From Zygnema cylindricum (taxonomy: Eukaryota; Streptophyta; Zygnematophyceae; Zygnematales; Zygnemataceae): a stretch of DNA of 64,000 bases. A program made the translations under genes and the position numbers. Shown one piece after another: positions 1 to 64,000 of the stretch. The stretch's first letter is position 1. Each line of letters opens with the position of its first letter. The notes under the pieces were generated by a model, which was given only the letters and a program-made list of their open reading frames with translations, ran no database searches and had not been told where the DNA came from. The stretch is from contig JBBHKE010002279.1 in assembly GCA_037447655.1 (NCBI GenBank), positions 1 through 64,000 on the forward strand, in the 5' to 3' direction.

Positions 1-1133
1 TCGGTATTATCTCCTCCTAAATGCAACCATAGATCTCTTGTTCCTATCAAGTTACGCATGACTCTCTTGGCGGCTTCCCCTTATTCTTTCCTAAGGTCAT
101 TGAGACTCCTATTTAATGTTTTTACAACTGCTGCTATATCAGGACAGGTATAGTTCATAAAATTGATCAAACTATTGACAACGTGTTTGTACGGAATATT
201 TTGCATGAACTTTCTTTCCTCTGGTCTTAACTCATCATCGAAGACCACAACTCCCTTTTCTGAGCTCCCCTCATTTCCCTTCTTTAAATCCATTGGAGTC
301 GTATAACTATTTGCCTTATCCATTTGAAAAATTTCAAGCATGTTGCCGATTGTTTCTTTTTGAATTAGTCTAATTATTTTCTTCACTCTATCCCTCTCCA
401 TCTGAATTCCCAATATATATTTTTCTTCCCCCAAATCCTTTATTTGAAATCTACTCTTTAGATCCATTTAATCCATTATTTTTTTCTCCATAGATTTACT
501 TAAAAAAACAAATCTTCAACATAAATTGCAATGAAAAGTATACCTTCCTCATCCTCAAAATGATGGATTGAACGATCCGAGCTGATTCCGATATATCCCA
601 AACTTGTAAAAAACTCTTATTGGCGTGGAGCTTGCTTTAGTCCATAAACAGACATTAACAATTTGCAAACCCTACTTTCTTTTCCTTTTTCCACAAACCC
701 TTCCGGCTGTCGCATGGAGATTTCTTCTTCTAATTCTCCGTGTAAAATAGCGCTTTTGATGTTCATTTGGTGCACTTCTCTGTCTTCCCCTGCCACCAAA
801 CTAAATAAAATCAAAACGGAGGGAAATCTAATAATCGTAGCGAATGTCTCTTCATAATCGATCCCATCGTTTTGCGTGAACCCTTAGGCCACTAATCTGG
901 CCTTATATCGCTCGATGGTGTTATCTAGGTTGAGTTTCAACATGGACATCCACTAGCATCCAATCGGCTTTCTGTCCGAGGGAAAGTCTACCAGCTCCCA
1001 TGTGTTTACTTCCATAATGGAAGCCATCTCATCATTAATGGTTATGTCCATCTACTCCCATTGGGACTATTAATTGCTTTTGAATAAGTTTGGGGTTCAC
1101 TCAAATGAAATTGTTTAGTTACCTTGTTATTCA
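1..1133 (-). pseudogene. Copia A0, RT/RNase H part of pol (broken)
   Basis: This is the 3' end of the pol gene of a Ty1/copia element of family A, read on the minus strand and cut by the window start. The reverse transcriptase region is recognisable by comparison with the other A copies (A2, A3a, A3b, A4, A5) in the window. The catalytic box that reads YVDD in most copies reads YVED here (codons at 512-523), so one metal-binding Asp is lost. Several stops and frameshifts break the frame. The gene continues at 38772 once the gypsy element inserted at 1134 is removed; the 5 bases ATTCA flank that insertion on both sides. No function is expected now. Confidence 0.9.
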
Positions 1134-2297
1134 TCTCATGCTATATCACGTAGTCGCATTTTAATCGCATTTAATCGCACTTACTCGCATAAAACCGGTC
1201 ATTTGAGACGAAGGCCCCACTAATTTGAGTTTAATACGATTCGGTGGTGGCAAGTCGTACAAATTAGAGTGCGTACGCGAAATTGGCAAGCGTCGTGAAA
1301 CCCGCGATCAAGATTTGTGTTCGTAAGTCCCTTTGTTAGGTGTCGAAATTTCCGCGAACAAGTTTAAGTTCTCGTACATAGAATCCGATCGTACATATAT
1401 TTCCCGTGAGTTCGGCCGACAACCAATTTGAACGTTCGCGCGAGGAAGCATCTCGACCGTCAACGCGAAAGAGAAACGATTATCAAACTAGAGTATCTTG
1501 GCTGTCGAAGCGATGTACGCAAGAGCCGACTGTCATTTCTAATGACGCGACGAAATTGGTTCATTTTAAGTCGTGGACCCTTAGAGGTCTCACGTATTCA
1601 CATGTAGTGTACAAAGGGTTTTAGCCTGTAGGCTGTAGATTCTGTAACGCAAGGCACATGATTCTGGTCCCCTATTGGCCAGAATCCGAACTAGGCACAG
1701 TTAACAACATAGATTTCTTGTACACAAGTTAGGATAAACGCTCATGTGTAGAGTTTTTACTTACTAAACTTTAGGTGAATTCTGTGCTCACAATTTCAAG
1801 AGCACAAGAATTCTTTTGGAAGATTTGACCTGTGCTTTCAATATTTTCTTGTGAAATCGTCAAGATAGTTTCAGTGGCTATATTTCTTACCATTAAGCGT
1901 TCAGCCGCCTAGCTCTATCTTCCTTTCTTTGTAAATGTGCCTCGCAATTTAATCTACACGGCTCACGCCGACGTCTAACCGGTTTCCCTTCACTTCTTCT
2001 CTCGTCCTATCAAGTGGATTGCGGCTCAACCTTCTCTCTCAGGCTGTCGTTGACCCTTCGATTGTGATTGGACAATTTTGGGTTTGCCAGTGTGGTTTGC
2101 TTGGTGATTGCGGAATTAGGGTTACCTTTCCTTTGCTTATTTCATGGTCTAGCCAAATCTGGTTATCTCAGATTCGCTTGTTGTTTGCTGATTTCCAGCT
2201 TATGCGTGTTGAGATTAAGGTTAAGTTTTTATTAATTCAACTCTTGTAAGGAATACAAACTGACCAAGGAGCCTAGTGGCTATCCGTTGGCTTAATA
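1134..2297 (+). repeat. 5' LTR block (Y) of gypsy C
   Basis: This block is a 1164-bp direct repeat of 37407-38570, the same length in both places. It starts TCTCATG here and TGTCATG in the right copy, so the left terminal TG is mutated. The target duplication ATTCA lies directly upstream. The right copy is followed by a further 196-bp block (X) that is absent after this left copy, where a T-rich leader follows instead. The LTR boundary is therefore uncertain at its 3' end. Confidence 0.8.
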
Positions 2298-3428
2298 TTT
2301 TTGTGCTCTTGAAATTGTTTCTTTTCATATTTTTCATCAATCTAAAATTGTTAAATTTTCCTATTATCTGCAATTTGAAATTTTATGTTTTTCCTATTTT
2401 CTACATTTTGACTCTCTAAGTCTTTCTATATTTTATGCAATTAAAATTGTCAGTTGTTCTCTATTTTCTTCAATTTAAATTTGACAATATTTTTTTTTGT
2501 TTCTGCGATTTGATAGTAGATCCTTACATTTTGGAAATTTTAGCTAAATTGTAATTGTTTGTTTGAAAAAAAAAAACTAAAGAAAAAAAAAATCTATAAC
2601 TTGTTGCATTTTTAATAACTGTGTGCTTGTTAGTTGACATAATTATCTCATTGGCCAGTTTTTGGCTAAGAATATACTACACTAAGTTTTTTTTTTCTTG
2701 TTTAGCTCTTTGTTGATAGGAGGCACCGATTGTTCACATTATGACATACCTCACCAAGGAGTCAAGATAGTGGAGCTTATTCGTTTTTGGAAGCCTTGCA
2801 AAACTCTAGTTGGAGAGAACAACAATAGTTCACCCATGGCAATCACCAGATTGCTAAGAGTGGTTTGTAGTTTACGATGCCTTACGGGTGTAGATGCGTG
2901 TCAAGAAAGTTTGTTGATCATTTGGAGGGCACATGACTAGATTGGATTCAATCAGACCCAATTGTATTAAGCATCTGCAATGTCCACGCTTTCCATGCGT
3001 GCCATTTAGCCGTGAGTGGCTTTGTTTTTTTCTTGTTGTATGATTGGCGTGGAATTTTTTGGTTAGATCTGGCCGTTGGTGGCCTTAAATATATCTATTT
3101 TCTTTCTGTGGAGCTTTAGATCTGCACCTCCGGGTTCTTATTTAGCAATATTTTGCCTTTATAGATCAGGCCCTTCAACCTTGCCCACTCATTTGCAAGG
3201 TAGAGGTTTCGGTTAAAGCGACTTCTTGATTAGATCTGGCCATTGTGGTCTTGCTAATGACTTTTTGAGATTGTTTCCTACGTGTGTGGCGTGAATTGGC
3301 ATTTGGTGCATTTCGTATAGGGCGTATGTGTCTGTAAATTAGTTTCCATCTCGATCACTTTTATCCCTACTTATTGGGATAATTTTGACTACTCCTCTGG
3401 ATCCACACGTAGTGGTGGAACTTTTTGT
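2298..3428 (+). other. Gypsy C untranslated leader, no gene recognised
   Basis: This A/T-rich stretch lies between the left LTR block and the first gag-like reading frame. It has long T and A runs, a GTAAGG at about 2247 just upstream, and a polypyrimidine tract ending TTTAG near 2700, which would suit a leader intron, although nothing proves splicing. A phrase beginning TTAGATCTGGCC occurs twice (about 3063 and 3232). No convincing coding region or primer-binding site was found. Confidence 0.5.
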
Positions 3429-4221
3429 TTGTCAAATTTCAATCAACCAAATTTACTGAATTCGATTTTGTTGACGTTAAGTCTTTTGGTTGAATCTAGA
3501 GTGTCCTCTACTCGTTCAGATTTAACCACGTTGTCATCTTTGTCATCCATTTTATCCACGCTATCTGTGGAAGAGGTTGATAACGAAGGGGAACATGTTT
3601 CGAATTTTCTTTCTTTCTGGTCTCCGTTAGTATCGATTCAGGTTTTAAATTCAACAAACCCATCTCCTTCGATGGCCTCCACATCAGAGGGCCCTTTCAG
3701 TAAACTTCAATTTTATTTTCCGGAATGAAGGATAATATGAGTTTATCTCATTTTCGAATGTTATTTGATAGTGAAATGGGAGATCTTGCTTTCCGTTATT
3801 AAGACAGATTCGACATGCGTGTCGCTTTTTCCCTTTTCGGGCGTTACTTTTGCGGTTCCGCCCTTACCTTATCGCATACTTGCGATGGCTAAATATTCCC
3901 TACAATTTGCTGGTACGCCTGAGGTCAAAGGTCAAGCATAAATCCCTTATCAAGCTGCTATTCGCGAGGTCTTAGATGTACACTGCAATGTTCTTTACCT
4001 AGCTGTGGCGGAAGTTCCCCACAATATGCCATTGCAGCACGAGCCGCTGTCCCGACACGACCCGGGAAGACCATTATGTTATAAGACCATCTCACTATAA
4101 TGTTTAATTTGTTACAAGAGGAGTACCCCATGCAAAATCTTGACTAAGTTAAAAAATTAATGAATTTTGAGCGTAAATCGGGCAAAATTGCCCTCGCTTT
4201 ATGATCCCACGTGGAGACCTC
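3429..4221 (+). pseudogene. Probable 5' part of gypsy C gag (broken)
   Basis: A 99-codon open frame (3429-3728) rich in Ser, Thr and Leu is followed by frames with several stops up to the copia A2 insertion at 4222. I recognise no domain in it. It is assigned to gag by position: after the leader and in line with the knuckle-bearing gag part that resumes at 10818 when A2 and one copy of ACCTC are removed. The frame ending at 4221 joins the downstream gag frame without a shift, but with an upstream stop. Confidence 0.5.
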
Positions 4222-5338
4222 GGTAATTCTGTGACCTCCATTGGTACATAGAATGTCTAGCTTATGTGAAGCCTCTAGGATAGTATATGCACTTTTGACT
4301 TTAACAATTAATAAGTCTCACCCTGGGACGCAAAAACTCTGACGAACTACACCCTTGTGTAGTGTGGACTCCCGTGAGTCCGCTGCAAAAAGAATCACTG
4401 AATTTGCTCACCTGAGCATTAAGTTATTGCCGTTCAAAGACAACATATTTGTATGGATGGCCTCAAGGAGAGAGAGGACTTTTCAATATTTTTCTAAGTC
4501 CAGAAAAAACTCCTAATAGCTATTCTAAACCAATCAAAATAGAGTACCCTAACTATCGTACATATAAAGTACAGAAGCCGCTGTACTTTATGTACGGATA
4601 TATTCGGCACCACTCTCGGTCTGCCACGTGGCAAATAGGTCAATGTTATTCTGTCCCTTTTCTCTTCCGGAAACCAATAGGATGATGCCACGTGTCATTT
4701 CCTCCCTTTTGCCCGAACTGCTCCCAGATAGTAGTTCCGACATACCGTCACTCATACGTGCCGTCCGTTCTTATTACGACGATCGATTTCAGCCGTTGGA
4801 TCTAACGGCGCTCCGAATAAATGTTGACCGTTGAATTTCATCGGTCAAAGTTCCGTGTTGACCGTTGAATTTCGACGGTCAACATTCCGTGTTGACCGCT
4901 GGAAATTCGTTCTCGCTTTGCGAACCGTCGATCACGACATTTAATTTCGTCCGTCGAAATTAAATGTGTGTTTAATTTAATTTCGTGCGGTACTGCATTT
5001 CGTGCGGTACCACACGTTCCATGTTGCGTTTCGTTTCGTAGGATGTCAAATGGAATATGCCGTAGATACAACTTTAAATAAAGATCAAATACAGTTAATG
5101 CAACGATTCATCAAGACCTGAAGGATAAGGTGGGCGCCAAGTCCGTACGGCTGTTTTCCGGAGGTTACAAGATCAAGTCATGTCTGTGGCAACATTACTT
5201 TTGCATGAGCCTAATCTTTTGCCTATCTCCTCATCTGTCTTAAGCAGACATGGCTGCCTGTTGATTCTCAGTGACTACGACAAGTATGAGAACTGCTGGA
5301 CCCAAAAAGGATAGAACATAAAATATCATTTTTCAACA
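4222..5338 (-). repeat. 3' LTR of copia A2
   Basis: 1117-bp LTR paired with 9717-10812. The outer edge next to ACCTC has lost its terminal TG (reads GG). It contains the family-typical imperfect hairpin at 4558-4595: arms GTACATATAAAGTACAG and CTGTACTTTATGTAC, loop of 6, one 2-base bulge. A degenerate tRNA-like block lies near 5120-5200. Confidence 0.9.
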
Positions 5339-5352
5339 CTCCCCTTATTTTC
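5339..5352 (-). other. Polypurine tract of copia A2
   Basis: Read with the element, the bases just inside the 3' LTR are GAAAATAAGGGGAG, the usual purine run that primes plus-strand DNA synthesis. The same run, AATAAGGGGAG or close to it, stands at this place in A+, A3b and, with changes, A3a and A5. Confidence 0.85.
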
Positions 5353-8300
5353 TAGTCTATCTTTTCTTTCAGTCCACACTTCTCCCTAGAAAATTTTAAT
5401 TTGGGAGAAGGAACCGGCTTAGTCATCATATCTGCTACCATCTCTCCATCCGGTCTATATTCCAAACTAATTATTTTATTCTCAACCTTCTCTCTAACAT
5501 AGCTCAAACGAATATCCGTATGCTTTGCTTTAAAGTGATGTTTTGGGTTTGCTGCAATTGCAATCGCAGCTTGATTGTCACAAAATACTTTTTGCACTCC
5601 GCTCTTCATATATCCTAATTCTTGAAGCAAAGATTTTACCCACATCAATTCTTTCAAAGCCGAACAAGAGGCCATATACTCAGCCTCCATGGTGGACTAA
5701 ACAATCACCTTTTGTTGTTACTGCTCCAACAGCAAGCCCCATTCCCAACATACAACACATACCCAGAAGTACACCTCCTCATCGGAGCATCCCCATAACT
5801 AGAATCACTCCAAGTGGTGATGTTAGTATTATCCCCTCCCAAATGCAACCATAGATCTCTCGTTCCTATCAAGTATCGCATGACCCTTTTGGCCGCTTCT
5901 TAATCATTCTTCCTAGGATCATTCAGACTCCTACTTAATACTCCCACAGCTACAGCTATATCAGGACGAGTACAGTTCATAAAGTAGATCAAACTACCGA
6001 CAACCTGTCTGTACGGAATAGTTTGCATGAACTTGCTTTCCTCAGGTCCTAGCTCATTACCTAGAATCAAGACTCCCTCTTCTAAGCTCTCCTCATTTCC
6101 CTTCTTTAAGTCCATTGGAGTCGTACAACTATTTGCTTTTTCCATTTGAAATTTTTCAAGCATATTCCTAGTTGCTTCCTTTTGAGTTAGTCTAATTGTT
6201 TTCTTTTCTCTATCTTTCTCCGTTTGAATTTCCAAGATGTACTTTGCCTCTCCCAAATCTTTCATTTCAAATCTACCTTTTAGATCCTTTTTCAATCTAT
6301 TAATTTTCTCCATTGATTTACTCAAAACAAACAAATCATCAACATGTATGGCAATGAAAATTATACCTTCCTCGTCCTCAAATAATTAGATAGAATGATC
6401 ACAACTGATTCGAATATATCCCAAACTCGTGAAAAACTTGTCCAATTTTTTTTTCCATTGGCGTGGAGCTTGCTTTAGTCCATAGAGGGACTTTATCAAT
6501 CTGCACACCTTGCTTTCTTCTCATTTCTCCACAAATCCTTTCGCTTGTCGCATGAAGATCTCTTCTTCCAATTCTCCGTGTAAGAAAGCGGTTTTGATAT
6601 CCATCTGGTGCACTTCCATGTCTTCCGCTGCCGTGAGACTAAGCAAAATCCGGACGGTGGGGAATCTAACAACCGAAGCAAAAGTCTCCTCATATTTGAT
6701 CCCCTCCTCTTGTGTGAACCCCTTTGCCACTAATCTGGCCTTGGATCGCTCGATAGTATTATCTGGGTTGAGCTTTAACTTAAATACCCACTTGCATCCT
6801 ATCGGCTTTATATCTGGAGGACAATCCACCAACTTCCATGTGTTTGCTTCCATAATGGAAGCCATCTCATCATTAATAGCTGTCACCCATCTATCACCTT
6901 TCGGACTATTAACTGCTTCCGAGTAATTTTGTGGTCCGCTCAAATGTGACAGCTTAGTAACCTTGTTGTTCACTTGTCTCTCTCGAAGTCTCTTACTGCT
7001 TCTCCTTCCTCCTTCAAACTCCGACGCTGGGATAGAGGGTAATCTTGGGTTTCTCCAAATAACTTCACCTTCTCTCCTATCTGTGGAGTCCATCTCCAAA
7101 CATTCATCGTCCATTCCTGGTCTTTCCTCGTTTTCTTCTTTGGTTTGAACAGGATGTTGTGGCTCCAAGAGAGAGTCACTCTCGGTCAGTTTTTCCTCTT
7201 CTTCTGCAAAGTCAGGCTGAACCGGAGTTTGATTAGAAGAATCTGAATGTAACTCATTTTCGGATTCAATTCTAATCCTCACCAATTTGGTGTACTTAAA
7301 GGGATCTATGGACTTTCCCTCATCTATAACTACCAAGTGTTTTACTAGAATTATGTCTTCTCTTCCGAGATCATAAACTCTATATCCCTTAACATTTTCA
7401 TCATACCCAAGTAAGTATCCCGACTTTCCTCTAGCATCTAACTTCCAATCAGATTTTTCTGTGTTTAGACTAAACACTTGACTTCCAAACACCTTTAAGT
7501 GTGAAATATTAGGTTTTCTTCCGGTCCATCTTTCATAAGGTGTTTGGCCTTTTATAGCCGAGGTAAGTACTCTATTTTTGAGATAGTTAGCACAATTGAT
7601 AGCTTCTGCCCAAAAGCTTTTCCTTATCTTTTTATCCGTCAACATACTACGCGCACTATCACTTAATGTCCGATTTAGTCTCTCGACTACACCATTTTGT
7701 TCTGGATTCTTTGGAACAGTCTTTTGGTGTTGAAACCCTTCCTCTTTCAAATAATCCTCAAACTCATTAGAAGTGAATTCCCCCCCATTATCACTCCTCT
7801 CTCTTTTTATAGGTGTCTCATGGAGCTTTTCACTCCATGCTTTATACACTTTAAAATAAGCCTAAGCCTCAGATTTGTTTTTCAAGAAATATACTCTAGA
7901 GTATCTAGACCAATCATTCGTGATAGTAAGCATAAATCTTTTCCCTCCAACTGATGGCACTTTGGCCGGTCCCAATATGTCAATATGAACCAAGTCTAAA
8001 ACCTTTTCACCCTTATATGTTACGACCTTTGGAAACAGCAACCTGTGGGCTTTTCCTTGTGCACACCCTCTACAATCATCCAAAGTCTCATTATCCCCAA
8101 AATGTATTCCCTCAACTACAGCCATTTTCTTCATTTCTTTAAATCTATCTAGATGCACATGTCCCAATCTTTTATGCCACATCATCCAATCACTTACAGC
8201 AACATAGTAAACACCCGTCTTTCCATTACTCAAATTCAGCCTAAACATTCCTTGGCTACCCTTTTCAGCTGTGAAGTACACTTCATTCTCATAGCTAGCA

Positions 8301-9736
8301 ACAAAGACTCCTTTCTTAGTACTAGTCTCAAAGCCCTTATCATCTATGAACGACGTAAAGATAAGATTTTGGTTCAACTCCGGAATAAAAAGAACATCAG
8401 AGAAAGTGACTATGGATGTCTTTCCATCAACTAGGACCCTCAGATTTACTGATCCCACTAAATTAGTGGTCACTATCCTCCCATCCCCATACCCTATCTC
8501 TACAGTAGGGATCTTTCTCATTTTGAAAAACAATGGTTTTTCTCTACGCATATGCATAGAGGCTCTTGAATCAATGATCCATCCTTCTTCAAGAGCTTCT
8601 TTCACTCCACCAAAAGCACACTTTTGCCTCCTTGGAATATTCGGCTCACCTTTCACCTCCAACTCCTCATTGAGAAGAAGTTCTCCATCGTCATCATCAA
8701 CATCCTCTTCCACGACTTGTGTTGCAATGAACGCCTTCTTTTTCCTTCCGCCTGGTTTTCCAATCGATTCCTCCTTCAATCTCAACTCCGTCAACTTAGT
8801 GCACTCCACCATGTAGTGTCTCGACTTCTTACAAAAATGGGAAAGCCCCTTCGGAGCCCTTGGAGGAGATCCGTCATGGTTTCCTCTTCCTCCTCCACCA
8901 AAGTTCCCATAAGGTTTCTAAGAATCCTTATCCCCCCAGTCAGTACCAGTAGCCAATGCTTGAACCCTCTTTCCTCCCCTACGAATCTCAATTGTGCTTT
9001 CCCTAACCAAAATCATCCCCACAACAAAATTCCAGATCGAAAGATGATATAACAAATCCTGGACCCTGTTAACAATGTTCTCATAAACATTTGGGAGTTT
9101 CATAAGCAAAGTGTTCACCTTCTCTTTCTCAGTCTCCCTTTTCCTTGCACTTTCTAACTCCATGAATAACCCAGCCAAATCATTAAAAAAATCTAACATC
9201 TTTCCCCGTTTTTACACATATCCTTGTACCTTCTAATCTGCCAGCTTCTGCTACTGAATCGTACTCCTCTTGTAAATGTCCACAAGAGCTTCCCACAACT
9301 CGTCTGCCCTCTCCACATGAAGATGAGGTGTAGCCACTCGCTGAGTGAGACGCCTAAGAATAAAATAAGTTGCCACGGTATTGTTGAAATCCCAGATTTT
9401 AGTATCATTCGCCTCTGTTTTTTGAACTGGTGCTACAGGAGCCGATCCACTAGCCATTGGTGTGATTTTCTCCTTCCCTTTGTCTGACATGGTGCTTTTT
9501 GCAACATCCTCCACCCCCTCTGCCCCTGCACATCCTCCAGTGAATTGAGATCCTCCAAACCCTGGTGGAACACCTAATTTAGCGGATGGCCGACGCACAC
9601 GGCCACTCACAATGTCCCCTAGCCGGTTTTCAAACAATACACCCCTCATCATGCTTTCCCAATAAATGAACCCTGTTCCATTAAAAATGGGCACCCTAGA
9701 GGGTGGGCCCAAAACCTTTAATTTCGTGACCTCCAT
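5352..9736 (-). pseudogene. Copia A2 gag-pol polyprotein (broken)
   Basis: This single gag-pol frame contains, in order, Gag (start codon 9736-9734, inside the 5' LTR), a zinc knuckle near 8805-8846, a retropepsin region, GAG-pre-integrase with an HKRLGHVH-type motif, integrase core and C-terminal regions, RT and RNase H. The longest open parts are 7862-8812 and 6521-7849, separated by a single in-frame stop. Inactivating changes are visible: the knuckle reads SHFC with its first Cys lost; the protease motif reads DSRAS rather than DSGAS; the RT box reads HVDD (6335-6346) rather than YVDD. The RNase H end (5352-5690) keeps MEAEYMASC and DNQAAIAI motifs. Family assignment is certain; activity is excluded. 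Confidence 0.93.
9703..9716 (-). promoter_or_regulatory. Primer-binding site of copia A2 (half-tRNA type)
   Basis: Read on the minus strand, GGTTTTGGGCCCAC follows the LTR directly. It differs by one base from GGTTATGGGCCCAC, the complement of the initiator tRNA-Met anticodon stem-loop. It is also coding (Gag residues around VLGP). Confidence 0.85.
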
Positions 9737-10812
9737 TGGTACACAGAATGTCCAATTTATGTGAAGCCTCTTGGATAGTATATGCACTTTTGACTTTGAC
9801 AATGAATTATTCCCACCCTGGGACGAAAAAACTCTGACTGACTATACCCGTGTGTAGCGTGGACTCCCCTGAGTCCGCTGCAAAAAGAATCAGTGAATTT
9901 TCTCACCTGAGCATTAAGTTATGGCTGTTCAAACACAACATATTTGTATAGATGGCCTCTGAGAGAGAGAGGACTTTTCAATATTTTTCTAAGTCCTGAA
10001 AAACTCCTAATAGCTATTCTAAACCAATCAAAATAGAGTACCCTAACTATCGTACATATAAAGTACAGAAGCCGCTGTACTTTATGTACGGATATATTCG
10101 GCACCACTCTCGGTCTACCACGTGGCAAATACGTCAATGATATTCTGTCCCTTTTCTCTTCCGGAAACCAATAGGATGATGCGACGTGTCATTTCCTCCC
10201 TTTTTGCCGAACTGCTCCCAGATAGTAGTTCCGACATACCGTCACTCATACGTGCCGTCCGTTCTTTTTACGATGATCGATTTCAGCCGTTGGATCTAAC
10301 GGCGCGCCGAATAAATGTTGACCGTTGAATTTCACCGGTCAAAGTTCCGTTTTGACCGTTGAATTTCGATGGTCAACATTCCGTGTTTCGCTTTGCAAGC
10401 CGTCGATCACGACATTTAATTTCGTCCGTCGAAATTAAATGTGTGTTTCATTAATTTCGTGCGGTACTGGATTTCGTGCGGTACCACACGTTCCATGTTG
10501 CGTTTCGTTTCGTAGGATGTCAAATGGAATATGCCGTAGATACAACTTTAAATAAAGATCAAATACAGTTCATGCAACGATTCATCAAGACCTGAAGGAT
10601 AAGGCGGGCGCCAAGTCCGTACGGCTATTGTCCGGAGGTTACAAGATCAAGTCATGTCTGTGGCAACATTACTTTTGCAGGAGCTTAATCTTCTGCCTAT
10701 CTCCTCATCTGTCTTAAGCAGACATGGCTGCCTGTTGATTCTCAGTGACTACGACAAGTATGAGAACTGCAAGACCCACAAAGGATAGAACATAAAATAT
10801 CATTTTTCAACA
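9717..10812 (-). repeat. 5' LTR of copia A2
   Basis: 1096-bp LTR paired with 4222-5338, with the same promoter-region hairpin near 10052-10089. It ends at the second ACCTC. The Gag ATG lies in its last 20 bases. Confidence 0.9.
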
Positions 10813-10817
10813 ACCTC

Positions 10818-11300
10818 GCGGGAAGCTTTACCTGATTTAATATCATGTGCCAAAGCTGTCTTGAAGTTTGTTGGACACTTTCCATTTCAGTCGAAGAAAT
10901 TTATTCAAAGCCATCTTACCCAAACTTACGGTCTCAAATTTACCTTTGACCAGGCCGCCCAATACGCGGTAGAATACGAAATGACAAATTGTTGGTGGGA
11001 AGCTCAGGATCGACCAAAAGCTCCCGAAAAAGAACCAAATCTTTTAAAATCCACCAAATGCTAGTAACTTAGGGCCCAATAATCGGCCTTGAAGGGTTCT
11101 TGCCATGGGAACTCCACCAAATCAACCATCCAATCGCATTTGTTTTTTATGTGGCAAGACTAAGCACGATGCTCGGATGTGTCCGAATAAATCTGCGACC
11201 TATACACACTGCAAACTGATTGGCTATTTTGTACATCATTGTCACATCAAAAACCCGAAATTTTCATATAAAAATCAGATATGAAATGGCGAAACACCGA
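10818..11300 (+). pseudogene. Gypsy C gag, C-terminal part with CCHC knuckle
   Basis: This gag part continues after the copia A2 insertion. An open stretch of about 80 codons (10818-11063) ends in a stop. It is followed by a CCHC zinc knuckle at 11141-11182 (C-x2-C-x4-H-x4-C, CFLCGKTKHDARMC). A second knuckle-like motif follows but reads THCKLIG...HHC with the first Cys replaced, so it is probably dead. Knuckles of this type bind the element RNA during particle assembly. Together with 3429-4221 it makes the gag gene of the element. Confidence 0.8.
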
Positions 11301-12480
11301 CTGGATCCGCCAAACCAGTCCAATCAGTGAAAGAAACAGAAAAAGATTCGCCACCTAAAGTGTCGCGGAGAGAAAGAGAGAGGGAGGAAATGCAAACTCA
11401 AATGGTCGCCATGATCATAGTCCGGTTTGCAGCCCTTATATCTTAAATGAAACTGCCTACTCAGCTAAGTTGTATGGCCGGTACAATTGTCCACCATCCC
11501 ACATTAGCTGGTTGGGTTTTACAAGATTCAACCATTTAAAAATGGGCAATCACGTTTGCTATTGGCACCGTTGATCACAATCGAGACGGTAAACAGTCTA
11601 GCACGCGTCTTCCATTATCATTTTCCAAAGAGACCGTAACTAATTTGCCCGAAACAGCTTTCACCATAACGACAAAAACACTGACTATTCTTGACCGCTC
11701 TATCAAGACAATCATACGATTAAAGAAAGATTGTGCATTTTTTCCACTTTGATATCCGACTCTCCCAACCATAAAATCTACCGTCTCACCCATTTCATTC
11801 GCAACATTACAAGCGTTGCAAATGAACCGTAATTTGGAAGCTCTTAGGCCTATCTCTGCCAAAAAGCGTGGTTCACTCGCCCCACGCATCAGTTTTTTGG
11901 ATAATGGGAAGGGTGCATTTTTAGTCAATGGTGTCACACCGTCATTACCACTTTTGGACGCTGGTGCAAAACCAATTATTTTGGGGTCATCTTTTGCACT
12001 AAAACTGCTCTGACAGCTGATAAACTTCAGTCCACCACCAAATGTTTAATCACCTCAGCAGGAACTACCGAACTAGTTTTGGGCATTACAAAGGATCCAC
12101 TTTGTTTTAGGTTTCAAACCGGTACATAATCTGATTTTGTGGAAGTCCGTGCTCACGCATTGGTCACCAAATGAAGTGATTACGAGTGTTTAGTGGGGCA
12201 AGATGTGATTTTTAGGCGGTGTTGACATGTAGGATCAGACATTTTCATAGAGTCCAACCAATTATCCGGAAAAGAAAATCTGCCTTTATCTAATTTGAGC
12301 ACGACAACCCATACCCGTTATGGCTCACGGAACCCAATTTGTCCCTGCTTATTCCAGAAATTCTGTGGGATTTGAAATTTTCCATTATCTATCCGGAGAG
12401 GAAATTATACTTGAGAGTCCCTCTTTGCCGCAACTTTTGGATAATCCAGGTTTTATTATTGATTCTCGCTAGTTTGATCA
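11301..12480 (+). pseudogene. Gypsy C retropepsin-like protease region (broken)
   Basis: A frame at 11816-12013 contains LLDAGAKPIILG, the shape of the retropepsin active site (LLDTGAxxxxIG) with Thr replaced by Ala. Downstream, near 12180-12215, a CLVGQDVIF phrase matches the second conserved block of gypsy proteases. Many stops follow. The protease would have cut the Gag-Pol polyprotein. It lies between gag and the methyltransferase. The stretch 11301-11560 has no clear domain. Confidence 0.7.
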
Positions 12481-13074
12481 TATATACAAAACACACACTT
12501 CAAATTCCTTTATCATAAGTTCCACCTCCTCCTCTTATTTCGGTAGATTTTTCTGGTTTCCTTCCCATCTATTGGAAACGAATTCAGCTCAACCCTCTTC
12601 AAGATGGTCTTGTCATTTTAGATCTATTCGCACGCATAGGTATCTCTAAGCTATCTCGCCTTCGAAACGGATTACTCATCAAGCACTACTACTTAGTCGA
12701 CACTTACCCTTTTGCTCCGAAAGCCCACACACATCACTGTAATCTTTTACACGAACAATATCCACATCTTTTTCCCAAATCCACCTTTGACCACATGCAT
12801 ATAGCCTTACACTTAGATTTTCGTTTGATAAGCAATCACCACATTCTTGATGTGGAACCAATCGATCTTCTCTTTGCCGGTTGGGAGTGTCACGAATGTC
12901 ACGAGCAGGCAAGGGTCTTGGCTTCGTCTTTGAATTACTTCATATCATGCATTTTCTTCAATCATTCGATCGACCATTAGGATATATTTTGGATAACGTG
13001 GCAGCCTATAACGATCCTCGACCTACATTGTTAGTTGATTACAAGCGGATAGAAGCATTATTTTGTCCTCCTCT
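12481..13074 (+). pseudogene. Gypsy C C5 cytosine DNA methyltransferase, N-terminal half
   Basis: From about 12560 the frame carries C5 cytosine methyltransferase motifs. Motif I (AdoMet binding) is DLFARIG at 12621-12641. The motif IV region reads GWEC, with the presumed catalytic Cys codon at 12888-12890 and Glu in the usual Pro place. A one-base loss follows directly, shifting to the frame that reads MSRAGKGLGF. Motif VI is LDNV at 12989-13000. A short block usually present between motif IV and the following helix seems deleted. The domain stops at 13074 because copia A+ is inserted; it continues in frame at 19458. It would transfer methyl groups to cytosine in DNA. Position between protease and RT shows it belongs to the retroelement, not to a host gene. 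Confidence 0.85.
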
Positions 13075-14121
13075 AGTAGAAATTGATGGTTCTTTCATTA
13101 TTTTCTAGGTCTAAATTGAAATACAGAAAGAAGATGAGGCAGTCTGCCTCTAACTTCTCTCTCCAACTCCCACACTTGTTGCAGTCATTGAGAAGTTGGA
13201 GAGGAAGTTAGAGCCATGGCTACCTAGGCTATCCAGAGGTTTACGGGAAATAGATTAGTTGATTCACGGATAGGTAGTTTATTTAAGAAAAGGGATGATG
13301 TCTGATCCAGGATTTGATCTTGGTACCTGCCATTTGTAGACCGCTGGTAGCCGATAGACTTATCCATTAAGTTTATGACTAGTGTTACATGCTATAAGGT
13401 TTGATATTTATTTAACTGTTACCACGTAGGAAAATTCATTTAACGAAAATTTTTTACAGTATACATAGATCCAGTTATGTAAAGTATGAATTACGGTATG
13501 GATAAGAAACGAGCACTGCGCATTTGTTTGTTTAACGAGACAAATACCGCAAAAGTATTTATGACGGATACGATAGAAATTTGCATTCAATTGGACGACC
13601 GGGAAGAAAGCCGAGATCGCGGAAGAGAATCTTGGCGGTTTGTAGTCATCGCCACATTGGATGTCACGTGGCACGAATACGCTGGATCGCGTCATCTCCT
13701 GGGATTACGCGTTCAAATCCGGATATGACATGTGTCAACATTTAGGCCATGTTGTACAATATCCGTACAAAAAGTAAACCGGTTGCTGTACTTTTGTGTA
13801 CGGCAGTGTAATATGTCAGTAGATAGAGTTTAAGAGAGAGATAGGACTTAGAAAAATTTGGTAGATAGGACCTCTCTCAGAGAGCTTCTTTACAAAAGGT
13901 CAACTTTGACCCTCCATAACTTACTGCTCAGGGGAGCAAATTCAAATATTCTTTTTGCTATCTACCCGAGGGAGTCTTGCCTTCACATTGAAGAAGGTGG
14001 TCATAGCTTTTGTCTGCCAAGGTGGCAAATAATCTTGCTTAAACACAAAGTGTTCAGGGTTATCCTAGAGGCTTCTTGCAAGCAGTCCATTCTAAGGACC
14101 TATGGAGGTCTCAGAGTTGTA
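13075..14121 (+). repeat. 5' LTR of copia A+
   Basis: 1047-bp LTR paired with 18389-19452. It contains an antisense tRNA-like block: 13307-13323 read on the minus strand gives CCAAGATCAAATCCTGG, a 5-bp stem (one weak pair) with a 7-base loop, and a TTAATGGATAAG phrase about 45 bases before it. The Gag ATG is at 14102-14104. Confidence 0.92.
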
Positions 14122-17100
14122 GGTTATACGCCCACCCTCTAGGGTACCCATCTTTAACGGAACTGGCTTCATATATTGGGAAAATATGATAATAGGAGCT
14201 CTATGCAAGGAAAGGTTTTAGGGGATAGTGAGTGGACGAGTGGGGCATCCATCAAGTCTTCGAATCCCTCCAAGATTTGGAAGAAGTAGATTCACAAGGA
14301 AAGCTGATCCATCTTCAACGGAGGAGACAAAGGAATGACAGGTGGTGGACAAAGGAACGGAGAAGGAGACGACCACACCAATAGCAAGTGGTTCCGAATT
14401 CATGTCACCTATTTTGAGGAACATGGGCTTACATGTCCTGATTTGCAAGTAGAAAGGGCATCCCATCTTTCGATGGCTCTCATAAAGTGTACCGAAGTGA
14501 TACGATTGAGCAACAACAGTTGGCTGATCTGAAAGTTAAGAAGAATGTATACAAAGGGGGGAAGATGTTTGATTTTTGCAACAAGCGTGCTACACTTTTC
14601 ATGGTGCTTGAGAGTGCTGGAAAAGATTTTAGTGAAAAAGAAAAGGTTAACTGTTTACTGATGAAGTTACTCGATGAGTTCGAGAACATAGTCAACCGTG
14701 TTCAGGACTTGCCTGACTCAAGGTGGATATGGAACTCAGTGGTAGGAATGATTCTTGTTTGGGAGAATACGATTGAGATCCGAACGGGAGGAAAGAGTGG
14801 GCAAGCCTTAGCAGCCGAGAGCGATTGGAGGAACAAGGATTCCCGGAGACCGGTCGGAAATTACAAAAGGTGGGAGCACAAAAAGCAGACCAACGAGTTC
14901 GGACCAAGGGCTACCAAGGGTTTATGTCATTTGTGTAACAAAACAAGGGCACTATATGGCGGAGTGCACTAAGCTAACCGAGCTTCGGTTAAAAGAGGGG
15001 CAGACTGGTGGAACCGCGAGAGGAAAGAAAAATGCCCTTGTGACACAGGTACATGAGGTGGAATTTGAAGACAAGGACGATAATCTCTTATTGGATGAGG
15101 AGTTGGAAGCGACAAACGAGGTAGAAATTCCACAAAAGCAGAAATGTGCTTTCGGTGGATTGAAAGGTGAAACAGGCTAGATTGTGGATTCAGGTGCCTC
15201 CATGCACATGTGTAAGGATAAACACCTGTTCACTAAGATAAGAAAGATTCCCACCGTAGAGATAGAGTACGGGGATGGGAGGATAGTCACTACTACTCTT
15301 GTAGGATCGGTGGATCTGAAAGTGTTAGTAGAAAGAAAAGACATTCATAGTTGCATTCTTCGATGTGTTGTTTATTCCGGAGCTGAACAAAAACTTCATC
15401 TCTACGACTGTATTAGATGATAAGGGTTTTGATACTAGCAACAGGAAAGGAGTCTTCACTTTTAGTTTTGAGTAGGAAGTCTATTTCATTGTTGAAAAAG
15501 GTAGCCAAGGGATGTTTAGGCTGGTTTAAAGCAATGAAAAGAAGAAACTTTATTATACTGGTGTTCATGATATAATGATGTGGCATAAGAGGCTTGGGCA
15601 TGTGAATCTAGATAAGCTAAGAGAGAAGAAAAGATGGGAGTGGTTGAAGGGATTCAGTTTAGTGAGAGTGAGAATCTAGGTGATTGTAGTGGATGTGCTC
15701 AAGGTAAAGCACACATATAACCCTTTCCCAAAACAACCACCTTTAAGGGAGAAAAAATTATAGATTAAGTACACACAAATATTTGGGGACCGGCCAAAGT
15801 GCCGTCAACAGGAGGGAAGAGATTTATGATGACGATCACTGATGATTGGTCTCGGTATTCCAAGGTGAATATTTTGAAAAACAAGTCAGAAACTCAGGAT
15901 TGTTTTAGACAATATAAAGCATGGAGGGAAAAACTCCATGAAACTCCAATCAAGAGAGTAAAAAGTGACAATGGTGGAGAGTATACTTCTAACAAGTTTG
16001 AGGATTTTCTGGGGGAAGATGGAGTCCAACACCAAAAGAGAGTTCCAGAAAACCGGGAACATAATGGGGTAGCTGAAAGATTAAAGAGGACACTAAGTGA
16101 TAGTGCTAGAAGTATGTTGTCGGATAAGAAGATAGGAAAAAGAGTTTGGGCAAAGCAATGAACTGTGCTAATAACCTCAAAAATAGAGTTCTTACTTATA
16201 CTATAAAAGACAAAACACTTTATGAGAGATGGACCATGAGGAAACCAGACATATCTCACTTAAAGGTTTTCGGCAGTGAATTATTCAGTCTAGATATAGA
16301 TTGGTCTAATTGAAAGCTAGTCCTTAAAAGAAACCGGGATACTTATTAGGATATGATGAGGATGTTTAAGTATATAGAGTTTATGATCTAAAAAAGGACA
16401 ATATAATCTTAGTAAAGCATCTAATAGTTATGGATGAAGGAAAGTCTGTGGATCTCTTCAAGTCAGTAAAAATCAGATTTGAGTCAGAAAATTCTGATGA
16501 CTTTGAAATTCCTAACTATCCAGGTTTTAGAGAAGATGACATTCTTGCAAGTACAAATCAGACCGAAAAGGACTCGGCTGTGGAAACTCCAGTGACAACT
16601 CTACCCGAAGCGGAAGACGTGGTGGAAATTGATTCGGAATCAAGGGATAGGGGAGAAGCCGAGATTGTTCGAAAGAACCCACAAGAACCATCTATTCCGG
16701 CAACAAATTTTGAAGGGGGAAGGAGAAGTAGCAAAATATTGCAAGAAAAACAGGTTAATAACAAGGCAACAAAACTATCTCATCAAGATTAACCTCAAAC
16801 TTAAAGAGAGGCGATGACTTGTCCAGAAAGGAGCCGGTGGAAGATAGCCATCAATGAGGAGATGACTTGAATTATGGCAGCCGAACTTGGGAGCTGGTGG
16901 ATTGTCCACCTAACCGAAAACCAATTGGTTGTAAGTGGGTTTTCAAATTCAAACTGAACCCGGATAACACCATTGAGCGTTACAAAGCCGGATTAGTGGC
17001 AAAAGGATTTACACAGAAAGAGGGAATCATCTACGAGGAAACCTTTACCCCGGTTGTCAGATTTCCCTCCATCCGCATACTTCTCACTCTGGCAAAAGCA

Positions 17101-18375
17101 AAAGACATGGAGGTGCACCAGATGGACATAAAGACAGACTTTTTGCATGGAGAATTGGAAGAGGAGATCTTCATGCGACAACACCAAGGATTTGTGGAAG
17201 AAGGAGAGGAGAGTTAGGTATGCCAGCTGATTAAATCTCTTAATGGTTTGAAACTAGAGCCCAGACAATGGAATAAGAAGCTTGATGAGTTTCTTATCGG
17301 TCTAGGATATATCCGGATCATCTCTGATCACTCAATCTATATTTTTGAAGATGACAAAGGTGTTATATTTATTGCAATTTATGTTGATGATTTGCTTGTT
17401 TTAAGTAAAACAATGGAAAATATTAATAAACTGAAAATCGGTCTTAAGGGGAGATTTGAAATGAAAGATATGGGGAAAGCAAAATATATTTTGGGAATTC
17501 AAGTAGATAGGGACTGAGAAAGAAAGATTATAAGATAGAGTCAAAAGGAAGCAATAGGGAACATGCTAGAAAAATTCCACATGGATAAAGTTAATAGTTG
17601 TACAACTCCAATGGAGCTAAAGAAAAAAAGTGAGGGGAGTGAGTAAAAAGGAGTCATAGTCTTAGACCAAGAATTAAGTCATGAAGAACAGAAGTTCATG
17701 CAGACTATTCCTTACATGCAAGTAATGGGAAGCCTAATCTATTTTATGGATTGTACCCGAACGGATTTAGCTGCAGCTGTAGGAGTGTTGAGTAGAAGCC
17801 TAAATGCTCCAACTAACAAGGATTGGGAGGCAATTAAGAGAGTCCTTAGATATTTGATAAGAACTAGGGATCTATGGTTGCATTTGGGTGGGGTAAATAC
17901 TGACATCACTACTTGGAGTGATGCCAGTTATGGTGATGCTCCGATAAGGAGATGTACTACTGGATATGTATTATATGTGGGTGACGGGGCTTGCTGTTTT
18001 AGTAGCAAACAGCAAAAGGTTATTGCTCAGTCCACCATGGAGGCTAAGTATATGGCCTCTTGCTCTGCTATAAAAGAATTGATGTGGGTCAAGTCTTTGC
18101 TTGGTGAGCTTGGTCACCTTAAGAGTTGTGCGCAAAAACAATTTTGTGATAATCAGGCAGCAATCGCTTTTTCTGCCAATCCTAAACATCATTTTAAAGC
18201 CAAACACATGGACATTAGACTCAACTTTGTTATAGAGAAAGTAGAAAACAAAATAATCAATTTAGAGTACCGACCACATAGCGAGATGGTAGCAGATGTG
18301 ATGACCAAACCAATGCCTTCCCCTAAGCTAATTTTCTGCAAGGAGAAGTGTGGTCAGGAATTAAATATTGACTAG
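14102..18375 (+). pseudogene. Copia A+ gag-pol polyprotein (broken)
   Basis: Gag starts inside the LTR and hits a stop at the seventh codon. A one-base change near 14940 disrupts the zinc knuckle. The retropepsin motif VDSGASMHMC is kept (about 15184) but preceded by a Trp-to-stop change. The integrase region (15799-16161) keeps DDWSRYS and SDNGGEY motifs. RT (16867-17517) keeps YVDD at 17380-17391. RNase H (17698-18375) is the longest open part, 225 codons. At least a dozen stops and shifts break the frame. The family is clear; the copy is dead. Confidence 0.93.
14122..14135 (+). promoter_or_regulatory. Primer-binding site of copia A+ (degenerate)
   Basis: GGTTATACGCCCAC, two changes from the initiator tRNA-Met anticodon complement seen intact in A3 and B. 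It directly follows the LTR. Confidence 0.75.
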
Positions 18376-18380
18376 AAAAT

Positions 18381-18388
18381 AAGGGGAG
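18381..18388 (+). other. Polypurine tract of copia A+
   Basis: AAGGGGAG directly before the 3' LTR, the plus-strand primer site. Confidence 0.85.
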
Positions 18389-19452
18389 TGTAGAAATCAA
18401 TGGTTTTTTTAGTATTATCTAGGTCTAAATTGAAATACCGAAAGTAGTTGAGGCAGTCTGCCTCTAACCTCTCTCTCCAACTCCCACACTTGTTGCAGTC
18501 ACTGAGAAGGTTGAGAGGAAGCTAGAGCCATGGCTACCTAGGCTATCCAGAGGTTTAGGAGAAATAGAGTAGTTGATTCATGGATAGGTAGTTTATTTAC
18601 TAAAAGGGATGATGTTGGATCCAAGATTTGATCCTGGTACCTGTCGTCCGTAGACCGCCAGTAGCCGGTAGACTTATGCATTAAGTCTAAGACTAATGTT
18701 ACATGCCATAGGGTTCGATATTTATTTAACTATTACCACGTAGGATAATTCATTTAACGAAAATTATTTACAGAAATACATAGATCGTGTTATATAAATG
18801 ACGGATTACGGTATGGATATGAAACGAGTACCGCGCATTTGTTTCTTTAACGATACAAATACAGCGCAAGTATTTATTATGGCTACAATTGAAATTTGCA
18901 TTCAATCGGACGGCTGGGAAGAAAGCCGAGATTGCGGAAGAGAATCTCAGTGGTTTGTAGTCATCTCCATATCGGATGACACGTGGCACGATTACGTTGT
19001 ATCGCACCATCTCCGAGGATTACGGGACCGAATCAGGATATGACATGTGTCGACATTTAGGCCATGTCATACAGTATCCGTACATAAAGTACACCGGCAG
19101 TTGTACTTTTGTGTACGACAATGTAATATGCTTGGTGCCGCACATCAGTAGATAGAGTTTTAGAGAGAGATAGGACTTAGAAAAATTTGGAAGATAGGAC
19201 CCTCTCTCTTAGAGAGCTTCTGTACAAAAGGTCAACTTTGACTCTCCATAACTTTCTACTCAGGGGAGCAAATTCAGAGATTCTTTTTGCTATCGTCTCA
19301 GGGGGGTCTTGCCTTCACAAAGATGAAGGTGGTCAAATTTTTCTGTGCGAGGGTGGCAATTATTCTTGCTGAAAAGCAAAGGGGTCAAGGTTATCTTAGA
19401 GGCTTCTTGCAAGCTGTCCATTGTGAGGACCTATGGAGGTCTCAGAGTTCCA
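18389..19452 (+). repeat. 3' LTR of copia A+
   Basis: 1064-bp LTR beginning TGTAGAAATC and ending CAGAGTTCCA, followed by CCTCT. Like the 5' LTR it carries the promoter-region inverted repeat near 19079-19118 and the antisense tRNA-like block. Its last bases contain the Gag ATG. Confidence 0.93.
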
Positions 19453-19457
19453 CCTCT

Positions 19458-19990
19458 TATCATTGATGTCGCTCCTTACGGGTCCTTAGCCCATAGGGTG
19501 TGATCTAAATGGACCAAGTTGATTGATATCGGTTGGCTTAGAGAAGGAAATCTTTTGCCTGACCCCCCTTTATTAATATTCAAATGACACTCTTTTCTTT
19601 CAATAAAGTTCAAACATATCTTTAGCCTGATCACCAGTCGAATTACAACATAAACGTCTCGCGTCAACGACTCAAAGTTCTCCCCACTCTAGTGGCTTAT
19701 CCGCACTCTTACGCTTTCTCCGGCGATGGGCCGCACTGCTTAGAAATATTCACATAGGGGGCATTGATGAGCCTATAGCCAAAGAATGAGAACACCTTAT
19801 GCATTTCCAACCCAACACTACAGCTGTCCAGGATCTCACAAAACGGCAGTGCCTCATCTTTTTAGGTCATGTCATGGACCCTCAATCTCTCTCATTTTTT
19901 TTAGGCCTCAGGATTTGCAGCAAGTCGTTACGCACAGACCCATCCGTCTTTGCCAGCTAAGGGGGGGAGAATACATCATCAATTTCTAAA
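19458..19990 (+). pseudogene. Gypsy C C5 cytosine DNA methyltransferase, C-terminal half
   Basis: This is the second half of the methyltransferase, in the same frame as 13074 when copia A+ and one CCTCT are removed. It opens with a block ending GSLAHRV, at the place of the conserved Gln/Ser-x-Arg-x-Arg motif, then a TGA (19501-19503) where an Arg codon CGA would fit, then SKWTKL. Further on are a PHSYAF block (near 19700) and LGHVMDP at 19862-19882, which suits motif X, the last part of the AdoMet pocket. Two or more frameshifts lie between them. The region ends shortly after and passes into a linker before the RT. Domain identity rests on the motif order over both halves. Confidence 0.8.
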
Positions 19991-20396
19991 CACATACCTA
20001 CACGATCCGTTATCACCCATAAAGGGATAACTTCTCAGTCTTTCCTCTTTTCCATCCCTTATAAAACCTTCTTCAGATGTCACAAATCTACGATTTCTTA
20101 TAATCCCAGTCATATGTGATGGTTCATTCCAGCCTATACTATTGCTCAATCAATTCCCTCTGGTCACATATCAACATCTTCTTATTAGACTGCAACCTTT
20201 CCCACTTGTAGCTGGCATCATCGGACAAATTGCTCAATCTACTCCCTCTAGTCACACATCAACATCTCTTCACTGGATCGCAACCTTTCCCACTAGTAGC
20301 TGGCATCATTAGGTAAATTGTTTACACTAGACACTTGTCAATTACTCTTTAGGTCAAACGCTCATCGCAAATGAACAACAGGCTTTTGCACACGCC
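19991..20396 (+). other. Gypsy C linker between methyltransferase and RT
   Basis: No domain was recognised. It holds a tandem duplication of 88 bp (20141-20228 and 20229-20316, about 85% alike by eye). Because 88 is not a multiple of three, the duplication shifts the frame. Confidence 0.7.
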
Positions 20397-21356
20397 ATGG
20401 AAGCGATAACAATTAATAGTTCGGAAACTCCTAAATGGAAATTTGGGGCTAATCTCTCTAAATTTGAACATGATTTACTGAACGAAGTAATTCTCTGGAA
20501 CATCAACGCATTCACTTTATCCATAAACGATCTTGGTCGACATAGAACCTATAAATTGTTTATAGATCTCGAAGACGATCGTCTCATTTTCAAACCAAAA
20601 CACCACTTATCTGAAATGGAATGGGAATTAGTGGATCAAGGTTGCGCTGAATTGGAGGAAGTTGGCCTCATTTACCATGCAGATTCGACTTGCGCAGCAC
20701 CCACAATCATGCCTCGTAAAAATGATGCCAAGGGAAATTTTACCGATCGTCGAATGTGCCGCGATTACCGTGAACTCAATTCCAGAACTATACAAGACCG
20801 ACATCCGATGCCATTGGTCGAGGAAATATTTAATCATGTAGGAGGCGCTAAATATTTCAATATTATTGATTTACGACAAGGTTTAAACTAGATTGAAATA
20901 GAGGAGAAAGATAGGCATAAAACCGCTTTTTGGGGTAGTGATGGTCGTTGGGAATGGTCTGTGATGCCTTTTGGACTTAAGAACGCCCGCGCAGTTTTTC
21001 AAAAAGTAATGGATTTAGTTGTAGGTGGATGCAAGTTTGCATGATGTTATATCGATGACTTGATTATCGCTTCTCCCACAATTGATGATCATGCAGCTCA
21101 TATCGAATGGGTCCTAACTGAATTGAAGAAGGTCGTATTAAAATGTCATCCAACTAAATGGACTTTCGGGTCCGAGGGTGTGCCTTACCTTAGACATTTC
21201 ATTTCCTCCAAGGGAATCACAACAATTGAAGCAAAAACTGAGGCTATTTACAAACTGCCAACCCCCGTTGATCTCACAAGTCTTCGAGCCTTCCTGGGAT
21301 TAGCTAATTACTATCGCAGATTTGTCCCTAGTTTCAGCACTGTCATTTACCAGTAA
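20397..21356 (+). pseudogene. Gypsy C reverse transcriptase (broken)
   Basis: Ty3/gypsy RT. An open stretch 20397-20891 carries MCRDYRELN and the FNIIDL block typical of gypsy RT fingers and palm, then a stop. The MPFGLKNA block follows near 20960, and the catalytic YIDD lies at 21048-21059, preceded by an in-frame TGA. The next open stretch (to 21356) contains the LRAFLGLANYYRRF connection block. It would copy element RNA into DNA. It follows the methyltransferase and precedes RNase H, the normal gypsy order. Confidence 0.93.
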
Positions 21357-22090
21357 ACGATATGCTAAAAAAAAAGGTCCTTTTCGTATGGGGACCTGAT
21401 CAGATTTTTGCAATTCAAAAGTTGAAAGATGCCCTCTCGAGTACTCCCATCCTACGACCTCCTAATCACAAATTACCTTTCTGCCTATAAACAAACTTTG
21501 GAAAGCTAGGCATTTTGGCCATCTTAACTCAAGGAGAACTAACATAAGAAGAATACGTGGTCGCTTACGCAAGCAGAAGTAATAATTGTGCGGAGTCGAA
21601 TTATAGTAGTTATGAAGGAAAATATCAGGCGTCAGTTTGCGGTATTGTACACTTTCGTCACTACCTTTACGGAAAACCGTTTACCCTTCTAACCGACCAT
21701 CAGCCCTTACATTTGCTGATGACAAACTATAAACTGTCAGGAAAATTACCGCGATGGGCATTAATATTACAAGAATACGATGTGGAAATAATTCACCGGC
21801 CAGGGTTACTTAGTCTGAATGCATACGACATTTCCCGAAATCCTTTGCCATGGACCACAGAAAACGGGGTCCGGCAAGACTTCGATGACGATGACGTAGC
21901 AACAATGTCAACAAGGTTTTATATCACACATTTTTTATCTTCGCTGCCCACATCCCGTTTTGCCCCAGACCGATGGCGGGACAAAGCACTAATTGTTTTC
22001 TTCTCCTCAAAAACTTTTCGACCCGACACTACATTCGAGGAGGAGGAAAGAATAAAGCAAAGAGCTAAAAATTATCTTTGGTTGGATCGC
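21357..22090 (+). pseudogene. Gypsy C RNase H (broken)
   Basis: The open part 21557-22093 shows the gypsy RNase H pattern: VAYASRS, then NYSSYEGK, then FTLLTDHQPLHLL, and the IIHRPG block that usually ends the domain. Before it, 21357-21556 has several stops in the N-terminal strand region. It would degrade the RNA of the RNA-DNA hybrid. Confidence 0.88.
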
Positions 22091-22514
22091 TAATACAATT
22101 GTTAGCAGACGGTAGTCATAGACACGTGCCTCGCCTGATTGAACGCCTTTCGCTAATTAAACAGATTACCACCGATCTAGGTCATTATGGAACCAAGGGC
22201 ACTTTAAGTCTGCTGCAAGCACACTATTGCTGGTCTGAGATGCAATCTCATTTCGCATCGATATTGCGTAAGTGTGCAATATGTGATTCTCTTCGCACTT
22301 CTTTTTTCAAATGGCAGACAACCCTCTAACCACTACCCATCAGAGGGTTATTTTACCGTTGGTCGTGCCATTTGGCAAGTCTCTTTCCCATATCTCTAAG
22401 GGGGAAACAATATATAACGATCATGATTGAAAATTTTAGCAAATGGGTTGAAGTAGTAGCATGACCAAACAAAATTGCAAAGCTCACCACAGTAGCTTTT
22501 AAAGAACATGTCCT
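22091..22514 (+). pseudogene. Gypsy C integrase, zinc-binding and first core part
   Basis: The region reads LGHYGTKGTLSLL then KCAICDS, the His and Cys pairs of the integrase HHCC domain (22170-22300). It is followed by the first core strand around ENFSKWVEV, where the catalytic Asp position appears to carry Glu. Copia A3 interrupts it at 22515; the core resumes at 36263. Stops are present. Confidence 0.85.
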
Positions 22515-23570
22515 TGAAACTCTGAGACCTACATAAGTCTTCAGAGTATACAGCTTCCAAGAAGCCTCTAGGATAACCTTGACCCCTTTGTGTTTCAGAA
22601 AAAATAACTGCCACCCTGACAAAAAATAACTCTGACCAACTTCACCCTTGTGAAGGCAAGACTCCCTTGAGTCGATAGCAAAAAGAATCTCTGAATTTGC
22701 TCCCCTGAATAGTAAGTTATAGAGGGTCAAAGTTGACCTTTTGTATAGAAGCTCTCTAGGAGAGAGGGTCCTATCTTCTAATTTTTCTAAGTCCTATCTC
22801 TCTCACAGACTCTATCTATTGATGTACAGAGCCAATCAGATTACAATTCCGTACATAAAAGTGCAGCTGCCGGTGTACTTTTTGTACCGACACTGTAGGA
22901 CATGGCCTAAATGTCGACACGTGGTATGTCCGGATTCGCTCCCTTAATACTTGGAGATGCTGCAATCCAATGTCATTTCGCCACTTGTCATTTGATGTGG
23001 CGATGACCACAAACCGTTGAAATCATCTTCCGCAATCTCGGCGTTAATTCCGGTCGTTCGATTAAATTTACATTTAATCGTAGCCGTAATAAATACATGC
23101 GCGGTATTCGTTTCACTAAAGAATTAAATGCATGGTATTGGTTTCTTATCCGTACTGGAATCCGTACTTTTACATTTACTGGATATATGTCTCTCGTAAG
23201 CAGTTTTAGTTAAATGAACTATTCTACGTATAAATGTTGAAATAATTATCAAACCCTATATTACTTAACACTACTTCTAGACTTAACGGCTAAGGCTAAC
23301 GGCTACCGCCAGTCTGCCAGCCGGTAGGTACCAGGATCAAATCCTGTGGCCGGCATATATCTTTTAGTAAATAAAACCCCTAACTAAAATATATTTTCCC
23401 GTAAACCTTGGATAGCCTAGGTAGCCATGGCTCTAGCTCCCTCTCCAATTTCTCAGTGACTGCGACAAGTTTGAGAAGTTGGAGAAAGAAGTTAGAGGTA
23501 GACTGCCTCGGCTTCTTTCTTATTTCTATTCAGACCTAGAAAATACTTTAAAAGACCATTAATTTCTACA
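22515..23570 (-). repeat. LTR 1 of A3 (3' LTR of A3a)
   Basis: 1056-bp LTR with TGAAACTCTG at its outer edge next to GTCCT and TTTCTACA at its inner edge. It is close to LTRs at 29794-30861 and 35202-36257. Confidence 0.92.
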
Positions 23571-26500
23571 CTCCCCATTTTTTCTAGTCAATCTTTAACT
23601 TCAGACCACACTTTTCCCTGCAAAAAATTAGCTTAGGGGAAGGCACAGGTTTGGTCATCATATCTGCTACCATCTCACTATCTGGTCGATACTCTAAACT
23701 GATTATTTTGTTTTCTACTTTCTCTCTAACAAAGCTGAGTCTAATGTCCATGTGTTTAGCTTTAAAATGATGTTTAGGATTGGCAGAAATAGCGATTGCT
23801 GCCTGATTATCACAAAAAAAATTCTGCACACCACTCTTAAGGTGACCAAGCTCACCAAACAAAGACTTGACCCACATCAATCCTTTTAGAGGAAAGCAAG
23901 AGGCCATATACTCAGCCTCCATGGTGGACAGAGCAATAATTTTTGCTGTTTGCTACTCCAACAGCAAGCCCCATCACCCACATATAATACATATCCTGAA
24001 GTGCATCTCCTCATTGGAGCATCACCATAACTGGCATCACTCCAAGTAGTGATGTCAGTATTCTCCCCACCCAAATGCAACCATAGATCCCTAGTTCCTA
24101 TCAAATATCTAACGACTCTCTCAGCTGCCTCCCAATCCCTCTTAGTGGGAGCATTTAGACATCTACTCAGCACTCCTACAGCTGCAGCTAAATCCGGCCG
24201 GGTACAATTTATATAATAGATTAGACTTCCCACTACTTGACTATAAGGAATAGTCTGCATGAACTTCTGTTCTTCAGCAGATAATTCCTCATCTAAGACT
24301 ATGACTCCTTCTTCCTCACTCCCCTCGCTTCCCTACTTCAACTCCATTGGAGTTGTACAACTATTAGCTTTATCCATTTGAAATTTTTCAAGCATGTTCC
24401 CTATTGCTTTTTTTTGGGTCAATCTTATAATTTTTCTATTTCGGCCTCTCTCTACTTGAATTCCCAAAATATATTTTGCTTCCCCCATATCTTTCATTTC
24501 AAATCTCCCCTTAAGATCGGTTTTCAGTTTATTAATTTTTTCCATTGATTTACTTAAGACACGCAAATCATCAACATAAATTGCATTAAATATAAAACTT
24601 TCCTCATCTTCAAAAACATAGATTGAGTGATCTGAGCTGATCTGAATATATCCCAGGCCGTTAACAAACTCATCAAGCTTCTTATTCCACTGTCGAGGCG
24701 CTTGTTTCAAACCATAAAGAGATTTAATCAGCCGGCATACCTTACTCTCCTCTCCTTCCTCCACAAACCCTTCGGGTTGTCGCATGAAGATCTCCTCTTC
24801 CAATTCTCCTTGCAAAAAGGCTGTCTTGATGTCCATCTGGTGCACTTCCATGTCTTCTGCTGCTACTAAACTGAGAAGTATGCGGACGGAGGGAAATCTG
24901 ACCACCGTGGCAAAGGTTTCCTCGTAGTCAATTCCCTCCTTTTGTGTAAATCCCTTTGTCACTAGTCGGGCCTTGTAGCGCTCAATTGTGTTATCTGGGT
25001 TTAGTTTTAATTTGAAAACCAACTTACAACCGATTAGTTTTCGGTTAGGTGGACAATCCACCAGCTCCTTAGTATCGGCTGCCATAATTGAGGCCATCTC
25101 CTCATTGATGGCTATCTTCCACCGGTTTCTTTCTGGACAAGTCATCGCCTCTCCATAAGTTTGAGGCTCATCTTGATGGGATAGTTTAGTTACCTTGTTA
25201 TGAACCTGTTTTTCTTGTAGTGTTTTGCTACTTCTCCTTCCCCCCTCAAAATCAGAGGCTGGAATAGATGGTTCTCGTGGATTCTTTCGAACAAACTCGG
25301 CTTCTCCCCTATCCCTTGATTCTGAATCAATTTCCACCACGTCTTCCGCTTCGGGTAGAGTTGTCACTCGAGTTTCCACAGCCGAGTCCTTTTCGTTCTG
25401 ATTTGTATCTGCAAGGATGTCATCTTCTCTAAAACCTGGATAGTTATGAAGCTCAAAGTCATCGGAATTTTCTGACTCAAATCTGACTTTTACTGACTTT
25501 GTATATTTGAAGGGATCCATAGACTTTCCTTCATCCATAACTACTAGATGCTTTACTAAGATTATATCTTCCTTTTTTAGATCATAAACTCTATATCCTT
25601 TAACATCCTCATCATATCCTAATAAGTATCCCGGTTTTCCTTTAGGATCTAGCTTCCAATTAGACCGATCTGTATCTAGACTGAATAATTAACTGCCGAA
25701 AACCTTTAAGTGAGATATGTCTGGTTTCCGGCCTGTCCATCTCTCATAAGGTGTTTGATCTTTAACTCTATTTTTGAGGTTATTAGCACAATTCATTGCT
25801 TCTGCCCAAAACCTTTTTCCTATCTTCTTATCTGACAACATATTTCTAGCACTATCACTTAGTCTTCTATTTAACCTTTCAGCTACCCCATTCTGTTCCA
25901 GGTTTTTTGGAACTGTCTTTTGGTGTTGGACCCCATCTTCCCTCAGAAAATCCTCAAACTGGTTAGAAGTATACTCTCCACCATTGTCACTCCTTATTCT
26001 CTTGATTGGAGTTTCATGGAGTTTTTCGCTCCATGCTTTATATTGTCTAAAACAATCCTGAGCTTCGTACTTGTTTTTCAAAAAATACACTCGGGAATAC
26101 TGAGACCAATCATCAGTGATAGTCATCATAAATCTCTTCCCCCCCCGGTGAGGGCACTTTAGCCGGTCCCCAAATATTTGTGTGTACTAGATCTAGAATT
26201 TTTTCTCCCTTATAGGTGGGTGTTTTAGGAAAGGGTAATCGGTGTGTTTTACCTTGAGCACATCCACTACAATCACTTTTATTATCATTCTCACTAAACT
26301 TAATCCCTTCCACCACTCCCATTCTTTTCATCTCTCTTAACTTGTCTAGATTCACCTGCCCAAGCCTCTTATGCCACATCATAATATCATGAACACCAGC
26401 ATAATAAAGTTTCTTCTTTTCATTACTTAAAACCAGCCTAAACATCCCATGGCTACCTTTCTCTGCAATGAAATAGACATCCTCCTCAAAACTAGCAGTA

Positions 26501-27928
26501 AAGACTCTTTCCTTAGTGCTAGTAAAAAAACCCTTATCATCTAATACGGATGTAGAGATGAAGTTTTTGTTCATCTCCGGAATAAACAATACATCGGAGA
26601 ATGTTAATATGGATGTCTTTCCTTCTACTAACACTTTCAAATCTACCGATCCTACAAGAGTAGTGGTGACTATCCTCCCATCCCCGTACTCTATCTCTAC
26701 GGTGGGAATATATCTTATCTTAGTGAACAGGTGCCTATCCTTACACATGTGCATGGAGGCACCTGAATCTACAATCCAGCCTGTTTCACCTTTCAATCCA
26801 CCGTAAGCACATTTCTGCCTTTGTGGTATTTCGACCTCGTTTTTCGCCTCCAACTCCTCATCTTAAAGGAGCTCATCGTCCTCGTCCTCGGATTCCGCCT
26901 CATGTACCTGTGTCACAAGGGCCTTTTTCTTTCCTCTAGGGGTACCACCGGTCTGCCCCTCCTTTAACTGAAGCTCGGTTAGCTTAGTGCACTCTGCCAT
27001 ATAGTGCCCAGGTTTCTTACAAAAATGACATAAGGCTTCGGGAGCCCTTGGTCCGAACTCGTCGGTCTGATTTTTTTGCTCCCTTCCCCCATAATTTCCG
27101 ACCGGTTTGCGGGAAATCCTTGTTCCTCCAATCGGTCACAGTTGCCAAGGCTTGGCCACTCTTTCCTCCCCTTCAGATCTCAATCTTATTCTCTCGTACG
27201 AGAATCATCCCTACCACTAAGTTCCATATCCACATTGAGTCCGGCAAGTCCAGCACACGGTTGACTATGTTCTCGAACTCATCGGGTAACTTCATCAGTA
27301 AACAGTTAACCTTTTTTTTTTCACTAAAATCTTTGCCCGCACTCTCTAGCTCCATGAAGAGTGTAGCAAGCTCATTGTAAAAATCGAACATCTTCCCCCC
27401 TTTGTATACATACTCCTTAACTTTCTAATCAGCTAACTGTTGTTGCTGAATTGTACCACTTCGGTACATCTCTATGAGAGCCATCCAAAGATCGGATGCC
27501 TTTTCTACCTGCAAATGAGGACATGCAAGTCCTTGAGTGAGATGGCGTAGGATAAAGTGCTTTGCCTCCATATTGTTGAAGTCCCAGGTTTCAGTATCAT
27601 TCACCTCGTTCCTCGAAATAGGTAACATGAATGCCGAACCAGTTGCTATTGATGTGGTCGTCTCCTTCTCCTTTCCTTTGTCCACCACCTCTACTTCTTT
27701 AGTTTCCTCCGTTAAAGGTGGATCCTCTTTTCTGGTGAATCTGCTTCCTCCAAACCTTGAAGGATTTCCAAGACTTGATGGACGCCCCAACCGTCCACTC
27801 ACTATCCCCCAAAACCTTTTTTCGCATAGAGCTCCTATCATCATACTTTCCCAGTATATGAAGCCAGTTCCATTAAAGATTGGTACCCTAGAGGGTGGGC
27901 CCATAACCTGAAACTGTGAGACCTCCAT
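23571..27928 (-). pseudogene. Copia A3a gag-pol polyprotein (broken)
   Basis: Gag starts at 27928, inside the LTR, with MEVSQFQVMGPP, and passes through the primer site. An intact CCHC knuckle (CHFCKKPGHYMAEC) lies at 26989-27030, and retropepsin WIVDSGAS near 26760. The integrase part 25689-26129 has an 18-base deletion relative to A3b near 25770. RT and its upstream linker form the longest frame (24333-25538, 401 codons) with YVDD at 24567-24578. RNase H lies at 23584-24260 in two frames. A TAA near 26864, a poly-C frameshift near 26143 and a TAG near 24335 are shared with A3b, so the parent was already defective before the duplication. Confidence 0.93.
27895..27908 (-). promoter_or_regulatory. 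Primer-binding site of copia A3a (intact half-tRNA type)
   Basis: Read on the minus strand, GGTTATGGGCCCAC follows the LTR terminal CA directly. All 14 bases are complementary to GTGGGCCCATAACC, the anticodon stem-loop of plant initiator tRNA-Met as I know it. Confidence 0.9.
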
Positions 27929-28259
27929 AAGTCCTCAGAGTGGACAGCTTCCAAGAAGCCTCTAGGATAACCCTGACCCCTTTGTGTTTCACAAAAAATA
28001 ACTGCCACCCTGACAAAAAAGAACTCTAACCAACTTCACCCTTGTAAAGGCAAGACTCCCCTGAGTCGATAGCAAAAAGAATCTCTGAATTTGCTCCCCT
28101 GAGCTGTAAGTTATGGAGGGTCAAAGTTGACCTTTTGTACAGAAGCTCTCTGGGAGAGAGGGTCCTATCTTCTAATGTTTCTAAGTCCTATCTCTCTCAC
28201 AGACTCTATCTATTGATGTACAGAGCCAATCAGATTACAGTTCCGTATATAAAAGTACA
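27909..28259 (-). repeat. Partial LTR (LTR 2) of A3a
   Basis: The first 351 bp of the LTR as seen on the plus map; identity to the other LTRs ends abruptly after AAAAGTACA in the promoter-region inverted repeat. The rest of this LTR is missing. Confidence 0.88.
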
Positions 28260-28930
28260 AATGAAGTTGGGCCTTATATGCCATACAAATTTAGCTACCA
28301 TTACCGATACTATGTATGGCATTGTACCATAACGCTAATTATCATCACAAAAGGCTTGATATGATGCCGCTTAGAGACTTATAATGTCACATATTTCAAA
28401 TGACATCACACATTCATCACATCGACTTTGGAAATCATCACAAAGGTTTTGGGTGTCGTCGTTAGTACTTTGTGTTACGGTTTTATCATATCACACAAAC
28501 TTTAGATGTGACCAGGCGGGTTGTGCGTCACACGAAATAAGCACGCGCACGCCTCGAGTTAATGGGAGGTGTTTCTCGATTGGCTTGTATAAAGGGCAAG
28601 GCATACGAAGCCACAAAGCGAAATTCACATGACATGACACAAAGGCTTTACATGACTTAACAGAGGATCTTTATGGCATGATAAAAATGGGAGAGTTAAA
28701 ACGTTTTTTTCTCTTGCTCGTTAGGCGCATGTACGTACAAAAATGACAAGCATGTACGGAAAAAAAATCGTTGGAGTCTCGGACCTACACTTTCATTCAT
28801 GGGTCATTTGCAAAAGTTTACGACGTCCTCGTCTCTCCCCATCTTTCTCAATTGACCGCTTCTCTTTCTCTCATCTGTAAATGAAATGCAACAATAATAG
28901 TTCCAAATGAAAGATATATATATATATACA

Positions 28931-28975
<45 letters not shown>

Positions 28976-29793
28976 TTTTGTCTCAGTTTGATGGCGTATC
29001 GAATGATAAAAGGTAAGATAAAGAAATTGGGAAGCCATAGCGGAAAGTTTACGTGTTGATATCGTCACAAGGTAACATGATGTCGCAATGTCACAAAACT
29101 GTAAACATCTACAATGTCACAAAAACTTCGAAGTCTACAACTATCGCCGTTTTTGTAGACATCACTAAATTTTGGAAGTTTCGTAGTCGTCTACATTTTG
29201 TTTCTTACTGTCGTAGGTTGTCATATATATTGTAGACGTCTACAAATGTCACATATTTGAAAGTAATGAAGGCGCAAGTAACGATTGACGTGGGAATGAT
29301 TTGAAAAGTACACCGCAAAATCTTCGCTAAAATCGAAAGTAACATTTCAAAGTTTCGGTTACATGGGCGCACACACTTAGCAATGTGGTGACTTACCGCG
29401 TACAAGCGCCCATTTGATGCGACACGGAGTGTTCACATACCTCCAATAGCAGACTTACATACCGCTCAAAGTGGTAATGAAGTGGATTGCCCTGTCGTCG
29501 ATGCGCGCCCCAGTACGTAAGGTGTACTCCCAAGGTTATGCACCCCTATTGTCAATGACTTGGTTGACCGGTCTTCCCAAAAGCCGCATCTTAACAGCAG
29601 CCCTGCGGTACACCGAGCTCCACGGCCAAGGCCGTTGGCAACTTGCAACATCGCTGCAACAAATATGTAAAACATCAGCACCAACGTCGACCTGGATCAG
29701 ATAACTTGCAGTCCAGTTGGCGGCACATGCTGCGCAATACACGTTGTTGATCCGCCAACACGCTTGACGATTGGCGTCATGCGGTACAGATAG
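28260..29793. other. Unrecognised 1.5-kb segment inside the A3 array
   Basis: This segment matches none of the other families in the window. It contains repeated ATGTCACAAA-like phrases, a TA microsatellite (28912-28973) and no frame over about 80 codons with recognisable content. Its ends show no clear inverted repeats or target duplication. It sits between the broken LTR 2 and the complete LTR 3. Confidence 0.6.
28912..28973. repeat. TA dinucleotide microsatellite
   Basis: About 30 TA units with one short interruption near 28930. Confidence 0.95.
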
Positions 29794-30861
29794 TGAAACT
29801 CTGAGACCTCCATAAGTCCTCAAAATGGAGAGCTTCCAATAAGCCACTAGGATAATCCTGACCCCTTTGTGTTTCAGCAAGAACAACTGCCACCGTGGCA
29901 AACAAAAACTCTTACCACCTGCACCCTTGTGAAGGGAAGACTCCCTTGAGTCGATAGCAAAAAGAATCTCTGAATTTGCTCCCCTGAGCAGTAAGTTATG
30001 GGGGGTGAAAGTTGACCTTTTTGTACAGAAGATCTACGGGAGAGAGGGTCCTATCTCCTAATTTTTCTAAGTCCTATCTCTCTCACAGACTCTATCTACT
30101 GATGTATGGAGCCAATCATAGAACACCTCCGTACACAAAAGTACAGTTGCCGGTGTAATTTCTGGACAGGCACTTACGACATGGCCTAAAAGTCGACACA
30201 TGTCATATCCGGATTCGGTGCTGTAATCCCCAGAGATAACGCGATCCAACGCTGTTTTGCCACGAGTCATCCGATGTGGCGATGACCATAAACCGCCAAA
30301 ATCCTATTCCGCGATCTCGGCGTTCATTTTGGCCATCCGATCAAATTCCCATTTAATTGTAGCCGTAATAAATACCTGCGCGGTATTCGTTTCGCTAAAG
30401 AAACAAATGCGCGGTATTCGTTTCTTATCCGTACCGCAAACCGTACGTTTACATTACTGGATCTATGTATCCCGTAAATATTTTCACTTAAACGAATTAA
30501 CCTACGTGGTAAAGTTTAATTAAATATCAAACCCTATACTATGTATCGTAACATCTAGACTTAACGGTTAAGGCTACTAGCTACCGGCAGCTTACCGTCC
30601 ATTAAGTACCAGGGTCAAATCCTGGTGGGAACATATATCCTTTTACTAAATAAAACCCTAACAGTAAATAAACTAATATATATTTCCCGTAAACCTCTGG
30701 ATAGGCTAGGTAGCCATGGCTCTAGTTTCCTCTCCAATTTCTTAGTGACTGCGACAAGTTTGAGAAGTTGGAGAGAGAAGTTAGAGGTAGACTGCCTCGG
30801 ATTTTTCCTATTTTTCTATTTAGACCTAGAAAATACTTTAAACGGACCTTTAATTTCTACA
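29794..30861 (-). repeat. LTR 3 of A3 (3' LTR of A3b)
   Basis: Complete 1068-bp LTR. It contains a tRNA T-arm-like hairpin at 30609-30625 (CCAGG stem, 7-base loop GTCAAAT) and a D-arm-like TTAACGGTTAAGG about 45 bases upstream, both antisense to the element. Confidence 0.92.
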
Positions 30862-33800
30862 CTCCCCTTATTTTCTAGTCAATCTTTAATTTCAAACCAC
30901 ACTTCTCCCTGCAGAAAATTAGCTTAGCGGAAGGCACACGTTTGGTCATCATATTTGCTACCATCTCACTATCTGGTCGGTACTCTAACTGATTATTTTG
31001 TTTTCTACTTTCTCTCTAACAAAGCTGAGTCTGATGTCCATGTGTTTGGTTTTAAAATGATGTTTAGGATTGGCAAAAATAGCGATTGCTGCCTGATTAT
31101 CACAAAAAAAATACATGCACACCACTCTTAAAGTGACCAAGCTCACCAAGCAAAGACTTGACCCACATCAATTCTTTTACAGCAGAGCAAGAGGTTGTAT
31201 ACTCAGCCTCCATGGTAGACTGAGCAATAACTTTTTGTTGTTTGCTACTCTAACAGCAAGCCCCATCACCCACATCTAATACATATCCAGAAGTGCATCT
31301 CCTCATCGGAGCATCACCATAACTGGCATCACATGTTAGTATTCTCCCCACCCAAATGCAACCATAGATCCCTAGTTCCTATCAAATATCTAACGACTCT
31401 CTTAGCTGCCTCCCAATCCCTCTTAGTGGGAGCATTTAGACTTCTACCCAGCACTCCTACAGCTGCAGCTAAATCCGGCCGGGTACAATTTATATAATAG
31501 ATTAGACTTCCCACTACTTGACTATAAGGAATAGTCTGCATGAACTTCTGTTCTTCAGCAGATAATTCCTCGTTTAAGACTATGACTCCTTCTTCCTCAC
31601 TCCCCTCGCTTCCCTACTTCAACTCCATTGGAGTTGTACAACTATTAGCTTTATCCATTTGAAATTTTTCAAGCATGTTCCCTATTGCTTCCTTTTGAGT
31701 CAATCTTATAATTTTTCTTTTTCAGCCTCTCTCTACTTGAATTCCCAAAATATATTTTGCTTCCCCCATATCTTTCATTTCAAATCTCCCCTTAAGATCG
31801 GTTTTCAGTTCATTAATTTTTTCCATTGATTTACTTAAGACACGCAAATCATCAACATAAATTGCATTAAATATAAAACTTTCCTCATCTTCAAAAACAT
31901 AGATTGAGTGATCTGAGCTGATCTGGATATATCCCAGGCCGGTAACAAACTCATCAAGCTTCTTATTCCACTGTCGAGGCGCTTGTTTCAAACCATAAAG
32001 AGATTTAATCAGCCGGCATACCTTACTCTCCTCTCCTTCCTCCACAAACCCTTCGGGTTGTCGCATGAAGATCTCCTCTTCCAATTCTCCTTGCAAAAAG
32101 GCTGTCTTGATGTTCATCTGGTGCACTTCCATGTCTTCTGCTGCTACTAAACTGAGTAGTATGCGGACGGAGGGAAATCTGACCACCGTGGCAAAGGTTT
32201 CCTCGTAGTCAATTCCCTCCTTTTGTGTAAATCCCTTTGTCACTAGTCGGGCCTTGTAGCGCTCAATTGTGTTATCTGGGTTTAGTTTTAATTTGAAAAC
32301 CAACTTACAACCGATTAGTTTTCGGTTAGGTGGACAATCCACCAGCTCCTTAGTATCGGCTGCCATAATTGAGGCCATCTCCTCATTGATGGCTGTCTTC
32401 CACCGGTTTCTTTCTGGACAAGTCATCGCCTCTCCATAAGTTTGAGGCTCATCTTGATGGGATAGTTTAGTTACCTTGTTATGAACCTGTTTTTCTTGTA
32501 GTGTTTTGCTACTTCTCCTTCCCCCCTCAAAATCAGAGGCTGGAATAGATGGTTCTCGTGGATTCTTTCGAACAAACTCGGCTTCTCCCCTATCCCTTGA
32601 TTCTGAATCAATTTCCACCACGTCTTCCGCTTCGGGTAGAGTTGTCACTCGAGTTTCCACAGCCGAGTCCTTTTCGTTCTGTTTTGTATCTGCAAGGATG
32701 TCATCTTCTCTAAAACCTGGATAGTTATGAAGCTCAAAGTCATCGGAATTTTCTGACTCAAATCTGACTTTTACTGACTTTGTATATTTGAAGGGATCCA
32801 TAGACTTTCCTTCATCCATAACTACTAGATGTTTACTAAGATTATATCTTCCTTTTTTAGATCATAAACTCTATATCCTTTAACATCCTCATCATATCCT
32901 AATAAGTATCCCGGTTTTCCTTTAGGATATAGCTTCTAATTAGACCGATCTGTATCTAGACTGAATACTTAACTGCCGAAAACCTTTAAGTGAGATATGT
33001 CTGGTTTCCGGCCTGTCGATCTCTCATAAGGTGTTTGATCTTTTATAGGTGAAGTGAGAACTCTATTTTTGAGGTTATTAGCACAATTCATTGCTTCTGC
33101 CCAAAACCTTTTTCCTATCTTCTTATCTGACAACATACTTCTAGCACTATCACTTAGTGTTCTATTTAACCTTTCAGCTACCCCATTCTGGTTCGGGTTT
33201 TTTGGAACTGTCTTTTGGTGTTGGACCCGATCTTCCCTCAGAAAATCCTCAAACTGGTTAGAAGTATACTCTCCACCATTGTCACTCCTTATTCTCTTGA
33301 TTGGAGTTTCATGGAGTTTTTCGCTCCATGCTTTATATTGTCTAAAACAATCCTGAGCTTCGGACTTGTTTTTCAAAAAATACACTCGGGAATACTGAGA
33401 CCAATCATCAGTGATAGTCATCATAAATCTCTTCCCCCCCCGGTGAGGGCACTTTAGCCGGTCCCCAAATATTTGTGTGTACTAGATCTAGAATTTTTTC
33501 TCCCTTATAGGTGGGTGCTTTAGGAAAGGGTAATCGGTGTGTTTTACCTTGAGCACATCCACTACAATCACTTATATTATCATTCTCACTAAACTTAATC
33601 CCTTCCACCACTCCCATTCTTTTCATCTCTCTTAACTTGTCTGATTCACATGCCCAAGCCTCTTATGCCACATCATAATATCATGAACACCAGCATAATA
33701 AAGTTTCTTCTTTTCATTACTTAAAACCAGCCTAAACATCCCATGGCTACCTTTCTCTGCAATGAAATAGACATCCTCCTCAAAACTAGCAGTAAAGACT

Positions 33801-35221
33801 CTTTCCCTAGTGCTAGTAAAAAAACCCTTATCATCTAATACGGATGTAGAGATGAGGTTTTTGTTCATCTCCGGAATAAACAATACATCGGAGAATGTTA
33901 ATATGGATGTCTTTCCTTCTACTAACACTTTCAAATCTACCGATCCTACAAGAGTAGTGGTGACTATCCTCCCATCCCCGTACTCTATCTCTACGGTGGG
34001 AATATATCTTATCTTAGTGAACAGGTGCCTATCCTTACACATGTGCATGGAGGCACCTGAATCTACAATCCAGCTTGTTTCACCTTTCAATCCACCGTAA
34101 GCACATTTCTGCCTTCGTGGTATTTCGACCTCGTTTTTCGCCTCCAACTCCTCATCTTAAAGGAGCTCATCATCCTCGCCCTCGGATTCCGCCTCATGTA
34201 CCTGTGTCACAATGGCCTTTTTCTTTCCTCTAGGGGTACCACCGGTCTGCCCCTCCTTTAACTGAAGCTCGGTTAGCTTAGTGCACTCTGCCATATAGTG
34301 CCCAGGTTTCTTACAAAAATGACATAAGGCTTTGGGAGCCCTTGGTCCGAACTCGTCGATCTGATTTTTCTGCTCCCTCCCCCCATAATTTCCGACAGGT
34401 TTGCGGGAAATCATTGTTCCTCCAATCGGTCGCAGTTGCCAAGGCTTGGCCACTCTTTCTTCCCCTTCGGATCTCAATCTTATTCTCTCGTACGAGAATC
34501 ATCCCTACCACTGAGTTCCATATCCACCTTGAGTCCGGCAAGTCCTGCACACGTTTGACTATGTTCTCGAACTCATCGGGTAACTTCATCACTAAACAGT
34601 TAACCTTTTTTTTTCACTAAAATCTTTGCCCGCACTCTCTAGCTCCATGAAGAGTGTAGCAAGCTCATTGCAAAAATCGAACATCTTCCCCCCTTTGTAT
34701 ACATACTCCTTAACTTTCTAATCAGCCAACTGTTGTTGCTGAATTGTACCACTTCGGTACATCTCTATGAGAGCCATCCAAAGATCGGATGCCCTTTCTA
34801 CCTGCAAATGAGGACATGCAAGTCCTTGAGTGAGATGGCGTAGGATGAAGTGCTTTGCCTCCATATTGTTGAAGTCCCAGGTTTCAGTATCATTCTCCTC
34901 GTTCCTCGGAATAGGTAACATGAATGCCGAACCAGTTGCTATTAGTGTGGTCGCCTCCTTCTCCTTTCCTTTGTCCACCACCTCTCCTTCTTTTCTTTCC
35001 TCCGTTCAAGGTGGATCCTCTTTTCTGGTGAATCTGCTTCCTCCAAACCCTGGAGGATTTCCAAGACTTCATGGACGCCTCAACCGTCCACTCACTATCC
35101 CCCAAAACCTTTTTTCGGATAGAGCTCCTATCATCATACTTTCCTAGTATATGAAGCCTGTTCCATTAAAGATTGGTACCCTAGAGGGTGGGCCCATAAC
35201 CTGACACTCTGAGACCTCCAT
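30862..35221 (-). pseudogene. Copia A3b gag-pol polyprotein (broken)
   Basis: Near-duplicate of A3a. Gag starts at 35221 (ATG within LTR 4) and has an intact CCHC knuckle (near 34281-34322). Protease, integrase (32969-33424, without the 18-base deletion of A3a), RT (31722-32819) and a damaged RNase H (30862-31541) follow. The stop TAA near 34158 and the poly-C run near 33436 are common to both copies. Private differences include a lost base near 33640 and a deletion of about 11 bases near 31333 in RNase H. Confidence 0.93.
35188..35201 (-). promoter_or_regulatory. Primer-binding site of copia A3b (intact half-tRNA type)
   Basis: GGTTATGGGCCCAC on the minus strand, directly after the LTR, 14 of 14 bases complementary to the initiator tRNA-Met anticodon stem-loop. 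Confidence 0.9.
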
Positions 35222-36257
35222 AAGTCCTCAGAGTGGACAGCTTCCAAGAAGCCTCTAGGATAACCCTGACCCCTTTGTGTTTCAGAAAAAATAATTGCCA
35301 CCTTGATAGAAAATAACTCTGACCAACTTCACCCTTGTAAAAGGAAGACTCCCCTGAGTCGATAGCAAAAAGAATCTCTGAATTTGCTCCCCTGAGCAGT
35401 AAATTATGGAGGGTCAAAGTTGACCTTTTGTACAGAAGCTCTCTAGGAGAGAGGGTCTTATCTTCTAATTTTTCTAAGTCCTATCTCTCTCACAGACTCT
35501 ATCTACTGATGTACGGAGCTAATCAGATTACAGTTCTGTATATAAAAGTACAGCTGCCGGTGTACTTTCTGTACGGACACTCTACGACATGGCCTAAATG
35601 TCGACACGTGGTATGTCCGGATTCGCTCCCTTAATCCTCGGAGATGCCGCGATCCAATGTCATTCCGCCACATGTCATCCGATGTGGCGATGACGACAAA
35701 CCGCTGAAATCATCTTCCGCGATCTCAACGTTAATTCTGGCCGTTCGATTAAATTCACATTTAATCGTAGCCGTAATAAATACATGCGAGGTATTAGTTT
35801 CACTAAAGAATTAAATGCGCGGTATTGGTTTATTATCCGTACCGCAATCCGTACTTTTACATTTACTGGATATATGTCTCTCGTAAGCAGTTTCAGTTAA
35901 ATGAACTATTCTACCTATAAATGTTGAAATAATTATCAAACCCTATATTACTTAACACTACTTCTAGACTTAACGACTAAGGCTAACGGCTACCGCCAAT
36001 CTGCCGGCCGGTAGGTACCAAGATCAAATCCTGTGGCCGGCATATATCTTTTAGTAAATAAAACCCCTAACTAAAATTTTTTTTCCCGTAAACCTTGAGT
36101 AGCCTAGGTAGCCATGGCTCTAGATCCCTCTCCAATTTCTCAGTAACTGCGACAAGTTTGAGAAGTTGGAGAGAGAAGTTAGAGGTAGACTGCCTCGGCT
36201 TCTTTCTTATTTCTATTCTGACCTAGAAAATACTTTAAAAGACCATTAATTTCTACA
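35202..36257 (-). repeat. LTR 4 of A3 (5' LTR of A3b)
   Basis: 1056-bp LTR, same length as LTR 1, ending at the second GTCCT. It contains the promoter-region hairpin near 35537-35574. Confidence 0.92.
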
Positions 36258-36262
36258 GTCCT

Positions 36263-36830
36263 TATGAGATATGGAGCTCCAGCCGAAGTACTCACAGATC
36301 ATGGGACTGAATTCTGCGGAGAATTCCAAGAATTGTTAGATGACGCGCTGATAGACCATCGTCGAACCAGCCGAGATCATCCACAAGCTGATGGATTGGC
36401 AAAACGGGCAGTTCAGAACTTTAAGTGAGCATTACGCAATCACTGCTTGGAGAAACATATAACAGTATGTGACGAGTCCCTCGGTTACATTACCATGGGA
36501 TATCAAATGTCTGTACAGGCGAGCCTTGCTAATTTCAGTCTATACTATGTTATGTTTGGGCGTCAACCCTTGTTGGGTATGAATATCTAGAACATTGCAA
36601 GCTTTCTGCTTCCCTTACTGTCTAATGATGATATTTTGGAAAAACTTACTAATCGGGCGCTGCTTTTTGCCCGAGAGATGCCCATGGCTTTTGACAATCT
36701 GCAAATTGCCCAGCACTAAGATACTCTACGCTTTGACAAAACACGCAGCGGTAGCTACCGGCTCCAGCAGAAGCCTTACCAAATGGGAGATTACGTCTAC
36801 TTACGGGGCTAATCCTTAGATACCTTGGAC
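36263..36830 (+). pseudogene. Gypsy C integrase, second core part and C-terminus
   Basis: The integrase continues after the A3 insertion. TDHGTEF carries the second catalytic Asp (about 36295-36315). HPQADGLAKRAVQ follows (about 36380-36415), where the catalytic Glu of the usual xER motif is Lys (GAA to AAA). The C-terminal YQMGDYVYLRG block (about 36770) resembles the module seen in many gypsy integrases. Four or more stops interrupt it. Integrase would join the DNA copy to the host genome; this copy cannot. Confidence 0.88.
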
Positions 36831-37148
36831 ACAGATGTTTCACCTCATATTCTTCAAATTATCAAAGTTGACGCAAATGGCATGCTGGGACTTCAAGAAG
36901 TCGATACACGAACCTTTCGGGAGCATTCGAAGAACTGTGCTACATGTTATTTACTAAATATTTCCCAGGACAGGAACCCTATGCGTATGCTTATCACTGA
37001 GGCTACGGATTCCACACTTTGCAAGCGGGCCAATGGAGAAACATCTATACTATTATGCAACCATTGCAAACAAGGATTTCACATGGAGTGTTTGGTCCCT
37101 CCATTAACAACGGTTCCAAATGGCCATTGGTTTTGTCACGGCTGCTGA
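36825..37148 (+). CDS. Gypsy C integrase tail with PHD finger
   Basis: This open frame of 107 codons continues the integrase C-terminus and ends in a PHD-type zinc finger (codons about 65-107): LCKRANGETSILLCNHC, then GFHMECLVPPL, then WFCHGC. Spacing fits the Cys4-His-Cys3 pattern, except that the first Cys of the leading pair appears to be Ser. PHD fingers commonly read histone H3 tails; by analogy with the chromodomain of chromoviruses, one here could steer integration. The frame ends with the finger, a few bases before the poly-G tract. It is part of the retroelement, as it lies inside its target duplications and follows the integrase. Confidence 0.85.
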   Translation: MDTDVSPHILQIIKVDANGMLGLQEVDTRTFREHSKNCATCYLLNISQDRNPMRMLITEATDSTLCKRANGETSILLCNHCKQGFHMECLVPPLTTVPNGHWFCHGC

Positions 37149-37192
37149 GAATTACCACTCGTATTGGCCATCTTTTCGGCAAGCTAAAGAGC

Positions 37193-37206
37193 TGGGGGGG
37201 GGGGGA
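37193..37206 (+). other. Poly-G run, probable polypurine tract of gypsy C
   Basis: A run of about 13 G followed by AA near the end of the interior, as expected for a plus-strand primer. It is followed not by the TG of block Y but by block X. Confidence 0.65.
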
Positions 37207-37406
37207 ATAAACTAAGCCTCCTAGCTTCCTCTCTCACCCTACCTTTATTTTTCTTGTGATACATATATTTGTTGCTTGCTGTTTGTAGAAATTGATTTCA
37301 TTTGTTTTCTAATAGGTTTATGACTTTCTTGCTTATTTCTTTATCATTTATCTTGCAACTGATTGTGTTGCACGTTTACCATATCCCTTGTCATATGCAC
37401 GACAAT
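37207..37406 (+). repeat. Block X, first copy, before the right LTR of gypsy C
   Basis: About 200 bp, from TAAACTAAGCCTCC to GCACGAC, repeated at 38571-38766. It stands between the poly-G run and block Y and is absent next to the left LTR block. Confidence 0.85.
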
Positions 37407-38570
37407 TGTCATGCCGTATCACGTCGCCGCATTTTAATCGCATTTAATCGCACTTACTCGCATAAAACCGGTCATTTGAGACTAAGGCCTCACTAATTTG
37501 AGTGTAGTACGATTCAGTGGTGGTAAGTTGTACAGATTGGAGTCCATACGCAAAATTGGCAAGCGTCGTGAAACCCGCGATAAAGATTCGGGTCCGTACG
37601 TCCATTCGTTAGGTGCCGGAATTTCTGCAAACAAGTTTAAGTTCCCGTGCATACAATCCGATCATACACATATTTCCCGTGAGTTCCGCCGACGACCAAT
37701 TTGAAATTTCTCTCGAGAAAGCATCTCGACTGTCAACGCGAAAGAGAAACGATTATCAAACTGGATTATCTTGGTCGTCGAAGCGACTTACGCACGAGCT
37801 GATTGTAATTTTCTGACAACGCGACATAATTGGTTCATTTTAAGTCATGGACCCTAAGAGGTCTCACGAATTCACATGTAGTGTAGGAAGGGTTTTTACC
37901 CGTAGGCTGTAGATTGTGTAACGCAAGGCACGTGATTCTGGTTGCCTATTGGCGAGAATCCAAACAAGGCATAGTTAACCACATAGATTTCTTGTACACA
38001 AGTTAGGTTAGATGCTCAAAAGTAGAGTTTTTACTTAGTAAATTTTAGGTGAATTTTGTGCTCACAATTTCAAGAGCATAGGAATTCTTTTGAAAGATTT
38101 GACCTTTGCTTTCAATGTTTTCTTATGAAATTGTCAAGATTGTTTCAGTGGCTATTTTCCTTACCATTAAGCGTTCTGCTACCTAGCTCTTACTTTCTTA
38201 CTTTGTAAATGTGCCTTGCAATTTAATCTACACGGCTCACGCCGATGCCTAACCGGTTTCCCTTCACTTCTTCTCTCGTCGTGTCAAGTGGATTGCGACT
38301 CAACCTTCTCTCTCAGGCTGTCGTTGAACCTTCGATAGTGATTGGATAGTTTCGGGTTTGCCAGTGTGGTTTGCTTGGCGATTGCATAATTAGGGTTACC
38401 TTTTTTTGTTTATTTTATGGTATGGCCGGATCTTGTTATCTCAGATTCGCTTGTTGTTTGCTGATTTCCATCTTATGCTTGTTGATATTTAGGTTAAGTT
38501 TTTATTAATTGAACTCTTGTAAGGAATATAAACTAACGAAGGAGCCTACTGGCTATCGAATGGCTTAATA
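37407..38570 (+). repeat. 3' LTR block (Y) of gypsy C
   Basis: 1164 bp starting TGTCATGCCG, direct repeat of 1134-2297 with many substitutions but the same length. Confidence 0.88.
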
Positions 38571-38766
38571 GTAAATAAGCCTCCTAGCTTCCTCTCCCAC
38601 CCTACCTTTATTTTTCTTATGATAGGTGTATTCGTTGCTTGTTGTTTGTACAGATTTATTTCACTTGATTTCTGATATGTTCATGGTTTTCTTGCTTCTT
38701 TCTTTATCATTTATCTTGCAACTGATTGTGTTGCATGTTTACCATATCCCTTGTCACATGCACGAC
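38571..38766 (+). repeat. Block X, second copy, at the right end of gypsy C
   Basis: 196 bp repeating 37207-37406. It ends GCACGAC directly before the target duplication ATTCA (38767-38771). If Y plus X is the true LTR, its ends would be TG and CA. Confidence 0.82.
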
Positions 38767-39111
38767 ATTCACTTGTCTTTTTTGAAGTCTTGTGATGCTC
38801 CTCCTCCCTCCTTCAAAATCCGAAGCCGGAATGGTAGGCAATGTCAGATTTCTATGAATGACTTCATTTCTTCTCTATCCGTGGAGTCCATCTCCGGTAG
38901 TTCGTCATCCATTTCAGGTCTTTCCTTTGTCTTTTCCTTGGTTTGGACTGGAAACTATGGCTCCAAGAGAGAGTCATATCCGGTCAATTTATCCTCTTTA
39001 TATGCAAAGTTCCGCTGAACTAAAGTTTGGTTAAATGAATCTAAATCTAATTCACTTTTGAATTAAATTCTTATTCGGACCAATTTAGTATATTTAAAAG
39101 GAACTACTAAC
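38767..39111 (-). pseudogene. Copia A0 pol, linker fragment between integrase and RT
   Basis: Continuation of A0 from position 1133. It matches the acidic, Ser/Glu-rich linker of the other A copies. It ends at the CTAAC target duplication (39107-39111) of a solo LTR. Confidence 0.85.
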
Positions 39112-40825
39112 TGTTGTTTTGAAAAGTTAGTTTCGTGCATACGTGACATTTTGTACACATGCGACATTTCGTGCGTGTATTATTAATGAGGAGGTTCAAA
39201 TGGATTCACGGATTGGGGAGCGAATGTACGGATAACACTAAAGTGAAGTACGTGACTTATTGAGTGGCGTGAACACGTAGTAAGATATGGATGGCGGATC
39301 GCGAAGCGATCCGATTTGAAATGTACGAAACATTGAAATATGCGTTGCCGGTATAGAGCATCTATTTGAGACAAGTGTATTTTAAATAGGACAACGCAGC
39401 TGCGACTAAGCTGCGGTTATTTTTGGATAGATCTAGGTATGTGACAACGTAGCTGGGGTTGATATTAATCAAGTCGGTGGACGAGATTCATAAGAAGATC
39501 TCAAGTGAATAAGCAAGCTAACTTTGCGGAGGTGTCGGTGTAAAATATTCTATACAACAGAGGTTTGTCTTTTTGCTAATTAGTTAATCAATGTAGATTT
39601 AGTCAGCGTGACATACCTCGAATTATTTGGGTATACTCACAATAATTTAGGTAGGTGGTAGATAACGTACGGCAGGTATGCCTCTATACATTTAGTAGTG
39701 AACTCTCTGAGTATAACTTGTAGGACTTAGGGTATGGTTACATCAGACGAAAATTGAGGTTTAATACATAATTTTGTACTTGCCCGTACCATGGCGTACT
39801 ATATTTTCGTGAGTTTCTTGAAAACAACATTACTAAAAATAAGATTACGATTCTCGAAGTATCCGAGAGAAGACATCGACCGTTCGATTACATTTTGGTC
39901 TTCATCTGCGAAGCAATCGCTCCATCCGCCCCTTTATTGGTGAACCCACCTCGCGGAGGTGGGTTCACCAATACAAAACCAATACAGAACCAGTCAATTC
40001 GCTACACCTGGACGATAGACATGTGCGTTGATGAAAAATGAAAATTTCACACGTCCCCAAAGTCACATGCCTTCGGACAAGGTGACCGCAAAATCTTTGC
40101 CGAAAAGAAATACTGTTTTTTCCTGAAAGTTACGAGGTACATTGACGCGGTACACTTGCGAAGTACACGTACGTAATACACAAGTACGGGTTTCCATACG
40201 AAAATGGTCGGTTTCCAAATCTTTGACGATTTTAGAGATTTGATCTTCAACTACGTGGAAGCACTCAAATCAGAACACATATGTAAAAACTTATATACAT
40301 ACGATACGCAATATAACCGAGGCCTCTGTAATACATAAATTTTATTGTCCGTACTATTACAGAGACCTCCTGATGTAACCATACCTTTAAATTATTTTGA
40401 TTAACACAGCTGAGTTAATCAAAGAAATGGCAATCTGTTTTTTTTGCAACTTTGACCTATTGGTGTGATCACTCTGATTGATGTTCTGATGTGAAACTTT
40501 TTGAAGATATTATATGATCTAGAAAATATACGTGTGTGTAGTTCTAGTGTGTTCTATTATCCTTGTGGAATTCTGTGGGAAGTCTACCTGGTTAGTTGGG
40601 AAGTTGTTTATGGGAAACTCTAGAGCTTATATCTTCTAGATTCCTAGGTGGATTTACCTCTAACTGTGGGATTTTACAATGTCTATGGTATTATGCATAT
40701 TGGTGCAGTTTGAGGTGATTTTATTTATTGTGGAGTAATCTGTGTTGTCTAAAACACACCTTTTTTTGACGTAGTCTGTGGGTGTTTCCTTCAGTATCCA
40801 TGACTGAAATAGGCTATAGACAACA
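39112..40825 (+). mobile_element. Solo LTR of family B, with internal TIR element
   Basis: The segment begins TGTTGTTTTGAAAAG and ends ATAGACAACA like the B LTRs at 49845 and later. It is flanked by CTAAC (39107-39111 and 40826-40830), and A0 sequence is continuous across the site. There is no interior, so this is a solo LTR left by LTR-LTR recombination. It is 1714 bp instead of 1168 because of the TIR element at 39730-40386, while about 190 bp of LTR next to that element is missing. It carries the conserved 17-base hairpin GGATCGCGAAGCGATCC at 39296-39312. Confidence 0.92.
39730..40386. mobile_element. Non-autonomous TIR element, PIF/Harbinger-like
   Basis: A 657-bp segment with 17-base terminal inverted repeats GGGTATGGTTACATCAG and CTGATGTAACCATACCT (one mismatch, at the outermost base), flanked by TTA on both sides (39727-39729, 40387-40389). 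TTA duplication and G-rich repeat ends suit the PIF/Harbinger superfamily. No transposase frame is present. It contains a perfect 18-bp hairpin at 39935-39973. Confidence 0.75.
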
Positions 40826-43230
40826 CTAACTTTCCTTCATCCATAACGACCAAGTGTTTGACTAGGATGATATCTTCTTTTCCAAGATCATAAACTCTTT
40901 ATCCTTTTACATTTTCATGATATCCAAGGTAGTACCCCGGCTTTCCCCTTACATCTACGTCAAATCAGATTATTCTACGTTTTGACTAAAAACTTGACTT
41001 CCGAACACCTTTAAGTGTGAGATATCCAGTTTTCTCCCGGTCCATCTTTCATAAGGTGTTTGAACTTTCACTGCCGAGGTAACCACTCTATTTTTAAGAA
41101 AATTAGCATAGTTCATGGCTTCTGCCCAAAAGCGTTTTCTTATCTATTTATCCAATAGCATATTGCATGCACTATCACTTAATGTCCAATTAGTCTTTCG
41201 GCTACACCGTTTTGTTCCGGATTCTTTGGAACAGTTTTTTGGTGTTGAACCCTTTCCTCTATCAAAAAATCCTCAATCTGATTAGAGGTGTATTCCCCCA
41301 CGTTATCACTCCTCACTCTTTTTAGAGGTGTCTCGTGTAGCTTCTCACTCCACGCTTTATACTCTTTAATATAAGCTGGTGCCTCAAATTTATTTTTCAA
41401 GAAATAAACTTTAGAATACCTTGACCAATCATCAATGATAGTAACCATATATCTTTTCCCTCCAAGCGACAACACTTTGGTCCGTCCTTATATGTTAGTA
41501 TAAACTAGATCTAGGACCTTTTCACCTTTATAGGTTGCAATTTTTGGGAAAGTTAATCTGTGGACCTTACTTTGAGCACATCCCCTACACTCATTGAAGG
41601 TCTCATTATCTCCTAAATGAATTCCCTCAACTACTCCCATTTTTTTCATTACTTTCAATCTATCTAGATGCACATGCCCCAATCTTTTATGCCAAATCAT
41701 CAAGTCACTTACACCCGCAAAGTAAACCACTATCTTTCTATTGCATCATTTCAGCCTAAACATTTTTTGGCTACCCTTTTTAGCGCTGAAATATACTTTA
41801 TCCTCATAGTTAACAACATAGACGCCTTTCTTAGAACTAGTCTCGAAACCTTTTTCATCTAAGACCGACGAAGAGATAAGATTCTTGTTAAACTCTGGAA
41901 AAAAAAAGACATCAGAGAAAGTAACTATGGATGTCTTACCTTCAACTAAGACTTTTAGATCCACAAATCCCATTAACCTAGTGGTCACTATTCTCCCATC
42001 CCCATACTCTATCTCTACAGTATGGATCTTTCAAATTTTGGTAGACACATGTTTCTATCTACACATATGCATAGAGGCACCTAAGACAATGATCAAACCT
42101 TCTTCGGGAGCTTCTTTCACTTTGCCAAAAGCTCACTTCTGCTTCCTTTGAATCTTCAGCTTGGTTTTCATCTCCAACTCGTCGTTGAGAAGCGGATGTC
42201 CATCATCCTCATATGAATCCTCTCCCGTTACTTGTGTTGCCACAAATGCCTTATTCTTTCCGCCGGCTAATCTGTCGGTCTGCCCCTCCTTAAGTCTCAT
42301 CTTCGTCAACTTAGTATACTCAGCCATATAGTGTCCTGACTTCTTACAAAACTAGCATAGCCTTTTTTGGAGGCCTAGATCCGGATCCATCCGATTGATT
42401 TCCTCTCCCTCCTCCTCCAAAGTTCCCATAAGGTTTCTTAGAATTGTGATTCTTCAAGTTTGTTCCTGCAACCAAGGCTTGACCACTCTTTCCTCCTCTC
42501 CAAATCTCAATTGTGCTTTCCCGAACCAAAATTATCCCAACAACGGAGTTCCACATCCATCAATGATCTGGTAAATCTTTGACTCTTCATTAGCAAGGTC
42601 TTCCCCGTTTCTTTCTTTGTCTCATGTTTTCCAGCATGCTCCAACCCTGTAAACAATCCAGACAAGTCATTGCAAAAATCAAGCATTTTTCCTCCTTTGT
42701 AAACATATGCTTGAACCTTCTGATCAAATAGCTTCTGTCTGAATCGTACCACTCTTGAAAATACTTAGAAGAACCTCCCACAAATCAGCCGCCTTGTCTA
42801 CATGAAGGTGAGGTGTAGCAATTGCTTGAGTGATATGTCCGCGAATAAAATGAGTTGCCACTATGTTGTTCAAGTCCCATAATCATTATCATGTGCCTCG
42901 GTTTTTTGAACAGCCACTACCGGTACCAATCTAGTAGCTATCGATGTGAGTTTCTCTCTCCCTTTCTCCTTCCCCTTTTCCAACACCATGGTTTCTCCTT
43001 CAGTATCTACCTCCTCTTCCACCACACATCCTCTTGCTAATAAAGCTTCACCAAACACAGGTGGAACTCCCAACTTTGCAATTGGTTGCCGCATACGACT
43101 AATCACAATGCCCCATAGCCATTTTTAAAAATGTGCACCCCTCATCATGGTATCCCAGTATATGAACCCCGTTCCATAGAAAATTGGCACCCTAGAGTGT
43201 GGGCCCATGATTTGTAATTTTGTGATCTCC
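40826..43230 (-). pseudogene. Copia A0 gag-pol, integrase to Gag (broken)
   Basis: The rest of A0, read on the minus strand from Gag (about 43230) to integrase. Recognisable parts are Gag fragments at 42344-43106, an altered zinc knuckle around 42315-42356, a protease block near 42080 where the catalytic DSGAS reads VLGAS, the HKRLGHVHLD motif (41600-41730) and the integrase core at 41179-41475 with DDWSRYS and SDNVGEY. Many stops and shifts and two lost active sites make it the most decayed A copy, as expected for the outermost host of the nest. Confidence 0.9.
43199..43212 (-). promoter_or_regulatory. Degenerate primer-binding site of copia A0
   Basis: GTGGGCCCATGATT on the plus map; three changes from the intact family site, directly inside the LTR. 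Confidence 0.7.
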
Positions 43231-43982
43231 ATTGGCCCACAGAACTTCCAGCCTATATGAAGCCTCTAGGATAATATTTGCCCCTATGAATTTCAAAACA
43301 AAAAAAAGCCACACGGTCAAACAAGAGTTCTCAACAACTTCATCTCTGTGAAGGTCCGACTCCCTTGAGTTAGACACAAAAAGAAGTTTAAGATTTGCCC
43401 CTTGATCAATTAGTTATGGCTAGCCAAAGATGGCCAATAAATACAAAAGGTCTGTCAAACAGAGGCGCCTCAAAAACTGTCTAAGTCCTAAATCCCTTTC
43501 TGAACCTCCTACTATTACTGTACCTTCCCAATCAGAAGACTTTAAGGTAGAATAAGGTAAAGGTGTCGCTGTACTTCTTGTAAATCCATAGTATGGCATG
43601 GCCGTCCTAATGACGCTTGTTATTTCCCAAGCCATAGTTGCTCTCTCCGTAATGTCCGCTGTCCACTCATGCCTTGCCATGTGTCATCCGTTGACATTAG
43701 CTCACAAACCGCCAAATGTCCACTCCGGTGTGCCGGCTCCACAATCAGCCGTCAGATGGGAAACCGACAATTAATCACGTCCGTTCAAATTAAATGTCGT
43801 TTCGTTACATAATTCGTAAAATGAAGTATGTAATTGTTTAGGTGTTTAAATAATAATCAAATCCACTTTCGTCAAGCTTCATCAAGACTTAATGGATAAA
43901 GCGCACGGCTACGCCATACATCGGTCATCTTGTATGACCTAGGATCAAATTGTGGTCTCGGCTCCTAACTTTTGCAAATGGT
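43213..43982 (-). repeat. 5' LTR of copia A0, truncated
   Basis: The LTR begins TGTAATTTTGTG at its inner edge and is cut at 43982 by the second B LTR. It includes a clear tRNA-like stretch at 43890-43960 (TTAATGGATAAAGCGC, later AGGATCAAAT), antisense to the element. Confidence 0.85.
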
Positions 43983-44692
43983 TGTTGTTATTTTGAAAAG
44001 TTAGTTTTGTGAGTACGCCACATTTTGGGCGCACGCGATGTTTTGTGCGTAAAATATTACCGGAAGTAATCTGGTGGTACGAATGGATTTGCGGATTGGG
44101 GGAGTAGTTATACGATTGAAATTAAAGAGACGTGAGGGACTATTTGAGTGGTGCGTAATGCGGTGAGAAATGGACGGCGGATCGCGAAGCGATCCGATCC
44201 GAAATACTTGAAATGTTGAACAAGGTATGTCGCTTGTACGGAACATAATGCGACATGCGCATTTATGAAAAAAGACGTTGCAAGAATGGAGCGTCTTATT
44301 TGGCAAATGGACGTGAATGCTTTTCGCAACGTCGTGGGATATTTGACGACTCATGTGGATTTCGTTTGGATTTTGTTACCACGCGGAATCGCGACAATAA
44401 CACAATGTTTATTTTTGGACGCCCCAGATTCTTTGAAGAAATTCAAGGAATCTCGTTGAGTGATGTAGCATAACTCAATATATGATTTTGTGAGATTGTG
44501 TGTACGTGTAAATTTTTGAAACAACAATGGTTTATCTTTTTGTGTATTAGTTAATAGTGTAGATTTACTCATTCTGACATACCTCGAATTATTTGGGTAT
44601 ACTAACATTAATAGAGGTAGCTGGTAGAATGCGAACGGCTGGTATGCCTCCGTAAATTTAGTAGTGAGCTCTTTATACATTTCTAAGACTTA

Positions 44693-46392
44693 GGGTGCGT
44701 CTCCATGTACTTCAAACTTAGAGAATTTACTTTGATTTTTAGCGCAGATCCGGCGGACCCGGATTTCGGGTGTCCCTATGTTTACCAAACCAAGTTGTCA
44801 CTTAAGGGCGTGACGATTGAATACGTAGAAAATGCCCGTGACGGCTGTCGATGTTGTCCATAGTCATTTTCAGCCATGGAGATACCCTCGGAAGCACCAC
44901 AGACTACCCCAAAAACAGCCTACTTTGAATCCACTCAGAATTATACAGAAAATTCAAAACTGGCTGAAACTACATGAACTGGTAGTTTCTAAAATACTAA
45001 GTATTCCCACAAAATTTCATATAAAAATACCAAACAGACTTATCACATCACTCAGTCAAAGTTGCAGAAAAGCAGTGTGCCAGAACTTTGATAAATCTGA
45101 CCAGCTTCACAATGAAACCCCAAGCAAACCAGACACACCCTAGGTCTTCAAACGTTCCACAGTATAATCCATATAATTAAGATAACACATACAGAATTTC
45201 ACAAGATTCTGCCCAAAGATCACAATGATTTTCCAATTTGAAAACTCCCAAAAACTGCTTTCCAGTTTTTCCATAAAAGGAATTCCTAACTCCAAAATAT
45301 TCTAAGTCCTATATGTACAAGTGAACCTGCCGCTGATCTAAACCGTTGGTCGACCGGTACACTAAACCTTTTCAAACAAAAACCCGCCGTCAACCGTACA
45401 CAAATATTTACAACAAACCTAAAACTAACAACCGCTAAATTGAAGTAGTACGCGGTCAAAGTTTGCCCGCTGAAATGACGGCGCAGTCAAAATTCCTCTT
45501 CCAAAAATGACGGTGGACTCCGTCCGCCATCCGCGCATTCTTTCATCACCGAAGGTGAACCTCCACGTGTAAACTCGATCCCCAAACGAAATTGTACCTT
45601 TCATAATCAGGAACACACAATCTTGACTTCCCCACAGACCGACACGTGTGCATGGAGTGTACTCAACCCGTGTACTCCCTTTGGACTTACATGCCACACT
45701 AAAAACCTTTTTACGACAGATCAGCCTGCACACAAAACGACTAAGTCCGAAATCTCTTTCTCACACACGAGATATAGAGAGGACTAAAGGTTTCCAAAAC
45801 AAAAGTCGAAAGTGTACAATCTGTGATGACGCACGTTATTTTTTGTAACTGCGTGTGACGTCGCATGACTTTTCGTGACATTGTAGACGTACTGCCATCC
45901 AGACTGTGTCGTTTCACGGTTGAAGAAGATGCACTTTGCCTTTGCGTCTCTTGTCCGCTCGACGTGAAATGGCATCGGATCTTGAGACCCCTGGCAAAAT
46001 AAAATCCGTACCAAGCGCAAACGGACAAAACCAAACAAATTGTGTACTTTGCTTTGTCGTATCTAAATGCAAACGGACAAAACATAACGGATAGTGCACG
46101 TTTCATCTTCCCTTGAATTCTTTTGAAATTTCTTGATTTTTTTTTACACATGCGAATACGTGTTAACTGTGTTCTAAAGAAAAGTTTGAAGATGACGTTT
46201 TTGGCGTGGCCGTGGGTCGAAGAAGACAAAACGACAACAAATAGTACTTCTTAAATCCGATGATGATGCAAAATGTACATCTGATTTTTTCTAATTTTTT
46301 GTGCGGTTCACACTTACGCGGTACGGCTCTAAGTTTTACAAGAAAACGACAGAAAAAAACCCTTACTTAGGTAGGCACATGGAGACGCTCCC
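44693..46392. mobile_element. TIR element, PIF/Harbinger-like, interrupted by a solo LTR
   Basis: Terminal inverted repeats GGGTGCGTCTCCATGT and ACATGGAGACGCTCCC (one mismatch) are flanked by TTA (44690-44692, 46393-46395). Across the site the B LTR reads continuously (GACTTAGTC). Without the nested LTR and one GTCGA it is about 740 bp. No transposase was recognised. Confidence 0.82.
44852..45804 (-). repeat. Inverted solo LTR related to family B
   Basis: A 953-bp LTR in minus orientation, starting on the plus map with TGTTGTCCATAG (complement of the B LTR end), with target duplication GTCGA at 44847-44851 and 45805-45809. The half nearest 44852 matches B closely; the other half is diverged, so it is a separate subfamily. 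Its terminal TG has become TT. Confidence 0.85.
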
Positions 46393-46846
46393 TTAGTCAT
46401 TAATGAACTTAGGAACTTTCTGTACCAAATCTGTTTTTTGGTCATTTTTGGTAATTTCATATGAGGATTGCTCTCAAAAATATTTGCAGAATTTTCTAAA
46501 GTTTTGCATGTGTGTTCCTAATTCTATTGTTAATATTGTCACAGATTTGCAAATCTAGTGTATGCCTAGTCTGTGATTTAATTCATTGAGAATTTGGTCT
46601 GACTTATCAAAGTTATAGCATACTGTTTTTCTGCAAATTTGACTGGATAATGTGAAAATTCAGATAGATGTTTTTATATGAAAAATTGTGGGAATACTTA
46701 GCAGTATAAAAACTATCTGTTTATGTCGTTTCAACTTGTTTTGTTTATTTTGTAGAATTCTGAGTGGATTCAAAGTAGGCTGTATTTGCGATAGTCTGTG
46801 GTGCTTCCGAGGGTGAATCCATGGCTAGAAATGGCTATGGACAGCA

Positions 46847-46939
46847 CCCGTCTCCCCCTCCCCCCTCTCCCTCCCCCTCCCCCCCTCTCCCTCCCTCTCC
46901 TTCCCCCTTCACCCTTTCCCTCCCCCTCCCCCCTCTCCC
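46847..46939. repeat. C/T-rich low-complexity tract
   Basis: A run of CCCCTCTCC-like units directly after the B LTR end and up to the gap. The proline-rich reading frame through it is a by-product of composition. Confidence 0.9.
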
Positions 46940-46949
46940 NNNNNNNNNN
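46940..46949. other. Assembly gap (10 N)
   Basis: Ten undetermined bases inside the low-complexity tract. The true length may differ, and the join between the two sides is uncertain. Confidence 0.98.
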
Positions 46950-47109
46950 TTCTTCCCTTCACTCCCCTCACTCTTTCCTCTGTAGGATTAAGATCTACTA
47001 CTTTATTGCAGGTCTTCTCTTCTTCAAATACGTCTGATACAACTTATATTTTCTAAAGATCTCATAAAAGATCCAAATTATCCAGTCATATTTTCTTTTT
47101 TTTCCTGCC
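46950..47109. other. Short unrecognised stretch after the gap
   Basis: A/T- and pyrimidine-rich sequence with no gene and no clear match to the LTRs of the window. Confidence 0.5.
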
Positions 47110-47406
47110 TGTTGGACGGAGGTGGAGGAGAGAGATCGTGGGTATGACCGCTATCGGCCAACTTGACGATTCGAAGGTACCGGGATCAAATCCCGGGTCC
47201 GTCATGTATATTTTTAGTAGCCTACTTAAAATAACTGCCTATTGAACTAAGGCAGCCATGAATCAACCACCCTCTCTATCCTTCAGTGACTACAACAAAT
47301 ATGGGTGCTAGAGAGAGGAGGTGGAGGCAGGTTGTCCGTCCTTTTTTTTCTTTTATACTGACCTATTAAACCTAGAAAATACTCTAGAAATCTTTTATAT
47401 TCAACA
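47110..47406 (-). repeat. Copia A4, partial 3' LTR
   Basis: About 300 bp of a family-A LTR. It includes a well-formed T-arm-like hairpin at 47180-47196: CCGGG stem, loop ATCAAAT, CCCGG. The inner edge TTCAACA is joined straight to RT sequence at 47407, so the polypurine tract and RNase H are deleted. Confidence 0.8.
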
Positions 47407-49844
47407 TAGTCTGCATAAACTTCTTCTCTTCTGGACGTTATTTCATCATCTAGAATTAGGATGTCTCCTTTCTCACTCCCCTCACTTCCCTTCTTTAGAT
47501 CCATGGGAGTTGTATAACTGTTGGCTCTGTCCATCTAAAATTTTCCAACATGTTTCCAACCTTTCCTCTGTTAGCCTAATTATTCTTTCTCATCTCTCCT
47601 TTGTATTCCTGATATATCTTGCCTCCCCGATGTCCTTCATTTCAAATCTTCCCTTTAGATCTGTTTTTAGTTTTTTTATTTTCTTGATTGACTTACTCAG
47701 AACAAGCAAATCATCAACGTAAATTGCAATAAAGATGACACCTTCCTCATCTTCAAAAACATAAATTGAATGATCTGAACTGATCCGGATATATCCCAGA
47801 CCGGTAAGGGACTCATCAAGTTTCTTGTTCCATTGTCTGGGCGCCTGTTTCAAACCATAGAGAGCTTTGATCAGCCGGCATACCTTACTTTTCTCTCCTT
47901 GTTCCACGAATCCTTTGGGCTGTCGCATGAAGATCTCCTCCTCTAGTTCTCCATGCAATAAGGCTGTGTTGATGTCCATGTGGTGTACTTCCATGTCTTC
48001 TGCAGCTGCCAGACAGAAAAGTATCCGGACCGAGGGAAATCAAACGACCGGAGCAAAGGTTTCTTTGTAGTTTATTCCCTCTTTTTGAGTAAAACCTTTT
48101 GCTACTAACCGGGCCTTATACCGCTCAATAGAATTGTTTGGATTCAGTTTTAATTTGAAGACCCACTTACATCCAATTGGTTTTCGATCGGGTGGACAGT
48201 CCACCAACTCCCATGTATCAACCGCCATGATTAAATCCTTCTCTTCATTGATGGCCGTCTTCCACCGGTTTCTTTCCGGGCAGTTCATTACCTCTCTTTA
48301 TGTTTGAGGTTCATCCGGGTGAGACAATTTAGTTACCTTGTTGTTAACTTGTTTCTCTTAAATCCTTTTGCTGCTTCTTCTCCCTCCCTCAAAATCTGTG
48401 GCCAGAATAGATGGATCCCTTGGATTATTTCGAATCACCACGGTTTCTCTCCTGTCCCTCGGATCCATATCTGTTTCAACCACGTATTCCGATTCAGGTA
48501 TAGATCTCACCGATGTTTCCAAGTCCAAGTGTTTCTTGGTCTGTTTTGAACCTGCAAGGATATCATCCGAATATGCAAGAGTATCATCTTCTTGGAGACA
48601 CGAATAGTTAGGAAGATGAAAGTCATCAGAATTGTCTAACTCAAATCTGATTCTGACTGACTTTGAGGATTTGAAGGGATCTACCGACTTCCCTTCATCC
48701 ATAGCTACCAGGTGCTTTACTATAATTATATCTTCTCTCTTTAGATCATACACTTTATACCCGTTTACATCCTCATCATATCCCAGCAAATATCCGGGTT
48801 TCCCTTTAGGATATAGTTTCCAGTTAGATTTATCTGTATCTAAAGTGAAGAGTTTACTATCGAAAACCTTTAAGCGAGATTGATCTGATTTTCGGCTGGT
48901 CCATATCTCATATGGAGTTTGGCCTTTCACCGCTGAAGTAAGTACTTTATTTTTCAAATAATTAGCACAATTCATAGCTTCGGCCCAAAATCTTTTTCCT
49001 ATCCTTTTATCTGACAACATACTCCCGGCAATATCATTCAGTGTCCTATTCAATCTCTTGACAACACCATTCTGTTACGAGTTTTCCAAAACTGTCTTTT
49101 GATATTGCACACCTTCCTCTCTTAAGACCTCCTCAAACTGATTGGAGGTATATTCCCCTCTATTGTCACTTTTTACTCTCTTTATTGAGGTCTCCTGAAG
49201 CTTCTCGGTCCATGCCTTATATTGTTTGAAATACACCGGAGTTTCTGATTTGTTTTTCAAAAAATATACCCAGGAGTAACGAGACCAATCATCACTAATG
49301 GTTAGCATAAATATTTTCCCTCCAGGTGATCGCACTCTTGCTGGTCCCCAAATGTCTGTGTGTACCAAATCAAGAACTTTTTCTCCTTTATAAGGTGTTT
49401 CTTTTGGAAATGGTAATCTATGTGCTTAACCTTGAGCACACCCATTGCAATCACTTACATTCTCACTTTCCACAAAGCGTATCCTTCAACTACTCCCATA
49501 TTTTTCATTTCTTTTAGCTTTTCTAGATTCACATGCCGAAATTTCTTATGCCACAACATAATATCATTTACACCAGCATAGTAAAGTTAGAGTTTTTCAT
49601 TATTTAAAGCAAGCTTGAACATTCCTTGGCAACCTTTCTCAACAGTGAAATACACATCTTCCTCAAAGCTAGCTGTAAAAACTCCTTTTCTCGTGCTAGT
49701 TTCAAAACCTTTATCATCTAATACAGATGTAGAGATAAGGTTTTTTTTTTACCCCGAAATAAACAATACATCGGAGAATGTGACAATTGAGGTTTTCCCT
49801 TCCACTATGACTTTCAGATCTACCGATCCTACATAAGTAGTGGT
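47407..49844 (-). pseudogene. Copia A4 pol, integrase and RT (broken)
   Basis: RT lies at 47590-48288 with YVDD at 47710-47721. The acidic linker and integrase C-terminus form one frame (48358-49053), the integrase core another (49075-49368) with DDWSRYS and SDNRGEY, where the usual Gly is Arg. The GAG-pre-integrase lies near 49440-49600. The end of RT is joined to the LTR by a deletion, so RNase H is missing. The end at 49844 is the insertion of the B array within the region after the protease active site. Confidence 0.92.
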
Positions 49845-51012
49845 TGTTGTTTTGAAAAGTTAGTTTCGTGCGTACGCGACATTTTGTGCGCACGCGACGT
49901 TCATGCGTAAATTATTATCGGAAGTAATGTGGTGGTACGAATGGAGGTTCAAATGGATTTGCGGATTGGGGGGGTAGTTATACGATCGAAATTAAAGGGA
50001 TTTGAGGAACTATTTGAGTGGTGTGTAATGCGGTGAGAAATGGACGGCGGATCGCGAAGCGATCCGATCCGAAATATTTGAAATGTTGAAAAATGATGTC
50101 GCTCGTACGAAACATAATGCGACACGCGCATTTATGGAAAAAGGACGCCGCAAGTACGGAGCGTCTTATTTGGCAAGTGGACATGAATGCGTTTTGCGAC
50201 GTCACGAGATATTTGACGACTCACGTGGATTTCGTTTGGATTTTGTTGCCACGCGGAATCGCGTCAATCACACAATGCTTATTTTTGGACGACCCGGATT
50301 CTTTGAATAAATTCAAGGAATCTTGTTGAGTGACGTAGCGTGACTCAAAATACGATTTTGTGAGATTGTGTGTACGTATAAATATTTGGTCGAACATTGT
50401 TTTGTCTTTTTGTGTATTAAGTATTAGAGTAGGTTTCCTCACTTTGACATACCTTGAAGTATTCGGGTATACCAACATTAATAGAGGTAGCTGGTAGACA
50501 GCGTACGGCTGGTATGCCTCCGTACATTCAGCAGTACGCTCTTGTATATATTTGTAGGACTTAGTCATTTTAGGACTTAGGAACCTTTTGGACCAAAAAC
50601 TGTTTATGGTTATTTTTGGTAATTTTATCTGAGGATTACTCTCAGATCTGTTGGCAGAATTGTCTGAAATTCTGTATGTGTGTTCCTCTATACACTGTTA
50701 ATATTGTCACAGATTTGCAGGCCTATTGTGTGCCTTATCTGTGTTTTAATTCATTGTGAAGTTAGTCTGTTTTATCAAAGTTCTGGCAGACTGTTTTTCT
50801 GCAACTTTGACTAGATGGTGTGATCACTCTGCTCATTATTTTTGTCTGAAACTTTGTGAGGTTATTTTTAGCCTAGAAACTACCTGTGTTTGTAGTTTCA
50901 GCTTGTTTTGATATTTTTGTAGAATTCTGTGTTGATTCAAAGTAGGTTGTTTTTGGGTAGTCTGTGGTGCTTCTGAGGGTAAATCCATGGCTGAAAATGG
51001 CTATGGACAACA
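49845..51012 (+). repeat. B array, LTR 1
   Basis: 1168 bp, TGTTGTTTTG to GGACAACA, with conserved hairpin GGATCGCGAAGCGATCC at 50049-50065. It shows more private differences than LTR 2 and LTR 3 show between each other. Confidence 0.95.
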
Positions 51013-51277
51013 GGTTATGGGCCCACGCCCATGGCTACCTATAGTGGATGAATCTTACTTACCTATATTTGATGGATCTGGCTATTACCGCTGGAGGAGT
51101 ATTATGGAGAGCTACTTCAAGTTGAGGAAGCTGATGGATGTGGTGGATGGAACATGTGCCGAATCATCCGCTGGATGGGAGGAGAAAAACCTTGAGTGTT
51201 TGAGAATTATTAAGTTGTCTTTGACTAAGGATCTGGTAATGACTTATATTGATCTGAAAAGTTCAGCTGTACTATGA
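50987..51277 (+). pseudogene. Family B Gag, N-terminal part, copy 1
   Basis: 97 codons from an ATG that lies 26 bases inside the LTR end. The frame runs through the primer-binding site, which encodes VMGP. The sequence has the copia Gag shape (FDGSGYYRWRSIMESYF, an aromatic-rich start of the kind in plant copia Gag). It ends in TGA where Trp is likely (before KYLERMQQ), and a one-base shift near 51325 separates it from the next part. Both defects occur in copy 2. Confidence 0.85.
51013..51026 (+). promoter_or_regulatory. Primer-binding site of B, copy 1 (intact half-tRNA type)
   Basis: GGTTATGGGCCCAC directly after the LTR terminal CA, identical to the site of copia A3 although the families share little else. 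It fits the initiator tRNA-Met anticodon stem-loop in all 14 bases. Confidence 0.92.
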
Positions 51278-51371
51278 AAGTACTTAGAACGTATGCAACA
51301 AAAGACTTTTTTTAAATCATTGGATTAATAGTGCTATCAAAATAATTGGATATGAGTATGCAGGTGGTAGT

Positions 51372-52313
51372 ATGCTGAATTACTGTATTGGTCTACAAGT
51401 TTTGTTTGTAGAAAATGCTTTGGCAGGAGGAAACTTTACAGATGTTCAACAAGCTCTTTTGTTAATGAGAGGCCTACCTAAAGAATATAAAAGTGCATGT
51501 GATAGATTGGCTCGGATTGATAAAAGGGATTGGAAATTAACTCTTGCAATCAGAATTGTTTTAGAAGAAGAGGTTATTAAAGAGGCTCTAAAAGATAGGG
51601 TGAATTATCAAGATGTTAGATCACAGTTTCAAAAAAATAAGAAAAATTGTAAATTTGATAATTGTTTTTATTGTAATGATTTAGAGCATACCTTCAGGGT
51701 ATGTCCATCATATAAAAGTGCATGTCTCACAGGAAATTTCAGAGAAGGGTGGGACAACAACCAAGTTCGCCCCCCTACACAAAGGCAACAAAATGCATTT
51801 ACTTATCCGAGGAAATATTGTGAAGACAAAAAATTTACACCTTCTTTCGAGAAATTTGTTTATTTGCCGACCGTCATTTTTGGAAATATGGAGAACGAGG
51901 ACGGAGGGGGAAAAAGTATTGTCACCAAAGATGGTGTGGAGGAAAAAGAGACAGAAAAAGACGCGGATTTTGAAACTTTTTCTGGCGACAGATTGTTGAG
52001 TGATAAGTATTTACAAGAGGAAGAGGTTATGGAAGTGAGAATAGTTGGAGGAAGTGAAGGTCATTTGGAAGTGGAAACTGAAATTAATTTGCATGAGGAG
52101 ATTACTGTACTCAGAGAAGGAGAGAGAAAAAGTGTTCAGAAAATTGGAGTAAGGGAGGAAGTTTATAATATTGGAAAAGAAAAGAAAAATGTGAAAATTG
52201 AGAGAATACCAATATTTATTAAGAAAACAAGGAAAAAAAGTAGAATTCAAAAGACTAACCGTAGAAGAAAACATGGGCAGAAAGTGGTTAAAAGAAAACA
52301 ACGAGAAAAGTAA
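51372..52313 (+). CDS. Family B Gag, C-terminal part with knuckle and basic tail, copy 1
   Basis: Open frame of 313 codons. Residues 1-80 continue the Gag capsid-like helices (LLMRGLPKEYKSACDRL). A CCHC knuckle CFYCNDLEHTFRVC lies at 51663-51704. After it come about 200 residues with no match I recognise: an acidic stretch rich in Glu and Asp, then a strongly basic end (KKTRKKSR, RRRKHG, VVKRKQREK) that could bind nucleic acid or act as a nuclear signal. A pol gene is not fused or overlapping. The ATG at its start is not a natural start; the true protein would begin at 50987. The long open tail suggests selection until recently. Confidence 0.82.
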   Translation: MLNYCIGLQVLFVENALAGGNFTDVQQALLLMRGLPKEYKSACDRLARIDKRDWKLTLAIRIVLEEEVIKEALKDRVNYQDVRSQFQKNKKNCKFDNCFYCNDLEHTFRVCPSYKSACLTGNFREGWDNNQVRPPTQRQQNAFTYPRKYCEDKKFTPSFEKFVYLPTVIFGNMENEDGGGKSIVTKDGVEEKETEKDADFETFSGDRLLSDKYLQEEEVMEVRIVGGSEGHLEVETEINLHEEITVLREGERKSVQKIGVREEVYNIGKEKKNVKIERIPIFIKKTRKKSRIQKTNRRRKHGQKVVKRKQREK

Positions 52314-52640
52314 TTTTATAGAGGAGGTTAACTTTGATACTCACTAATTTTTGTGGAATTTCCAATTTAGCATTTTTGAATTTTGGAATTGGCTGAAGAG
52401 GAAAGTTTTACCTTTTGAAGACATAGAAAGAGGCAGCCAAAGCAATGGTGTGTTAATGAAGGACGCATTTGAGGAAGACATGGTAGCAGGCAGCTGAAGT
52501 AGTGATGTCGTCAGCGGAAGCAATGGTGACGTTTGAACGAAGGAAAAAAAATGAGAAATTTGGAGGTACGGAAAAGTACAGTTACATTTGACACGTTGCA
52601 TACTTAATTATGGGTGCACGAAACTAAATTTTCGGGGGAG
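52314..52640 (+). other. B interior 3' untranslated region and polypurine tract, copy 1
   Basis: No gene. It ends with TTCGGGGGAG (52631-52640), the probable plus-strand primer, directly before LTR 2. Confidence 0.8.
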
Positions 52641-53808
52641 TGTTGTTTTGAAAAGTTAGTTTCGTGCGTACGCAACATTTTGTGCGCACGCGACGTTCAT
52701 TCGTAAATTATTATCGGAAGTAATGTGGTGGTACGAATGGAGGTTCGAATGGATTTGCGGATTGGGGGGGTAGTTATACGATCGAAATTAAAGGGACGTG
52801 AGGAACTATTTGAGTGGTGTGTAATGCGGTGAGAAATGGACGGCGGATCGCGAAGCGATCCGATCCGAAATATTTGAAATGTTGCAAAATGATGTCGCTC
52901 GTACGAAACATAATGCGATATGCACATTTATGGAAAAAGGACGCCGCAAGTACGGAGCGTCTTATTTGGCAAGTGGACGTGAATGCGTTTCGCGACGTCA
53001 CGAGATATTTGACGACTCACGTGGATTTCGTTTGGATTTTGTTGCCACGCGGAATCGCGTCAATCACACAATGCTTATTTTTGGACGACCCGGATTCTTT
53101 AAATAAATTCAAGGAATCTCGTTGAGTGACGTAGCGTGACTCAACATACGATTTTGTGAGATTGTGTGTACGTATAAATATTTGGTCGAACATTGTTTTG
53201 TCTTTTTGTATATTAAGTATTAGTGTAGGTTTACTCACTTTGACATACCTTGAAGTATTCGGGTATACCAACATTAATAGAGGTAGCTGGTAGACAGCGT
53301 ACGGCTGGTATGCCTCCGTACATTCGGCTGTACGCTCTTGTATATATTTGTAGGACTTAGTCATTTTAGGACTTAGGAACCTTTTGGACCAAAAACTGTT
53401 TATGGTTATTTTTGGTAATTTTATCTGAGGATTACTCTCAGATCTGTTGGCAGAATTGTCTGAAATTCTGTATGTGTGTTCCTCTATACACTGTTAATAT
53501 TTTCACAGATTTGCAGGCCTATTGTGTGCCTGATCTGTGTTTTAATTCATTGTGAAGTTAGTCTATTTTATCAAAGTTCTGGCAGACTGTTTTTCTACAA
53601 CTTTGACTAGATGGTGTGATCACTCTGCTCATTATTTTTGTCTGAAACTTTGTGAGGTTATTTTTAGCCTAGAAACTACCTGTGTTTGTAGTTTCAGCTT
53701 GTTTTGATATTTTTGTAGAATTCTGTGTTGATTCAAAGTAGGTTGTTTTTGGGTAGTCTGTGGTGCTTCTGAGGGTAAATCCATGGCTGAAAATGGCTAT
53801 GGACAACA
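52641..53808 (+). repeat. B array, LTR 2 (middle)
   Basis: 1168 bp. It differs from LTR 3 at only a handful of positions (for example CTATTTTATC against CTGTTTTATC near 53570). Hairpin at 52845-52861. Confidence 0.95.
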
Positions 53809-54073
53809 GGTTATGGGCCCACGCCCATGGCTACCTATAGTGGATGAATCTTACTTACCTATATTTGATGGATCTGGCTATTACCGCTGGAGGAGTATTA
53901 TGGAGAGCTACTTCAAGTTGAGGAAGCTGATGGATGTGGTGGATGGAACATGTGCCGAATCATCCGCTGGATGGGAGGAGAAAAACCTTGAGTGTTTGAG
54001 AATTATTAAGTTGTCTTTGACTAAGGATCTGGTAATGACTTATATTGATCTGAAAAGTTCAGCTGTACTATGA
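53783..54073 (+). pseudogene. Family B Gag, N-terminal part, copy 2
   Basis: Identical in length and translation to copy 1 at 50987-51277, with the same TGA end. The primer site is at 53809-53822. Confidence 0.85.
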
Positions 54074-54167
54074 AAGTACTTAGAACGTATGCAACAAAAG
54101 ACTTTTTTTAAATCATTGGATTAATAGTGCTATCAAAATAATTGGATATGAGTATGCAGGTGGTAGT

Positions 54168-55109
54168 ATGCTGAATTACTGTATTGGTCTACAAGTTTTG
54201 TTTGTAGAAAATGCTTTGGCAGGAGGAAACTTTACAGATGTTCAACAAGCTCTTTTGTTAATGAGAGGCCTACCTAAAGAATATAAAAGTGCATGTGATA
54301 GATTGGCTCGGATTGATAAAAGGGATTGGAAATTAACTCTTGCAATCAGAATTGTTTTAGAAGAAGAGGTTATTAAATAGGCTCTAAAAGATAGGGTGAA
54401 TTATCAAGATGTTAGATCACAGTTTCAAAAAAATAAGAAAAATTGTAAATTTGATAATTGTTTTTATTGTAATGATTTAGAGCATACCTTCAGGGTATGT
54501 CCATCATATAAAAGTGCATGTCTCACAGGAAATTTCAGAGAAGGGTGGGACAACAACCAAGTTCGCCCCCCTACACAAAGGCAACAGAATGCATTTACTT
54601 ATCCGAGGAAATATTGTGAAGACAAAAAATTTACACCTTCTTTCGAGAAATTTGTTTATTTGCCGACCGTCATTTTTGGAAATATGGAGAACGAGGACGG
54701 AGGGGGAAAAAGTATTGTCACCAAAGATGGTGTGGAGGAAAAAGAGACAGAAAAAGACGCGGATTTTGAAACTTTTTCTGGCGACAGATTGTTGAGTGAT
54801 AAGTATTTACAAGAGGAAGAGGTTATGGAAGTGAGAATAGTTGGAGGAAGTGAAGGTCATTTGGAAGTGGAAACTGAAATTAATTTGCATGAGGAGATTA
54901 CTGTACTCAGAGAAGGAGAGAGAAAAAGTGTTCAGAAAATTGGAGTAAGGGAGGAAGTTTATAATATTGGAAAAGAAAAGAAAAATGTGAAAATTGAGAG
55001 AATACCAATATTTATTAAGAAAACAAGGAAAAAAAGTAGAATTCAAAAGACTAACCGTAGAAGAAAACATGGGCAGAAAGTGGTTAAAAGAAAACAACGA
55101 GAAAAGTAA
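54168..55109 (+). pseudogene. Family B Gag, C-terminal part, copy 2
   Basis: As copy 1, but GAG has become TAG at 54378-54380, which cuts the frame after 70 codons; the rest (54396-55109) remains open to the same end. One further visible difference is a Lys-to-Arg change in the stretch after the knuckle. Confidence 0.88.
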
Positions 55110-55436
55110 TTTTATAGAGGAGGTTAACTTTGATACTCACTAATTTTTGTGGAATTTCCAATTTAGCATTTTTGAATTTTGGAATTGGCTGAAGAGGAAA
55201 GTTTTACCTTTTGAAGACATAGAAAGAGGCAGCCAAAGCAATGGTGTGTTAATGAAGGACGCATTTGAGGAAGACATGGTAGCAGGCAGCTGAAGTAGTG
55301 ATGTCGTCAGCGGAAGCAATGGTGACGTTTGAACGAAGGAAAAAAAATGAGAAATTTGGAGGTACGGAAAAGTACAGTTACATTTGACACGTTGCATACT
55401 TAATTATGGGTGCACGAAACTAAATTTTCGGGGGAG
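55110..55436 (+). other. B interior 3' untranslated region and polypurine tract, copy 2
   Basis: Same as 52314-52640; ends in the purine run next to LTR 3. Confidence 0.8.
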
Positions 55437-56604
55437 TGTTGTTTTGAAAAGTTAGTTTCGTGCGTACGCAACATTTTGTGCGCACGCGACGTTCATTCGT
55501 AAATTATTATCGGAAGTAATGTGGTGGTACGAATGGAGGTTCGAATGGATTTGCGGATTGGGGGGGTAGTTATACGATCGAAATTAAAGGGACGTGAGGA
55601 ACTATTTGAGTGGTGTGTAATGCGGTGAGAAATGGACGGCGGATCGCGAAGCGATCCGATCCGAAATATTTGAAATGTTGCAAAATGATGTCGCTCGTAC
55701 GAAACATAATGCGATATGCACATTTATGGAAAAAGGACGCCGCAAGTACGGAGCGTCTTATTTGGCAAGTGGACGTGAATGCGTTTCGCGACGTCACGAG
55801 ATATTTGACGACTCACGTGGATTTCGTTTGGATTTTGTTGCCACGCGGAATCGCGTCAATCACACAATGCTTATTTTTGGACGACCCGGATTCTTTAAAT
55901 AAATTCAAGGAATCTCGTTGAGTGACGTAGCGTGACTCAACATACGATTTTGTGAGATTGTGTGTACGCATAAATATTTGGTCGAACATTGTTTTGTCTT
56001 TTTGTGTATTAAGTATTAGTGTAGGTTTACTCACTTTGACATACCTTGAAGTATTCGGGTATACCAACATTAATAGAGGTAGCTGGTAGACAGCGTACGG
56101 CTGGTATGCCTCCGTACATTCGGCTTTACGCTCTTGTATATATTTGTAGGACTTAGTCATTTTAGGACTTAGGAACCTTTTGGACCAAAAACTGTTTATG
56201 GTTATTTTTGGTAATTTTATCTGAGGATTACTCTCAGATCTGTTGGCAGAATTGTCTGAAATTCTGTATGTGTGTTCCTCTATACACTGTTAATATTTTC
56301 ACAGATTTGCAGGCCTATTGTGTGCCTGATCTGTGTTTTAATTCATTGTGAAGTTAGTCTGTTTTATCAAAGTTCTGGCAGACTGTTTTTCTGCAACTTT
56401 GACTAGATGGTGTGATCACTCTGCTCATTATTTTTGTCTGAAACTTTGTGAGGTTATTTTTAGCCTAGAAACTACCTGTGTTTGTAGTTTCAGCTTGTTT
56501 TGATATTTTTGTAGAATTCTGTGTTGATTCAAAGTAGGTTGTTTTTGGGTAGTCTGTGGTGCTTCTGAGGGTAAATCCATGGCTGAAAATGGCTATGGAC
56601 AACG
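55437..56604 (+). repeat. B array, LTR 3
   Basis: 1168 bp; its last base is G where the other LTRs have A. GTGGT follows. Hairpin at 55641-55657. Confidence 0.95.
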
Positions 56605-58010
56605 GTGGTAACTACCTTTCCCATCCCCATATTCAATCACTACTGTAGGAATCTTTCTCAGCTTAGTGAAAAGATGCTTATCCTTGCACATGCGCATGGA
56701 GGCACCTGAATCCACAATCCAACCCCCTTCACCTTTCAGTCCACCGAAAGCACATTTTTGCTTCCGTGGAATTTCGACTTCTGTCTCTGCCTCCAACTCC
56801 TCATCGAAAAGAGGTTCGTCATCCTCCTCATCGGATTCCTCCTCAAGTACATGTGTGACAAGTGCCTTTTTTTTCCCTTGTAGTTGACCATCGGTCAACC
56901 CCTCATTTATTCGAAGCTCGGTTAGTTTGAACTCCTCATCGAAAAGAGGTTCGTCATCCTCCTCATCGGATTCCTCCTCAAGTACATGTGTGACAAGTGC
57001 CCTTTTTTTCCCTTGTAGTTGACCAACGGTTAGCCCCTCATTTATTCGAAGCTCGGTCAGTTTGGTACATTACGCCATGTAATGCGCGGGTGTATTGCAG
57101 AAATGACAAAGCCCCTTAGTTCCCCTTGTTCCCAACTCATCGAGTTGATTTTTATGGTCTTCCCCTCCATGACTTCCAAGGGATTTTCGTGAATCTTTGT
57201 TTCTCCAACTTGCTCCGGCCGCCAAGGCTTGTCCACTCTTAACATCTTTCCGGATTTTCGATTGTATTCTCTCGGACGAGGATCATACCAACTACCGAAT
57301 TCCATATCCACTTGAAGTCTGGAAAATCTTGTACCCGGTTCACAATGTTCTCATACTCATCGGGTAGTTTCATAAGTAAGTAATGAACCTTTGCCTTCTC
57401 GGTTTCTACTTATCCGGCACACTCTAACTCCATGAAGAGTATAGCCAGCCCATTGCGGAAATCGAGCATCTTCTCTCCTTTGTGAAAGTATCCATTGATC
57501 TTTTGCTCTGCCAGCTTCTGTTCTTGAATCCTACCGCTCCGGTACATCTCTATAAGCGCATCCCATAGATCGGATGCCTTTTCCACCTGCAAATAAGGAC
57601 CTGCGAGTCGTTATGTGAGATGACGGAGGATAAAGTGCTTGGCCGCCATATTGTTGTAGTCCCAGGTATCGATGTCATTCTCCTCATTCCTCGAAATAGG
57701 AGACATGAAAACAGAACCGGTTGCTATAGGGGTGGTTTTCTCTTTTTCTTTCCCCTTTACCATCACAATGTTTTCTCCATCTTTTGAGCCCTCTGATGGC
57801 GGTGGATATGGTTTTCTAGCAAATCTCCTTCCTCCAAACCTTGGAGGAATAGCAGGACCAGATGGACACTTAACTCGCCCACTCACTATTACCCAAAATC
57901 TTTTCTCACATAGGGCTCCTATCATCATACTCTCCCAGTAGATGAACCCAGTCCCATTGAATGTGGGCACCCTAGAGGGTGGGCCCATAACTTGCAACTC
58001 TGAGACCTCC
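56605..58010 (-). pseudogene. Copia A4 protease and Gag (broken)
   Basis: Gag starts at 58012-58010 (ATG inside the LTR, MEVSELQVMGPP) and runs to 57611 before the first stop. Further Gag frames lie at 57057-57592, a damaged zinc knuckle near 57068-57109, and the intact retropepsin motif GGWIVDSGASM near 56720. A direct tandem duplication of 135 bp (56795-56929 and 56930-57064) covers the acidic stretch between knuckle and protease. It joins 49844 when the B array is removed. Confidence 0.92.
57979..57992 (-). promoter_or_regulatory. Primer-binding site of copia A4
   Basis: GTGGGCCCATAACT on the plus map: 13 of 14 bases fit the initiator tRNA-Met anticodon complement. Confidence 0.88.
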
Positions 58011-58979
58011 ATTGGTGCTTAAAGTAGGCAACTTACGAGAAGCCGCTAGGATAGCCTCAATCCCTTAGCCTTTGTATGAGTATTAGTGACACCTTGACAA
58101 AATACCGATTCACCAGACTTCACCTCTTGGAAGAGGAGACTCCTCTGAGTCTACTTCAAAAAGAATTCTTGAACTTGCTCCGCTGAGGAGTAAATTATCA
58201 TTGGTCAAAGATGACCTTTTATACAGGAGCTCTCTCGGATAGAGGCGGCTACTTTTAATCCTCTTAAGTCTTAAACCCCTCTTCAATCCATCTACTTATG
58301 AAGTACGGAGTCAATCTAATCAGTGTATAGTATAGAAAGGTACTTGGCCCGGAGTACTTTTTATAGGGCCATTGTACGACATGGCCAAGAAGACGACGCC
58401 TACCATATCCGTGTTCGCCATGGTATGTCCCGAAGATACCGCTATCCAATGTCATGTTGCCACGTGTCACCTGGTGTGGCTGTGACCGCAAATCGCCAAA
58501 TCGTGCATTCCGCGATGCCAACTTCTTCCTGTGCCGTCCGATTGATATCGACCTTAATTCAGGGCCGTTAAACATACAAGTAGTATTTTCGATGTAACTC
58601 TATCTAACTATCTCTATGTAATTGTGGTTTGTTCGTTAGTTAAATGAACTTCTATATTTCCATATCGTTAAGTAGCTATCGTACCCTATATACTTCGACA
58701 CAGGTGGTAGGCTACATGGTAACGATACTAGGCTACTTAGACGGACAGTAAGTACCAGGATCAAATCATGAGTCCGTCAACCTTTTTGGTAAGTTTACCA
58801 AAAGGGCTGCCTCGACGCATAGGCAGCCATGCCTCTAGCTTCATCTCTAACATTCAGTGACTACGGCAAGTATAGGGGCCAGATAGAGAAGTTAGAACCA
58901 GGCTGCCTCTACTTTTTCCTCCTGAGTTTGGATTAATTAAAAACCTAGAAAATTCATAAGAAAAATTTTAATTTCAACA
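57993..58979 (-). repeat. 5' LTR of copia A4
   Basis: 987-bp LTR from TGCAACTCTG to TTTCAACA. At 58980 a family-A LTR in the opposite orientation begins in its middle, which suggests A4 is inserted in the 5' LTR of A5, the other half being lost to the left. Confidence 0.85.
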
Positions 58980-59629
58980 ATAACATACTTAAATGCATAG
59001 AGTCAGTTGTATTTAAACTGTCGCACGAAACAAATATTGTGAAAATTTATTGCGACAGCGTGTATTACAAGAAGATCTAAATCAAACGGCCATGGTGAAT
59101 GCCGAGATTGCGGAATGGACTTTTTGACAGTTTATGGTTATAGACACACGGAATGACACGTGGCAGTATCGCATTAGGTTGAGGAATTTCCAAGGAATAT
59201 GAAAGCGAGTCGAGACATGACAGTCGTCCACGTTATAGCCATGCCGTAAAATTGTTGTAGATAAAATACACCGGCACCTGTACTTTTCTATACGTTACAG
59301 TGATTTCATTGGTGCCGTACTTTAGTAGTAGAGGGTTTAGAGAGGGGTTTAGGACTTAGGCAAATTCTAGATAGACACCTCTCTCTAAGAGAGCTCTTGT
59401 ACAAAATGTCATCTTTGACCATTCATGACTGACTGTTTGAGGAGCAAATCAGCATATTCTTGTTGCTATCGGCTCAAGGGAGTCTTGTCCTCACGGGGGT
59501 GAAGATGGTTAGAGTTATTGTCTCTCAAGGTGGCAATTATTCTTGTTGGAACACAAAGGGATTAAGGTTATCCTAGGGGCTTTGTGTAAGCTGCCCACTC
59601 AGAGGACCTGTATAGGTCTCAGAGTTTCA
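58980..59629 (+). repeat. 5' LTR of copia A5, right part
   Basis: 650 bp corresponding to the promoter-proximal and R/U5 part of the A LTR, ending CAGAGTTTCA. The Gag start codon is lost: the bases usually reading ATGGAG read GTATAG. Confidence 0.88.
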
Positions 59630-62600
59630 GGTTATAGGCCCACCCTCTAGGGTGCCCATTTTTAATGGAACTGGATTTATATACTTGGAGAGTATAATAA
59701 CACGATCTTTGCGTGAAAAAAGGTTCTAGGAGATAGTGAGTGGACGAGTGAAGTGTCCATCCAGTTCAGCCATTTCTTTAGGGTTTGGGGAAGCAGTTTT
59801 ACCAGAAAAAGCAGATCCAGCGTCATTAGAGGATTCGGAGGACGGGGAGAGCATTGTGATGGACAAAGGAAAAGAAAAGGAGACAATCACACTGATAGCA
59901 ACTCCTACAGCAACTGGTTCGGCTTTCATGTCACCTATTTCGAGGAATGAGGAGAATGATGTTGATACTTAGGACTACAACAATATGGCACCAAAGCAAT
60001 TCATTCTCCGCCATCGCACACAAAGACTTGCATCTCCTCATTTGCAGGTAGAAAGGGCATCCGATCTGTGGATTGCTCTAATATATATGTGCCGAAGTAG
60101 TACAATTTAGCAGCAGCAGTTGGGTGATCAGAAGATAGATGCAAACGCATATAAAGGGGGAAAAATACTAGATTTTTGTAATGAGCTTGCAACACTTTTC
60201 ATGGAGCTGGAGAGTGCTGGACAGATAGAAACAAAAAAGATGAATGTTAAATGTCTACTCAATAAGTTACCCGATGACAATAAGGAAATAGTCAATCGTG
60301 TTCAAGATTTGCCGGACTCCTGTTCGACTAGGAATTCTATGGCAGGGATGATTCTTGTCCAAGAGAATACGATAGAGATCCGTAGGGGTGGAAAAATTGG
60401 ACAAACTTTGGTAGCCGGGACCGAATGGAGGAACAAGGATCCTAGAAAACCGGTTGGAAAATATGAAGGAGGAGGACAGAAAAATGAGTACGATGAGTTC
60501 GGACCGAGGGTCTCAAGGGAGTTGTGTCATTTTTGCAAGAAACCAGGACACTATATGGTGGAGTGTACTAAGTTAACCCAACTGCAGTTAAAGGAGGGGT
60601 AGACCGGTGGACCTCCAAGAGGGAAGAAAAAGGCCCTTGTGACGTAGGTACATGAGGAGGAATCCGAGGAGGATGATGATGAGCTCTGATTGAATGAGGA
60701 GTTGGAGGCGAAGACCGAGGTCGAAATCCCACATAAGCAAAAATGTGCTTTCGGGGGATTGAAAGGTGAAGCGGGTTGGATTGTGGATTCAGGTGCCTCC
60801 ATGCACATGTGTAAGGACAAACACTTATTTACAAAAATGAGAAAAATTCCCATTGTAGAGATAAAATACAGAGATGGGAGGGTAGTCACTACTACTTTTG
60901 TAGGATCGATAGATCTCAAAGTGTAAGTGGAAGGAAAGACTTCCATAGTTACATTCTTCAATTTGTTGTTTTTTCCGGCGTTAAACAAAATCCTCATCTC
61001 TACATCTGTGTTAAACAATAAGGGTTTTGAAACTAGCACTACGAAAGGAGTCTTTACTGCTAGGTTTGAGGAGGAAGTCTACTTCACTGTTGAAAAAGGT
61101 AGCCAGGGGATGTTTAGGCTGATTTTAAGCAATAAAAAGAAAAAACTTTACTATGTTGGTGTTCACGATATAATGTTGTGGCATAAAAGGCTTGAGCATG
61201 TGCATCTAGATAAGTTAAAGAGATGAAAAAGATGGGAGTAGTAAAAAGGATTCACTTTGGTGAGAATGACAATATGAAAAACTATAGTGGATGTGCTCAA
61301 GGTAAAGCACACATATTGCCCTTTTCAAAAACTGCCACCTATTATGGTGAAAGGTCCTAGATTTGGTTTACACAAATATTTGGGGACCGGCTAAGGTGCC
61401 TTCACCCAGGGGAAAAAGATTTATGATGACTATTACTGATGACTGGTCTCGATATTCTAAGGTATGTTTTTTGAAAAACAACTCAGAAGCTTCAAAATAT
61501 TAAAAGCAATATATAGCATGGAGTGAGAAACTTCATGAAATCTCAATCAAGAATGTAAAGAGTGACAATGGTGAGGAGTATGCCTCCAATCAGTTTGAGA
61601 ATTTTCTGAGGGAAGATCGAGTGTAACACCAAAAGACAATTTCGAAAAATCTCGAACAAAATGGTGTGGCCGAAAGACTAAATAGGACACTAAGTGATAA
61701 TGCCAAAAGTATGTTGTCAGATAAGAAGATAGGGAAAAGATTTTGGGCCGAAACAATGAACTGTGCAAGTTATCTTAAAAATAGAGTTCTAACTTCGGCG
61801 GTAAAAAGACAAACACCTTATGAGAGATGGACTAGCCGAAAACCAAATATATCACACTTGAAGGTTTTCGGCAGTTAAGTGTTTAGTCTAAATACAGATC
61901 GGTCAAATTGGAAGTTAGATCCTAAAGGAAAACCTGGATATTTGTTAGGATATGATGAGGATGTGAAAATATATAGAGTTTATAATCTCAAAAGAGAAGA
62001 TATAATTATAGTTAAACAACTAGTGGTTGTGGATGAACGAAAATATGTGGATCCCTACAAGTACAGAAAGTCAGTAAAAATCAGATTTGAATCAGAAAAT
62101 TCCGATGACTTTGAGCATCGTAACTATCCAGGTTTGAGAGAAGATGATATTTTTGCAGATACATATTCGACTGAGAATAACTCATCCTTCGAATCACTAG
62201 TGACAACTCCACCCGAAGCGGAAGACGTGGTGGAAATTGAACCGGAATGAAAGGAAAAGGGAGAAACCGAAATCATTAGAAATAATCCACGGCAGCCATC
62301 TATTCCAGCAACATATTTTTAAAGAGGAAGAAGAAGCAGCAAAATTGTGCAAGAAAAGCAAGTTAATAACAATGTAACAAAACTATCGCATGAGGATGAA
62401 CCTCAGACTTATGAAGAGGCGATGAACTGTCCAAAAAAAAACCGATGGAAGTCGGCCATTAAGGAGGAGATGGCATCAATTATGGCCGCCGATACATGGG
62501 AGCTCGTGGACTGCCATCCCGACAGAAAGCCAATCGGGTGTAAGTGGGTATTCAAACTGAAACTTAACACGGATAACACCATTGAGCGCTACAAGGCTCG

Positions 62601-63950
62601 GTTAGTGGCAAAAGGATTCACTCAGAAAGAATGAATTCAGTACGAGGAGACATTTGCCCCGATCGTCAGATTTCCCTCTGTCCGGATACTTCTCAGTCTG
62701 GCAACAGCAAAATATATGGAATTATATCAAATAGACATGAAGACCGCCTTCTTACACGGAAAATCGGAAGAGGAGATTTTTATGCGACAACAGGAAGGAT
62801 TTGTGGAGCAAGGGGAAGAGAGCAAGGTATGCAGATTAATCAATTCTTTGTATGGGTTGAAACACAGGCCGGACAAAGGAATAAGAAACTCGATGGTTTG
62901 GGATATATTTCGATTAGCTCATATCACTACATTTATATGTTTGAAGATGACGAAGGTTATTTTTATTGCAATTTATGTTGACGATTTGCTTATTTTATGT
63001 AGATCTATGGATAAAATTAATAAACTAAAAACATACAAAAGGGGAGATTTGAGATGAAGGATATAGGGAAGGCAAAATATATTTTGGGAATTCGAGCAAA
63101 AAGAGATAGAGATAGAAAGATAATCAGATTAACTCAGAAGGAGGCCATTGGAACATGTTAGAGAAATTTCAAATGGTTAAGGCGAATAGGTGTACCACTC
63201 CAATAGAGCTAAAGAAAGGAAGTGAGGGGAGTGTGGGAGAGGGAGTTATAATTTGGGGTGATGAGTTAGGTCTTAAAAAACATAAATTCATGAAAACTAT
63301 TCCTTACCGGCAAGTAGTAGGCAGCCTAATTTACTTTATGAATTGTAATTGGTCGGACTTAGCTACAGCAGTAGGTGTATTGAGTAAGTGCTTGAATGCT
63401 CCCGCTTAGAGAGATTGGGAGGCAGCCAAGAGAGTCCTTACATATTAGATAGGGACTAGGGATATATGGTTGCATTTGGGGGGGGATAATATTGACATCA
63501 CCACTTGGAGTGATGCCAGTTATGGGGATGCTCCTATGAGGTAGTGTACCTCGGGATATATATTATATGTGGGTGATGGGGCTTGTTGTTGGAGTACTAA
63601 GCAGCAAAAGGTAATTGCTCAGTCCATCATGGAGGTTGGGTATATGGCCTCTTGCTCTGCTGTGAAAGAATTGATGTGGGTTAAGTCCTTGCTTGGTGAG
63701 CTAGGTCATCTTAAAAGAGGTGTTCATAAAATATTATAGGATAATCATGCAGCCATTCCAACTGCTGCCAATTCTAAACATCACTATAAAGCCAAACGCA
63801 TGGACATTAGACTTAACTTTGTTAGGGAGAAGGTAGAAAACAAAATAATCAGTTTGGAATATAGACCGGACAGTGAGATGGTAACTGATATGATCACTAA
63901 ACCTATTCCTACTTATTAATTATTTTTTTGAAGAGGGAAATATGGTCTAA
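59610..63950 (+). pseudogene. Copia A5 gag-pol polyprotein (broken)
   Basis: Gag frames lie at 59736-59972 and 60120-60602, the second with an intact CCHC knuckle (CHFCKKPGHYMVEC, about 60524-60565). The protease WIVDSGASMHMC lies near 60777. Integrase pieces lie between 61150 and 62250, with a changed SDNGEEY block. RT (62347-63100) keeps YVDD at 62974-62985 but has a deletion before it. RNase H (63155-63900) has several stops. Family identity is certain; the copy is dead. Confidence 0.93.
59630..59643 (+). promoter_or_regulatory. Primer-binding site of copia A5
   Basis: GGTTATAGGCCCAC, one change from the intact family site. Confidence 0.88.
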
Positions 63951-63972
63951 GACTAAAATGTGAGTAGAAAAT

Positions 63973-63980
63973 AACGGGAG
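63973..63980 (+). other. Polypurine tract of copia A5
   Basis: AACGGGAG directly before TGTAGAAAT; one base differs from the AAGGGGAG of A+. Confidence 0.8.
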
Positions 63981-64000
63981 TGTAGAAATATGGTTTTTTC
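63981..64000 (+). repeat. Start of the 3' LTR of copia A5
   Basis: The first 20 bases, beginning TGTAGAAAT as in A+; the LTR continues beyond the window. Confidence 0.85.

What the first reader, a model, noticed from the sequence alone, without database searches (positions are those of the whole stretch)
12481..19990. Gypsy retrotransposon with a C5 cytosine DNA methyltransferase between protease and RT
Seen: motif I DLFARIG (12621-12641), GWEC with the presumed catalytic Cys (12888-12890), LDNV (12989-13000), GSLAHRV just before 19501 and LGHVMDP (19862-19882), in the right order and all between the gypsy protease and RT. Known: retroelements with methyltransferases are described for dinoflagellates and a charophyte. 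Inference: the element may have methylated its own or host DNA, and the host could be a charophyte or early-diverging plant.
Basis: partly seen in the sequence, partly recalled or inferred. Interest (0 to 1): 0.93.

Follow-up and report, generated by a model that had tools for sequence, protein, structure and literature searches.

The report
Jumping gene carrying a DNA-methylating enzyme
A broken virus-like jumping gene in a plant-type genome carries, inside its replication protein, a relative of the animal enzymes that write new DNA methylation marks, plus a histone-reading finger, and many other copies in the same genome carry the same enzyme, so it is a real and recurrent feature of a kind described once before in a green alga.

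Summary
A Ty3/gypsy-type element spans about 1,134-38,767 of the window, broken up by three nested copia insertions. Between protease and RT it carries a decayed C5 methyltransferase (12,558-13,074 and 19,458-19,905), split by a copia with a CCTCT target duplication. Pfam sees nothing in the decayed pieces, but the host genome settles it: the window's methyltransferase frame matches 149 other scored places at E <= 3.3e-42. One fetched copy has gag, protease, PF00145, RT, RNase H, integrase and PHD finger in a single open frame. A profile of 12 copies is closest to DNMT3A/B/C. Usable pairs of copies give dN/dS 0.11-0.42. The repeats run A-coding-B-A-B, as in DIRS elements, yet the integrase is of the DDE type and insertions have 4-bp target duplications. 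KnitGypsy-Dnmt3 of Klebsormidium nitens (PMC5890265) was described with the same odd combination, so this is a variant of that kind. Not found in that paper's main text: a PHD finger. Further features here: two families (motif IV EC versus PC) and a conserved TAG before the methyltransferase in one. Host not identified; green lineage likely. Activity untested.

The parts
1134..38767 (+). whole gypsy-type element, interrupted by nested copias; sits inside an older minus-strand copia
   Evidence: copia 1-1133 and 38768 on align to adjacent parts of another copia (to 6972 / from 6969)
1130..1133 (.). left target duplication TTCA
38768..38771 (.). right target duplication TTCA
1134..2297 (+). repeat A1 (5' end; starts TC here, TG in A2)
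   Evidence: 88.5% to 37409-38570 over 1163 bp; no B found downstream of it
4222..10812 (-). nested copia in the gag region (not part of the element); target duplication ACCTC 4217-4221 / 10813-10817
   Evidence: LTRs 93.2%
11138..11242 (+). gag: two zinc knuckles
   Evidence: translation, by eye; same in L023, where Pfam zf-CCHC is under its cut-off
11915..12010 (+). protease, decayed (LLDAGA...)
   Evidence: translation, by eye; homologous protease in L012, L013, L023, L024
12558..13074 (+). DNMT3-like methyltransferase, motifs I-VI, frameshift near 12905
13075..19452 (+). nested copia (not part of the element); target duplication CCTCT 13070-13074 / 19453-19457
   Evidence: LTRs 13076-14118 and 18390-19449, 85.9%
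19458..19905 (+). methyltransferase continued, motifs VIII-X, with stops
   Evidence: 80.7% to L013 3283-3814, directly following the left part
20742..21191 (+). reverse transcriptase
   Evidence: PF00078 E 1.3e-20
21470..21778 (+). RNase H
   Evidence: PF17917 E 7.2e-25
22144..22287 (+). integrase zinc-binding domain
   Evidence: PF17921 E 5.1e-7
22515..36257 (-). nested copia nest inside the integrase core (not part of the element); target duplication GTCCT 22510-22514 / 36258-36262
   Evidence: LTR comparison and printed junctions
36276..36383 (+). integrase core, 3' part
   Evidence: PF00665 E 0.013, under its cut-off
37017..37145 (+). PHD finger at the C-end of Pol
   Evidence: PF00628 E 8.9e-10, over its cut-off; PDB PHD fingers E 7.9e-14
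37194..37205 (+). 12-G tract, polypurine-tract-like
   Evidence: G runs at the same place in 4 of 4 copies printed
37210..37404 (+). repeat B1
   Evidence: 89% to 38573-38767
37407..38570 (+). repeat A2 (starts TGTC)
38573..38767 (+). repeat B2 (3' end, GACA)

Best explanation
This is a dead copy of a gypsy-type retrotransposon family in a probably green-lineage genome. Its Pol carries a DNMT3-type cytosine-5 methyltransferase between protease and RT and a PHD finger after the integrase. SHOWN: domain order, many copies of the domain, purifying selection on it, A-coding-B-A-B repeats, DDE-type integrase, 4-bp target duplication in the two copies where both ends were read. INFERRED: the enzyme is packaged with RT and methylates the element's new double-stranded cDNA, or the chromatin where it lands, so that the newcomer carries marks like those of resident DNA. 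The PHD finger on the integrase would read histone H3 and choose or hold the landing site. INFERRED: the insertion comes from a circular DNA. A conventional B-A...B-A cDNA joined end to end and opened at the internal GACA-GC-TGTC junction gives exactly A-coding-B-A-B.
For: Window methyltransferase ORF versus own genome: 150 scored of 961 candidates, the window itself included, all E <= 3.3e-42. PF00145: 123 scored of 782 candidates, all 123 over the cut-off, at least one of them a host-gene-like exon. Domain set in L023; parts of it in L024, L014, L027. Of the 19 loci with a family A or B domain among the 20 fetched, RT follows in 15, integrase in 13, PHD in 11. DNMT3 affinity: top 29 of 55 PDB hits, E 6.6e-20 to 8.1e-15, before M.HhaI 8.5e-8 and DRM2 2.9e-7; tree split with DNMT3A 100/98. 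dN/dS 0.16-0.42 in 10 usable of 36 family A pairs, 0.11-0.37 in 13 usable of 21 family B pairs. One RT pair 0.08 against 0.11 for the methyltransferase of the same pair. C1344 copy: A1 = A2 100% over 931 bp, B only at the 3' end, TTGG on both sides.
Against: No activity data. The window's own family has Glu in place of the motif IV Pro (EC, not PC), which could weaken or change catalysis. CpG is not depleted in the window element (observed/expected 0.84-1.00 in its four pieces, against 0.58-0.74 in the copias), so there is no footprint of self-methylation; two family B copies stand at 0.65-0.66. The PHD finger of family B is under Pfam's cut-off (E 0.0044 and 0.0019). The 5' A repeat was not found upstream in 1 of 5 copies examined (C1407), and B2 was not found downstream in C82. 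dN/dS pairs are few, not independent (two pairs of loci are identical) and were taken from copies with open frames. MTase-free relatives could not be counted, because that genome search did not complete.
Confidence: 0.9

Rival explanations
1. Chance motifs, or a host methyltransferase gene into which or beside which a gypsy happened to insert.
For: Pfam finds no family in the window pieces; best PDB E 0.1; right flank at chance against DNMT3A.
Against: 149 other places at E <= 3.3e-42; the same position before RT in 15 of 19 loci, within one open frame with RT in L023, L024 and L014; 16 of 39 family loci have the whole domain open, without intron.
Confidence: 0.01
2. The domain is kept but is no longer a DNA cytosine methyltransferase: a SAM- or nucleic-acid-binding part of Pol, an RNA methyltransferase, or an inactive scaffold, at least in family A.
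For: Motif IV is E-C in all 20 readable of 24 family A loci, against P-C in 15 of 15 family B loci; no CpG depletion in the window element.
Against: Catalytic Cys and the ENV-type E-N are kept in 16 of 16 full domains, and R-x-R in all but L029 and L040; selection is purifying.
Confidence: 0.3
3. Ordinary LTR element whose 5' LTR lost its B part and whose 3' end gained an extra B, rather than split direct repeats.
For: A2+B2 starts TG and ends CA and reads like an LTR; target duplications.
Against: A 3' B-A-B pattern was detected in 7 of 19 loci of both families; B was found upstream in none of 5 copies, although A was in 4; one copy has A1 = A2 100%. One arrangement shared by several copies is not decay.
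Confidence: 0.05
4. The domain serves the host or is neutral baggage that spreads with the element.
For: Gypsy-type families of many genomes do without it (general knowledge).
Against: dN/dS well under 1 in usable pairs, and retention in two families 42% identical in the domain (133 of 316).
Confidence: 0.08

Closest known systems
KnitGypsy-Dnmt3 of Klebsormidium nitens (de Mendoza et al. 2018, PMC5890265)
   Same: DNMT3-type domain without rearrangement inside Pol of a gypsy-type element; repeats arranged as in DIRS (Fig. 4 legend); purifying selection; no introns (sections 9 and 11 read, other passages by find).
   Different: PHD finger after the integrase ('PHD' occurs 0 times in that main text; its figures and supplements were not seen). 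Here two families with EC or PC motif IV, at least 149 matches beside the window, target duplications read, conserved TAG in family B. Sequences could not be compared.
SymbioDIRS-Dnmt3 (PMC5890265)
   Same: DNMT3-type domain in Pol; A-coding-B-A-B repeats.
   Different: Tyrosine recombinase there; DDE-type integrase here.
PAT / Kangaroo / Ngaro split-direct-repeat elements (PMC4157794, passages)
   Same: A1-B1-A2-B2 split direct repeats.
   Different: Those have a tyrosine recombinase and no integrase; this one has an H2C2/rve integrase and target duplications.
Animal DNMT3A/B
   Same: Closest solved methyltransferases; a PHD-type reader and the writer in one protein.
   Different: Separate retroelement clade, 100/98; canonical PHD at the far end of Pol instead of an ADD domain (recalled) before the catalytic domain.
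Plant DRM
   Same: DNMT3 kin.
   Different: Domain order not rearranged here (motifs I-VI, then VIII-X).

Membership tests
Ty3/gypsy retrotransposon | RT - RNase H - integrase order, gypsy-type domains | tested here: met
Ty3/gypsy retrotransposon | two like LTRs with the polypurine tract directly before the 3' LTR | tested here: not met
   A-coding-B-A-B; the G tract lies before B1, not before A2
C5 cytosine methyltransferase (PF00145) | profile hit over the curated cut-off | tested here: met
   not in the window pieces; in 123 of 123 scored places of the genome and in fetched copies
C5 cytosine methyltransferase (PF00145) | motif IV P-C, motif VI E-N, R-x-R motif | tested here: inconclusive
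   Cys in 16 of 16 and E-N in 16 of 16 full domains; P-C only in family B, E-C in family A; R-x-R changed in L029 and L040
DNMT3 class | closest to DNMT3 among solved C5 methyltransferases, unrearranged order | tested here: met
   few reference proteins, long branches; Foldseek agrees but the model is weak (pLDDT 50)
KnitGypsy-Dnmt3 kind | gypsy domains + Dnmt3 in Pol + DIRS-like repeat layout | tested here: met
   against PMC5890265
KnitGypsy-Dnmt3 kind | common descent with the K. nitens element | not testable with these tools
   K. nitens sequences were not at hand; protein database search (proteins of about 470-1,490 aa only) without hits, later switched off
DIRS / tyrosine-recombinase retrotransposon | tyrosine recombinase, no target duplication | tested here: not met
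   no such domain listed at E <= 0.01 in the frames scanned of L023, L024, L014, L027; TTCA and TTGG duplications
Active DNA methyltransferase | methylates DNA | not testable with these tools
   needs an assay

The most novel reading that the evidence does not exclude
The DNA integrates from a circular intermediate cut by a DDE integrase at the B-A junction, which would be a hybrid of the LTR and DIRS life cycles. Family A may use an altered (Glu-Cys) active site with another substrate.
Probability: 0.3. Interest if true: 0.87.

Novelty: new variant of a known kind. Interest (0 to 1): 0.62.

Why it matters
In the papers seen here, DNMT-carrying retroelements are reported from dinoflagellates and one charophyte, and their purpose is open. 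This genome offers many copies of two families, one copy with identical A repeats and so probably recent, with a histone-reader-type domain in the same protein and a repeat layout that mixes LTR and DIRS features. That makes testable both why a transposon would carry the enzyme that normally silences it and how split direct repeats can be used by a DDE integrase. A 2019 opinion paper (PMC6338049, passages read) held that methylase-coding transposons are absent from land plants; naming this host would test how far they extend in the green lineage.

Tried and rejected
Chance or host-gene capture: rejected. DRM or DNMT1/CMT origin: rejected for the retroelement domain. Decayed ordinary LTR: rejected. 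Single-sequence AlphaFold of the window ORF: useless (pLDDT 41). Searches of phages, viral contigs and the protein database: no relative. RT-piece protein search: one distant hit (P0001, E 4.2e-6); none of its listed Pfam domains is PF00145. Chromodomain or BAH around the chromomethylase-like exon, L015 1-5400: none found. Host by rRNA: not completed. Nearest lead by size: Zygnema cf. cylindricum SAG 698-1a, 359.8 Mb, 3,587 scaffolds, Copia 29.8% and Gypsy 5.9% (PMC9915684 passages), against 352.8 Mb and 2,689 contigs here; resemblance only.
Full report
OBSERVATION. The window copy is badly decayed: a frameshift near 12,905, stops in the right half, and a copia insertion at 13,075-19,452 whose LTRs are 85.9% identical, with CCTCT on both sides. 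Because of this decay Pfam and NCBIfam give no methyltransferase hit on the pieces. The left piece, read with X at the frameshift, finds DNMT3A/B/C as 27 of its 29 PDB hits, but only at E 0.1 to 1.5. Human DNMT3A used alone ranks the two left reading frames 1st and 2nd among 2,036 window ORFs, at E 1.2 and 3.2. In single frames 4 of 1,000 shuffles of the left flank score as high. A frameshift-tolerant alignment of the left flank scores 63, against a shuffle mean of 30.4 and maximum of 53 (0 of 1,000 reach it); of 428 window tiles the two overlapping this place are top, the next is 43. The right flank is at chance by these tests (694 and 869 of 1,000 shuffles as high).

THE GENOME SETTLES IT. 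The window lies in an unnamed assembly of 352.8 Mb in 2,689 contigs. PF00145 gives 123 scored matches out of 782 candidates, all over the family's cut-off; by my count of the table 85 have no stop in the matched stretch. The window's 153-aa methyltransferase frame gives 150 scored matches out of 961 candidates, the weakest listed at E 3.3e-42. The first is the window itself and the second a 99% identical place on contig C584. I fetched 9.4 kb around the 20 best of the 123 PF00145 places. I also fetched 1.2 kb at 20 of the 150 places, chosen for having no stop in the match, and flanks of five of the first 20 loci. Nineteen of the first 20 carry a domain of family A or B. One (L015, same place as L007) is an exon of a host-gene-like sequence closest to PDB 4fsx and its kin, the maize chromomethylase (that identity is recalled), at E 3.4e-29 to 3.7e-29 against 1.2e-12 for the best DNMT1 of the animal kind. 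No chromodomain or BAH domain was found near it. The abstract of PMC5410703, seen in a search listing, calls CMTs conserved in Viridiplantae.

ANATOMY. In locus L023 one 2,387-aa open frame holds PF00145 (E 2e-11), RVT_1, RNase H, integrase H2C2, rve and a PHD finger (E 1.5e-9), in that order; zinc knuckles and a protease motif lie before them, the knuckle under Pfam's cut-off and the protease read by eye. L014, L024 and L027 agree over what they cover; the PHD of the two family B loci (L014 and L027) is under the cut-off, E 0.0044 and 0.0019. Among the 19 loci, RT follows the methyltransferase in 15, integrase in 13 and PHD in 11, one of these (L026) at an odd spacing. In the window the same order is read from broken frames: knuckles at 11.1 kb, protease 11.9 kb, methyltransferase, RT, RNase H and H2C2, then the integrase core broken by a copia nest (rve E 0.013, under its cut-off), and a PHD finger at 37,017-37,145 (PF00628 E 8.9e-10; PDB PHD fingers E 7.9e-14). 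Locus L013 is of the same subfamily: the window's left and right methyltransferase halves align to it back to back at 82.4% and 80.7%. That shows the two flanks are one gene without any joining of the window's own halves.

TWO FAMILIES. Family A, the window's, has motif IV E-C in all 20 readable of 24 loci. Family B has P-C in 15 of 15. The domain is 133/316 identical between them and the RT 106/208. In 16 full-length open domains (9 of 24 A, 7 of 15 B) the Cys and the ENV-type E-N are always kept. Family B has an in-frame TAG directly before the methyltransferase frame, followed by CAATTC, in 11 of 15 loci; the other 4 (L017, L018, L019, L025) gave no match. It resembles the TMV-type readthrough context, which is recalled and not looked up. 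L023 of family A has no stop there.

CLASS. A profile of 12 copies finds 55 PDB sequences at E <= 0.01. The best 29 are all DNMT3A/B/C (6.6e-20 to 8.1e-15); then come M.HhaI (8.5e-8), other bacterial enzymes, DRM2 (2.9e-7) and DNMT2 (1.8e-6). A small tree of 9 retroelement domains and 4 known proteins puts DNMT3A with the retroelements against M.HhaI, DNMT2 and DNMT1 at 100/98, with the program's warning about long branches. An AlphaFold model of the domain is weak (pLDDT 50); its 50 listed Foldseek hits are all DNMT3 entries, with TM-scores under 0.45, and I give this little weight. The order is not the rearranged order of DRM.

SELECTION. dN/dS is 0.16-0.42 in the 10 of 36 family A pairs with usable dS (25 saturated, 1 too close) and 0.11-0.37 in 13 of 21 family B pairs (6 saturated, 2 identical). 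The pairs share loci and are not independent. One pair allowed a comparison with RT: 0.08 for RT, 0.11 for the methyltransferase. Copies with open frames were chosen, which favours low values.

REPEATS AND INTEGRATION. The window element lies between two halves of an older copia. TTCA stands on both sides and once in the homologous uninterrupted copia. At its 5' end is a repeat A (1134-2297). At its 3' end, after a run of 12 G, come B (37,210-37,404), A (37,407-38,570) and B (38,573-38,767). No B follows the 5' A. A 3' B-A-B pattern was detected in 7 of 19 loci of both families, 4 of them checked at the junctions. Upstream pieces of five copies hold A (whole or part) in four and B in none; C1407 showed no A in the 2.5 kb fetched; in C82 the second B was not found. 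In the C1344 copy the two A are identical over 931 bp, the two B 99.6%, the ends are TGTC...GACA, and TTGG stands on both sides. The window's own 5' end reads TC where its A2 has TG. So the layout is that of DIRS/PAT split direct repeats (PMC4157794 passages), but the ends, target duplications and integrase are of the LTR/DDE type. The internal B-A junction reads GACA-GC-TGTC in 4 of 4 copies printed, of both families, and GACA-AT-TGTC in the window. An end-to-end circle of a B-A...B-A cDNA, opened at that junction, would yield the integrated form; this is inference.

WHAT IT DOES. Most likely the enzyme acts on the element's own DNA or its landing site, as de Mendoza et al. suggested for SymbioDIRS, whose domain methylated CG in yeast (PMC5890265 passages and discussion). 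Nothing here tests this. CpG is not depleted in the window element (0.84-1.00 in its four pieces; copias 0.58-0.74), nor in two fetched family A copies (0.90, 0.95); two family B copies stand at 0.65-0.66. The Glu-Cys motif of family A leaves open that the window's family does something else. The PHD finger as a chromatin reader of the integrase is inference from its fold family.

KNOWN OR NEW. The combination of gypsy domains, Dnmt3 in Pol and DIRS-like repeats is what was reported for KnitGypsy-Dnmt3 of Klebsormidium nitens (PMC5890265, sections 9 and 11 read; Fig. 4 legend). The 2025 survey PMC12344493 (passages) mentions DNMT3 embedded in 'LTR Copia and DIRS' retrotransposons of streptophytes and dinoflagellates as previously reported. 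'PHD' does not occur in the main text of PMC5890265. The paper searches answered that bear on the question list no other report of such elements that I recognised, but only listings and a few passages were seen, subscription papers are not held, and some searches failed. Hence: a new variant of a known kind.

Noticed in passing
L009, L010, L011, L014, L016, L020, L021, L022, L026, L027, L028: In-frame TAG followed by CAATTC directly before the methyltransferase frame in 11 of 15 family B loci (in L020 before the second stretch): a likely programmed stop readthrough.
   Followed up: partly
window 49845-56451: Three tandem units of 2,796 bp (97% alike in the stretches compared), with a gag-like frame and one CCHC knuckle, related to 43981-46800; nature unknown.
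   Followed up: no
window 22515-36257: Copia nest with one target duplication (GTCCT) around two nearly identical internal regions and a broken middle LTR: looks like a tandemly enlarged single insertion, with another stretch at 28260-29793.
   Followed up: partly
window 13075-19452 and 1134-38767: The nested copia's LTRs (85.9% identical) are more diverged than the A repeats of the element it sits in (88.5%), although it must be younger; the difference is small, and gene conversion or uneven decay could explain it.
   Followed up: no
window 4222-10812: Minus-strand copia nested in the gag region of the element, LTRs 93.2% identical, ACCTC on both sides.
   Followed up: partly
window 20141-20309: Tandem repeat of 88 bp (1.9 copies) in the linker between methyltransferase and RT.
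   Followed up: no
G000:C584:235095-235553: A place 99% identical in protein to the window's decayed methyltransferase: a recent duplicate of this region or an allelic contig.
   Followed up: no
L020: Two family B methyltransferase stretches within one 9.4-kb locus (about 2.6-3.8 kb and 6.3-7.2 kb oriented).
   Followed up: no
L007:1498-1797: Exon of a chromomethylase-like host gene, PDB best hits at E about 3.5e-29.
   Followed up: yes
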